From the NCBI GenBank assembly GCA_023512835.1, contig CM042085.1:48532189-48596188 (forward strand): 64,000 nt of DNA, given 5' to 3'. Made by a program: the position numbers and the translations under genes. Position 1 is the first letter of the stretch; every line of letters starts with the position of its first letter. Of the stretch, positions 1-64,000 are shown piece by piece. The notes under the pieces are model-generated. The model searched no databases. It was not told the DNA's origin and saw nothing but the letters and a program-made list of their open reading frames with translations. This stretch comes from Taxillus chinensis. Lineage: Eukaryota; Streptophyta; Magnoliopsida; Santalales; Loranthaceae.

Positions 1-1254
1 GTTGGTCCCTTGGAGCCTAGAGTGGGGTGAATAGGCTCTTAATAAAATTCTTTTCTCACTCAGGCACAACACTAATTCTGGTTAAAAGAAATATTCAGTG
101 CGGAAGATAACTAGATAGTGGAATTATTTTGTTTTATTATCTAAAGATAATTACAACAAAAAGGCACAACAATTACAGTTGATAGCAATAATACTCTCTT
201 TTACAAGTTACACACACACTGGCTAGATTATCTCTATTTTGCTCAAGTACTCGTGCGTATCAATTCTTCCTTTTTATGCACACATGCTCTTTTTTTGATA
301 TACAATACTACAGATATATATATAGACATCCTAGGAATCTATCTTGGAACTGTATTTTCCGAGCACTGTGTAAACATTAAGTTCTTCTCGGAAAATGCTT
401 CTGCTCTAACTGCTACGGATGTGGAGCTCGAAATATTGGAAGCATAAGTGAATTGAATTACTTCGCTTGATTCCAATTGCATTTGGGACTGCATCCACAT
501 CTCCGAGTGTTCCACGTGTAGGACAGTTTAGTTCTTCAATGAGTTTGTCTTACATTGAGACACAGCAAGATGATAACATAAATGCGGTATGGATAAGTTG
601 AAGTAGCGTCTTCTTAATCTGGTGTAGATTTCCTTACTCCGTATAAATGAAGTCCTGAAATCCTTACTCCGTGTCAGCGCTTCCTTACTCCGCATGAGGT
701 AGATATGCGGAATCCTTATTCCGCATCAGCGCTTTCTTACTCCGCGTGAGTTCCTTACTCCGCTTGAGTAATGGTTCAGATTCCTTATTCCGCATTAGTT
801 GTCCTTACTCCGCATCAGTCATTTCTTACTCCGCTCGAATGAAAGACTCGGATTCCTTAGTCCGTATCTTCTTTTCCTTAGATAGTTGGAGTGAAAGACT
901 TAATTTCTTTCTCCACAATAAATCTCTCTTACTCCGTACGAGTTGTAGACTCAGATTCTCATTCCGCATAAATTGACTTAGTCCAATTAAGAATAAAAGC
1001 GCGGATTCCTTAGTCGTTTTGTCAAGTGATTAGTCCGTATGAAGGGTCCTTACTCTGGATAAAGACTTGGTTATTTACCAAGTGTTTGACGACACTCATG
1101 ATAATCTGGTATCCTGTGCTTTGCTTTGCTCTCTGAGTGTAAGTCCAGTATAGGATTTTTTTTCTGCAAGCTTAGAATAAACATGAAACATCTCAAATCA
1201 AATTACATAGGGTTTTTATAACAACATCATCCAAATTATGGGTTTGATCTAACA
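1..1254 (-). repeat. 3' LTR of copia element A
   Basis: It matches the 5' LTR at 13524-14790 throughout. It lacks only the first T of the terminal TG, which falls one base left of the window. The inner boundary is the terminal sequence GATCTAACA at 1254, directly followed by the complement of the polypurine tract. Bases 600-1060 hold the degenerate array of TTACTCCGC-type units seen in all LTRs of this family. Confidence 0.93.
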
Positions 1255-1270
1255 ATCTCCCCCAATATGG
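1255..1270 (-). other. Polypurine tract of element A
   Basis: ATCTCCCCCAATATGG on the plus strand reads CCATATTGGGGGAGAT on the element strand, directly next to the 3' LTR. The same tract abuts the 3' LTRs of elements B, C and D. It is the expected primer site for plus-strand DNA synthesis. Confidence 0.85.
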
Positions 1271-1513
1271 ATATGCCAAACCCTTTGTAATCTGATCTGG
1301 TTAGACAGCAAGATATACACAAAGACAAGGATAAACAGAAATTTCCACTATGTCAGCAACTGTAATACAAAGTAAGCCTTAGTACAAAAGTTATACTAAG
1401 AATTGTGAGGCTTACTGTACTTGAAGATTTTAGTTACTGCCTGCTCCCTTAGTTGCTTAGGCTGTTCTTTAGTGCATAGGAAAAAGTAATTCCAGTTAGG
1501 ATCATACTTCAAA

Positions 1514-3449
1514 TGGTGCCTGTAGGTCCCAAAGTGAGTCTAGCGGGGGGGGGGGGGGGGGGTGAATAAACTTTCGTCGTTTGTGGAAGCTAGACTGTTA
1601 GCTGGTTCTCGATTCTTCTATGGATAACTATGATGGAAGTGTTTATGGAGAAGACAACAGTAGTATTGTGGGCGATAACGTGAGTGATGATGAACTATCA
1701 AACAAAACTGAGATAAGAGTAAATGCTCTTTTCACAACAGATCTCAGTTGTGAAAATGATGGTTTATGATAGATCGACGTGTGGAAAACAACACAGAGAT
1801 TAGACTTAATAAAAGTGCTAGATCTTTGATGAACAAGAGGTTCTTGAATAATCTGATGGATTACTCTTGCTCTTTGTTCAACGCGGCGCACAACACTTAG
1901 AAGTATTTTCTCAGAGTCTCTCTCTTTTTTTTTTTTTTAACACTTGTGTTGGTTCTCCCTATTGATTATTTCTTTTGAGTATGTCAGAACCATTTTATTG
2001 TGTTCTGTGTGTTTCCTTCTTTTGAGAGAGAGGTTAAACTCTTGATTTTTTCGTTAAGTGCGTGAGAGATACATTTTTAAGATTAAAGTGCTTGTGCGCC
2101 GTGATGTCCATCCCGACAGACTGACTTCCCGCCACTGAAAATGCGGAATGTCAGGGGATGGGTTGATCTGCTTTGATTTGCAGATCAAATGCTCATACTA
2201 CGTATTTGGCATGCAGTCGATCTTGGCCGTTCATCTGTGGATGGTAGTTGGCAGCAATTAATGTGTCATTAATGCACTCAACTGCTCGGGATGGCGCCGA
2301 CTTGCTGTACAAACCCTAGCTGACAATATTGCTAAGTAGCTGTGTTTAGGGTTGTAATTTTGCCTCGAAGGTAGATGCCTCGTAGGTTCGGTGACTCGAA
2401 GATTTCAATTAGCACTTGTAGAAAGTTGCAAAGTTTTGCTTCAGGCTTTATGGTGTTTCTGCGAGTCTACGACTTACATATTCGAGTCTTCGAGGCTAGA
2501 GGTCAGGTTGGATTAGCCTTTTATGTCACTCTGCGTGTCTGCGACTCTACGAGTCTGCGACTCTTCGAATAACGCTTAGAGTGACTTCTTCGAGTTCAGC
2601 TAATCTACCTGTTATTGTAGCTACGAGTCTACGACTCTAGTTCTGCGGGTCTACGACCTTCGGGTCTCTCAGTTTACTATATTTGTCTAAGTGGTCTGAA
2701 AATCTTCGAATCTATGAGTCTTCAACTTTGCTTTTCTTCCTTAGTCTTTCACAGAGGCTCATAAACTGAGTTCCTGTATAGCTACGACCCTTTAGCTACA
2801 ACTCTCCGCCATCAATTTTCGAGTCTGGAAGTGTGGCAATTTCTCTATAGTGACTGTGTCCCTTGAGTTTACGAGTTTACGACTCTACGACTCTTGAGTT
2901 ACAGTTTCATTTGTTTGCCAGTCTTTATAGCATCGACTCTTCGTCCTTCAACCTACGAGTCTACGAGTCTAGTTTTCTTTACACTGTTCGAAGGCTTCGA
3001 CTCTGCGACTTTCGATCTACGAGTCTATGAGTCCTATTTTCTTAACAGTGTTCGAAGGTTTCGACCCTACGACTCTATGAGTCTTCGAGTCTAGTGATCA
3101 TTGAAGTTCTGTTAATTGACTTAAGTAGTTATGGGGACTCTACGAGTCTACGAGGCATTTAGCTTTGGTTACTGTTCTTAACACTTCTTCGACTCTACGA
3201 GTCTCCGAGCTTATTGACACTTAGAGTAACCCTCTCTTTTCTGTACTATGACTCTACGACCTTCGACCCTGGATCTACGAGTCGCAATGTTCTGTCACTG
3301 TTTCGCCTTGAGTCTCCAGACTCTACGAGTCTACGAGTCTCTTGCCAATACGTCCTAAGACAGTTTCACTTCTACGAACTTCGACTCTTCGTCCCTACGA
3401 CCTTCGGTTCTCCGAGTCTCCAGACTTAGACTATATTTTGGCAGCTTCA
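1514..3449 (-). mobile_element. Solo LTR G of a second copia-like family, inserted in the Ulp1-like ORF of A
   Basis: The unit begins TGGTGCC and ends CAGCTTCA in plus orientation (TG...CA). It is flanked by an exact 5-bp duplication, TCAAA (1509-1513 and 3450-3454). A G-run followed by TGAATAAA near its left end mirrors the GGGGGGTGAATAGG end of the family A-D LTRs. On that basis its sense strand is minus, with the C-run close to the LTR 3' end. No internal coding sequence is present, so it is a solo LTR of 1936 bp. Family assignment to copia is inference from the shared end structure. Confidence 0.85.
2380..3430 (-). repeat. Degenerate array of GACTCTACGAGTC units in solo LTR G
   Basis: Short words such as GACTCTACGAGTC, CTACGAGTCTACGAC and TTCGAGTC recur dozens of times over about 1 kb with irregular spacing. 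The unit is itself nearly palindromic (GACTC...GAGTC). The array occupies the upstream part of the LTR, where an enhancer or U3 region would lie. Confidence 0.85.
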
Positions 3450-6072
3450 TCAAATCCTATATTTCCAATAGTGCCTAATAAAGCAGCAGACATAGGCTCC
3501 ACAGCTTTCTCCGTCAGGTTGTTGGGGAACTTCTCCTTTGCTCAGAATTATCGAGTTGAGAAGAGCATTGGGAGGCAGAGGAGGTTGAGCAATTAATTCG
3601 AAGAGCCCACTCTATCTGACAGCATCTGATAGAGTCCGGAGCAGTGGTCCAAGATGGCTTCTTCTCATTTGGTGTCCCACAACCTGATGGGAGTCATGCA
3701 GAACAACTCTCCTATCCTTGATAGAGAAGACTACGAGGATGTAATGAGGAGTGTTGATCCTGTATGGAATGAGAACAGTTGTAAGATCTTTCCATGGCTT
3801 ATTGTTCTCAGCTGTTCCATTGATGAGGGTCTGAAGGAAGTCCATTTCAGGAAGGTAGTGATCAAGCCAACAAGGTAGGATATCGATCAGATGCTCTTCT
3901 TGGTACATGGTGGGGAACAGTCTCATCTCTTCCTTCACCGCCAAGGTACAAGGTGCTTATGTCGTCAGGGGAGAAAGGAGACAGAGATGACAAAAACCTT
4001 TTTGGAGTAGAGGGAGTAGCACTTGCATATGCTAACATGGCTGCATGTACACGCCCATCTATATCATATGGGTCCAGTTCCGCATATGATGGGAGAAACG
4101 TGACTTGCGGAGCCTGAGTGGATGAGGAGGGAGCTGCAATGGAGGAGCTGGGGTGGTCAAAAGGAGCTGGAGCAACACTAGACGGTCCAGAGAAGTGGCT
4201 GCGTTTGGGAACCGGGAGGCCCGGAGGAAGAGTAAGTGTAGGTCTTCGGCTAGGAACGTCAGTAGTAGCAGGAGCAGTAGTGGAAGGGGATGGATCAGAT
4301 GGGGCATTCTCCCCCTGTTTGGCAGATTGGCGACGAGGGCGAGAGGGACGACCCACAACCTGAGTCAGATCCCGAACGGAAGTGGATAGGCCCGAAAGAG
4401 ATTGGGCTATAAGGTCTAGCTTCCGATCTAATGAGAGAGAGGAGTTGGAGAGAGCAGAAAGGATCTGGGTCCTGATTTCATCAACTTTATCAGCAATGAC
4501 TTGGGCCCGGGATCGATTGTCCTTCGCAATACGATCTAGCTAAGCAAAGACCGCGGCTTCGGACAGAATCATGGCAAAAGAGGGACGCCCAAGGCCAAAA
4601 TCAAGAGCCTTTGAGGACTCCCCCGCATGTAAAGGTGCAGGAGTGCGTAGGGCAGATAAGTCAGCAGTTGAAGAGAATGGTGCGGGAACAGCAGCAGCAG
4701 TAAGTGTAGCGGAGCCACATTGACCGGAGAGGTCAATGATGGGAATGTCCGCATGAGTGGAGGGACCAGCCTCAGCAGGGATAGGAGTCCGTGCGTCGTG
4801 AGCAGGTCCGAAAGAGGCAACAACAATTGGAGGTGCGGCCTGAAGCGGAGACGGCATTAGAAAGCTATGTTCAGAGTTCCAAGCAATCATGGCTTCTGGG
4901 GTTTGTGTATGTTTGGTGTAATACACCCGGAGAGCAGATTCAGGGATGTCTGTAATGTGAGCTAGACTGAAACGTAGCCAGCAGTCAGTCAGAATGTCGG
5001 TGGGAAGATGGTGGAGGTAGTCTTGAGGGTCAACAATGCTTGCTGGAGAGGCAGCTAGAGGAGAGGTAGGTATGTCAGCGATGACAGCAGCTACGGCGGT
5101 AGTCACCGGAGAGGTGGGTGCGGGAGCATGAGCAGCAGGAGGGATAAAAGCAGGGGCATCAGCAGGAGGGGTTGAAGAAACAGTCTCACGATGAAGCGGC
5201 TGAGAGGGCCCTGCAGCATCAGAAGGAGCAGCATGAACGCTGTGCTGCGAACCGCGGGAGCGTGCCAGAGTGGCAACGGATTGGATGCGAGAAGACCGGT
5301 GGGTAGAGCTAACCTCGTGACCCGAGCTGGGGGCGGGGTCACCAACGAAACTATCTTGATGTTCCGATACAACAACGCGTGCACAAGAGACAGGAGGACG
5401 GCAGATAGTGAGCGTCCCATCAGAGGTGAGATGACGAAAGTAAAAGTTCTGCGGGAAGGGAATCGTCAACTAGTCCTGGAAGTGCGCAGGACGTAGATGT
5501 CTGAAAATTTGTGAGAGAATCCGTCCGAAAGACGAATTCCGTTTGTCGTTCCGCATCACCCGAAATAGAAAATCACCCCAGTCAAGAGGCAATTACTCAA
5601 AGACCACGTACATTGCCAGGAGCAGATCGTACGGGACTGAGTCAAGAGCCATAGAGCGAGCCAGTAAGCACCGGATGAGTATGGTGGCCTTACAGCGATA
5701 GGGGCCTTGAAAAGACTTCAGCTTGTATTCCTTCACCTTGGAGGGACATCCCATGGCAGTAGCCATGGTTTGAGCGCTCGGCCTGTAATCACTTCCGATT
5801 GGGAAATGGAAGACGTCACGGATCACTTGAGGAGTGATCTTAATGGGTTGACCTTGGATACCAGAGACAATCGACTGGTCACTGGATTCGAATTGCTCAT
5901 AGAAAGTTCAGACGTCTAAAATGAGAAGGTCAGCTGGGGCAGAGATGATGTCGAGGAGACCACTGTAGGCTAGCAAGGAGCGAACCTCGTCGAGCCAGGC
6001 AGGAGGGTCGGAAATGCCGGCCCAGTCGACAAGATGGCCAGGAACAACGCCTTAGAGAGCAGGAGATGCCAT

Positions 6073-7755
6073 TAGAATTTAAAGATTTGAGGAGAAGGAA
6101 AGGGAGGTCTTTGGAGAATAGAGAGCAACGAGGGTTTAGGGTTCTGAGTAGTGAAAGTGATAGCCTCGCGCTCGCGTGAGAGTTCAGTATAAGTAGGACC
6201 CGTTTTGTGGAAGCTAGCGGGTCTCGGGGTTAAGCAAGATGAGTAGTGATTCGCCTAACAATCCGATGTCATTAGACTTGATGTATTAGCGCTGTTGAGT
6301 TAACTGATGACGTGGCGGCCGTGCTAACCATTTAATAATGACAGATATATGCATACTGCCGAATTTTGAAAAGACAAATTACCGGGCTCGAGACGTGCAT
6401 TTAATGAACCATCATTATTCCTCCTCAAAAAGACGCGATGTAAGATAATCACTTGGTTTATCGCGAATAGAGAATTCCAAGAAATAGGAGGAATTGAAAC
6501 CGACTTGCATCCGGGCTAGATTATATCCGGATGAGAGACAGACTGAGTCCGTAGTAAGAGAGTGCTGAAAAAAATAGATTCCTTTGCTGTCTTGAAGTCA
6601 AAAAGAAAAGAAGTACCACAACACTTCAAATCCGAGACATCAGACAAAATATAGCAATGAGGTGCAAAGAGAATCTGTACCTGTAGCTTCAAAAAATTTA
6701 AAATAAAAGAACAGAAGACTTAGCAGGTTGAGTTAGTACAGATATAGAACAAATGGTCTAAGTAAAAACATCATAATCCGAACTAAGAAGAAACAGAACT
6801 TATGCATATGAAAGAATAGTAACAAGACACATACAAGAATTATGATCAGTTTACCAAAGAAAATGCATATGATAGATGATAAACACATAAGTTCATTTTG
6901 GACAACATAGCGAATCCTTCATACTGACAGTGGTAGCTAAGATTAATTAATTCTATATGATTTGGCCAAATTAGGATTCATGAGTGAATATGGATAATCG
7001 AACACATGTCAATAGCAAAAAGATGATTATCCGATTAAAATGCACGGTTGAAGAAAGAAAAACATCCAAACATGCCACAATTCTGATTCAACAATGCATA
7101 TCCAGTCAGATCCGGAAGTGAAAGTTTAGAGGAAAGAGCACCCGAGACATAATAGGGGGTCATTACAGAAGTAATAAATGAAGCTTTTGCTCCCCCTTAG
7201 AGCATGCGATCCTCTCAGTGAAAGACTCCCCCTCAGATAGACAGCCAGGAAAGAGGTCACGAGACATATACTGGGGTATTACTAGGATAATTAATAAAGC
7301 ATTTTCTCCCCAGTAGATCGTGCGATCCTCTCGGTTGACATTTCCTTCTTAGAGAAAGTTAGCGCTGTCTACCCTTTTAGGAAACTATACTTTAGAAGCT
7401 GATCAGACTGCGACTGTATGTACATCCACCAGGCATTCTGAGCTAACCCATTTCATTTCTTCAACTGTACACGTTAATAGAGCAATCTATATGAACCGGC
7501 ATTTGTCATGTGGTGATGAGTGGAAATTAAGATCATGAAATCCTAAGAAGGTTATTCATATAAGTTTTAATCATGTTGGCTTAAATGACTTCAGTCGGGA
7601 AACGCAAGCATCCTCCCAAAATGAAATATGAGATTAAAATCAGAAGCATGAAGCAAGTTAATCAGTAAGAATGATCAGCATTAAGTTCAGTATATGTCAT
7701 TTACTATCAAAAGGAAATACAATGCATGTTCTGGGAAACAATACTGTTGGATAAA
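6073..7755 (-). other. Spacer between pol and the additional ORF of element A
   Basis: I see no conserved coding frame here. In element orientation it contains polypurine-like GGGGGAG boxes (complement at 7190-7196 and 7226-7232). A strongly conserved block (complement contains AGACAGCCAGGAAAGAGG, near 7240) separates the boxes. The same arrangement is in B, C and D, so the spacer is a constant noncoding part of the family. Confidence 0.7.
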
Positions 7756-10700
7756 CTAAATCAGAAGCCATGCAGAAAAGTCAAGCATACCTAATTTAAG
7801 GAGTAATTCAGAGAATCTTGCATCAGGTAGAGGTTTTGTAAGTATGTCTGCCAGTTGATCTTCAATAGCAACATGTTCCAGAGATATGTGCTTTTTGAGA
7901 ACATGGTCGCGAATGAAGTGATATCTTACCTCGATGTGCTTAGTCGTTGGGTGCATGACAGGATTGTTGCTGATAGCAATGGCACTTGTGTTGTCGCAGT
8001 AGAGTGGAATAGACGTCATGTTGAAACCATAGTCAGTAAGTTGACTTTACATCCAGAGAAGTTGAGCGCAGCAACTCCCAGCAGCTATATATTCAGCTTC
8101 GGCAGTGGAGGTTGATACAGAATTTTGCTTCTTACTGAACCAAGAAATCAGTTTATTTCCAAGAAACTGACACGTACCACTAGTTCTCTTTCTGTCAATG
8201 CGACACCCGGCGAAGTCAGCATCAGAATATCCGGATAAGGCGAAGTGGACTCCTTTGGATACCAGAGTCCCAAATTCACGGTCCCTTTGAGATACCTTAA
8301 TATTCGTTTGACGTGAAGCATATGTGACTCTTTGGGATTCGCCTGATATCTTGCACAGATGCAAGTTGTAAACATAATGTCCGGGCGACTTGTTGTAAGA
8401 TACAGCAAGGATCCTATCATCCCTCTGTACTCAGTCACATTTACTGATTTGCCTTCCACATCAGGGTCTAACTTGGCACTGACTGGCATAGGAGTCTTTA
8501 CGGGAGATGAGCCTTCCATACCAAACTTCTTGATTAAGTCATGTGTGTACTTAGCTTGGTTAATGAAGATCCCTTCCTTCAACAATTATTTAACTTTTAT
8601 TCCAAGGAAGTAAGACAGTTCTCCCATCATACTTATTTCGAACTTGTCAGTCATCAACTTAGCAAACTCCTCATAAAGCTTTGGATTTGATGATCCGAAA
8701 AGGATATCATCCACATATATCTGTACAATTAGAGAGTGTCCTTTCTCTTTTCGTAAGAACAACGTGGTGTCAATCTTCCCTTTTTGAAAGTTGTGAGCAA
8801 GTAAAAACTCTGAGAGTGTGTCGTACCAGGCTCTGGGAGCTTGCTTCAGTCCGTACAAGGCTTTTCGTAGTTTGTAAACTAGATGTCCGGCCTTGGGTTC
8901 AATGAATCTTGGAGGTTGTTCTACATAAACCTCCTCTTGAAGATCTCCATTCAGAAATGCACTCTTGACGTCCATTTGATAAACTATGAAGTTCTCATAT
9001 GATGCATACGCCAAAAACATTCTGATTGCCTCAAGTCTTGTTACTGGAGCAAAGGTTTCGTCATAATCTATTCCTTCTTCTTAATGATAACCCTTGGCTA
9101 CCAGTCGGGCTTTGTTCTGCATTACTATTCCATCCGTATTTAGTTTCTTCCGGAACACCCATTTAACGCCTATGACTTGTTGAGACTTCGGCCTTGGTAC
9201 TAATGTCCACACTTCATTCCTCTTGAATTGATTAAGCTCTTCTTGCATAGCATCTACCCAGTTGGAATCTTGAAGAGCTTCATCTACCACCTTTGGCTCT
9301 ACTTGTGATAGAAAGCATGAGTAAAGACACATGTTGGAGGTGGCTGCTCTTGTTCTTACACCAACAGTAGGATCACCAATCACTAGATCTGAAGGGTGGT
9401 TTCTTGTCCAGCTGTAGTTCTGCGCATGTGATGGTGGATCCTCAATAATTTGAAGTTCACCCAGACTAGGTGGTTCAGGTTCGTCCGCTGGTTGAACTTC
9501 TTCCGGGTCAGTTATTTCCGTATTAACAGGTTCGGAAGTACTTGGTGGTTCTTCGGCACTGTTGCTTTTAGTATTAACTGGTCCGAAAGGACTTGAAGGT
9601 ACTCCGGAGTTTTGGATATCTGTAAGAATGTGTCCGGAGTTGAATGGAAGTCCACAGTCTGATTCGTCTGTAGCATCATCCGTATCATTTCTTCGTACTT
9701 CACTGATGCTACGTGATTGGTCAGTGTTAATGACAGGAACATTCATAAACTTTGAATAGTCGATGTTGTCGTCCTTATCCTGCACATTAGAACTTGAAGA
9801 ATAAACTTTTGACCAATCTAAGTTGGCTTCATCAAAAGTCACATGGATAGTTTCTTCAACTTTAAAAAGTTTTCTATTGAAGATTCGATAAGCCTTACTA
9901 TGTAGTGAGTATCCGACAAATATCCCATAATCAGATTTTGGTTCAAATTTATTCCGGGATTCTTTGCCATTATTCAATATATAGCAAGTACACCCAAAAG
10001 CTCGGAAATGTGAAATTGAGGGCTTTCGTCCTCTCCACATCTGATAGGGTGTTTTTATGGTAAATTTATTTATTAGAGTTCTGTTCTGAACGTAGCAGGC
10101 AGTGAACACAGCTTCAGTCCATAGACTGAGAGGAAGCTTTTACCCTGCTAACATAGATCTACCAGCCTCGACTAAAGTGCGATTTCTTGCGCTCAGCTAC
10201 TCCATTTTGTTGTGGAGTTCTGGGCGCAGAGAAGTCGTGCTGAATGCCCTGTTCAGAACAATATGACCTCATATCTGAAAAATCAAATTCTGTACCATGA
10301 TCACTCCTAATGCATTTAATGCTCAGTCCTTGTGAGTTGCTTATCCAGTTGAAGAGATCTACAAGATGTTCAAAGGTTTGATCCTTAGATTTCAGGAACA
10401 TCACCCATGTGTACCTGGTGAAATCATCGATAACCACAAGGACATATCTCGCACCAGCTAGTGAAGGAACAGAAATGGGACCGCAGAGGTCCATATGAAG
10501 AAGTTGTAAGGGAGCAGTTATTGAATTAACTGATTTGCTCTTAAAACTATGTTTGGTTTGTTTGCCAAGTTGACATTCTCAACAGAGAGTATCTTTGGAG
10601 TATTTATGTTTAGGCAGACCAGTAACCAAATCGAGCGACGCTAATTTAGACAGTCTTAAAATTTAAATGTGCGCACCGCTTGTGCCATAGCCAACTTTTT

Positions 10701-11152
10701 TCATCTGATGTTGTAGTGAGGAAGCATACAGGGTCAGAAGAATTATTTCTTAAGACCACTGAGTATATGTCCCCATCTTTTGATCCGGATAGCTTAATAT
10801 CTCCGAATAAGTTTTCCCTAACTGTGCAGGTATTGGACATAAAGGAAACAGTAAATCCTTTGTCATATAAATTACTGACACTTAGCAAATTATGCTTCAA
10901 ACCTTCGACTAGTGTAACTTTAGTGATTGATACACTGCCGTTGGTTAAAGTGCCATACCCGACAGTCTTACCTTTACTGTTGTCACCATATGATATGGAT
11001 GAACCTCGTTTGTCATTAACTTCAACAAGCAGAGTCTGATCACCCATCATATGTTCGAAGCATCCACTATCGAGGATCCACTTGCTTTTATTGATCTTCG
11101 ATTTTAAGTGGTCCGACAATGAGTTCCAGAGATGCCCCTGTAGAACAACAGA
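7756..11152 (-). pseudogene. Pro-pol region of copia element A, broken
   Basis: In element order the parts are as follows. The retropepsin-like segment (10646-11119) has LDSGCFEHM in place of LDSGCSGHM, then the pre-integrase motif LWHKRCAHLNF. The integrase core (10159-10494) has MDLCGP, VIDDFTRYTW, SDHGTEF and PQQNGVAERK. The integrase C-terminal and linker region is 9081-10109. Reverse transcriptase (8586-9020) has [15 protein letters not shown] and the catalytic YVDD (YVDDILFGS). RNase H (7756-8585) has [18 protein letters not shown] and KHIEVRYHF. Frameshifts near 10180 and 8250 and stops (for example CAA to TAA before LKEGIF and before SQLTDYG) inactivate it. The second glycine of the usual SGH motif is replaced by E. 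Confidence 0.92.
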
Positions 11153-13460
11153 TTACACTTTTGGTGCCCAAACTTGTTTCGGGCGGTTAGGAGAAGCAAT
11201 AATAGTGTCAACTATTCCGGATTTTACTTTGTTAGGAATTTTAACTTTCCAAGTTGACTTAGCCTTTTCCGTATTAGATGCTTCTTTAAGTTGGGTTTTC
11301 TTGGGAGAGACACTCCGTAATGATTTGGATTTTGTTTTGCTAGAAGAACCCTTTTTGATAAGCTGATTTTTATTACTGTGAATTTGATTACATAACCAAC
11401 TATCTGTAAGACTCCAACACTCATAATGATAGTGACCTATTTCTCTACAGATCGAACAGACACTATGGTGTGGAGTTACAACGGGGGATACAGGTTTCTT
11501 AAGTTTTACAGATTTTCTTCTCTATTCCCTATGGCTTAATCCTTTGCGAGTGGGTGACGCACTCTTGGCCCTAGATGCGTCAACCTTGGCCTTTCCTTTG
11601 TTTATGGGTGCTATAGTTTCGGCTTTAACTGTAGCAGCTTTCCTTTCATCTTTTAGAGCGGGTGCTACTGCTTCGGGACTAGCAGTAACAGCCTGTCTTC
11701 CACAGTCATAGACTATGTATGGTGCCACCTGAAACAAAACCATCCAACGGTTTAGATGTACTAATAGGATACAAGTTGGTTAGTTTTGGAATGAAGTCCG
11801 GAGGGCATTCAGTGGCTTGTGCATTGGAAGTTGATGATTCGGAGCCTAGGCCAGGTTTAACTCAGATGTTGTCCGGATCAGTCCTAAATGTAGAGGCTAT
11901 TTCCCCAGATTTTAGCCACTTACGATTTATTTCTTTTTCCTTTTCGAGTTCATTCTCGAGTCTCTTTATAATAACTTTTAGGCCTGTTAGGTTGGTATTT
12001 AGCAAATGATTTTCTGCTCTTAGGTCATGATACCAAGTCTCTTTTCCTCTGAAGTCAGCTATGTCTTTTTCAAGTCGAGCAACAGAGAATTCAAGACGTT
12101 TATTCTAACTTTCCATATCTTTGTACATTTGAGTAATTATTAGTCTCTCAGTGTTTTCATGATCTCATTCAATAGTTAGAGATTCTAATTTACTCATGAG
12201 CTTAGAGATAGAAGGTACCTCAGTATTTGCCATGAGACAGACGTTCAGCTTTGGGGTTGGCTCATCATCCGAGGATTCCTCCTCTTCTTCAGAGCCGCTG
12301 ACGTACTTTGTGATGAACGCCTTTCTCTTGTGTTTGCTATTATCTGAGGTGGAGCGTCAAGGAGTAACCTTGTCACTTTTCTCGACCGTCTTAGATTTGG
12401 ATTTACAATCCTTGGCCCAGTGACCGGGTTTCTCATAGTTAAAGCATTCTTGGGAACTCGACTCCGATCGCTCCTTCCTTCTGGATGATGATGAGGAGCC
12501 TCTTCTGAATCCTTTTCTACTTTTCCGGAGGAATTAATCAAAGGATTTGACAAGAAGAGCTATTTCCTCTTCAGCGTCCGAGTCAGAGTTTTCTGACTCT
12601 TCCGTATCTTCATCTTGCTGAATACTGGGACACTCCGTAGCCTTTAAGGCTACCCCTTTTTCTTTTTGAGCTATTTTCTCATCTCGGTCAGAATATTTGA
12701 ATCTGACCTCATGAGTTCATAGCTCTCCGTATAGTTCTTCAAGGGCAGTATACGTCCAGTTCTTGTCAGCTTGCATCTAGAGCTGCTTGGAGTAGTAACG
12801 ATCAGGCAAGGAGCGGAAAAACTTGTCATTGATTTGGGATTGAGAGTAGTGCTCATTGACAGTTTTTAGTTCAAGAATGAGCTTGCCGAATCTCCGATAG
12901 ATGCTCTCAAGGGATTCGCCAGGTTTGTGATTAAAGCTCTCGAAGTTCTGTCTGAGAGCACATATAACGTTTTGCATTTGAGACTGACTTCCCTCATAGA
13001 GGATTGTCAGTTTATCCTAGATGGCTTTCGCTGTCGTGCAGCCCTAGACGTCCGTAAAAGCCTTGGAGTCCAAAGATGATGTTACATATGCTAGAGCCTT
13101 TTCATTAGCACACTGCTAGGCTCTTTCATTATGGGTAAGTTCAGCATCCGTCTTTGGCCTTCTAACTCCATGTTCTCTAATAGTCATGGGAATTGGCATC
13201 TCCTGATGCAGACAAGGCCACATGAGATGATCATGACATGTTATGAACATCCTCATGCGAGCTTTCCACTGGGAGAAAATCTCAGGTGTGAACCTTGGCA
13301 GTTTGGTCAGAGTGAAACTCAAACTCCGTGGTTGGAGAGCAGCGGCAGCAATAGGTTGAGGTGGATCGACATTCTCACTACTGCTTCGGTTAGGGATGGG
13401 CTCTTGAGCTCCCCCGGAGTTTAGGCGAGTGTTGAATAGCATGCTGCTTTCTTCGGCCAT
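11153..13460 (-). pseudogene. Gag of copia element A, broken
   Basis: It starts at ATG 13460 with MAEESSMLF, identical to B and C. It has the UBN2-type gag core (SFNHKPGESLESIYRRFGKL near 12890-12970), acidic serine stretches, a degraded first zinc knuckle near 12410-12460 and a second CCHC motif (C-x2-C-x4-H-x4-C) near 11430-11465. Stops include TGG to TAG at 13116 and the TAG at 13044-13046 shared with B and D. It ends at the TAA 11153-11155, also shared with B and D, just before the protease. Frameshifts lie around 12250-12560. Confidence 0.88.
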
Positions 13461-13509
13461 TTTTGAGTTGAGGAGAGAGAGGGATCTCTACTTTGAGCAG
13501 GTAGAACTC

Positions 13510-13521
13510 GCTCTGATACCA
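13510..13521 (-). other. Primer binding site of element A (initiator tRNA-Met)
   Basis: The complement reads TGGTATCAGAGC, complementary to the 3' end of plant initiator tRNA-Met. It begins two bases inside the 5' LTR. This is the canonical PBS of plant Ty1/copia elements. Confidence 0.93.
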
Positions 13522-13523
13522 CT

Positions 13524-14790
13524 TGTTGGTCCCTTGGAGCCTAGAGGGGGGTGAATAGGCTCTTAATAAAATTCTTTTCTCACTCAGGTACAACACTAAT
13601 TCTGGTTAAAAGAAATATTCAGTGCAGAAGATAACTAGATAATGAAATTGATTTGTTTTATTATCTAAAGATAATTACAACAAAAAGGCACAGCAATTAC
13701 AGCTAATAACAACGATACTCTCTTTTACAAGTTACACACACACTGGCTAGATTATCTCTATTTTGGTCAAGTACTCGTACGTATCAATTCTTCCTTTTTA
13801 TGCATGCACACTCTTTTTTTGATATACAACACTACAGATATATATATAGACATCCTAGGAATCTATCTTGGAACTGTATTTTCCGAGCACTGTGTAAACA
13901 TTAAGTTCTTCTCGGAAAATGCTTCTGCTTTAACTGCTACGGATGTGGAGCTCGAAATATTGGAAGCATAAGTGAATTGAATTACTTCGCTCGATTCCAA
14001 TTGCATTTGGGACTGCATCCACATCTCCGAGTGTTCCACGTGTAGGACAGTTTAGTTCTTCAATGAGTTTGTCTTACATCGGGACACAGCGAGCTGATAA
14101 CATAAATGCGGTATGGATAAGTTGAAGTAGCGTCTTCTTAATCCGGTGTAGATTTCCTTACTCAGTATAAATGAAGTCCTGAAATCCTTACTCCGTGTCA
14201 GCGCTTCCTTACTCCGCATGAGGTAGATATGCGGAATCCTTATTCCGCATCAGCGCTTTCTTACTCCGCGTGAGTTCCTTACTCCACTTGAGTAATGGTT
14301 CGGATTCCTTATTCCGCATTAGTTGTCCTTACTCCGCATCAGTCATTTCTTACTCCGCTCGAATGAAAGACTCGGATTCCTTAGTCCGTACCTTCTTTTC
14401 CTTAGACAGTTGGAGTGAAAGACTTAATTTCTTTCTCCGCAATAAATCTCTCTTACTCCGTACGAGTTATAGACTCGATTCTCATTCCGCATAAATTGAC
14501 TTAGTCCAATCAAGAATAAAAGCGCGGATTCCTTAGTCATTTTGTCAAGTGATTAGTCCGTACGAAGGGTCCATACTCCGGATGAAGACTTAGTTATTTA
14601 CCAAGTGTTTGACGACACTCATGATAATCCGGATCAGGATTATATATCATGTGCTTTGCTTTGCTCTCTGAGTGTAAGTCCAGTATAGGATTTTATCTTC
14701 TGCAAGCTTAAAATAAACATGAAACATCTCAAATCAAATTACATAGGGTTTTTATAACAACATCATCCAAATTATGGGTTTGATCCAACA
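13524..14790 (-). repeat. 5' LTR of copia element A
   Basis: It runs from TGTTGG (13524) to CCAACA (14790) in plus orientation and is next to the PBS. It contains the array of ACTC-N5-GAGT units (about 14150-14600). A TATA-like run lies at 13839-13848, a polyadenylation hexamer (TTTATT on plus, 13657-13662) follows it, and a GAGCCT/AGGCTC inverted repeat lies near the LTR 3' end. The outer flank is gag of element D. Confidence 0.94.
13839..13848 (-). promoter_or_regulatory. TATA-box candidate in the 5' LTR of A
   Basis: An uninterrupted TATATATATA lies downstream of the repeat array and about 180 bp before the AATAAA signal in element orientation, the usual U3/R layout. An equivalent run occurs at the same place in the LTRs of B, D and E. 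Confidence 0.5.
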
Positions 14791-14927
14791 CCTATTTCGA
14801 TGACTATCAGAGAAAACAGAGTTAGAAGGCCAAAGACTGATGCTGAACTCAACAACGAGGAAAGAGCCTGTCAATATGCTAGTGAAAAGGCTCTGGCATA
14901 TGTAACATCATCTTTGGACGCCGAAGC
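14791..14927 (+). pseudogene. Gag fragment 1 of element D (between insertion A and a solo LTR)
   Basis: The plus strand encodes the gag stretch that contains MTIRE, RRPKTDAEL and SEKALAYVTSSLD, collinear with about codons 93-137 of copy C. It starts exactly at the right edge of A and stops at the solo LTR at 14928. The preceding gag codons and the 5' LTR of D must lie left of the window. Confidence 0.9.
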
Positions 14928-15404
14928 TGTCACGCCGTGGATTTCCAACCCGAGGAAACCGATTCGTGACTCCCTTTTACCCACCCGGTGGGCAAGGGGT
15001 TAAGATTAATTCCACACGACTTTACGCACATCCACAATAAATATTCACAAAACAAAATCTTATTAATAATTTGAAACCACAATAGTTATCCATCGGGAAA
15101 CCACAATACTTTATTAATTTAAAAATTCTTTTACAACATCTCCCCATTGGGGTTTCCACAAAATAACATAACACAAATTACATTTAACAAAGCAACAAAG
15201 CAGAATTGCCTTCCACCTTGGTGTCTCTACCTAACGCCTGTAGGTCCCTGAAAGGAAAACAAAACACAGTAGGAGGGGTGAGCAACCACAACCTAGTAGG
15301 GATCATGTCTCCCCGACCCATCCCATGTTCCTAGTATCTACATGTCAACGTGTACAAGTGTAGTATCGTGGTACAAGTATTTAAATAGGAATAATCAACA
15401 TTTG

Positions 15405-15720
15405 AGAATAAGTCTACACAAACAAGCCACAGCCATACAGGCTCCACATCCACAGCCACACAGGCTCCACTAACATAGCCACATAGGCTCCACATCCACA
15501 GCCACACAGGCTCACAAACACAGCCACACAGGCACACAAGCACAGCCACATAGGCTAACAAGCACATAACATACATCTCAGCCACACAGGCATATAATAA
15601 AACATATAGCATACATCTCAGCCACATAGGCATATAATCAAACACATAGCATGCATCTCAGCCACACAGGAAAATAATCAAACACATAGCATGCATCTCA
15701 GCCAACAATTATATCAAGTA
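15405..15720 (-). repeat. Degenerate minisatellite inside the solo LTR (CAGCCACACAGGC units)
   Basis: CAGCCACACAGGCTCCAC and CATCTCAGCCACACAGGCAT recur with spacings of about 20-45 bp. The sister LTR carries a longer version at 55010-55415, with the unit near 40 bp (GCATGCATCTCAGCCACACA). The array is therefore a stable part of this LTR family whose copy number changes. Confidence 0.85.
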
Positions 15721-16111
15721 TATTTCCCCTGGAAACCACAAGGTTTCCCCACGTGAACCTACAACGGAACGAAGCCTAACAAACAACATTGACATTCCCA
15801 ACCGCCTCTAAGGCCCACTGCCATGCAACGAACCCCGAGAGTTCTCAGACCCCGGATGCAACATCAAAACCAAACAAAATATGCCATTGAAGGCCAACAT
15901 CCATATAGGAGATCACACCTATATGGATTTACATATATATATATATATATTATAACAATAACGACAATACTCTACAAATCATCCACCCCAGGGCCTAACC
16001 CTAGAATGGGTACTAGAAAAGACAGAACCCCTACCTTAGGAGGTTCCTCCTTGCTCTTGCTACCATGCTAGACGCCATCCACCCACGCGAATCACCACAG
16101 CACTAACGATC

Positions 16112-16116
<5 letters not shown>

Positions 16117-16146
<30 letters not shown>
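16117..16146. repeat. (CT)n microsatellite
   Basis: About 15 CT units. In LTR sense orientation it is a GA-repeat just downstream of the TATA candidate, next to sequence resembling a 5' leader (AGGGTTTCTTTCCGCC). Confidence 0.9.
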
Positions 16147-16148
<2 letters not shown>

Positions 16149-16208
16149 GACGGCTATGGCGGCTGGCGGAAAGAAACCCTAAACCTAAAACAAAGAGACC
16201 TCTACCTC

Positions 16209-16216
16209 CTTATATA
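16209..16216 (-). promoter_or_regulatory. TATA-box candidate of the gypsy-type LTR
   Basis: The minus strand reads TATATAAG, followed by GGAGGTAGAGG and AGGGTTT. It is conserved at 55951-55958 in the second copy. G-box elements lie upstream in this orientation. Confidence 0.5.
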
Positions 16217-16230
16217 GACACCTCACTTAT

Positions 16231-16405
16231 CAAAATGATGTAGTTTTGATAAGTGAAACCCAATGTTAAAACGACATAGTTTTGATAAATGAAATCCCAC
16301 CATCAAGACGACGTATTTTTGATAAATGAAATCCCACCATTAAAACAATGTAGTTTTGATAAATGAAATCCCAAAATCAAAACGACGTAGTTTTGATAAA
16401 GGGAA
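16231..16405 (-). repeat. Tandem 37-bp repeat with ACGT cores, five units
   Basis: Five head-to-tail units contain AAAACGACGTAGTTTTGA followed by TAAATGAAATCCCACCAT. The core is a near-palindrome around ACGT. The sister LTR (about 55965-56035) has two such units, so the array expanded or contracted after insertion or in the parent. Confidence 0.88.
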
Positions 16406-16519
16406 CATGCTACAACCTTCCTGCATCCATACAGGACAAAATACCCACAATTCGAACATAGTCCTTAAGGAAAAGATGATCAGCATAACAAAACGAAGAA
16501 GACGATGCAAAAACATGGC

Positions 16520-16549
16520 TGCACGTGACAAAGGCCATTGTCACGTGCA
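16520..16549. promoter_or_regulatory. Perfect G-box hairpin TGCACGTGACAA / TTGTCACGTGCA
   Basis: A 12-bp perfect inverted repeat with a 6-base loop carries CACGTG in both arms. Partial copies follow near 16626-16650. Two equivalents lie in the sister LTR at 56151-56180 (one mismatch) and 56253-56279. CACGTG is the plant G-box bound by bZIP and bHLH factors, and the arms lie upstream of the TATA candidate. Confidence 0.75.
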
Positions 16550-16819
16550 AGCTCCAAATGCCCTAAGATTTTTCCACAAGACTTAGAATAACTTCTGGAA
16601 GGCTCCCATGCAAAAACACCATTGTCCGTGACAAGCCATTGTCACGTGCACCACCTAAAGGTTCCCTCTTGGGCTCATCTCTTACCTCAAGCTTGCCCAT
16701 CATCATACAAAGTGTTCAAGCCAATGTGTGTGGGAATAAAACTCCCTAAAACCCAACAATTGCCACCCTAAAAGGCAAAACTACGACTAACTCCACATCC
16801 CAAAACACGGGTCATTATA

Positions 16820-17052
16820 GAAGCTTTCATGGACGTCTAGGGCTGCACGACAGCGAAAGCTGTCTGGCATAAACTGACAATCCTCTATGAGGGAAGTCAG
16901 TCCCAAATGCAGAACATCATCTGTGCTCTCAAACAAAACTTTGAGAGCTTCAATCATAAACCTGGTGAAACCCTCGAAAGCATCTATCGGTGATTCGGCA
17001 AGCTCATTCTTGAGCTGAAGACTCTCAATGAACACTACACTCAATTCCAACT
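16820..17052 (+). pseudogene. Gag fragment 2 of element D
   Basis: It continues the UBN2-like gag after the solo LTR: GCTTAKAVW, SQSQMQNIICAL, SFNHKPGETLESIY and LNEHYTQF. It contains TAG 16838-16840 at the position of gag codon 139, shared with A and B, and a second stop after ESIYR. It ends with the target duplication CAACT (17048-17052) of element B. Confidence 0.9.
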
Positions 17053-18398
17053 TGTTGGTGTCCCGAAGAGCCTAAAAGGGGGGGGGGGTGAATAGGCTCT
17101 TTGAAAATTCTTTCTCTCTCTTAATGGCTTAGACACTCACTCTGGTTAAACGGATAAAATCAGTGCGGAAGATTAACCAGGTAGTGGAAGTATGTTGCTT
17201 TATTATCTGAAGATAATTACAACAAGGCAAAACAGCATTTTAGATGATTACAACACAACACTCTCTTATGGTTACACACACTTGGCAGTTAATCTCTGTG
17301 TTTGGCTCTTTTCAAGATATACGCTTATGAATGTATAAGTACAAGTAAGTACGCGCAATCTTTTCTTATTTACATTGCTTCAGGCATATATATAGACACC
17401 CTAGAAGTCTATCTTGGAACTGTATTTTCCGAGCAGTGTGAAGCATTGAAGTTCTTCATCGGAAAATGCTAAAGCTTTAACTGCTGCGGATGTGGAGCTC
17501 GAAATATTGGAAGCATAAGTTGTAATGAATTCTTTGCTTGATTCCAATTGTATTTGAGACCGCGTCCACATCTCCACGTGATCCACGTGTAAGGTAATTT
17601 AGGTCTACAACGGGTTTGTCTTATATTAGGACAAAGCGAACTGATTGTAATTAATACGGCTCGGAAATGATGAAGCAGTGTCTTCTTAGTCCGTCATAAG
17701 GTTCCTTACTCCGTATCAGCGAAGCTCGGATCCTTACTCCGTGTTAGTGGTTGCTTACTCCGTGTGAATGAAGTCCTAGAATCCTTGTTCCGTGTCAGCG
17801 CTTTCTTACTCCGCATGAGTTGTGGTTCGGAGAGCTTACTCCGCATCTGCTCTTCCTTACTCCGTATGAGTAGTGGTCCGGAGAGCTTACTCCGCATCAG
17901 CGCTTCCTTACTCCTGCATGAGTAATGGTTCGGATTCCTTATTCCACATTTGATGTCCTTACTCCGCTCGAATGACAGACTCGGATTTCTTCGTCCGTGT
18001 CTTCTTTTTCTTAGTCCGGTTGGAGTGACAACTTCAATTCTTTCTCTCTCACAAGTCTCTTTTACTCCGTGCAAGATGTAGACTCAGGAACTTACTCCGC
18101 ATTAATTGACAATCTTGTTGAGTGTTAGACGCGGGTTCCTAGTCGTTTTGTCAAGTGTTTAATCAGCACGAAGGGTCCTTACTCCGGATGATGACTTGGT
18201 TATATACCAAGTAAATGACGACACTCATGATGATCCGGATCAGGATTATGTATCCTATCCTTAGCTTTGTCCTCACATGAGTAGGTCTGGATTTAAAGTT
18301 AACTCATCTGCTCAGACTTAATGGTAAACATGAAACATCTCGAGTCAAATTACATAGGGTTTGTTCCGCATTATCCAAATTCTCGGTTTGATCCAACA
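17053..18398 (-). repeat. 3' LTR of copia element B
   Basis: It runs TGTTGG to CCAACA and matches 28776-30140 with a few percent difference by eye. It contains the TTACTCCGC array at about 17690-18190. Its inner edge is followed by the polypurine-tract complement at 18399. Confidence 0.95.
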
Positions 18399-18414
18399 AT
18401 CTCCCCCAATATGG
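18399..18414 (-). other. Polypurine tract of element B
   Basis: The complement reads CCATATTGGGGGAGAT, directly against the 3' LTR and identical to the tract in A. Confidence 0.88.
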
Positions 18415-18538
18415 ATATGCCAAACCCTTTGTAATCTGATCCGATAAGGCAGCAAGAAATAACATAGAGGTAAGGATTAAAGAGAACAGTTCCACTTAGT
18501 TACAGCAAAAATACATTAAGCCTCAGTACAGATATACA

Positions 18539-21248
18539 TTATGGTACATACGACTTACTATATTTGAAGATCATCCTTGCTGCATGCTCTCGTAGTGCCA
18601 TTGTCTGCTTCTTGGAGAACTCGATGATATTTTTCCAGTCATCATCGAAAGAGATAACAGATTTCAAGAAGTAGCAGACAAAGGCTCCACAACTGTTTCC
18701 ATCAGGTTGCTGGGGCACATTCTTCTTGTTCCGGATCGTCCCCATGAGTACTTCATCCTGACCAAGAGGCGGTAGTTTCAAGTCTTCGTAGAGAGAACTC
18801 TGTCTGATTGCATCCGACGAGGTTCGAACGAGACTCCTCATCTGATTCTTTCTAATCGGGCGGTCAACCACCTGATGAGAATCCAGAAGCAAGATTTTCT
18901 TCTCTTTGATCAGGAATACAGTCAGCATGAAATGTGGGGAGTCGACCCAGAAGGGGATGAAAACTATGGACAGAGAGGTCCATGGTTGGCTGTTCTCTGC
19001 TGAACCATTGATGTAGGATAGAATAACGTCCACAGCAGGAAACTGGTTTTCAACCCAACAAGGAAGAATATCAAAATCAAGGCCTTCCTCAAGTAAAGAG
19101 GGAAATAGCCTCAACTCCATTTTGACTGCCAAAGCATAGTTGTCGATGTCGTCAGTGGAAAATTGTCCCTCCTCAGACAGTATGGTTTGGATATCTTGAG
19201 GTTCGAAGGGGGACAAGGCAGACACACATCGGCACTCGGCGGTGGAGGAGGCATAGGCCTTGGCAGCAGCAAGAATGCTCCCATCAGCATCATCCGGATG
19301 CAATTCCGCGTATGATGGGAGGAAGGTGATGGCACCAGATGGATCAGCAGGAGTGGGAGAGCTGGTCTGGCCAGTGGAGAAATGGCTACGTTTAGGCACG
19401 GGAAGGCCCGGAGGAAGAGCAGGTGCAGATCATTTGCGAGAAACAATGCCAGTAGTGGAAGGAGGAGAAGGATCAGATGATTTCTCCCCCGGTTTGGTAG
19501 ATTGACGAGAGTGGGAGGGACTGGCCACGACTTGCGTTAAGTCCGCAATAGAGGTAGACAAGTCAGAGAACGACATGGCAAGCCGCTCAAGCTTTTGAGC
19601 GGGAGGTAGAGGAGAAGGCAGAAAGAAGCTCGGTACCCATGGCCCGGACATGGTCGGAAAGAGCATGGGTCTGAAGATAACTGTCCTCAGCAAGGCGATC
19701 GAGTTGGGCGGAGAAAGCAGCCTCAGATAAAATCATGGCAAAAGAGGCTCGCCCTAGACCAAAGGCGGGAGCTTTTGAGGACTCGCCCGCATGAAGAGGG
19801 GCAGGTGTGGGCAGGGCAGAGTCGGCGGCAGCAGGAGAGGACGGTGGTTGTACAGCAGCAGCAGGAGGAGGGGCGGCAGATTCACTTTGACCGGAGAGGT
19901 CAATGGTAGGGATATCCGCAGGATAAGAGGGACCAGCCTCAGCAGGGACAGGTATCCGTGCGTCATGGGCAGGCCCGAAAGAGGCAGCAGCAGGAGATGC
20001 AGCCTTTAGGAGCGACGGCGTTACAAAGCCGTGGTAGCAGTTCCAAGTAATCATTTCCTCCGGGGTCTGGGTGTGTTGAGCATAAAACACCCGGAGGGTA
20101 GGTTCTGGGATGTCAGCAGTAATGGCAAGGCTGAAGCGCAGCCAGCAATCATTTAGTATGTCGGTGGAGAGATGGTCGAGATAGTCCTGGATGGCTGGAG
20201 AGTGAGCGAGAGAGGCTTCCGCAAGAGAAGATGGAAGATCCGGGAGAACAGTAGCAACAGCCGCTGTGACCAGAGAGATGGGTGCGGGAGCCTTAGCAGC
20301 AGCATCAGCAGGAAGAGAGCCAGGGACATCAGCAAGAGACACGGAGGTGGAAACCTCATGGAAGGGCGGCTGAGAGGGCCCTGCAGCAGTAGACGGGTCA
20401 GCCCGAACGCTGTGTAGCGAACTGCGGGAGCGTGCCGGAGCGGCAACAGACCGGATGCGGGAGTGAACTGACTGGAGAGCAGAACTAGCTTCGTGGCCCG
20501 AGCTGGCAACAGGCTCACCAATAGAACACGCTTGCTGTTCGGAAGCGACAGCAAGGGCACAGGAGACTGGAGGGTGGCGAACGGTGAGGGTCCCGTCGGC
20601 AGTAAGATGGCGGAAGTAGTAGAACGCCGGGAAGGGAATCACCAGTTCACCCTGGAAGTGCACGGGGTGAAGATGCCGGAAGATTTGGGACAGAATCCGT
20701 CCAAAAGATGAGTTCTGTTTCCCATTCCGCAACACCCGGAAGAGAAAGTTGCCCCAGTCAAGTGGCAGTGACTCAAAAACCGCATACATCGCCAGCAGGA
20801 GATCGTATGGAACCGAGTCGAGAGCCGTGGAGCGAGCCAGAAGACACCGGCTAAGTATGCTGGCCATACATCGGTGAGGACCATGGAAAGACTTCATTTT
20901 GTTCTCCTTCACCTTATTAGGACACCCCATGGAAGCAGCCATGGCAGCAGCATTTGGTCAAATGTCATCGCCAGCGGGAAGATTGAAAACATCCCGGATC
21001 ACCTGAGGCGTGATCCTGATAGTTTCCCCTCGAACAACAGAAAGGATAAACTCCTTAGTGGAGGTGGAGTGGTGATGGAAGGCCAGGACGTCCGAGACTA
21101 GAAGATCGGCCGGGGCAGAGACTAGCGTGAAAAGGTTGTTGTGCTTGAGTAGCTGGCGAACCTCGTGGAGCCATGCTGGAGGATCAGAGATTCCGGACCA
21201 ATCGACAAGATGGCCAGGAACAACACCATAGAGAGCTTGGGATGCCAT
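18539..21248 (-). pseudogene. Additional post-pol ORF of element B: plant-transposon-protein domain, linker, Ulp1-like (C48) protease; nearly intact
   Basis: It lies in sense orientation between pol and the 3' LTR and has about 900 codons. The start is ATG 21248 (MASQALYGVVPGHLVDW). A TGA at about codon 97 (20958-20960), a frameshift near 19590-19690 and a TGA at 19430-19432 break it; both TGAs look like CGA to TGA changes. The N-terminal region (about 330 residues, including MAASMGC, SRCLLARSTALDSVPYDLL and HLTADGTLT) resembles the family called putative plant transposon protein. The linker is Pro/Ala/Ser-rich with IPTIDLSGQ (19887-19913) and HAGESSKA. The last 286 residues (18539-19399) form a Ulp1-type cysteine protease domain: His156 in SPHFMLTVF, Asp173 in LLLDSHQ, Gln231 and Cys237 in QQPDGNSCG. 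Such enzymes cleave SUMO or related modifiers. Function in the element is unknown. Confidence 0.85.
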
Positions 21249-23017
21249 TGAGAGTAAAAGGGTGAGGGAGAAGGAGAGAAGAGCTTTGCCGGAACAGGTG
21301 CGCCAAGGATTTAGGGTTTTGAGAGTTGGTAGCGATAACCTCGGTTGACGCCGATGGTGCGGTTTAAGTAGGATCCTTTCCGTGGAAGCAAGTGGATCTT
21401 GAGTTTAAGCAAAATGAACAGTGAGCCACTCGACTTCCTTATGTTATTAGAAGTGATAGATTAGCGCCGTCGAATAGACTTATGACGTGGCGGCTGTGCT
21501 AACCATTCAAAGATGACAGCTGTGGGCATACTTCCGGATTTTTGAAAAGATAAGTATCGGGCTCGATGCGTGCATTAAATGAACCATCACTATCCCTCCT
21601 CAAAAATAAGTGATGTATGATAATTACTTGGTTTACCGCAAATTGAGAATTCCAAGAGTCAGGAGGAAATAAACCGACTTTCATCCGGAGAAGGATAATC
21701 CATATAAAGAACATCCGGATGAGACTGACTAACTGTCCGTATAACAGAGTGTTGAAAAGAGATGATTCCTTTGCGGTCTTGATGTCGAGGGAGTATGAAG
21801 TACCACAATACCTCAGAAATCCGAGACATCTGACAGGATATAGCAATGAAATGCAAAGAGAATCTGAACCCGTGACTTAACAAATAGATGCTTTGAAGAG
21901 CAGGTCTCGTCAGGTTCGGGTTAGTCCGGATAAACAATATAAGAGTATAACACACAATCCGTACTAAGAAGAGACAGAACTTATGCATAAAAAGTTAAGT
22001 GCTAGACACATACAACGAAGTGAAAACCATCATACTGAAATCAATGTATGTGTGAGATAATTAACACATAAATCCAATAGGTCAACATAGCCAATCCTTT
22101 ATACTGACAATGAGAGCAAAGATTAATTAGATTTATATGACTTCATCCATCAGAGAATGTATGAGTGAAAATGAAAGGAAGAGCACATGATGTATGATGT
22201 TGCAACCGACTGTCATGCCTAAAATGCTAGGAAGAGGAAGATAACAGCCAAGCAATCTGCAATTCCGATTCAATAGTGCAAATCCAATCAGCTTTATGAG
22301 TGAGAGTTATAGGGCGGAACATCCGAGACATATCAGAGAGGCATTACTTAATAATAAGCTTTCTCTCGCCCTGTAGTCATGCCTTTTGGTGAAACAGGGG
22401 GCCTTACTTAAGATTTAATGAAGTATTCTCTCCCCCTGAGATCAGCGAATCATTTTGATGCGATCTTCTCGAGGATGACTCCCCCTCAGATAGACAGCCA
22501 GGAAAGAGGTCATGAAGTACGAATCCGAGGGTTTTACTTTAATAATAGAGAAAGCAATTTCTCCCTCGTTGACTTTTAGGGCCTGTCAAGACGTTTCCTG
22601 TTTAACATGAATCGTGAGAAACTGCTGCCTATCCTTGATTTACTTCACTCAAGTAGCTGATCGGCAGACACAATGAATTTCCACTTTCAATCCGAGCTAT
22701 CCCAAATCATTCCTCAACCATGCATCTTAGATATTTCAGTCAGTTATTAAATCATAAGACATATGATGGAAGATGGAGTTGAATTGAATTCATGACATCA
22801 GAATAGGATTTGTGTCATATTAATTTAATTATGTTTACTTGATTTACTGTTAGTCCGGATAGGCAAGCATCCTCCCATATGAACTTAGTGAGAAATATCA
22901 GAGCATTTACACAATTAAAGTAAGATAGTTAAACATGAAGTTCAGTATCTATCACTAACCATGAAGTACAATAATGCATGTTCTGAAAGTAACTATTGAT
23001 GGATAACAGGTGAGAAG
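21249..23017 (-). other. Spacer between pol and the additional ORF of element B
   Basis: Non-coding as far as can be seen. GGGGGAG boxes occur in element orientation (complement at 22430-22436 and 22479-22485), with the conserved AGACAGCCAGGAAAGAGG block (near 22493) between repeated GTAATA-type segments. No splice signals can be asserted by eye, but a spliced or internally initiated mRNA would be needed to express the downstream ORF. Confidence 0.7.
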
Positions 23018-26000
23018 CTATGCAGAAAAGTCAAGTATACCTAATTTGAGAAGAAGTTCAGAAAATCTTACATCAGGTAGGGGCTTTGTAAGTATATCCA
23101 CCAGTTGATCTTTAGTAGCAACATGTTCCAGGGATATGTGTTTTTTAAGAACATGATCGCGAATGAAATGATGTCTGACTTCAATATGTTTTGTCTTTGG
23201 ATGCATGACGGGATTATTGCTTATAGCAATAGCACTGGTAGTGTCACAGTAGAGTGGAACAGATGTCATGTTGAAACCGTAATCAGTGAGTTGACTTTGC
23301 ATCCAGAGAAGCTGTGCGTAGCAACTCCTAGCAGCAATATATTCCGCTTCAGCAGTAGATGTTGATACGGAATTCTGCTTCTTACTGAACCAAGAGATCA
23401 ATCTGTTTCCAAGGAATTGGCATGTACCACTGGTGCTTTTCCTGTCTATGCAACACCCGCAAAATTTTTTTTATCAGCGTCAAGAATATCCGGATAAGGC
23501 GAACTTAGACTCTTTTGGGTACCAGAGTCCCAAATTAATTGTCCCTTTGAGATAACTTAATATCCGTTTTATGTGAAGCATATGTGACTCTTTGGGATTC
23601 GCCTGATATCTTGCGCAGATGCAAGTTGCAAACATTATGTCCGGGCGACTTGCTATAAGGTACAGCAAGGATCCAATCATCCCTCTATACTCAGTCACAT
23701 TCACTGATTTGCCATCAACATCTAGGTCTAACTTGGCACTGACTGACATTGGAGTGTTGACGGGAGATGAACCTTCCATACCAAACTTCTTGATTAAGTC
23801 ACGAGTGTACTTAGCTTGGTTGATGAAGATCCCTTCCTTCAGTTGTTTGACCTCGATCCCAAGGAAGTAGGACAGTTCTCCCATCATACTCATCTCAAAC
23901 TTGCCAGTCATCAACTTGGCGAACTCATCACAAAGTTTCAGATTAGTTGATCAAAAAATGATATCATCCACGTAGATCTGTACGATCAGAGTATGTGTCT
24001 TCTCTTTCCATAAGAATAGCGTGGTGTCGATCTTCCCTTTTTGGAAGTTGTGAGCGAGTAAGAATTCCGAAAGTGTGTCGTACCAGGCTCTTGGAGCTTA
24101 CTTCAATCCATACAAGGCTTTCCTTAGTTTGTAGACCAGATGTCCAGCCTTTGGTTCAATGAAGCCTGGAGGTTGTTCAACATATACCTCCTCTTGAAGA
24201 TCTCCATTTAGAAATGCACTCTTGACATCCATTTGATAAACTTTGAAGTTTTCGTAAGAAGCATATGCCAAGAACATTCTGATTGCCTCAAGTCGGGCTA
24301 CTGGAGCAAAAGTTTTGTGATAGTCTATTCTTTCTTCATGATGATAACCCTTGGCTACCAGTTAGGCTTTGTTCCGGATTACGATTCCGTCCGTATGAAG
24401 TTTGTTCCGGAACACCCATTTAACTCTAATGACTTGTTGAGACTTTGGCCTAGGTACAAGAGTCCACACATCATTCCTTTTGAACTGATTTAACTCTTCC
24501 TGCATGGCATTTATCCAATTTGAATCTTGAAGAGCTTCTTCCCCTACTTTTGGCTCTATCTGCGACAAAAAGCAAGAGTAGAGGCACATGTTGGAGGTGG
24601 CTGCTCTTGTTCTAACACCAACAGTAGGATCACCAATTACTAGTTCTTGAGGGTGGCTTTGAGTCCACCTATAGTTTTGCGCAAGTGGTGGTGAATACTC
24701 AATGATTTTAAGCTCTGTCAGATTAGGTGGTCCTTGGTCGTCCACTGATTGAGCTTCTTCTGGGCCAGTGTTATTCAAATTTACAGGTTCTGGAGTATTT
24801 TGAGGCTCTCCATTACTGTTCATTTCCGTATTAACTGGTCCGGATGGACTAGAAGGTACTCCGATATTTTGAATATTCGAAGGAATATATCCGGAGTTAT
24901 GTGGAAGTCCCGAGTCCGATTCATCCGTAGCATCATCTGCATCATTTCTTCGTTCTTCATTGGTGCCACATGGTTGGTCAGTAGAAGTAACAGGAACATT
25001 CATAAACTTTGAGTAGTCAATGTTGTCATCTTGATCCTGCACATTAGAACTTGAAGAACCAACTTTCGACCAATCCGTGTTAGCTTCATCAAAAGTCACA
25101 TGGATAGATTCTTCAACTTTGAAAAGTTTTCTATTGAAAATTCGATAAGCCTTGCTATGTAATGAGTATCCAACAAATATCCCATCATCAGATTTTGGTT
25201 CAAATTTATTCCGAGATTCTTTTCCATTGTTCAGTACGTAGCAAGTACACCCAAAGGTCCTGAAATGTGAAATAGAAGGCTTTTGGCCTTTCCACATCTC
25301 GTAGGGTGTTTTCATGGTTAATTTATTTATAAGAGTCCTGTTCTGAACATAACAGGCAGTAAACACCGCTTCAGCCCATAGACTGAGAGGAAGCTTTGCC
25401 CCTGCTAACATTGATCTGCCAGCCTCGACTAAAGTGCGATTCTTGCGCTCAGCTACCCCATTTTATTATGGAGTTCTGGGCGCAGAGAAGTCGTGCTGAA
25501 TGCCCTGTTCAGAACAATATGACCTCATATCTGAGAAATCAAATTCTGTACCATGATCACTCCTGATGCATTTAATGCTCAGTCCTTGTGAATTGCTTAT
25601 CCAGTTGAAGAGATCGACAAGGTGTTCAAAGGCTTGATCCTTAGATTTTAGGAACATCACCCATGTGTATCTGGTGAAGTCATCGATAACCACTAGAGTG
25701 TATCTCGCACCAGCAAGTAAAGAGACAGAAATGGGACCACAAAGGTCCATGTGAAGAAGTTATAAAGGAGCAGTTATTGAATTAACTATTTTGCTCTTAA
25801 AACTATGTTTGGTCTGTTTACCAAGTTGGCATTCTCAACAGAGAGTGTCTCTGGAGTATTTGTGTTTAGGCAAACCAGTGACCAAATCAAGCGACACTAA
25901 TTTAGACAAGGTCTTAAAATTTAAATGTGCGCAACAACGCTTGTGCCATAGCCAACTATCTTCATGTGATGCTGTAGTGAGGAAGCATACAGGGTCCGAA

Positions 26001-26413
26001 GAATTGTTTCTCAAGACCACAGAATATATGTCCCCATCTCTTGATCCGGATAACTTAATATCTCCGGATAAGTTATCTCTAACTGTGCAGGTGTTTGACA
26101 AAAAGGAAACTGTGAATCCTTTGTCACATAAATTACTGACACTCAGCAGATTATGCTTCAAACCTTCGACTAATGCAACCTTAGTAATTGATACACAGCC
26201 GTTGGTTAAAGTGCCATACCCCACAGTCTTACCTTTACTGTTGTCACCATATGTCACGGATGGGCCTCGTATGTCAGTAACATCCACGAGCAGAGACTTA
26301 TCACCTGTCATATGTCCGGAGCATCCACTATCCAGTATCCACTTGCTTAAATTGATCTTTGACTTCAAGTGAGATGACAGTGAATTCCATAGATGCTCCT
26401 GCAAGACAACAGA
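23018..26413 (-). pseudogene. Pro-pol region of copia element B, broken
   Basis: Retropepsin and pre-integrase (25835-26404) show ILDSGCSGHMTGD and LWHKRCCAHLNF and end at a TGA inside the pre-integrase zinc finger (C-stop-E-C). The integrase core (25466-25750) has MDLCGPIS, VIDDFTRYTW and SDHGTEF. The integrase C-terminus, linker and RT start are at 24362-25411, with WVFRNKL. The RT middle (about 23915-24361) is broken: the position of the catalytic YVDD is readable near 23960 but the frame is interrupted. RT end and RNase H (23018-23914) contain [26 protein letters not shown] and TKHIEVRHHFIRDH. A run of T at about 23467-23473 marks an indel. Confidence 0.92.
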
Positions 26414-28714
26414 TTACATTTTTGGTGCCCAAACTTGTTTTGGGCGGTTAGGAGAAGCAACAACAGTGTCAACTGTTCCGGATTTTATATTTCTAGGAAC
26501 TTTAACTTTCCAAGTTGACTTAGCTTTTTCCGGCTTAGTTGCTTCTTCAACTTGGGTTTTTTTAGGTGAAATACTCCAAGGAGTTTTAGATTTAGCTTTT
26601 CGAGAAGAACCCTTTTTAACAACCGGATTTTTATTGATTAAAGAATGATTACATAACCAGTCATTAGATAGACTCCAACACTCATAGTGATAATGACCTA
26701 TTTCGCGACATATCGAACAGACACTGTGATGAGGAGTTACAACAGGGGATACAGGTTTCTTAGGTTTTACAGGTGTTCTACTCTGTTCCCTATGGCCTAA
26801 TCCTTTGCGAACGAGTGATGCGCTCTTGGCCCTGGATGCGTCAGCCTTAGCCTTTCCTTTGTTTATGGGTGCTGCAGTTTTGGCTTTAACTGCAGCAGCT
26901 TTCCCGTCATCGTTTGGTACGGGTGCTACTACTTCAGGATTAGTAGTAACAGCCTCTATTCCACAATCATAAACTATGGTGCCACCTGAAACAAAACCAT
27001 CCAACGGTTTAGATGTACTAACAGGATATAGGTTGGTTAGTTTTGGAGTGTAGTCCGGAGGGCACTCAGTAGCTGGAGCAGTGGAATTGGATTCGGATCC
27101 TAGGCCAGGTTTGACTCGGATATTGTCAAGATTAGTTCTAAATGTAGAGGTTATTTCTCCGGATTTTAGCCATTTACGATTTATTTCCTTTTCTTTCTCA
27201 AGTTTAATCTCGAGTCTTTTAAGATTTATATTCATGCTTGTGAGGTTGGTATTCAGCAGGTGATTCTCAGCTCTTAGGTCGTGATACCAAACCTCCCTGC
27301 TTCGGTAGTCAGCTATGTCCTTTTCAAGTTTAGAAACAATAAGTTCTAGGCGCTTAGTCTGACCACTCATATTTTGATACATTTGAGTAATTATTAATCT
27401 CTCATTCTTTTCATCATCACGTTCCTTAGTAAGAGATTCTAGTTTACTCAAGAGCTCAGAGATAGAAAGTACCTCAGTATTTGCCATGAGGCAGACGTTC
27501 GCCTTTTCCGTTGGTTCGTCGTCTGAAGATTCCTCTTCTTCTTCCGAGCCACTATTGTATTTTAAGACGAACGCCTTCCTCTTCATTTTGCTGTTGTCTG
27601 AGGTGGAGCGTCGGGGTTTAACCTTGTCATCCTTGTCAGCCATCTTGGGTTTGGATCTATAGTCCTTGGCCCAATGACCAGGTTTCCCGCAGTTGTAGCA
27701 GTCTTGGGATGTTGACTCCGACCGCTCCTTCCTTCTCGAGGATGAGGAAGAGCCTCTTCTGAATCCTTTTTTGCTTTTCCGTAGGAATCGTGTGAAGGAT
27801 TTCACCAGAAGTGCTATTTCTTCTTCCATGACCGAGTCAGAGTTTTCTGACTTTTTCGTATCATCCTCCATCAGCATGCTTGGTCCAGCTGTAGCCTTAA
27901 GAGCTACCCCCTTTTCTTTCCAAGCTATCTTCTCGTCTCGGTCAGTGTATTTGAATCTGACCTCATGAGTCCGTAGCTCTCCATATAGCTCTTCAAGGGG
28001 AGCATACTGCCAGTTGTCTTTGGATTGCATCTGAAGCTGCTTGGAGTAATAGCAATCCGGCAAGGAACGAAAGAACTTGTCATTTATTTGGAACTGAGTG
28101 TAATGCTCGTTGACAATTTTCAATTCCAGGATAAGCTTACCGAATCGCCGTTAGATGCTCTCCAGGGGTTCGCCAGGTTTATGGTTGAAGCTCTCAAAAT
28201 TCTGTCTGAGAGCGCAAATGACGTTCTGCATCTGGGACTGACTTCCTTCATATAGAATAGTCAATTTGTCCCACACAGCTTTTGTTGTCGTGCAGCCCTA
28301 GACGTCCGTGAAAGCCTCTGAATCCAAGGACGATGTCACGTAAGCTAGAGCCTTTTCACTGGCGTATTGCCAGGCTCTTTCATCATGAGTGAGTTCAGCA
28401 TCAGTCTTTGGTCTCCTGACCCCATTTTCTTCGATGGTCATCGGAATGGGAAGCTCCTGATGAAGACACGGCCACATTAGATGATCATGACAGGTCATGA
28501 ACATCTTCATGCGAGCTTTCCACTGGGAGAAAAGCTCTGGTGTGAACTTGGGTGGTTTGCTTAAAGTGTAGCCTGAACTCTGTGGTTGAGGAGCAGCGGC
28601 AGCAGCAGGTTGAGGTGGATCAACATTTTCACTGCTGCTTCGGTTGGGAAGGGGCTCTTGAGCTCCCCTAGAGTTGAGGCGAGTATTGAATAGCATGCTA
28701 CTTTCTTCAGCCAT
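26414..28714 (-). pseudogene. Gag of copia element B, two early stops then a 569-codon open stretch
   Basis: It starts at ATG 28714 (MAEESSMLF). TAG 28298-28300 falls at codon 139, and a TAA follows in ESI-stop-RRFGK (near 28155). After that the frame is open from about 28123 to the TAA 26414-26416. Visible features are the UBN2-like core, the CCHC zinc knuckle CYNCGKPGHWAKDY (last Cys changed to Tyr), the acidic run GSEEEEESSDDEP, a coiled-coil-like segment (LSKLESLTKERDDEKNERL, then RLELIVSKLEKDI), a basic Ala/Lys region and a second CCHC motif, CSICREIGHYHYEC. Two CCHC knuckles and a long gag fit Sirevirus-like copia elements. Confidence 0.9.
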
Positions 28715-28761
28715 TGTTAAGTTGAGAGGGAGTTAGGGATCTCTACGAGCAGGTAAAACTT

Positions 28762-28773
28762 GCTTTGATACCA
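28762..28773 (-). other. Primer binding site of element B, one base off canonical
   Basis: The complement reads TGGTATCAAAGC against canonical TGGTATCAGAGC in A and C. The G to A change may be post-insertion deamination. It sits two bases from the LTR end. Confidence 0.85.
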
Positions 28774-28775
28774 CT

Positions 28776-30140
28776 TGTTGGTCCCGGAGAGCCTAAGGGG
28801 GGGGGGGGTGAATAGGCTCTTTGAAAATTCTTTCTCTCTCTCTTAATGGCTTAGACACTCACTCTGGTTAAACGTATAAAATCAGTGCGGAAGATTAACC
28901 AGGTAGTGGAAGTATGTTGCTTTATTATCTGAAGATAATTACAACAAGGCAAAATAACGTTTTAGCTGATTACAACAAAACACTCTGTTATTGTTACACA
29001 CACTTGGCAGTTAATCTCTGTGTTTGGCTCTTTTCAAGATATACGCTTATGAATGTATAAGTACAAGTAAGCACGTGCAATCTCTTCTTATTTACATTGC
29101 TTCAGGCATATATATAGACACCCTAGAAGTCTATCTTGGAACTGTATTTTCCGAGCAGTGTGAAGCATTGAAGTTCTTCATCGGAAAATGCTGAAGCTTT
29201 AACTGCTGCGGATGTGGAGCTCGAAATATTAGAAGCATAAGTTGTAATGAATTCTTTGCTTGATTCTAATTGTATTTGAGACCGCGTCCACATCTCCGCG
29301 TGATCCACGTGTAAGGTAATTTAGGTCTACAACGGGTTTGTCTTACATCGGGACGAAGCGAACTGATTGTAATTAATACGGCTCGAAAATGATGAAGCAG
29401 CGTCTTTTTAGTCCATCATAAGGTTCCTTACTCCATATCAGCGAAGCTCGGATCCTTACTCCGTGTCAGTGGTTGCTTACTCCGTGTGAATGAAGTCCTG
29501 GAATCCTTATTCCGTGTCAGCGCTTTCTTACTCCGCATGAGTAGTGGTTCAGAGAGCTTACTCCGCATCAACTCTTCCTTACTCCGTATGAGTAGTGGTC
29601 CGGAGAGCTTACTCCGCATCAGCGCTTCCTTACTCCTGCATGAGTAATGGTTCGGATTCCTTATTCCGCATTTGATGTCCTTACTCCGCAACAATTGTCC
29701 TTACTTCGCTCGAATGACAGACTCGGATTTCTTCGTCCGTGTCTTCTTTTTCTTAGTCCGGTTGGAGTGACAACTTTGATTCTTTCTCTCTCACAAGTCT
29801 CTTTTACTCCATGCAAGATGTAGACTCAGGAACTTACTCCGCATTAATTGACAATCTTGTTGAGTGTTAGACGCGGGTTCCTAGTCGTTTTGTCAAGTGT
29901 TTAATCAGCATGAAGGGTCCTTACTCCGGATGATGACTTGGTTATATACCAAGTGAATGACGACACTCATGATGATCCGGATCAGGATTATGTATCCTGT
30001 CCTTAGCTTTGTCCTCACATGAGTAGGTCTGGATTTAGAGTTAACTCATCTGCATAGACTTAATGGTAAACATGAAACACCTCGAGTCAAATTACATAGG
30101 GTTTGTTCCGCATTATCCAAATTCTCGGTTTGATCCAACA
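28776..30140 (-). repeat. 5' LTR of copia element B
   Basis: It runs TGTTGG to CCAACA and ends at the target duplication CAACT. It contains a TATA candidate (29109-29116), the AATAAA complement TTTATT (28921-28926) and the ACTC-N5-GAGT array (about 29420-29930). Confidence 0.95.
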
Positions 30141-31039
30141 CAACTCAATGACAAGTTTTCTGCTCCTTGCTGGATCACTACTACTCTAAGCAGCTCCACA
30201 TGTAAGCGGACAAGAACTGGCAGTATGCTCCCCTTGAAGAACTATACGAGAGCTACAGACTCATGAGGTCAGATTCAAATATACTGACCGAGATGAGAAA
30301 ATAGCTCGGAAAGAAAAAGGAGTAGCTTTTAAAGCTACGGAATGTCTCAGCATACAACGGGATGATGATACGGAAGAGTTAGAGAACTCTGGCTCGGACG
30401 TTGAAGAGGAAATAGCTTTTCTAGTCAAATCCTTTGAACGATTAATGCGGAAAAGCAAAAAAGGTTTCAGAAGAGGCTCCTTATCATCATCCAGAAGGAA
30501 GGAGCGATCGGAGTCTAGTTCCCAAGACTGCTACAACTGTGGGAAATCGGGTCACTGGGCCAAGGATTGTAAATCCAAATCAAAAACGGTCGATAAAAGT
30601 GACAAAGTTAAACCCCGACGCTCAACCTTAGAAAACAGCAAGAACAAGAGAATGGCGTTCATCACAAAGTACATCAGTGGCTTGGAAGAAGAGGAGGAAT
30701 CCTCTAATGATGAGCCAACCACGAAGCTGAACGTCTGCCTCATGGCAAATACTAAGGTACCTTCTATCTCTGAGCTCATGAGTAAATTAGAATCTCTTAT
30801 TGCTGAACGTGATCATGAAAAGAATGAGAGACTAATAATTACTTAAATGTACAAAGATATGGATGGTTAAGCTAAACGTCTTGAGTTTACTATTGCAAGA
30901 CTTGAAAAAGACATAGCTGACTTTAGGAGTAAAGAGCTTGGTATCACGATCTAAGAGCTGAAAATCATTTGCTGAATACCAACCTAAATGGCCTAACTAT
31001 TAATCTTAAAAGACTCGAGAATAAACTTGAAAAGGAAAA
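30141..31039 (+). pseudogene. Gag fragment 3 of element D (zinc knuckle and acidic region)
   Basis: It begins with the second CAACT and continues gag collinearly: a degraded QLQMQ/ALEE region, then KGFRRGS, the intact CCHC knuckle CYNCGKSGHWAKDC (30529-30570), EEEEESSNDEP and MANTKVPSISELMSKLESL (30445-30846). A stop at 30844-30846 is followed by the coiled-coil-like stretch, out of frame in places. It is cut at 31039 by element C. Confidence 0.92.
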
Positions 31040-31244
31040 TGTTGGATCAAGCCTAGAATTTGGATAATGCTGATAAAGCCCTATGTAATTTGATTTGAGA
31101 TCTTTTTGTTTTGTCTTTAATCATTGCAGAAGATATGTTATTAATCCGGAGATACACTCGTAAGAACAAAGCTAAGGACAGGATACATAATCCTGATCCG
31201 GACGAGAGTGAGTGTAGTCAAACACTTGGTAAATAACCAAGTCC

Positions 31245-31680
31245 CCCATACATACGGAGTAAGGAAGTACTGATGCAGAATAAGGACCCGAGTCTTTATT
31301 CGTACGGAGTAAGGAAACCAGATGCGGAGTAAGGAATCCGGACCACTCACTCATGCGGAGTAAGGATGTGCTAGTACGGAGTAAGCCATCCGATCCTTTA
31401 AACTCGCACGGAGTAAGAAACTCGTACGGAGTAAGGAACTTACATGCGGAGTAAGGATGTGCTAGTACAGAGTAAGCCATCTGATCCTTTAAACTCGCAC
31501 GGAGTAAGAAACTCGTACGGAGTAAGGAACTTACATGCGGAGTAAGGAAGCGCTGATACGGAGTAAGCATCCGCTGACACGGACTAAGGATTCCAGTACC
31601 AAATAGATATGGAGTAAGCAACCACTGACACGGAGTAAGGTTCCGAGCTTCATTAGCAACAGAGTAAGGAAAATTACACC
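31245..31680 (+). repeat. Array of ACTC-N5-GAGT units (CTCATGCGGAGTAAGGAA type) in the LTR of C
   Basis: More than 20 units of 15-20 bp built on CGGAGTAAGGA lie upstream of the TATA candidate. Many units read ACTC(A/G)TGCGGAGT or similar, so ACTC and GAGT form the arms of a short palindrome. The same array is found in every LTR of this family in the window, including E and F. Confidence 0.9.
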
Positions 31681-31971
31681 GGACCAAGAAAATGCTACTT
31701 CAACTTACCGCATTTAAAGTTATCAGCTCGTGGTGTCCCGATGTAAGACAAACTCGTTGAGAACCTGAAGAATCTTACACGTGGATCACCCGAATATGTG
31801 AACACAACTTTAATTATACTTGGGAACTCACAAAGGCACTTATACTCTTCAAACCCAAGATCTTGATCTCCACAAACCACAGCAGTCAAGGTAGAGAGAT
31901 TACCGAGGAATAGTTAGTGCTGAACGCATTCCGGAACTACAAGTTCCAATGTTGTCTCGTAGGAATGTTTG

Positions 31972-31979
31972 TATAAATA
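31972..31979 (+). promoter_or_regulatory. TATA-box candidate in the 5' LTR of C
   Basis: TATAAATA lies between the repeat array and the AATAAA at 32139. Position and spacing match the TATA runs of the other LTRs. Confidence 0.55.
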
Positions 31980-32138
31980 TTCATATTTGTACATTTAAAA
32001 ATGTGTGAGCGAGCGAGCCTAAATCAACCCTGTGTATGCACAAGAGTTCAAAGAGATAATATAGGCTAGGGTGTGAATCCTTTTGTAAACAGAGTGTAAA
32101 AGAGTCTTGCTTCCATTTTGTTGTATTTATCTTTTGAT

Positions 32139-32144
32139 AATAAA
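32139..32144 (+). promoter_or_regulatory. Polyadenylation signal in the LTR of C
   Basis: AATAAA in TTGATAATAAAAC is conserved in the LTRs of A, B and D at the same distance from the TATA candidate. It would define the end of R. Confidence 0.5.
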
Positions 32145-32281
32145 ACAAAAAACTTCCACTATCTGGTTATCTTCCGTAGTGATTCTATCACTTAACTAGA
32201 TAGGTGTCGTGTCATAAGAGAATCAAAAGAGTTTCAATAAGAGCCTATTCACCCCCTTCTAGGCTCCAAGGGACCATCAAG

Positions 32282-32293
32282 TGGTATCAGAGC
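32282..32293 (+). other. Primer binding site of element C (initiator tRNA-Met)
   Basis: TGGTATCAGAGC starts two bases after the LTR end. It is canonical for plant Ty1/copia. Confidence 0.95.
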
Positions 32294-32339
32294 CTTTTTA
32301 TTTGTTCTAAGTAGAGATCCCACTCTTTCACTCTCAACA

Positions 32340-34636
32340 ATGGCCGAAGAAAGCAGTATGCTATTCAACACTCCCCTTAACTCCGGAGGTGCACAAGAGC
32401 CCATCCCGAATCGAAGCAGTAGTGAAAATGTCGACCCACCTCAACCTGCTGCTGCCGCCACTCCTCAACCACGAAGTTCTGGTTTTACTCTGACAAAACC
32501 GCCCAAATTCACACTTGAGCTTTTCTCCCAGTGGAAAGCTCGCATGAAGATGTTTATGGTATGCCATGATCATCTCATGTGGCCCTGTCTTCATCAGGAG
32601 ATTCCAATTCCAATGACTATCGGAGAACATGGAGTTAGAAGGCCAAAGACGGATGCCGAACTTACCAACGATGAAAGAGCCTGGCAGTGCACTAGCGAAA
32701 AGGCTCTGGCTTACGTTACATCGTCTTTGGATTCCGAGGCTTTCACGGACGTCCACGGCTGCACGACAGCAAAAGCTGTCTGGGATAAACTGACAATCCT
32801 CAATGAGGGGAGTCAGTCCCAGATGCAAAACGTGATATGTGTTCTCAGACAGAACTTTGAGAGTTTTAATCACAAACCTGGCGAATCCCTTGAGAGCATC
32901 TATCGGAGATTCGGCAAGCTCATTCTAGAGCTAAAAACTGTCAATGAACACTACACTCAGTCTCAAATCAATGACAAGTTCTTTCGATCCCTGCCGGATC
33001 GCTACTACTCCAAGCAGCTCCAGATGCAAGCTGACAAAAACTGGCCGTTTACTGCCCTTGAAGAAATATACGGAGAGCTTCGGACTCATGAGGTCAGATT
33101 CAGATACACTGATCGTGATGAGAAAATAGCTCGGAAAGAAAAAGGGGTAGCCCTCAAAGCTACGGAATGCTCCAGTAATCATCAAGAGGATGATACGGAT
33201 GAGTCAGAGAATTCTGACTCAGACGCAGAAGAGGAAATAGCTTTTCTTGTCAAATCCTTTGAACGATTCCTTCGAAAAGTAGAAAAGGATTCAGAAGAGG
33301 CCCCTCATCATCCAGAAGGAAGGAGCGATCGGAGTCGAGCTCCCAAGAATGCTTTAATTGTGGGAAACCCGGTCACTGGGCCAAGGAATGCAGATCTAAA
33401 TCTAAGACGGCAGAGAAAAGTGACAAGGTTACTCCTCGACGTACCACCTCAGAGAACAGCAAGAACAAGAGGAAGGCGTTCGTGACAAAGTACATCAGTG
33501 GCTCAGAAGAAGAGGAGGAATCCTCGGATGATGAGCCAACTCCTAAGTCGAACGTTTGCCTCATGGCAAATACTAAGGTACCTTCTATTTCTAAACTCAT
33601 GAGTAAAATAAAATCTCTTATTACTGAACGTGATCATGAAAAGAATGAGAGACTAATAATTACTCAAATGTACAAAGATATGGAAAGTCAGAATAAACGT
33701 CTTGAATTTACTATTACTAGATTTGAAAAAGACATAGCTGACTTCAGAGGAAAAGAAGCTTGGTATCACGATCTAAGGGCTGAAAATCATCTGCTAAATA
33801 CCAATCTCTCAGGCCTAAAAGTTATTGTAAAAAGACTCGAGAATGAACTTGAACAGGAAAAGGAAATAAATCGTAAGTGGCTTAAATCCGGGGAAATAGC
33901 ATCTTCATTTAGGACTGATCCGGATAATATTCAAGTCAAACCTGGCCTAGGCTCCGAATCATCTACCTCCAATGCTCAAACTACTGAGTGTCCTCCGGAT
34001 TTCACTCCAAAACTAACCAACTTATATCCTGTTAGTACATCTAAACCGTTGAATGGTTTCATTTCAGGTGGCACCATAGTTTATGACTGTGGAGTCGAGG
34101 CTGTTACTGCACTTCCCGAAGCAGTAACACCCGTAAGTAATGATGAAGGGAAGGCTGCTGCAATTAAATCCAAAACTGTAGCTCCCAAAAAGAAAGAAAA
34201 GGCAAAGGCTGACGCATCTAGGGCCAAGAGCGCGTCACCCAAACGCAATGGATTAGGCCTCAGGGAACAGAGTAGAAAGTCTGAAAAATCTAAGAGACCT
34301 GTATCCCCTATTTGTACTCCGCATTATAGTGTTTGTTCCATCTGTAGGGAAATAGGTCATTATCACTATGAATGTTGGAGTTTATTTGATAACTGGCTTT
34401 GTAATCAATTTCGTACCAATAAAGATTAGTTCATTAAAAAGGGTTCTTCGAGCAAAACAAAATCTAAACCTCAAAGGAGTATCTCTCCCAAGATAACCCA
34501 AATAAAAGAAGCAGCTGAATCTAACAAGTTAAAGTCAACTTGGAGAGCTAAAAGTCCTAGCAAAATCAAATCCGGAATTGTTGACATTACTGCTGTTCTT
34601 TCTAACCGCCCGAAACAAGTTTGGGCACCAAAAGTG
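32340..34636 (+). pseudogene. Gag of copia element C
   Basis: ATG 32340 opens 381 codons (to 33485) with the N-terminal region, UBN2-like core and MANTKVPS-preceding acidic region. Unlike A, B and D it has CAC, not TAG, at codon 139 (32754-32756). A frameshift near 33285 moves the intact knuckle CFNCGKPGHWAKEC (33350-33391) into the frame of the second open stretch (33482-34429). That stretch has SEEEEESSDDEP, a coiled-coil-like region, a Lys/Ala-rich part and CSICREIGHYHYEC. TAG at 34427-34429 looks like CAG to TAG. The gag/pol joint at 34637-34639 is CAA, where the other copies have TAA. Confidence 0.92.
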
Positions 34637-37483
34637 CAAACTATTGTCTTTCAGGAGCATCTCTGGAATGCACTGCCGAATCACTTGAAGTTAAAGATCA
34701 ATCAAAGCAAGTGGATCCTCGATAGTGGATGCTCTGGACATATGACGGGTGATCAGACTCTGCTTCTTCATATGGACCTCTGTGGTCCTATTTCTGTTCC
34801 TTCGCTGGCTGGTGCGAGATATACCCTTGTGGTTATCGATGATTTCACCAGATACACATAGGTGATGTTTCTGAAATCAAAGGATCAAACTTTTGAGCAT
34901 CTTGTAGATCTTTTCAACTGGATAAGCAACTCACAAGGACTGAGCATAAAGTGCATCAGGAGTGATCATGGTACAGAATTTGATTTTTCAGATATGGGAT
35001 CATATTGTTCTGAACAGGGCATTTAGCATGACTTCTCTGTGCCCAGAACTCCACAACAAAATGGGGTAGCTGAGCGCAAGAATCGTACTTTAGTCGAGGC
35101 TGGCAGATCTATGTTAGCAGGGGCAACGCTTCCTCTCAGTCTATGGGCTGAAGCTGTGTCCACTGCCTGCTATGTTCAGAACAGAACTCTAATAAATAAA
35201 TCTACTATGAAAACACCCTATGAGATGTGGAGAGGACGAAAGCCTTCAATTTCATATTTCAGAGCTTTTGGGGTACTTGTTATATATTGATAAATGGCAA
35301 AGAAACCCGGAATAAATTTGAACCAAAATCTGATGATGGGATTTTTGTCGGGTACTCATTACATAGCAAGGCTTATCGGGTCTTCAATAGAAAACTTTTT
35401 AAAGTTGAAGAATCTATCCATGTGACCTTTGATGAAACTAATCTTGATTGGTCAAAAGTTGCTTCTTCAAGTTCTAATGTACAGGTTCCGGATAGCAACA
35501 TCGACTATTCGAAGTTTATGAATGTTCATGTTACACATTCTGACCAACCATGTGGCATCAGTGAGGCACAAAGAAATTATATGGATGATGCTACGGATGA
35601 TTCGGACTCAGGACTACCATTAAGCTCTGGACATACTCCTTTGGATACCCAAAATTCCGGAGCACCTTTAAGCCCGTCCGACCAGGTCTTATAACCGAAA
35701 TGTTGAAGAACCACCTAGTTCTACCATACCTTCTAATACCGAACATCTGGTCCGGAAGAAGCTCGACCAGCAGATATACCTGAACCACCTAATCTGGCGA
35801 GCTTCAAATTATTCAAGATCTACCGTCACATGGCACGGGGAAGGACAGACCGAAACCATCCCTCGAAGTGATTGGTGATCCTACCGTGGTGTAAGAACAA
35901 GAGCAGCCACTTTCAACATGTGTCTTTACTCGTGTTTTCTATCACAAATAGAACCCAAAGTGGTAGATGAAGCTCTTCAGGATTCGAATTGGATAGAAGC
36001 TATGCAAGAAGAGCTGAATCAATTTAAGAGAAATAATGTGTGGACTCTAGTACCAAGGCCTAAGTCTCAGCAAGTCATAGGAGTTAAATGGGTGTTCCGG
36101 AACAAGCTTGATACGGATGAAATAGTAATCCGGAACAAAGCCAGGCTGGTAGCCAAAGGATATCGTCAAGGAGAAGGAATAGACTATGATGAGACCTTTG
36201 CTCCGGTAGCAAGACTTGAGGCAATCCGAATGTTTCTGGCGTATGCTTCATATGAAAACTTCATAGTTTATCAAATGGACGTCAAGAGTGCATTCTTGAA
36301 TGGAGATCTTCAAGAGGAGGTGTACGTTGAACAACCTCCCGATTTCATTGAACCTAAGGCAGGACATCTAGTCTACAAGCTTCAGAAAGCTTTATATGGT
36401 TTGAAGCAAGCTCCAAGAGCCTGGTACGACACACTGTCAGAATTCCTACTTGCTCACAACTTCCAAAAAGGGAAGATAGACACCACCTTATTTCTACGAA
36501 AAGAGAAAGGACACACTCTAATCATACAGATATACGTGGATGATATCATTTTCGGATCAACAAATCCGAAGCTTCGTGAAGAGTTTGCAAAGTTGATGAT
36601 AGGCAAGTTTGAGATGAGCATGATGGGAGAACTGTCCTACTTCCTTGGAATAGAAGTTAAACAATTGAAGGAAGGAATCTTCATTAATCAAGCTAAGTAC
36701 ACTCGCGATCTTATTAAGAAGTTTGGTATGGAAGGTTCATCTCCCGTCAAAACTCCCATGCCAGTCAGTGCCAAGTTAGATCCTGATGTGGATGGAATAT
36801 CAGTAAATTTGACTGACTACGAGAGGGATGATAGGATCCTTGCCGTATCTTACAAGAAGTCGCCCGGACATTATGTTTGCAACTTGCATCTCGTGCACGA
36901 TATCAAGGCGAATCCCAAGGAGTCACATATGCTTCATGTTAAACGGATATTAAGGTATCTCAAGGGAACGATGAATTTGGGACTCTGGTACCCAAAGGAG
37001 TCCAACTTCACCTTATCCGGATACTCTGATGCTGACTTCGCTGGGTGTCGCATTGACAGGAAAAGCACAAGTGGTATGTGTCAGTTTCTTGGAAATAGAT
37101 TAATTTCATGGTTCAGTAAGAAGCAGAATTCCGTATCAACCTCTACTGCTGAGGCGGAATATATAGCTGCTGGGAGTTGCTGCGCATAGCTACTCTGGAT
37201 GCAAAGTCAACTTACTGACTATGGTTTCAACATGTTATCTATTCCACTCTATTGCGACAACACTAGCGCAATTGCTATCAGCAATAATCCTGTCATGCAC
37301 CCTAAGACGAAGCATATTGAGGTCAGGTATCACTTCATACGCGACCATGTTCTCAAAAGTCACATCTCACTGGAATATGTTGCTACTGAAGATCAACTGG
37401 CAGACATACTTACAAAGCCCCTACCTGATGCAAGATTCTCTGAACTACTCTTCCGATTAGGTATGCTTAACTTCTCTGCATAG
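34637..37483 (+). pseudogene. Pro-pol region of copia element C, protease/pre-integrase mostly deleted
   Basis: ILDSGCSGHMTGDQTLL (near 34711-34762) runs directly into LHMDLCGPIS, so the rest of the retropepsin and the HHCC region are missing. Integrase has VIDDFTRYT followed by TGG to TAG (34859-34861), a CAG to TAG in GI-stop-HDF, and PQQNGVAERKN. Frameshifts lie near 35275 and at 35695-35915. Reverse transcriptase and RNase H are open over 423 codons (35918-37189), with [19 protein letters not shown] (36533-36544, residues 206-209), SDADFAGCR and STSTAEAEY. About 35 residues near 36810-36905 are scrambled by two compensating frameshifts. The last 94 codons (37199-37483) hold CDNTSAI and KHIEVRYHF. 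Confidence 0.93.
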
Positions 37484-39164
37484 TCTCACATTTAAATTAC
37501 CCAATAGTATACTTACTTTCAGAACATGCACTGTGCTTTTATTGATAGTAGTAGATACATACTGATCCTAATGCTGATCATATTTACTGTTTAACGTGCT
37601 TCATGCTTCTGATATTGATATCAACTTTATAATGGGAGGATGCTTGCGTTTCCCGACTGAAGTCGTTTAAGCAAACATGATTAAAGTTTATATGATTAAC
37701 CTCATTCTGGTTTCATGATCTTAATTTCCACTGATCACCACATGACAAATGCCTTTTCATTTAGATTACTCTATTAACATGTATAGTTGAAGAAATGAAA
37801 TGGGTTAGCTCGGAATGCCTGGTGGATGAATACACAATCGCAGTCTGATTAGCTTCTGAAGTATAGTTTCCTAAAAGGATAGACAGTACTGAATTTCTTT
37901 AAGCCGGAAAGGTCTACCGAGAGGATTGCACAATCTACGGGGGAGAAAATGCTTTATAAATTATTCGAGTAATACCCCCCCCCCCGTATATGTCTCATGA
38001 CCTCTTTCCTGGCTGTCTATTCGAGGGAGAGCCTTTCATTGAGAGGATCGAATGATCTACGGGGGAGCCTAAGCTTCATCTATTTGTCAGTAATAACCCT
38101 AATATGTCTAGGATACTCCCTCTCTGACACCTTTACTTTAGGATCAATTGGACATCTTTACGTTGTACCATAATTGGGGCATGCTTGGATAACCTTCTTC
38201 AACCATGCATTTAATGGAATAATCAGCGCGCTTTTGACATGTGTCTGCTTCCTCATTTTCACTCATGAATCCTCAGATTTGAGTGAATCATATGATTTTT
38301 AATTAATCTTAGCCTAAATGCGTTCAGCGGAGACGATTTATTTATGTTGGCTTATATGAACTTGTGTATTTATTACTTCGACATATGTCTGATTCAATCA
38401 ATTGATCATTCTCTAGTGATAATAATAACATATGACTATTTTATTCTTTGTAATGCGCCAAGTTACGCACTCATTAGTTAGAGATTATATAGCTCTTCAA
38501 CGACGATTTTCTCACAATAAGTGCTAATCCTTTTTGATGAAAACTTTTTATACTTTAGTTTATTTTTTAAGCCTACAGGTTCAATTTTCTTTACATAAAC
38601 CTTATCGATAAATCTAGTCGATAGTCTTGGATTTGAAGTGTTGTGGTACTTCTCTGCGTCTCTTGACTTATTGACAGCAAAATCTACTTCTCTCATTACT
38701 GCTTCAGCTGTTGCTCACGGACAAGGTCTACTTTTTTCATCGGATACTGCGTCTGCTCATTACTCGTTGATTAGGATGATTATCGGTTCATTCTACTCGA
38801 AACTCGGCCAACGTCAATTAGGGTAATCCATGTCTTATTATATGTCGCGTGCTTTAGAAGGAGAATAATGATGATTCATTGAATGCATGTCTCAAGGATA
38901 CACACTTCCCAGGAAGGCAAGCAATTTTATTACCATACTTGGTCATGCCGTCTCCATTTCATCTTTTAATTTTGCGGAGGCGCACCGATATCCAGAAGAC
39001 TAATGATATCAGCACGTCCAGCGGTTCTTGTTTCACTGACAAATTCCTGAACCCACATTGACATTCACGGACTCGGTCTTGTATGATACGAGTCATTCTG
39101 TGATCACGAGTGTTAATTCAAATCCCTAAACTCTAGTTGCTCCTTCAATCTGAGATTTTACCTG
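37484..39164 (+). other. Spacer after pol of element C
   Basis: Two GGGGGAG boxes (37939-37945 and 38061-38067) are present. The first is in a 7-bp stem, ACGGGGG (37937-37943) with CCCCCGT (37981-37987). The conserved GACCTCTTTCCTGGCTGTCT block lies at about 38001. The right part contains leader sequence related to that before the additional ORF in D. I see no coding frame of its own. Confidence 0.7.
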
Positions 39165-40458
39165 TTGCCCTCTTGCCCTTCAGCACTAATACAGCCAGCT
39201 TCCAAAGCTCTGAATTGGCCCTTGGGCGTGCTTCTTTGGCATGGTCCACTCCGACGGCTGTGCTCTCCGCCAATTTGGACACCATACTTAAACTCATGCG
39301 CCCAAATATATCAGCCACATCGCCGCCAAGGTTGTTTGGAGTGCTCATGGCGTAACTCCTCTCCGCCTCCGCAGGCTCCTCAATTCCATGGAGCAACGAT
39401 GGACCTGGTCGCCTCATCCGTCCCTCCTTGTCTACCTCCTTCGCGGACTTTGCCTTTTAAGGTTGCTCTTCCCTCCTGAGCCCCTTTCCCCGACGCCCTG
39501 CCAAACCCGGGGGGAAGTGTCATACGATCCTTGCCGTCTCACATTACATTCCTCAATAAATGTGAGAAACCTGTCTTCGTATTGCTTGGGAGTTCCAAAT
39601 CCCCAAACGTCGCCGCTTCTCTCGGCCAAACTCTCCAGTACGGCTCTTCCTCCATCCTCTGGCAAATCCATGGTGACACCTTCCTCCCATCGTTACGCGC
39701 GTGTGACCCTCTTGATGCGGGCCCAGGCGTCGTGAGGCAATGATTTCCTATCTTGCGTCATCGAGAGAAGATGTCTCTCTGTTTGCCCTTTCTCCACGGA
39801 CGACATTAGGACCTTTTGTTCGGAGAAGGCCTCTTCCTAGCAGATGACATTGACTTAAGCTATGCAGAAGTTTCTTTAAGAGTGGAGATGAAATTGTTTC
39901 CGTCTACAGCCACAGGTGGCGCCCACTTGTTTGAGATTACTGCCATGCTGGAATAGAGGCCTATCTTCCAGTGTAGATGTCATTCGATTCTTTATCGGCA
40001 GAGCTATTTGAGATAGCAAGCCATGGAGAACTCTCGGACTATCATCGTTTGTGGTGAGATCATGTCACCCCATTTCATGATGGCCCTCTGGCTGATTCGG
40101 TCAAACAAATGATTGCAGTTGATTCTCACTTGATTGTACCCAACCGTAGTCGAAAGAATCAATGGGAACCTTTGTGTGTCTCCAGTTGGTGCCAGTGTGA
40201 AGAAAACCGGATTATATGAAGAGTTGGGCATCATCAGCTGAGACCAGGCGAGGAAGGTGAAGAAACGATGGTGGAGGCAAGAAGCAGAGGTGCCCATGAC
40301 AGCGGATGGAGAATGGGCTGTGAGACCTTACATGCTTATTACTTCATGATGCTGTTCTTAGTGTGGACAAATCTTGGAGCCAGCACACCAATGACCCGAT
40401 GGAAAGCGAGCAATGGAGCTTAGAAGAAGCAATGACAATGATCTTGAAGTATAATTAA
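39165..40458 (+). pseudogene. Remnant of the additional ORF of element C (C-terminal half only)
   Basis: Homology to copy D begins around TCCAAAGC (39202), the SSKA motif of the linker, and runs to the conserved end ATGATCTTGAAGTAT (40438) with TAA at 40456-40458. The N-terminal domain, the IDLSGQ motif and the left linker are absent. Recognisable parts are CCCAAACGTCGCCGCTTCTC (PKRRRF-like), the segment preceding the protease and a degraded protease region in which the DSH and SCG motifs are damaged. There are many indels and no long open frame. Confidence 0.75.
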
Positions 40459-40602
40459 CATGTACACATGTGAAAATCTTGTATAGAAAATTTGAATTAT
40501 ATTAACATTGCTGATAAATGAAAATGGTTCATGATGTGTAATCTGTATGTTGTATCTTTTTCGTTGCTTACGAGATCAGATTACAAAGGGTTTGGGCATA
40601 TC

Positions 40603-40618
40603 CATAATTGGGGGAGAT
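40603..40618 (+). other. Polypurine tract of element C
   Basis: CCATAATTGGGGGAGAT-like sequence directly precedes the TGTTGG of the 3' LTR. AGATCAGATTACAAAGGG upstream is shared with D. Confidence 0.85.
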
Positions 40619-41908
40619 TGTTGGATCAAGCCCGAGAATTTGGATAATCTTGATAAAGCCTCGTAATTTGATTTGAGATCTTTTGTGTTTGTCTTTATAT
40701 CATTGCAGAAGACCTGGTAGTAATTAGGAGGATACACTAGTAAGAACAAAGCTAAGGGGGGGATAAATTTAATCGGTCCGGGGACGAGAATGAGTGTAGT
40801 CAAACACTTGGTAAATAAGTAAGACCCCCATACATGCGGAGTAGGGAAATCGATGTGGAATAAGGACCGAGTCTTTATTTATGCAGATGGGAAACCGGGG
40901 AATCACTTAAAGAAGGAAGGATGCGGAATAAGGAAACGGTGCGGGTAGGGTGGGACCACTCACTCAAATACGAAGTAGGATATCCTAGTCCGGGTAAGCC
41001 GTCAATCCTTTAAACTTCGCACTAATGGTAAACTAAATACGGAGTAAAAGGAACTATCACGAGGGCAGGATGTGCTATCGGAGGAAGCCATCGATCCTTT
41101 AAACTTCGCCGGAGTAAGGAACAAGTGCGAGTGAGGAACTTACATGCGGAGTGAGGAAGCGATACGGGTGAACAGCCTGACGCGGACTAAGGATTCGGTA
41201 CCAAATAGGTACGGAGTAAGCATCCGGCGACACGGACGAAAGGATTCCGATACCAAATAGATACGAGTAAGTAACCCCTGACACGGGTAAGGGTTCGAGC
41301 TCGTTGCTGGGAATAAGAAAAATTACACGGACCAAGAAGATGCTCTTCACTTACCGCGTTAAAGTTATCGGCTTGTGGTGTCCCGATGTAAGACAAACTG
41401 GGTGAGAACACAGAAGAATCTTACACGTGGATCACCCAAATATATGGACACAACTTTAAGTATACTTGAGGACTCACAAAGGCATATATACTCTTCAAAC
41501 CCAAGATCTTCATCTCCACAAACCACAGCAGTCAAGGGAGAAGTTAAGGAATAGTTAGTGCTAAACGCATTCCAGAACTACAAGTTCCAGAGTTGTCTCT
41601 TAGGAATGTTTGTATAAATATTCATATTTGTACATTTAAAAATGTGTGACGCGAGCCAAAATCAACCTGTGTATGCCCGAAGTTCAAAGATAATATAGAC
41701 TAGGGTGTGAATCCTTTTGTAAGGAGTGTAAAAGAGTCTTGCTTCCATTTTGTTGTATTTATCTTTTGATAATAAAACAAAAAACTACACTATCTGGTTA
41801 TCTTCCTTGATGATTCTATCACTTAACTAGATAGGTGTTGTGTCATAAGAGAATCAAAGAGTTTCAATAAGAGCCTATTCCCCCCCTCTAGGCTCCAAGG
41901 GACCATCA
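40619..41908 (+). repeat. 3' LTR of copia element C, unusually divergent
   Basis: It starts TGTTGGATCAAGCC and ends GACCATCA. It aligns to the 5' LTR over its length, but the array part (about 40740-41330) has many single-base and short indels and G-rich substitutions, whereas the last 500 bp are close. This distribution is discussed as a possible sequence-quality problem. Confidence 0.92.
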
Positions 41909-42732
41909 GAAGAAAATAAATCGTAAGTGGCTAAAATCGGGGAAATAGCTTCTACGTTTAGGACTGATCGGGACGACATCCGAGTTTAACTTTGCCTTGG
42001 CTCCGAACCATCATCCTCCACACAAGCAACAGTGTCCCTTGGATTTCATTCGAAACTAGCAACCTTTATCTTGTTAGTACATCCTAAACGGTTGGATGGT
42101 TTTATTTTAGGTGGCACCATAGTTTATGACTATGAAAGAGAGGTCTGCTCTTGCTAATCCTGGGGGTATGCTTTGTACCTAAAAGATGAAGGGAAGGCTG
42201 CTGCGATTAAAACCGGAAAGCTGTAGCACCGAAAGAAAGAAAAAGGGCGTCTGGGGCCAAGAGCAGCAGCATCCCGGCCAAGCTGGACGCCGTCTAGGGC
42301 CAAGAGTTGACGCATCTAGGGCGAGAGCGCGTCACCCAATTCGAAAGGACTAAGCCATATGGAATAGTGTAGAAAACCTATTAAACCTAAGAAACTTGTA
42401 TCTCTATTTATACTCTGCATCATAGTGTCGTTCTATCTGTAGAAAAATAAACCATTATGAGTATAAATTGTTGGAGTCTATCCGATATAGCTTTGTAATC
42501 AAGTTTATATTAATAAAGATCGGTTCATCAAAAGGGTTCTTTAGCAAATCTAAATCTAAATCTCAAAGGAGTAACTCTCCCAAGAAAACCTAAATAAAAG
42601 AAGCAAGGGTAGTAACAAATTAAAGTCAACTTGGAAAGCTAAAGTTCCTAATAAAAGCAAAATCGGGCGCTGACAACTTCTTTGTTATTTCTCCCCACCG
42701 CCCCGAAACAAGTTTGGGCACCAAAAGTGTAA
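41909..42732 (+). pseudogene. Gag fragment 4 of element D (C-terminal part)
   Basis: It resumes at AATAAATCGTAAGTGG, exactly where fragment 3 was cut by C. It includes homologues of NRKWLKSGEI, PLDGF and GGTIVYDY, the Lys/Ala-rich region and a ruined second CCHC motif near 42421-42470. TAA 42730-42732 is at the gag/pol joint, shared with A and B. Frameshifts occur every few dozen bases. A local repetition of the CTAGGGCCAAGAG segment lies at 42245-42335. Confidence 0.88.
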
Positions 42733-45700
42733 TCCGTTGTCCTGAGGAGCATCTCTAGAATTCATTCTTTGGACCACTTGTAGTTGAAGATCAATCAAAG
42801 CAAGTGGATATACAATAGTGGATGCTCGGGACATATAACGGGTGATCGATCTCTGATCGTAAAGTTCTTGACAAACGAGGTCATCCGTATCATATGGCAG
42901 CAATAGTAAAGGTAAGACTGTGGGGTATGGCACTTTAACCAATAATTGTATCAATTAGTAAGGTTGCACTAGTCGAAGGTTTGAAGCATAATCTGTGAGT
43001 GTTAGTAATCTATGAGACAAAGGATTTCTGGTTTCCTTTATGTCCAACACACTGCGTAGTTAGGAAAACTTATCCGGAGATATTAAGTTATCCATATTAA
43101 GAGATGGGGACATATATTTAGTGGTCTTAAGAAATAATTCTTCTGATCTGTATACTTCCTCACTAAAGCATCAAATGAAGAAGTTGGCTATAGCACAGCG
43201 TTACGCTCATTTAAGTTTCAAAACTTTGTCTAAACTAGTGTCACTTGACTTGGTGAATGGTCTGCCCAAACATAAATACTCGGAGACTAACTACGTCGAG
43301 AATGCCAACTCGGCAGCGGACCAAGCATAGCTTTAGAGCAAATAAGTTAATTGAATAATTGCTCCGCTACTGACTTCTTCACTATGGACCTCTCTATGGT
43401 CCCATTTCGATTGCTTCTCTCTTGGTCGAGATATACCCTTATGGTTATCGATGACTTCACCGGTATACATGGGTGATGTTCCTAAGTCGAAGGATCAAAC
43501 CTTTGAACATCTTGTAGATCTCTTCAACTAGATAAGCAATTCACAAGGACTAAGCATTAAATGCATTAGGAGTGATCATGATACGGAATTTGACTTTTTT
43601 GATATGAGATCATATTGTTCGAATAGGGCATTTAATGTGAGTTCTCTTGCCCAGGACTTGACAACAAAATGGAGTTCTTTGGCGTAAGAATCGCACTTTA
43701 GTCGAAGGTGGTAGATCAATGTTAGTAAGGGCAAAGCTTCCTCTCGATCTATGGGGGAAGCTATGTCCATTGCATCTTTATGTTCGAGAATAGAACTCTT
43801 ATCGATCGGTTACCATGAAAACACCCTATGAGATGTGGAGAGGTAGGAATGTCAATCTCTCATTTCAAAGCCTTTGGGTGTGCTTGCTATGTGTTAAACA
43901 ACGACAAAGAGGCACTGGAGTAAATTTGAGCCAAAATCCAATGATGGGATCTTTATCGGATACTCGTTACACAGCAAGGCTTATCACAACTTCAATAGAA
44001 AATGTTTAATAGTTGAAGAATCTATCCATGTTGATTTTGATGAATCTAACCTTGATTGGTCAAGTATAGGATCTTCAAATTCAAATGTGTAGGATCATAC
44101 GGACACGATTGATTATTCTCGGCTCCAACATGTTCACTGCCCCTACTGCGATGAATCACGAGCAGCACCAAAGAAGCAGAAAGAAATGTCAGGATGATGC
44201 TTCGAAGATTCGGACTCGGGACTTCCACTCAACTCGGACCAATTGATACGGACATCGAAAACACTAGAGAACCTTCGAGTTCATCCGACCGTTAATACGA
44301 AAGTCACGGTGCCAAAGAACCTCAATGTACTTAAGGCTGACCATCATACGGATACCTTTGGCCCGGAAGTAGCTCGACCAGCCGATATACATGATCCACC
44401 CAATGCGGCGAGCTTCAAATCATTGAATATTTACCTCCACTTACGCAACTATAGGTGGACTCGAAATCACCCATCTGATCAAGTGATTGGTGATCCTAGT
44501 GTTAGAGTAAAACGAGGGCAGCCACCTCCAACTTGTGTCTCTACTCTTGTTTTCTATCACGGATAGAGCCAAAGGTGGTGGATGAAGCCCTTTAAGATTC
44601 AAAGCTGGATGAGGCAGCTATGCAAGAAGAGCTTAATCGATTCAAGAGGAATGAAGTGTGGACGTTAGTACCAAGGCCGAAGTCTCAACAAGTCATAGGA
44701 GTCAAATGGGTGTTCCAGAACAAACTTGATACAGACGGAATAGTAATCCGGAACAAAGCTCAACTGGTAGCCAAAGGTTATCGACAAGAAGAAGGTATAG
44801 ACTATGATGAGACCTTTGCTCCAGTAGCTAGACTTGAAGCAATCCGAATGTTTCTGGCGTATGCATCCTATGAAAACTTCACAGTTTATCAAATGGATGT
44901 CTATTTTTAAGAGCGCTTTTCTTAATGGAGATCTTCAAGAGGAGGTTTATGTTGAACAATCTCTGGGCTTCGTTAAACACAAGGTTGAACATATGGTATA
45001 TAAACTACGGAAAGCCTTGTATGGGTTAAAGCAAGCTCCAAGAACCTGGTACGACATCTTTGTTGGAATTCTTGCTTGAACATAACTTGGAAAAGGGAAG
45101 ATTGACACCACATTATTTCTACGGAAAGAGAAAGGTCATTCTTTGATCGTACAAATTTATGTGAATGACATTATTTTCGGATCATCTAATCCGAAGCTTT
45201 GTGAAGAGTTTGCGAAGTTGATGACTGGCAAGTTTGAAATGAGCATGATGGGAGAATTATCGTACTTCTTTGGAATAAAAGTTAAACAAATGAAGGATGG
45301 AATCTTCATCAACCAAGCTAAGTACACACGGGACTTAATCAAGAAGTTCGGAATGTAAAACTCAACTCCCATGAAGAATCCCATGCCAGTCAGTGCCAAA
45401 TTAGATCCTGACCTTAACGGAAAATTAGTAAATGTGATTGAATAAAGAGGTATGATAGGATCATTACTGTATCTTCAGCAAGTCGCTCGGATATCATGTT
45501 CACAACCTGCATATGTACAAGATATCATGCGAATCCTAAAGAGTCGCACATGCTTCATGTTAAACGGATATTACGGTATCTTAAAGGGACTGTGAATTTG
45601 GGACTTTGGTATCCAAAGGAGTCCAACTTCTATTTATTGGGATACTCGGATGCTGATTTTGTTCAGGTGTTGCATCGATAGGAAGAGCACTAGTGGTACT

Positions 45701-46106
45701 TGTCAATTCCTTGGAAATGAGTTGATTTCATGGTTTAGTAAGAAGCGGGAATTCCTTATCAACCCTTGTCTCTTGAGGCGGAATATATAGTTGTTGGGAG
45801 TTGTTGCGCATAACTTCTCTGGATGCAAAGTCAACTTATTGACTACGGTTTTAACATGACGTCCGTTTCTACTATCTTGCAACAATACCAAGGCAATTCT
45901 TCTATCAACAATAATCCTTCATGCACCCAAAGACAAAGCACATTGAAGTCAGGCATCACTTGATCCAAGATCATGTTCTCAAAAAGAACATATCTCTCAA
46001 ACATGTTGCTACGGATGGTCAACTCAGACATACTTACCAAGCCCCTACCCGATGCAAGATTTTTGAACTACTCCTCAAATTAGGTATGCTTGACCTTTTC
46101 GTATAG
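42733..46106 (+). pseudogene. Pro-pol region of element D, heavily decayed
   Basis: Landmarks in order are an NSGCSGH-like protease remnant (42803-42845), the pre-integrase remnant with HLSFKTLSKL (43121-43330), the integrase start MDLSMVP-like (43384) and the core up to 43700, and the integrase end (43815-44230). RT runs 44620-45360, with [31 protein letters not shown] in pieces, and YVNDIIFGS: the first catalytic Asp of YVDD is changed to Asn. RNase H (45496-46106) has a degraded SDADF. Numerous indels leave no usable frame. Confidence 0.9.
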
Positions 46107-47793
46107 CTTCTCATTTATTCATTCAATAGTATTTCTTTAAGAACATGCATTGTGTTTCATGATGAGCGTTAAACACTTACTTGTTCATACTGCTGATCAT
46201 CTTTACTTGTGTCACGCATTGTGTTACGATAATTTTCTCATACTTTCATATGGGAGAATGCTTGCGTTTCCGATCAAGTCGCTTAAGCTAACATAATTAA
46301 AGATATATGAATAAAACCTCCTTAGGATTTCATGATTCCAATTTTCATCTCTCACCACATGTCAAATGCTTTTTCATATTGATTGCAATATTAACATGCC
46401 TGGTTAAAGAAATGAAATGGGTTAGCTCGGAATGCCTGGTGGATAAAATCATAGTTGTAGTCGATCAGCTTTAGAAGTGGAGTTTTCCCTCAAGGATAAA
46501 CAACAATTTCTCAAGATCTAAATGTTAAGCAGAAATGTCCATCGTGGGGATCGCATGGTATAAGGGGGAAAATGCTTTATCTATTATCCAAGTAATACCC
46601 CTTATATGTCTCATGACCTCTTTCCATTGTCTATCCGAGGGGGAGTCATTCTCGAGAGGATCACATGATCTAAGGGGGAGCAAAAACTTCATCTATTACT
46701 TCCGTAATAACCCCTAATATGTCTCGGATGCTCTACCCTATAACTCTCACTTTGGATCCGATCGGGCATGCATTGTTGAATCGGAATTGTGGCATGATTA
46801 AATGTTTTTGTTTCTTCAATCGTGCATTTTAATATAATAATCAATTGATTGTTTCTGGCATGTGTTCTTTAATCCATTCTTACTCATGAAGCTTAAGTTG
46901 GGTAACTCATATATAGTTAATTCATCTTAGCTACGTCGTTCAGCATGAAGGTTTCGCTATGTTGACCAATATGAACTTATGTGTTTCTTATCTGACATAT
47001 GCTTTGATTCCAGTAAAAATGATCCTTAACTCATATGTATGTCCCTCACTTCATTTTTAATGCATAGGTTCTGATTTTTCTTAGTTTGGATTATGCTGAC
47101 TTTTCGTATCTGTTTATATCCGTAATAATCCCAACCTGTTAAGTCTTCGTTCTTTTAGTTTATCTTTGTGAAGCTACGAGGTTCAGATTCTCTTTGCATT
47201 TTCACCGATAAATATCTTGTCCGATGTCTCGGATTTGAAGTGTTGTGGTACTTCTTTTCTTTTCAACTTCAAGACAGCAAAGGAATCTACTTTTTCTCTT
47301 ACAACACCTGTTTCTATGGACTCGGTCTATTTTTCATCCGGATACTCTTCTACGGATTATCTTTACTCAAATGAAAGTCGGTTCAATTCCTCCTAACTCT
47401 TGGAACTCTCAAATTGCGATAAACAAAGTATTATCTTACATCATGTATTTTTGAGGAGGGATAATGATGGTCCATTAAATGCACGTTTCGAGACGGATAA
47501 TTAGTCACTTCATTTTCCGAAAGAAGGCATACAACCATCATAAATGCTTGGTTATGCTGCCTCCACGTCATCTCTTTATTCAGAGGCACACACCTATCAA
47601 GTCTAATGAGATCATATTGTTAGGCGGTTCACTATTCATTTTGCTTAAACCCTAGACCGCTGACATCCACTGACCTGCTATATATATCATAAGCCTTCAT
47701 GCAAAGAGCGACTTATCACTCTCAAATTTCATAGTTGCTCTTCCTTTTCTCAAACCCTAAATTTCCTTTCCCTTCTCTGCATTCATTTCAAAT
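46107..47793 (+). other. Spacer between pol and the additional ORF of element D
   Basis: It contains TAAGGGG/CCCCTTA (46561-46567 and 46598-46604), GGGGGAG at 46639-46645 and TAAGGGGGAG at 46671-46680, each in the repeated module that ends in ATATGTCTC. About 47670-47793 is leader-like sequence (CATAGTTGCTCTTCC...CATTTCAA) just before the ORF start. Otherwise I see nothing coding. Confidence 0.7.
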
Positions 47794-50509
47794 GGCACCT
47801 AAGACTCGCTCTTTCCGGCATTAATCTTGGCCATCTGGTCGATTGGAACTCCATATCCAATCCTTCGGCGTGGTTCTTGGAACTTCACCCATTACTTGAA
47901 GCTAGCCACCTCTTGAACCTGGTCTCTCGATCCCGTTGATCTCCTCATCGATGATGTTGCTGAGTTCTACCGGACCATTCGCTGCACCACCGACTCCATC
48001 CGTTCCACCATTCGGGGTGAATCCATTATCATCACCCCAAACGTCCTTCGCAGCACTCTCAATCTGCCTTCCAGTCCTCATCAGCGCCCGGACCTAGAGC
48101 AAATGGCAGCTTCCATGGGCTGCACTTACAAAGGGAAGGAATATAAGGTGAAGTCCTTCCAGGGTCGCTACCGATGTATGGCGACCATCCTGAGCCGGTG
48201 TCTTCTGGATCGCACAAAAGCCCTCGACTCCATCCCGTATGACTTGCTTTTAGCGATGTACGGAGTTTTTAAGGGTCTCCCGATGGATTGGGGGACTTTC
48301 TTGTTCTGGCTGCTAAGGAACAACCCGAAGAATCAATCCTTTGGGTGGATCCTCAGCATTGTCTTCCGGCATCTTTGTCCATCCCACTTCAACGGACATG
48401 GTGTCATCCCCTTTCCCTAGGCCTTTTACCATCGCCATCTTATGCTTGATGGGAATCTGGTAGCCCGCTGGCCCTCTGCTGCTATCCGCCTCCTCTCTGC
48501 TCTGGAACAACAGGGTAGCTCGGTTGGTGACCCAGCCGACAGCTCTGCCCCCGAGGTCAGCTCTACCCACTGGTCCTCACAGATTCAGTCCGTAGCTGCT
48601 CCTTCCATCTTCTAAGGCTCCCAGAACAGCATTCTCGCTGTCCCATCTGAGTTTGCAGGGCCATCTCAGCCAAGTTATCCTCCGGCTGATACTCCAGCGC
48701 CTTCTACTGCTGATGTCCCCCACCCGATTCTCCCGATGTTGCTTCCTTGCTGATACTGCATTCTTTGCGGAAGTGGCTGATGTCCCTACCTCTCCTCCGT
48801 AAGCACCCTTACCCCCACTTCCTTAACCTCGAGACTACCTCAACCATATCCCTGCCGACACCATAATGGACCTATGGTTCCGTTTCAGCCTTGCCTGCAC
48901 AACCACCATCCCCGACAACGACCTCCGAGTGTATTACACTCGCCACACCAAATCCCCAGAGGAAATGATCATCTGGAATCTAGACCATGGCTTCCTTATG
49001 CCGGCCTCCATTCCAGATGTCCCTTTGTCGTTACCTTAGGACCGGCCCATGACGCACGGGTTCCTTCCTCTGCTGAGGCCTGGCCCTCTTCTCCTACTGC
49101 AGCAATCCCCATTGTTGACCTCTCTGGTCAAAGCGGTTCTGATGCTCCGGATGCCTCCGATGCTCCGGGTGGCCCCTCTGCTGCTGCTGACCAACCCCTC
49201 TCTCCAGCTGCTGACTCCTCTGCCCAATGCACTCCTGCACCTCTTCATGCGGGGGAGTCCTCCAAAGCCTCGGAGTTGGCGCTTGGACATGCCTCGTTTG
49301 GCACGGTTCACTCCGACACTGTGATCTCTGCACAGCTGGACCGGCACGCCCAAGCCCAGCGCGCCCAAATTGTTGCCATCGTCATCAAGGTCGATGCTCT
49401 CGGCGCCCAACTCCTCTCCGCCCTCACTGACTCTTCCACCTCCATTGAGTAGAAAATGGATCTCATCGCCTCTTCCATGTACTCACTGTCTACCTCTTTC
49501 GTGGACTTGGCACACACAATGGCTCGTCCTCCTACCGCTCCTCGGCGATCTGCCAAAATGGGGGAGAAAGTGCCATCTGATCCTCCTGCACCTTCCTCCG
49601 CTCCCCGGTAGCGGCATTCATCTACACTGCTTCCGGGAGTTCCTATCCCCAAATGCAGCCGCTTCTCTCAGCCCAGCTCCTCTAGTGCAACTCCTCCTTC
49701 GACCTCTCCATCTGTGGCTATCACCTTCATCCCATCATACGCGGAACGTGATCCACATGATGCGGATGGAAGTGTTTTTAATGAAATGACAAAGTATGCC
49801 ACTTCTACTACTGACCGAAGATGTTTGTGAGAAATGTATCCCTTCTCCCTTGAAGATATTCAGACTCTATGTTCTGAGAAGGGCCTGTTTACCACAGATG
49901 ACATAGACAACTTCTCTCGGGTGATAAAGATGGAGATGAGGTTGTTTCTGTCTCTGTATAAGGACTGACACTTGTCTGATGTCTTGCCGTGTTGGTCTAA
50001 GGGCTATCTTCCAAACGTAGCCCACATCTGGACCTTCATTGACGAAACTGCTGAGGACAACAAGCCATGGAAAAATATTTCCTCGGTCCTCATTCCGTAC
50101 CGGGTCAAGATGCCACACTTCACACTGATTGTCTTTTCGAGTCCGCAAAGCGGATGCTCTTGATTGATTCTCATCAAGTTGTGGATAACAAAGTTAGAAA
50201 GAATCAACTGGAACTACCGCGTCTTCGTCGACGAGACGATAAAGTAATTCGGGCTTTATGAAGAAATGGGTCAAATTCCTTTGGCTCCTACTAAAAAGTT
50301 AAAGGCGGCAATCTAGAGCAAGAAGCAAGTGCCTCAATAGCCCGATGGAGATAGCTGCGGAGCCTTTGTCTGTTTCTTCATCAAGTCTTTCATAAGGGTG
50401 GATGAAGACTTGAACATCATCCACGACTACACGATAGAGCAGGACAATGGAGCTTCGAGAGAAGGCAACAATAATGATCTTCAAGTATAGTAAGCCTTAC
50501 GTACCTTAA
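47794..50509 (+). pseudogene. Additional ORF of element D: transposon-protein domain, linker, Ulp1-like protease; broken
   Basis: The start is ATG 47794-47796, by alignment with MASQ of B, and the end is TAA 50507-50509 after MIFKYSKPYVP. A frameshift occurs after about 10 codons and another after SRSR. The N-terminal domain is readable at 48103-48420 (MAASMGCTYKGKEYKVKSF, DSIPYDLLLAMYGVF). The linker (48874-49452) contains IPIVDLSGQ (49105-49131) and PAPLHAGESSKA. The protease part shows FIPSYAERDPHDADGS (near 49730), MPHFTLIVF with the histidine (near 50107), LLIDSHQVVD with the aspartate, and DGDSCGAFVC with the cysteine, preceded by CAA and a TAG stop. It has the same gene order and end as B, so the gene is ancestral to the family. 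Confidence 0.82.
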
Positions 50510-50642
50510 TGTAAAATTCTTGTATCAAGGCTGAATTGTACTTTTGTTGCTAACTTAATGGAATATGAAAGTTATCTTTATTTCTATATGTTATCTTTTT
50601 GCTTCGCTTACCAGATCAGATTACAAAGGGTTTTGTCATATC

Positions 50643-50657
50643 CATATTGGGGGAGAT
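50643..50657 (+). other. Polypurine tract of element D
   Basis: CATATTGGGGGAGAT abuts the 3' LTR. It is the same tract as in A, B and C. Confidence 0.85.
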
Positions 50658-52051
50658 TGTTGGATCAAGCCTAGAATTTGGATGATGCGGATAAAACCCT
50701 ATGTAATTTGATTTGAAAAATTTCATGTTTATTCTTAAGTTGTTGCAGATGATATGATCTTAATCCAGACCTTCACTCGTGAGAGAAAATCTAATGACAG
50801 GATACATAATCCTGATCCGGGTCATCATAAGTGTTGTCAAACACTTGGTAAATAACCAAGTCTTCATACGGAATAAGGATCACTCGTGCGGACCAAATGC
50901 TTAAAGCTACGGACTAAGGAATCCACATCTAACACTTTAATGGACTAAGTCAAATAGATGCGAAATAAGGATCCTAGTCTACATCCAGCACGTTGTAAGA
51001 GACAGTTATCACGGAATAATAAGCTAACTCTTCTACTCAAGTGGACTAAGGACAAGGAGACACGGAGTAAGAAATCTGAGTCTTTTATACATGCGGAGTA
51101 AGGAACGACTTGTGCAGAATAAGGACCCAAGTCCTTTATTCGTGCGGAGTAAGGAAAATAGATGCAGAGTAAGGAATCCAAACCTTTTACTCATGCGGAG
51201 TAAGGAAGCACTGATACGGAGTAAGCCATCCGGACCTTTTAACTCATGCGGAGTAAGGAACTCATGCTGAGTAAGGAACTCGTGTGGAGTAAGGAAACGT
51301 TGATACGGAGTAAGCTCTCCGGGCTTCTTATTCATATGGAGTAAGGAAGCGCTGACACAGAATAAGGATTCCAGTATCAAACTGACACGGAGTAAGCAAC
51401 TACTGACATGGAGTAAGGATCCGAGCTTCATTAACACGGAGTAAGGAACTTTATGACGGATTAAGAAGACGCTAAAACTTTTCAAAGTCGTTAGCTCGCT
51501 GTGTCCCGATGTAAGATAAACTCGTTGAAAACCTAAAACATCTTACATGTGGATCACACGGATATGTGGACATAACTTTAATTGCACTTGGAATCATGCA
51601 AAGTAATTCAATGTTTAAGAATCCAAGATCTTGAGCTCCACATCCGCAACAATCAAGGCAGAGAGATTTTCGAGGAACAGTCAATACTGCACGTTGCTTG
51701 GAAGAACAAGTACCAAGGATGTTTTTAATGGATGGCTATATATATTAACACTTGTATATTTTCATAACAAGTGCATACATGTATAAGAGCTTATAGAGAT
51801 TATATTGGCTATTGTGTGAGTCATTGTAAACAGAGTGTAAGACAATTGTTCAGTAGATTGAAAAGCATCATTAGCTTTAATCTGCTATATTTTGTTGCAA
51901 TTATCTCTTGATAATAAAACTATTACTTCCACTATCTGGTTATCTTCTGCATTGATTTTATCTTTTAACCAGATAAGTGTTGTGCCAGTGACGAGCAAAG
52001 AGTTTTCGATTAGAGCCTATTCACCCCCCTCTAGGCTCCCAAGGACCAACA
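50658..52051 (+). repeat. 3' LTR of element D
   Basis: It runs from TGTTGGATCAAGCC to GGACCAACA (1394 bp). The array of CGGAGTAAGGAA units spans about 51050-51450, a TATA candidate lies at 51737-51746, AATAAA at 51913-51918, and the GAGCCT...AGGCTC hairpin just before the end. The 5' LTR of D is outside the window to the left. The following bases CTTAC are probably one copy of its target duplication. Confidence 0.94.
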
Positions 52052-53226
52052 CTTACACTCTGTTTATAATGACTCACACACTAGCCAATATAATCTCTAA
52101 GAGCTTTTGTACATGTACGCGCTTATATGAAAATATACAAGTGTTAATATATATATAGCCATCCGTTAGAAACATTCTTGGAACTTGTTCTTCCAAGCAA
52201 TGTGCAGCATTGACTGTTCCTCAGAAATCTCTCTGTCACAGTTGCTGCGGATGTGGAGCTCAAGATCTTGGGTCTTTAAACTTTGAATTACTTTGCATGA
52301 TTCCAAGTGCAATTAAAGTTATGTCCACATATCCGTGTGATCCACGTGTAAGATGATTTAGGTTTTCAACGAGTTTGTCTTACATCGGGACACGGCAACC
52401 TGACGACTTTGAATGCGAGGTTGATAAGTTTGAGTAGCGTCTTCTTAATCCGTCGTAAAGTTCCTTACTCCATGTTAATGAAGCTTGGATCCTTACTCGT
52501 GTCGTTAATTGCTTACTCTATGTCGGTTTGATCCTCGAAATCCTTATTTCGTGTCGGCGCTTCCTTATTCCGTGTCGGCGCTTCCTTACTCCGTATTAGT
52601 GCTTCCTTACTCCGCACGAGTTCCTTAGTCCGCATGAGTTAAAAGGTCCAGATGGCTTACTTTGTATTAGCGCATCCTTACTCCACTTGAGTAAAAGGTT
52701 CGGATTTCTTACTCCGCATCTCTTTTCCTTACTCCGTGCGAATAAAGGACTTGGGTTTTTATTCCGCGCAAGTCGTTCCTTACTCCTCATGTATGAAAGA
52801 CTCGGATTCCTTACTCTGCGTCTTCATGTCCTCGGTCCGCTTGAGTGAAAGACTTAGCTCTTGATTCCACGATAACGTTCTCTTACTCCATGTGAGATGT
52901 AGTCTGGGGATTCTTATTTCGCATCTATTTAACTTAGTCCATTTCAAGTTTAAGATGTGGATTCCCTAGTTTGTAACTTTGAGTACTTAATTTGCACGAG
53001 TGACCCTTATTCCGTATGAAGACTTGGTTATTTACCAAGTGCTTGATGACACTCACGATGATCTGGATCAAGATTATGTATCCTGGCCTTTGCTTTTCTC
53101 TCACGAGTGAAGGTCCGGATTAAGATCATATCTTCTGCAACAACTTAAGAATAAACATGTAATGTCTCAAATCAAATTATACGGGGTTTTATCCGCATCA
53201 TCCAAATTCTAGGCTTGATCCCACAA
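52052..53226 (-). repeat. LTR fragment E of the same copia family, target of element D
   Basis: Reading the minus strand, it starts TGTGGGATCAAGCC at 53226 and proceeds through the repeat array (52430-53020) and TATA candidate (about 52147-52160). It is cut at 52052 in the R region, where D is inserted. There is no polypurine tract to its right, so it is either a solo LTR or the 5' LTR of an older element whose remainder lies left of the window. Confidence 0.88.
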
Positions 53227-53532
53227 ATATCAAAGCTTAGGATATTTTTATACCTTTAAGTAAATTTGATTTTTCAACTTTAACCCAAAAAAAATCCTAG
53301 AATGAAGTGAATTGAATTTTGAACTTTTACAAAGAACTTAAAAAATAAAAAACAAAACAAAATGTTTTAAAAAAAAAAAAAAAAACAAAATGAAAAAATA
53401 ATAATGAAAAACAAAAAGAGATCAAAGACCAATTATTTACCCAAGCCCAACAAATCAAGTCGAAGGACTTTTGCAAAGATAATGGAAAAACCAGTCTAAG
53501 ACTCACCCGCAATCACAAACTATGGTAAGTGA
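53227..53532. other. AT-rich spacer between LTRs E and F
   Basis: About 300 bp with a poly(A)-like run near 53370-53386. I recognise no gene, LTR or RNA in it. Confidence 0.5.
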
Positions 53533-53945
53533 TGTTGAATCGAACCTGGAATTTGAAAGATGCAAATTAAACCCTATGTAATTTAATTTGAGATCTCTCA
53601 TTTCTTTATCTATAACAATGTTGTAGAAGATAAGCCTAAAATGACAAACTCGATTAACTCGTGAGTGATACGTAAAGGACAGAATACATAATCTTGATTC
53701 GGATCATTGTGAGTGTTGACAAATGACTCGGTAAATAACTGAGCTATCACAAGATATAGAGTAAGGAACGTTAACGCGGACTAAGGACAAGAAGACATGG
53801 AGTAAGCACCTGAGTCTTCCACTTGGCCGAACTAAGGACAAGAAGGCACGGATTAAGCATTCGAGCTTTATACTTGCATGGAGTAAGGAATCGTTAATAC
53901 GGAATAAGGATCCGAGTACTTAACTAACAAGGAGTAAGCAACTAT
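53533..53945 (+). repeat. LTR F, left part (copia family related to A-E)
   Basis: TGTTGAATCGAACC at 53533 is a variant of the family LTR start. CTATGTAATTTAATTTGAGAT and the CGGAGTAAGGA array follow. It is interrupted after ACTAT (53941-53945) by the 5.7 kb element and resumes at 59644. Confidence 0.85.
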
Positions 53946-55009
53946 TATTGGACCCCATTTTATTTGAGTTGGACATACACATTCATTTTCTGCTTTAAAC
54001 TTTGTTAATCATTTTGTATAGTTAAAAAAAGAGACATGACCGTCGATTCGAATGGAGATTTTAATGACTTCTTTAAAAAGGCTTTTAAATACTAAAAATC
54101 TAGTCACAAGTGATAGAGAATCAAATTCCAAGATCAGCACCTTCGACCATGCTTAAATCCGAGGTCAAACGAAAAAGTTATGATCGAATCGTATTTGGAC
54201 CGTAACGATGGTCAACTAGCGGCCAATATTCAAAATGACACTCCGGATCAGGTCACGAACCTCATTTTCTTAATCTTCTCATCATTATGAGAATTTTGAT
54301 GTATATATTGCCTATATTCGCTCACAGAACTTATTTTAGGAAAAAAATAAAAAAAATATATTTATTCAGTAATAAAGCAGTTTTGGGACGCACAATACAG
54401 GTTTGGCGCAGAAACAAAACCATTTTAAAAAAATGACACGAGTCACTCGTCATGATGTCCCAAGTTCAAAAATAATTTTCTTGAATTTTTTTTAAAAATT
54501 GACCCTGTCACGCACCGAATTTCCAACCCGAGGAAAAATGGTACATGACTCCCCTTTACCCACTCGGTGGGCAAGGGGTTGGGATAAAATAACTCCACAC
54601 AGGGCTCAAACCCCCACTATAGATATTCAGAAAGACCAAACCATATATCTTTATTCAAATTAAAATATAATAATCAATTATAAACCAGATAATAGGTGTT
54701 TACAAACCAAACATGCCTTTATTACAATTAAATTTCCCCTTATAATATCTCCCCATTGGGATTACAAAGGTCCCATAAAAATAACCACAACATAATATTA
54801 AACGAAGCAATAAAGCATAACTGCCTTCCCACCTAACGCCTGTAGGTTCCTGAAAAGTAAACAAAACACAACGGGAGGGGTGAGCAACCACATGTCAGTA
54901 GGGATCATGTCTCCCCAACCCATCCCATGCTCCTAACATCTACATGTTGACGTGCACGAGTGCAGTGTCGTGGCAATACTATACAGACAGGCCATAATCA
55001 ACATTCATA

Positions 55010-55415
55010 CACAAACAAGCCACATCAACAGGTACAACTATTGCCACAGCCACACAGGCTCCATAACCAGCCATGGGCTTCCACAGCCATCGGGCTCCAT
55101 AACCAGCCATGGGCTTCCACAGCCACCGGGCTCTATAATCGGCCTCGAAGGCTCCAGTCACACAGGCCCCAATCTCAGCCACACAGGAATACAATCAAGC
55201 ACATAGCATACATCTCAGCTACACAGGCATTCAATTAAACACATAGCATGTATCTCATCCACATAGGCATACAATCAAACATATAGCATGCATCTCAGCC
55301 ACACATGCATAAAATCGAACACATAACATGTATCTCAGTCACACAGGCATAAAATCAAACACATAACATGCATCTCAGCCACACAGGCATAAAATCAAAC
55401 ACATAGCATGCATCT
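55010..55415 (-). repeat. Minisatellite of about 40 bp in the second gypsy-type solo LTR
   Basis: Six or more units of GCATGCATCTCAGCCACACA plus GGCATAAAATCAAACACATA lie at 55195-55415. They are preceded by shorter GGCTCCATAACCAGCCATG units. Homologous to, but longer and more regular than, 15405-15720. Confidence 0.88.
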
Positions 55416-55648
55416 GGATCAACAATCATTATATCAAGTATATTTCTCCCTTGGAAACCCCAAGGTTTCCCATGTGATCCTACAGCGGAATGAAGCCTAA
55501 CGAACCACAGACATCCCAACGGCCTCTAAGGCCCACTGCCCCGCAACGAACCCCGAGAGTTCCCATACCCCGGACTCAACATCAGAATTAAACGAAACAT
55601 GCCATTGAAGGCCAACATCCATATAGGAGATCACACCTATATGGATTT

Positions 55649-55651
<3 letters not shown>

Positions 55652-55700
<49 letters not shown>
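55652..55700. repeat. (AT)n microsatellite
   Basis: About 24 AT units. The first LTR copy has only a short AT run at the same place (about 15931-15950). Confidence 0.95.
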
Positions 55701-55706
<6 letters not shown>

Positions 55707-56150
55707 ACGACAATACTCTACAAATCATCCACCATAGGGCCTAACCCCGGAATGGGTATCGGAAGAGACAGAACCCCTACCTTAGAAGGATCCTTCACAC
55801 TTTTGCTTCCACGCCAAACGCCGTCCAATCACGGGAACCACCACGGCAGCCACGATCAGGAGCTCTCTCTCCCAATCTCCCTCTCTCTCTCTCTTCGTAA
55901 TGGCTGCGGCGGATGAATCCTAAAACCCCAACACAAGAGGGCTTCACCTCCTTATATAGACACCACAACATCAAAACAATGTGGTTTTGATTAAGTGAAC
56001 CCCATCATCAAAATGACGTAGTTTTGCTTAAAGAAACATGTATCAACCTTCCTGCTTCCACATAGGACAAAATACCCACAATTCGAACATGGTCCTTTAC
56101 GAAAAGATTATCAGCATAACAAAACGAAGAAGACAGTGCAAAAACATGGT

Positions 56151-56279
56151 TGCACGTGACAAAGGCCATTGTCATGTGCAAGCTCCAAATGGCCTAAGAT
56201 TTTGCCACAAGCTTTATAACTTAGTCTGGAAGGCTCCCATGCAAAAATGCCCGCACGTGACAAAGACATTGTCACGTGC
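56151..56279. promoter_or_regulatory. Two G-box hairpins in the second gypsy-type LTR
   Basis: TGCACGTGACAA pairs with TTGTCATGTGCA (56151-56180, one mismatch), and GCACGTGACAA with TTGTCACGTGC (56253-56279, perfect arms). They lie upstream of the TATA candidate in LTR sense orientation, as in the first copy. Confidence 0.7.
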
Positions 56280-56962
56280 AATCTCAATATGCTCCCTTTT
56301 GAGCTCATCTTTTGCCTCATGCTTGCTCATTTATATACAAAGTGATGTAGCCAATGTGTGTGGAAAGAAAACTCCCAAAAAACCTGACAATTGCCACTCA
56401 AAAGGCATAACAGTGACTAACTCCTCACATTCCAAAACACGGGTCATTACAAACCCACCTTCCCGATATCAAAAACCTAAAAACATCAGTTAAAAATTAC
56501 AAAATAGGACAATAAAAAATTTAATTTTTCTTCTCCTACTATCTTTTCTTGCCTCCCCTTGGCCACATGTCAATATGTGATTTCTTGAAATAAAACAAAA
56601 TATAAAACAAAGCAAAAGGAAAAATAAAAGCAGACAAAATAAAAATAAAAATAAATTAAAACAAAAAAAACTCAACCACACAAAACCTTATCTCCTCACC
56701 CGTCATCTTCCCCTTTTCTCTCTCCCCTGCGTCATCTTCCTCATTCACGCCGGACAGCCATCATGCCTATCCCCTCTCGGCCATGCCCTTACCTCCTTTT
56801 CTCTCTCCCTGGCCGAACCTTTTTCAACCTCGCCCATGCCTTCTCTCTCGGCTGAATCAAACCCAAGCCAAAGCGTGGCCAAACCAGGTTCTTACCATGG
56901 TATACCATGATCCATCAACCACCATAGCCGCTGCCCTCAAGCATCCTTGAATAGATCCTCTC

Positions 56963-56969
56963 TATAAAA
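56963..56969 (+). promoter_or_regulatory. TATA-box candidate of the Tat-like LTR
   Basis: CTCTATAAAACCCC is followed by a pyrimidine-rich leader (TTTTCCCTCTCAATTC), a typical plant promoter layout. It probably marks the U3/R border of this long LTR. Confidence 0.5.
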
Positions 56970-59543
56970 CCCCTTTTCCCTCTCAATTCGAGGGCCCTCT
57001 CTCTCCAATTTCGAAAACAACACAAAAAACCTCTTTTTTTCCTCCTCCACTACCGAACACAGAGAGCCCCTCTCCCCTTGGCCGGAAACCATACCGCCGG
57101 CCATTGTGGAGTATCATCCACCTTGTCATGCAACTCATCTACCATTCGTCCATTCCTCTCGAGATCGCACCCCAGCTAGTCGACGTTGCCACACTAGCCC
57201 ATATCTGCCACTGCTGGATCATTCGCATGCACGACCCGGTATTTCATTGCTGTGAAATCCATAGCATCCGACCACCGCTTGGAGATTGGAGACAAAGCCA
57301 GATCGGTTTCATTTGGTTTGAGGTCTTAATATTTGCTGTTTGTTTGGGTCTCTCTTTGGGCTCTCTTTGGTGTTTTTGTATGGTTAGTTTTGAACCTCGC
57401 GGTCTGTTTTGCTTGCTTGAGTTGTCTATTAGACCTGTTGTCTCCAGGATTGTATTATCCGTTTACGATTTGGTCTACTGGTTTTGGGTGCATTTTGGTT
57501 TGCTTTGATTTTGGTTCAACCTGCTTCGGATTTTATTGGGTCTATGCCAAAAATAATAAAATAAGAAAGAAGAAAAAAAAGAGAGAAAAGGAAAGGAAAC
57601 CGTTTTCAGCCTGGTCTTTAAGTTTTTTTCTCTTTCGCTCGTTGTATTGCTCTTATTTTGTTTGTTCATTGGTGTTGTGCGTTTTGTTCGACTCATGGAT
57701 GTCTAGTTGTGTGATAGGCTATTCTTGCAAATGGTTAATCTAGTGTGGAAAGGAACTCTCCAGGTTCACGTTTTTGTTTGGGTCATGCGCTCATCCTGCA
57801 AACAAGCCTGTGGCTTTGTTTTGTTATGCTATTTTGTTTTGTTTCTTTCTCCTTTCTTCTTTGTTGTTCGTTTCCTGGTGTTATTAAAAAAAAAAGAGAA
57901 GACAATCAATGATTTTATTTTCTGTGTGTTCGTTGAGATCTCTTTCATGCTTTCTAACAGATCTATGTTTTCACCAACTTATGAATTGTCTTCTCACTGC
58001 TTTTTCACTATTTTTAATTTGCTTCGCCAGTAGATTACCATTTGCACTATTTTCCTCTTGCTCACTATCATTCTTATACTGATATGAGGGTGCTCTGTGG
58101 CGTGTATTCTTTTGATGGTTTTAGTTACGATATTGGGTGTATTTTAATTTGGTGTGTATTCTTTTAATTTGGCTTGTGGATGCATTTTAGCTTAGTCTCC
58201 AAACAGAGTCCGGTTTTCAAAAATAAAATAAAAAATGTTGTGTCCCTCCTATTTGATTATCATTGTTCACTTTGATTATTATTGTTCACTTTGATTTTGG
58301 TTCTTTGTTAAAAAAAAATAAAAAAAAAACAAAGAAAAAAATGTTTTTAGTCTGGACGGTTTCATGGTTTCTTTTGATGTTTGTCCTTTTTATTTTATTT
58401 ATTTTCTCTCTCTGATGTATTGGTGAGTGGGGTGGCCGAGTGTAAGGTTTTGCGTATGCTGTATTATATTATTCTATTGTGCAGTTTGTTTTGTTTTCTT
58501 TATCGGCCTTAGGATTAACATTAGTTATGGGCCATTATAAATTATGTATTTGCGGGTCATGTATCCAATGTCATTGTAATTTGTAAACTAAGCATAGTAA
58601 AAGAGGGAAGAAAAAAACCTTTTATTTTTGTTATGGATGTCACAATCACACACAAACACATTTGTATTTTATTCATTTAGTTATTTATTATTTTTAACTT
58701 TTATTATTTTTCAATTTTTTTTCGTATTTTTCCAAAACAAAAAAAAAATAATTCAAAATAATCTTTCTTTTTTATGATTGTGTTTCCTAAAAAAAAAGAA
58801 AAAAAAGGAAAAAGTAACATGTTCTTCTTTTAAATTAAGGGTTATGTTTTCAGCACAAAAAAACAACAAAAAATAAAACAACAAAACAAAAGAAAACAAC
58901 AAATTTTTTTCCCAAAATAAGATGAAATAGTTTTCTAAAATCAAAAAGAACAAAATATTAATATTAATAATGACAAAAAAAGAACAAAAAAACAAAAACA
59001 AAACAATATATATATATATATTCAGAAGAACTTTTTTTTTCCAAACACTTGGCTTTTTAACACCTAAGCTTTTAAGTTTTTTTAATCTCATCATTTTTCA
59101 CCCATAGCATTATAAGAAACATGTATTTTAATTTTTTTAACTTTGAACATTGGATTTAGATAATTTAACCTTTTAGATTCCTTTGGCTTTCGAGTAAATT
59201 GGGTTCAATATCTAGCTATAACAAAAAAATCAAAACAAAAAAGAAAGAAAGAAAAAAAACAAAAAGAAAACATTAGGATATCCGTTAAAGGCTTAAGATA
59301 ATTACGATTTAATTTCAACTTTAACAAAAAAATTAAAAAAAATAAAATGAGTAAACTTTTAGGCCATCTTTGACATCACCTTTTGAGCAAATAGTTAAAA
59401 CAAATTAGAAATCTCCTCTTCCTAAGATGGTACCAAAAGGGCATTGTAGGGGTGTTAATCCTTCCCCACACGTAACAAACTCCTGAACCTAGCTCTGGCG
59501 ACGTAGACAATTTTTCAGGTGACCAACTGCACTCTAAAAACAG

Positions 59544-59556
59544 TTGGTGGCGACTC
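59544..59556 (+). other. TTGGTGGCGACTC motif near the end of the Tat-like LTR
   Basis: This motif is familiar from the 3' ends of Tat/Ogre-type plant LTRs. Here it lies about 90 bp before the terminal GACA, inside the LTR. It supports the lineage assignment but does not prove it. Confidence 0.4.
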
Positions 59557-59643
59557 TATAATATTTTTCATCACCATTTATGTGAAGGGTAGGAGAACTG
59601 TATCTTCAAGCGGGTTTACTCCCGACGAAATCCGATGATGACA

Positions 59644-60091
59644 ACTATTATTATGGAGTAAGGAGTCTGAACACTTCATTAACACGGAGTAAGGAACGTA
59701 GCGATGGAATAAGGATCCGAGTACTTAATTGACACGGAGTAAGTAATTATTGATACGGAGTAAGGAATCTGAGCACTTCATTAACACGGAGTAAGGAACC
59801 TTGTGTCAAAATAAGACGATGTTGCTCCATTTACTTGCTATGTTACTTTAATGTATTTAAACTTATCACTTGCTAGTCTCTGATGTAAGAAGAGATCCGT
59901 TGAAGACATTTATATTATCCTACACGTGGATCACTCAGATGCATGGACATGATCTTTGTTGCAATTGGAATTACGCAAAGCAATTCAATACTCTCATACT
60001 TCTAATATCTTGAGCTCCACATCCACAACAATTTAAAAAGAGTTATTTTCCGAGAAGATCATAAATGCAGCTCAACACCCGAAATGTCCGG
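59644..60091 (+). repeat. LTR F, right part
   Basis: After the second ACTAT the CGGAGTAAGGAA array resumes (59649-59820), followed by the region with TGATGTAAG, CACGTGGATCAC and TTGAGCTCCACATC that all family LTRs share downstream of the array. The LTR is cut at 60092 by another element start, so its TATA/polyA portion is missing. Confidence 0.85.
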
Positions 60092-60569
60092 TGTTGTACC
60101 CCATTTTGACCGTGTTAGATCACACTCAAACTCAGCAAGGAAGCCCAAAGAGGAGGGTCACTTCTAAAACCTCAAGATGCCCCAATACCAACACCAAAGG
60201 ATAGATGATGAAATTCGGAGACTAATGCACTTGATTGTGCCCAATTCTAACTTAAAATGAGGAAGTTATGGCCAAAACAGTTTTGGTCATAAAAAGTCCA
60301 ACTTGCGAAAGGACGGTCAATTCCCCTAGTCAAAATCTAGATCATCAGGTCAAATTCGGAACACCCTAGTGAAAATCCAGATCACCAGGTCAAATCCGGA
60401 ACATCAAGGTCAAAATCCGGATCATTAGGTCAAATCCGCAGCTTCATGGTCCAATACGAGCTATTCCTTAGCACGGAGTAAGGATCCGAGCTATCCACTG
60501 ATTCGGAATAAGGAACCTTAGCACATAGTAAGGATCCAAGCCATCCTTGATACGGAAAAATGAGTGTAT
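60092..60569 (+). repeat. LTR-like fragment H (start TGTTGTACCCCATTTTGACC)
   Basis: The TGTTGTACCCCATTTT start resembles the start of the Tat-like LTR in this window. Within it are about three units of a 40-bp tandem repeat (AGGTCAAATCCGGAACATC type, about 60300-60445). Three CGGAGTAAGG-type units follow (60471-60550), which look like the copia LTR array. The right end is not defined, so the second part could be a separate copia LTR fragment. Confidence 0.5.
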
Positions 60570-60640
60570 CACTACAAGAAATTAGGCCTACCGTAACATC
60601 AAATGATAACACTATCAAAAAAGTGTTATAGTAGGTAGGT
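60570..60640 (+). mobile_element. Probable CACTA (En/Spm-like) transposon terminus
   Basis: CACTACAAGAAATTAGGCC is the canonical plant CACTA terminal sequence. A subterminal inverted repeat follows: ATAACACT (60606-60613) with AGTGTTAT (60622-60629). The opposite terminus is not convincingly present in the window, so only this end is annotated. The element may extend rightwards through the unassigned AT-rich DNA. Confidence 0.55.
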
Positions 60641-63600
60641 ATTAAAATAAAAATTGGGGGTGGCAACTTGAATTTGATTGCACGGGATATTTTTGGTGCG
60701 CGGGATCTTTTTTGTGAAATTCTAAGTGTTACCGGCAAGACCCGAGAAAATTAAATGTCACTCTTACTCTTCAACACCCATAAAAAAACAAAACAAAACA
60801 CAGATGCTCTCTCATTCATCGACAAACCTTACACACACTCTCATTCATTGATGAACCCTTGAAAATCTCACGCACTAACCCAACCCAACACTCCAAAGTC
60901 ATGTACATGCAAGATCTTCTTCGCATCACCTTTCACTCGCCTCAATGACTCTAATTGTGAATAAGGTCTAAGTCACCTTACGGGTTTCAAAGGGAGTTTG
61001 GGAACGAAAGAAAGATTTCTTGTCTGGGTGGTGATCTTTTATTGTTATTAGCCTTTATTTTTTGTTTTTATTGTTGTAAATAGGTATTCTCTTAGCTTTG
61101 ATGCTTGATCTCGGCGAATCTAACATGCTTGGCCTCGCGGTCGAGCGGCTTGTTTCTGCCTCCACGATGGTGAGTTACTGCCTTTGCTCAAGCTACTGGT
61201 CCCGATCACGTCCTAAGTCACTAGCTAGAGATCGCGTTAGCTAGTGAATCTGATGACAGTACTAGTGGTTCGAGGTCGGCAGGATCGTTGCTGTGTTTGG
61301 CTCAGGCCTCCAGTTTCGACCGTGTCCAAGGTCACTAGTCGGTGATCGGTTCTTAGCCGAACTTAGGCTTGCTCCTTTGGTCTTTCGGTGCTTTCCACTG
61401 TGGTTAACTGGATCAGACAGGTGGCTTTGTCCAAGCTTGTTCTGGATGGTTTCGTTCGAGCTTGTTCTATTTTCCAAGAATTGACAAGTGTTAATAGTAC
61501 TTTTCCTGTCTATACGACTCTTGTGATGGTGTTTTGTTATTATTATCGTTTGTTTGTGTGTGTTTATTCCCATATGAGGCTGGAGGCTCATTGTTTATTA
61601 GTTGTGATCTTATTTTTCTTTAATTTGTGTTTACTTCAATCTTGCTTGCGTAATGTGTTGTTTATTTTGTTTTCTGATTTGTCTTGTTTTATATTGTCTA
61701 GATTGAGGATTTTTGAATTTTGTCTTGTTTTATGCTGCCCACTCTATGTTGTTCTATCATGATCAGTTCATTCATAATACTTTGGGTTTTATCAATCATG
61801 AAACTGTTAGTCTCCCTCTTAGTGTTACAGTTTAATATTTTTTGCCTGCATGAGTTTCGACTGCAAGAGTAATTAATAAATTTATTTCAATTATCTGATG
61901 CTTTTATATTTCAATTACCTTTTGTTGATTCAAGTCCCTACAGCTTAGCAGAAGCAGAGGTCCATCTTTCAATTTGCTCCATTGACAGTCACAAACATAG
62001 GTTCTCCTTATTTATTGCTAGGGTTCGTATTTTCCTTTTGATTTAATCATTTAGTTTCTCATGTATCATTCGAAACTGGGTTTTAATAGTTTTCCATTTG
62101 GTTTTATTTCTTTATTAGTTTTTGAATTTTGATACTTTAGTAAGCTTATAATGAATCATGTTGCACACCATCTGTTTGGTTCTGTTCTAATTCATGATCT
62201 AAGATTTTGAGTTCAGGAAATATATGGTAAGTTTTGGAATGTTCTCTGATAAGTTTTTCAAAATAAATTATTGTAGTGGTTAAATCCTTATTCCCTCTCC
62301 CTGTTTTTTTTATATTTAGATTTCTTTTTTTTTTTTTGCGCTGAAAGTGTGACAAACATCAACTTTATAATATAGAGATAACCAATGTTATGGAGTATGA
62401 GGCCATAGCCAAAGAAAAGTTTCCCAAGATTTTAGTTTATCATAAGCTAGCTAATTGAACACCTAAATCGGTTTACTTGTTTACGTGAATACCATCAATG
62501 TTGCTGGCATTAAGTTTATAGAGCAATTGTTGTATATTCTTTATCATTATTGTACCTTTCTAAAGAGGCTTTTTCTAATTTCTACTATTTTCTAAAACTT
62601 TATTTTGGATCTTGATTTCACTTGCTATGAAACTTTGTGTGGCATTTAGTAAAAAGAAATCCTGGAGTCAAATTCTGATCATGTTCTCTCTATGGTGTCT
62701 TCTATGTACACTCTGACATCACAGAAGAAATTAAGATATCTTTTTCTTATTATCAAACAGTTAGCAACTGACTAATAAAAGAACTGTCTTAATAAACACA
62801 GTCAACTCTAATTGTTCTCTGAACTTTTGGTGTTTTTTGGCATCTTAACATTAATTGATATTATTCAGTTGTAAGAATGACAATCAGCTGAACTAGGAAA
62901 TCGGAGCTGTATGTTCATGGTTTTTTTCATTGCGAAAGAGTACAAAGCCTGTTATTACACTTAAGCTTTGAAGCTGATGAGATTTGTTGTCTTAAATACC
63001 TTCATTTAGTTGTATTTTTGCCATTTTTCATGGCATACCATCCTGTTATGCATTATGATTAGAGCATGCTTTGGGAAATGTAGATAAGAAGTCCTTTTTT
63101 CTATTATTTAATGGAAAATCCTTGACTCTCTCTTTTCATTATCTTAAGTGCTAATCCATTATTGATAAGATGCAGGAAACTTAACTTGGAAGAGGTATAA
63201 TTTATTAGTTTCCCAAATTGTAATTGTTGATAAGACCATATCTAATAAATGAATTCGATTATTGAAAACAATAAATAATAGTTTCCATTAGTGCCTTTTT
63301 GTATTGGTAGAAGCACATCATAGAGCTCTTTTCTAATCATTACTCCATATCTAATGTGACCGTGATTTGGATTATACCTAACATGAACTATGGTATTGTT
63401 ATTATTATTTTTATTATTTACATATTCTGGCCAAAAAGAAAATTATTATTTACATATTGTATATATAATAATACCGTGTTGGATTTTATATCAAGTTACC
63501 TTTGTTGGAACATGGCCCTTTTCAAATTCACTCAGCAATCATGTCTGTCTGCATGCATGGCCATGTGCTAAGTATTTATATCTAAAATTTTTATCCCTAG

Positions 63601-63805
63601 CTTACATAATATTTGTGTAACAAATATAGACAACAAGAAGACCCAACAAAGGTGGATATCATGCGTGTACAGGCCATGAACTTCTTTGAAGCTTTTGCTA
63701 CTACTGATGACTAAAGAAAATGAAATTCTTGACAAGATAATTTTTGAGATATGTTGATGCAGTTGTTTGGGCTAAGAAAATTAGAAAACAACGCATGGTT
63801 TTACT
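60641..63805. other. Unassigned AT-rich region, possibly CACTA interior or degraded gene sequence
   Basis: There is no open frame longer than about 125 codons and none with a recognised domain. The left part (60730-61500) is less AT-rich, with leader-like CT-rich stretches and GTGAG/GTAAG words. The rest looks like intron or noncoding DNA. I recognise no tRNA, rRNA or known repeat in it. Confidence 0.4.
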
Positions 63806-64000
63806 TGTAATGACCCGTGTGTAACCCGTGTGTAAGGAGTTAACCACAAACACCTTGGATGTTGGTACACAAGTTTAAGGTAAGAGATGAGCCCAAGAGG
63901 GGACTTTTGAGAGGTGCATGTGTCAAGCGATAGCGTACATTTATGCCCTAGGAAGATGCTATGCGTTCTGAGGCGGTTTAAGTGTTTTGGCTGATCTTGG
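63806..64000 (+). repeat. Gypsy-type family 1 LTR, third copy, partial (runs off the window)
   Basis: TGTAATGACCCGTGT is the exact complement of the ACACGGGTCATTACA end of the copy at 54506-56451. The segment around GGTAAGAGATGAGCCCAAG then matches the complement of 16668-16688. Orientation is opposite to the two solo LTRs. Whether it is a solo LTR or a full element cannot be seen. Confidence 0.82.

What the first reader, a model, noticed from the sequence alone, without database searches (positions are those of the whole stretch)
18539..21248. Copia family carrying a sense, post-pol ORF that ends in a Ulp1-like (C48) cysteine protease
All four copia elements in the window (A 1396-6072, B 18539-21248, C 39165-40458, D 47794-50509) have the same extra gene between pol and the 3' LTR. 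It has an N-terminal domain of the putative plant transposon protein type, a Pro/Ala/Ser-rich linker and a Ulp1-like domain. In B the His (SPHFMLTVF), Asp (LLLDSHQ), Gln and Cys (QQPDGNSCG) are all in place. Sirevirus-type copia elements are known to carry an env-like ORF at this position. Ulp1-like proteases are known as captured genes in Mutator-like and CACTA DNA transposons. A SUMO-protease-like gene as a stable part of a copia element is, to my knowledge, not standard. It might remove SUMO from host silencing or integration factors, or process the element's own proteins; that is inference.
Basis: partly seen in the sequence, partly recalled or inferred. Interest (0 to 1): 0.88.

Follow-up and report, generated by a model that had tools for sequence, protein, structure and literature searches.

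The report
Protease gene in Sirevirus-type plant retrotransposons
Several plant "copia" jumping genes in this stretch carry an extra gene, in the slot usually called envelope-like, that ends in a SUMO-protease-like domain and bears the mark of natural selection, which suggests that this puzzling gene makes an enzyme rather than an envelope.

Summary
Four Sirevirus-type Copia elements carry a sense ORF between pol and the 3' LTR that ends in a Ulp1-like domain; C's is a truncated remnant. B's C-terminal piece matches Pfam Peptidase_C48 (E=4.7e-11); a profile of six window pieces finds Dub1, Ulp1 and SENP1 in the PDB. His, Asp and Cys are identical in A, B and D. The N-terminus is a sub-threshold PF20167 match (26 bits against 45). 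Every copy is broken, but A, B and D diverged under purifying selection: whole-ORF dN/dS 0.25-0.29, LTR control 0.58-0.78, RT 0.10-0.23. Of six Sirevirus hallmarks tested, four are met, one is unclear, one fails, so the ORF sits in the "env-like" slot. C48 domains are in print for MULEs, Ginger1, Cryptons and NeSL/Utopia; nothing I saw from ten literature searches reports one in an LTR element. Best reading: a self-encoded Ubl/SUMO protease acting on host silencing or integration factors; activity and substrate are untested. Distribution beyond this window is unknown. New variant of a known kind.

The parts
17053..30140 (-). Element B, Sirevirus-type Copia insertion with both LTRs; target duplication CAACT at 17048-17052 and 30141-30145
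   Evidence: self-BLAST, LTR ends, target duplication
28776..30140 (-). 5' LTR of B
   Evidence: 95.0% identical to the 3' LTR, K2P 0.034
17053..18398 (-). 3' LTR of B
18539..21248 (-). aORF (eORF-3'F / env-like) of B, three open pieces
   Evidence: dN/dS
20583..21248 (-). N-terminal domain of the aORF, PF20167-like (sub-threshold)
   Evidence: B piece E=0.23; D counterpart 9.5e-6, 26.0 bits against 45; A counterpart no match
19590..20582 (-). Pro/Ala/Ser-rich linker (39% P+A+S over the piece 19590-20957)
   Evidence: an ad hoc heptad score near the linker's end exceeds shuffles in A (0 of 200 reach it) and D (12 of 200) but not in B (151 of 200)
18542..19132 (-). C48/Ulp1-like cysteine protease domain (residues 100-296 of the piece)
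   Evidence: PF02902 E=4.7e-11 for the piece 18542-19429, residues 146-291 matched; PDB profile search
18932..18934 (-). catalytic His codon
   Evidence: His also in A, C and D
18881..18883 (-). catalytic Asp codon (17 residues after His)
   Evidence: Asp also in A and D; C's GAT seen
18707..18709 (-). probable oxyanion-hole Gln codon (6 residues before Cys; preceded by a second Gln)
   Evidence: Gln in A, stop codon in D, not kept in C; the preceding Gln is kept in A and D
18689..18691 (-). catalytic Cys codon
   Evidence: Cys also in A and D; motif not kept in frame in C
22430..22486 (-). two exact AGGGGGAG octamers downstream of the RT/RNase H region and upstream of the aORF in B; counterparts in A (7233, 7197) and D (46638, 46673)
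1405..6117 (-). aORF of A, interrupted at 1513-3455
   Evidence: C48 E=3.4e-5 on 3456-3611
39101..40458 (+). truncated, decayed aORF of C (end of linker plus C48 remnant)
47794..50509 (+). aORF of D; 47917-48417 open and PF20167-like; 50341-50442 holds the Cys motif
13510..13525 (-). Sirevirus-type 5'LTR/PBS junction CAAGTGGTATCAGAGC of A; exact also in C at 32278-32293 (+); one mismatch in B; absent at the D junction

Best explanation
The ORF is the third gene (eORF-3'F, 'envelope-like') of a Sirevirus-type Copia retrotransposon. Its ancestor encoded a protein of roughly 900 residues: a PF20167-like N-terminal domain, a Pro/Ala/Ser-rich linker with a possible short coiled coil, and a C-terminal C48 (Ulp1-like) cysteine protease. 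Ancestral active elements kept it as a protein-coding gene (shown by dN/dS for A, B, D). Inferred: the protease is catalytic and removes SUMO or another ubiquitin-like tag from nuclear host factors that silence the element or gate integration, with the N-terminal part as the targeting module, by analogy with the Ulp1-bearing KIU genes of VANDAL transposons. My odds: homology to C48 0.95; selected gene 0.9; Sirevirus env-like gene 0.85; catalytically active in intact copies 0.7; acts on host silencing or integration factors through Ubl removal 0.4.
For: PF02902 E=4.7e-11, 43.4 bits against cut-off 20.7. Profile of 6 window pieces against the PDB: 18 distinct sequences at E<=1, led by a chlamydial membrane thiol protease (1.7e-5; I recall it as Dub1) and Dub1 (1.9e-5), with Ulp1 (0.0063), Dub2, SENP1, Ulp2 and SENP2 below. 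His-Asp spacing 17 and Gln-Cys spacing 6, the same as in Ulp1/SENP1 (recalled). Whole-ORF dN/dS 0.25 [0.20-0.29] A-B, 0.29 [0.21-0.37] A-D, 0.25 [0.18-0.32] B-D, shifted frames 0.93-1.43; LTR control 0.58-0.78 in 9 of 9 frame/pair tests. C48 alone: pN/pS 0.45 [0.36-0.56], 0.47 [0.38-0.59], 0.53 [0.43-0.65] against 0.65-0.82 for LTRs (ratios of the rounded values). The C48 part is in frame with most of the rest in D, and in A up to about 3919, so it was one ORF. Sirevirus hallmarks. KIU precedent: review PMC13317346, passages.
Against: No copy in the window is intact. C48 is not more conserved than the linker (pN A-B 0.30 against 0.22; A-D 0.34 against 0.37; B-D 0.36 against 0.37). For C48 alone dN/dS has wide intervals because dS is near saturation, and one shifted-frame control is as low as 0.66 (B-D); the upper bound for B-D pN/pS touches the lowest LTR value. 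D carries a stop at the Gln position and C has lost the Gln/Cys motif. The A piece with His and Asp and the D piece 49969-50160 do not match C48 on their own; the former's only hit is Peptidase_C39 at E=0.11, below cut-off. The single-sequence PDB search gave only weak matches, Ulp1 third at E=0.77. The best profile matches are not SUMO proteases. No relative of the C48 region in the protein database, although RT has 7,991. AlphaFold2 models were poor (pLDDT 40 and 46) and Foldseek showed no CE-clan protease among the 50 rows listed. No expression data.
Confidence: 0.5

Rival explanations
1. The protease processes the element's own proteins (Gag or the aORF product itself), as adenovirus-type CE-clan proteases do in virion maturation (recalled), and has no host target.
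For: Two of the 18 PDB matches, 4piq and 4wx4, titled only 'Protease' (E=0.11), are adenovirus protease as I recall. The ORF sits in a particle-forming retroelement.
Against: LTR-retrotransposon pol already encodes an aspartic proteinase (PMC7264820 passage). The better-scoring matches are Ubl proteases.
Confidence: 0.15
2. A structural or movement-type 'envelope-like' protein in which the Ulp1-like domain is a catalytically irrelevant scaffold.
For: Sirevirus eORFs are traditionally called env-like, with transmembrane and coiled-coil domains (PMC3414828 passages). A heptad-like stretch exceeds shuffles in A and D, though not in B. The triad is incomplete in C and D.
Against: No clear transmembrane segment in the B pieces (best 19-residue mean hydropathy 1.67; A and D not examined). 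His, Asp and Cys are identical in A, B, D, where only 65 of 193 positions are identical in all three.
Confidence: 0.2
3. Passive capture of a host Ulp1 gene fragment, carried along without function (transduplication).
For: Gene capture by plant elements is common (PMC13317346 passages).
Against: Same domain at the same place in four elements whose C-terminal ORF parts differ in 38-49% of aligned bases (six pairs); whole-ORF dN/dS far below the LTR control.
Confidence: 0.05
4. The ORF belongs to an unrelated DNA transposon (MULE or CACTA) nested in the copia elements rather than to the elements.
For: Ulp1 genes are known in plant MULEs (PMC13317346 passages).
Against: Same position relative to pol and 3' LTR and same strand as pol in A, B, C and D; alignable DNA on both sides of the ORF.
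Confidence: 0.03

Closest known systems
Sirevirus (SIRE/Maximus) eORF-3'F or 'envelope-like' gene
   Same: Position and strand; fast evolution; the element has Sirevirus-type junctions and LTR and total size (13.1 kb for B). REXdb finds eORF-3'F in 74% of SIRE elements and calls it highly heterogeneous (PMC6317226 passages).
   Different: No protease was reported for it in the passages read; here its C-terminal part is a C48 domain.
KIU / VANC genes of VANDAL MULE transposons (Ulp1-bearing)
   Same: Ulp1 domain in a second, non-transposase gene of a plant element; linked to anti-silencing in the review PMC13317346 (passages), which says the role of the Ulp1 domain itself is unknown.
   Different: DNA transposon; VANC proteins carry DUF1985 and DUF287 (PMC5735166 passage), not found here.
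NeSL / Utopia non-LTR retrotransposons of nematodes
   Same: Retrotransposon with a Ulp1-like cysteine protease (PMC4640811 passages).
   Different: Non-LTR, protease at the N-terminus of the RT protein, animals.
Ginger1 DNA transposons and Cryptons with C48/Ulp1
   Same: Mobile elements with a C48 domain (PMC2836005 passages; PMC3212892 passages).
   Different: DNA transposons; protease fused to or beside transposase/recombinase.
Vitis proteins P0053 and P0086 (RVT_2 followed by a PF20167-like tail)
   Same: Copia RT 62% and 60% identical to the RT of C, with a related N-terminal domain right after pol (PF20167 29.5 and 35.2 bits, also below the gathering score of 45; hhalign probability 41, E=2.8e-4).
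   Different: The predicted proteins stop within that domain, so whether the elements continue into a C48 domain is unknown. That they are Sireviruses is inferred.

Membership tests
Sirevirus (SIRE) | 5'LTR/PBS 16-mer: CA, then ATTGG (AGTGG in some), then a 9-base PBS | tested here: met
   CAAGTGGTATCAGAGC exact in A and C, one mismatch in B, absent at the D junction; definition from PMC2829016 passages
Sirevirus (SIRE) | Several identical AGGGGGAG polypurine octamers in the linker, the last at the 3' LTR | tested here: inconclusive
   6 of the window's 7 exact octamers (both strands) lie as pairs upstream of the aORFs of A, B and D; the terminal copy reads TGGGGGAG in 4 of 4 elements and no exact copy lies after the ORF
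Sirevirus (SIRE) | Inverted repeat around the PPT/3' LTR junction | tested here: met
   Best local match 22, 19 and 26 bases in A, B and D, only 10 in C; the left arm ends some 10 bases before the octamer instead of touching it
Sirevirus (SIRE) | polyC-rich integrase signal near the LTR 3' end | tested here: met
   A run of 4 or more C some 20-26 bases from the end in 7 of 7 LTRs
Sirevirus (SIRE) | High-copy palindromic CGG-CCG repeated motif in LTRs | tested here: not met
   0 CGG-N0-4-CCG in 6 of 7 LTRs and 1 in the seventh; instead CGGAGTAAG (one mismatch allowed) occurs 8-17 times per LTR against about 0.2 in base shuffles, a non-palindromic analogue. PMC2829016 names Tnd-1 as an exception to the signature
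Sirevirus (SIRE) | RT/INT phylogeny places it in SIRE | not tested
   No labelled reference set was at hand; names of the 120 listed RT hits are those of the sources
Sirevirus (SIRE) | Post-pol eORF | tested here: met
   A, B, D over all three pieces, C truncated
MEROPS C48 / Pfam PF02902 | Profile score above the curated cut-off | tested here: met
   B piece 43.4 bits and A's Cys piece 24.2 bits against 20.7; A's His/Asp piece and the D piece tried gave no C48 match
MEROPS C48 / Pfam PF02902 | His-Asp-Gln-Cys in order | tested here: met
   All four in A and B; D has a stop at Gln; C lacks Gln and Cys
MEROPS C48 / Pfam PF02902 | Proteolytic activity on SUMO | not testable with these tools
   Needs biochemistry
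PF20167 Transposase_32 | Profile score above gathering (45 bits) | tested here: not met
   D 26.0 bits, B piece 11.7 bits, A piece no match; related at best
KIU/VANC | DUF1985 or DUF287 domain, in a VANDAL element | tested here: not met
   No such Pfam match in the 8 aORF pieces (E<=1) or the 3 (E<=0.1); the elements are Copia

The most novel reading that the evidence does not exclude
The long-puzzling Sirevirus 'envelope-like' gene is, at least in this lineage and perhaps ancestrally, not an envelope but a Ubl/SUMO-protease anti-silencing effector: an LTR-retrotransposon counterpart of the KIU system of VANDAL transposons, whose protease part has diverged beyond recognition in most hosts.
Probability: 0.35. 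Interest if true: 0.88.

Novelty: new variant of a known kind. Interest (0 to 1): 0.72.

Why it matters
The function and origin of the Sirevirus env-like gene are called unknown, controversial or speculative in the passages read (PMC3414828; PMC6317226), although Sireviruses occupy about 21% of the maize genome (PMC3599292, abstract passage). A recognisable enzyme domain with a catalytic triad, in an ORF kept by selection, gives that gene a testable biochemical function, and would make Ubl removal a strategy shared by plant DNA transposons and LTR retrotransposons.

Tried and rejected
Whole-genome count of the family: the genome search (own, PF02902) was unanswered 11 of 11 times, so copy number, intact copies and distribution are unknown.

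Homologues of the C48 region: none at E<=1e-3 among 895 candidates and none at E<=1 among 4,507 candidates in the length range set by a 902-residue query. The method needs shared 5-residue words and E-values are for 5.8 billion sequences, so this is weak evidence of absence. The database does hold plants: RT gave 7,991 relatives, the best 120 listed.

Viral and prokaryote contig collections gave no Copia RT relative, as expected for a plant element; alignment A3 could not be used as a query.

AlphaFold2 on alignments of 6 pieces gave pLDDT 40.1 and 45.5. The Foldseek search with the second model was uninformative (0 matches at E<=0.001). The order of strands and helices around His and Asp would fit a Ulp1 fold, but I do not count it.

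NCBIfam gave nothing for the C48 piece. The single-sequence PDB search was weak.

Considered and dropped: nested MULE or CACTA gene; passive capture; envelope with membrane anchor (no clear transmembrane segment in the B pieces).

Rows dropped: dN/dS used tblastn segments with E<=1e-3, and codons with stops, gaps or N were left out. In the aORF analysis C entered only the B-C comparison (232 codons; dN/dS 0.30 [0.00-0.59]). D has local frame changes inside the linker and near the Asp motif that the tblastn frame runs through, which inflates dN for D. Single-region dS is near saturation or infinite in several rows, so I rely on whole-ORF values and on pN/pS.
Full report
WHAT IS THERE. Element B spans 17053-30140 on the minus strand, with 95.0% identical LTRs, TG..CA ends and a 5-bp CAACT target duplication. 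Its gag piece has a zinc knuckle, and its pol pieces match Pol_BBD, gag_pre-integrs and the SH3-like domain of Copia-type pol; its RT region is 82% identical to C's RT, which scores 7.7e-79 with RVT_2. Downstream of pol and on the same strand lies the ORF in question, 21248->18539. In this copy it is in three open pieces: two in-frame stops and one frame change. The last piece matches Pfam Peptidase_C48 with 43.4 bits (cut-off 20.7, E=4.7e-11); the other two pieces have no match above threshold.

ALL FOUR ELEMENTS. tblastn of the three B pieces finds the ORF in A (minus, 6117->1405, interrupted by about 1.94 kb at 1513-3455), in D (plus, 47794-50509) and, truncated and decayed, in C (plus, about 39101-40458). 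In D most of the ORF, from 47932 to 50442, can be followed in one frame, with stops, local frame changes in the linker and near the Asp motif, and a different frame at each end. In A one frame, with stops, runs from the N-terminus to about 3919. The frame changes of A, B and D are mostly at different places, so the ancestor was a single ORF of about 900 codons (inference). The aORF ends 140 bases before the 3' LTR in B and 148 in D (coordinates).

THE PROTEASE DOMAIN. A profile built from six window pieces (one of B, two of A, three of D; alignment A3) was searched against the PDB. At E<=1 it found 18 distinct sequences: a chlamydial 'membrane thiol protease' (two, 1.7e-5; I recall 5b5q as Dub1), Dub1 (three, 1.9e-5 to 2e-5), yeast Ulp1 (0.0063), Dub2, SENP1, Ulp2, SENP2, two named only 'Protease' (recalled as adenovirus protease) and one 'Conserved membrane protein'. 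The two printed alignments, both to 5b5q, put His, Asp and Cys in register; the Gln of 5b5q lines up with the first of the two adjacent Gln of our motif. Without the profile, B's piece alone gave only Ulp1 at E=0.77 behind two unrelated chains. His166, Asp183, Gln241 and Cys247 of the B piece have spacings 17, 58 and 6; 17 and 6 are also those of Ulp1 and SENP1 (recalled). His, Asp and Cys are identical in A, B and D, where 65 of 193 comparable positions are identical in all three. Gln241 is kept in A and is a stop codon in D; the Gln before it is kept in both. C keeps the His and Asp codons but not the Gln/Cys motif. By sequence this is a C48-type protease; it is not shown to be a SUMO protease.

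SELECTION. Nei-Gojobori on aligned codons gives dN/dS for the whole ORF of 0.25 [0.20-0.29] (A-B, 814 codons), 0.29 [0.21-0.37] (A-D, 781) and 0.25 [0.18-0.32] (B-D, 799). The same codons read in shifted frames give 0.93-1.43. Three LTR pairs in three frames each give 0.58-0.78, and RT gives 0.10-0.23 over six pairs. For the C48 part alone dN/dS is 0.22 [0.00-0.36], 0.17 [0.00-0.37] and 0.26 [0.00-0.45], with shifted frames 0.66-1.51; dS is near saturation, so I also use pN/pS: 0.45 [0.36-0.56], 0.47 [0.38-0.59], 0.53 [0.43-0.65], against 0.65-0.82 for LTRs (ratios of the rounded values). The last interval touches the lowest LTR value. A and B show LTR divergence of only 0.034-0.038, so nearly all of the A-B difference arose in mobile ancestors (inference). 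Against a simple reading: the C48 part is not better conserved than the linker (pN A-B 0.30 against 0.22, about equal for the D pairs), and the ORF's dN/dS is 1.2 to 2.5 times that of RT for the same pairs. A-B dS is also higher in the aORF (1.15) than in RT (0.73), which may mean mosaic ancestry.

WHICH KIND OF ELEMENT. I tested published Sirevirus hallmarks (PMC2829016, passages read). Met: the 16-base 5'LTR/PBS junction (exact in A and C, one mismatch in B, absent at the D junction), the polyC signal in 7 of 7 LTRs, the inverted repeat at the PPT/3' LTR junction in A, B and D (short in C), and the post-pol ORF. LTRs of 1.25-1.39 kb and a 13.1-kb element fall within the sizes given there. 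Inconclusive: exact AGGGGGAG octamers, 6 of 7 in the window lying as pairs before the aORFs of A, B and D, while the terminal octamer is TGGGGGAG in 4 of 4. Not met: palindromic CGG-CCG boxes; instead each LTR has 8-17 CGGAGTAAG repeats (one mismatch allowed) against about 0.2 in base shuffles. RT phylogeny was not tested. I therefore call it Sirevirus-type. REXdb reports a post-pol eORF in 74% of SIRE elements and calls it very heterogeneous (PMC6317226 passages); MASiVEdb says its origin is unknown and its function unproven (PMC3414828 passages).

N-TERMINUS. D's open piece 47917-48417 scores 26.0 bits with PF20167, below its gathering score of 45; A's counterpart has no match. Two Vitis proteins in which a similar domain directly follows Copia RT score 29.5 and 35.2 bits, also below 45. 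hhalign between the two sets gives probability 41 and E=2.8e-4 over 43 columns, and BLASTP between D and P0053 gives E=0.006. This suggests, and does not prove, that the N-terminal domain is shared with post-pol ORFs of grapevine Copia elements. Whether those end in C48 could not be seen.

HOW IT WORKS. Shown: homology to C48, triad in A and B, purifying selection on the ORF in A, B and D, place in the element. Inferred: the protein is made from a subgenomic or internally started RNA; the N-terminal part targets it; the protease removes a Ubl, possibly SUMO, from host silencing or integration factors. The closest model is KIU, Ulp1-bearing genes of VANDAL transposons that a review links to sequence-specific hypomethylation, while noting that the role of the Ulp1 domain itself is unknown (PMC13317346 passages). 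The main rivals are self-processing and a non-catalytic scaffold.

NOVELTY. C48/Ulp1 domains are in print for MULEs, Ginger1, Cryptons and NeSL/Utopia. I made ten literature searches and opened 13 papers, all by passages only. Several lists were capped (for example 25 of 60, 20 of 1,785). Nothing I saw describes a C48 gene in an LTR retrotransposon. Of the 17 papers holding both 'ulp1' and 'copia' (16 listed) I read passages of five and of the other eleven only the listing. The library holds open-licence papers only, so a report elsewhere is possible. Verdict: new variant of a known kind, with high interest because it offers a function for a gene that has lacked one.

LIMITS. One window of one unnamed plant; no intact copy; no expression data; no genome-wide survey (genome search did not complete); poor structure models.

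Noticed in passing
1513-3455: About 1.94 kb inserted in A's aORF, with a 64-bp tandem repeat inside (2933-3074) and no other copy found in the window by blastn; not identified.
   Followed up: partly
31034-41908 and 41910-52051: C and D lie in a tandem-like LTR-internal-LTR-internal-LTR arrangement; the LTR before D's internal region is only 65.6% alike to the LTR at D's 3' end over an 883-column match, and D lacks the usual PBS at that junction, so recombination or deletion is likely.
   Followed up: partly
52052-53226: An LTR of the same family in inverted orientation, 83% alike, directly abutting D's 3' LTR.
   Followed up: no
630-749, 17754-17967, 29506-29690, 31352-31573, 41176-41286, 51030-51296, 52541-52614, 59653-59799: Short tandem arrays, most built on CGGAGTAAG/CTTACTCCG, in the LTRs; the motif occurs 8-17 times in each of 7 LTRs against about 0.2 in shuffles, possibly analogous to the Sirevirus repeated motif. 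The array at 59653-59799 lies outside the mapped elements.
   Followed up: partly
14927-16817 and 54505-56449: A second repeat family, 71-83% alike, containing 37- to 40-bp tandem arrays; not identified.
   Followed up: no
34763-40458: C's RT is close to A and B (dN 0.10-0.11) while its C48 remnant is far more diverged (pN 0.51 to B); mosaic ancestry or faster decay of that part.
   Followed up: partly
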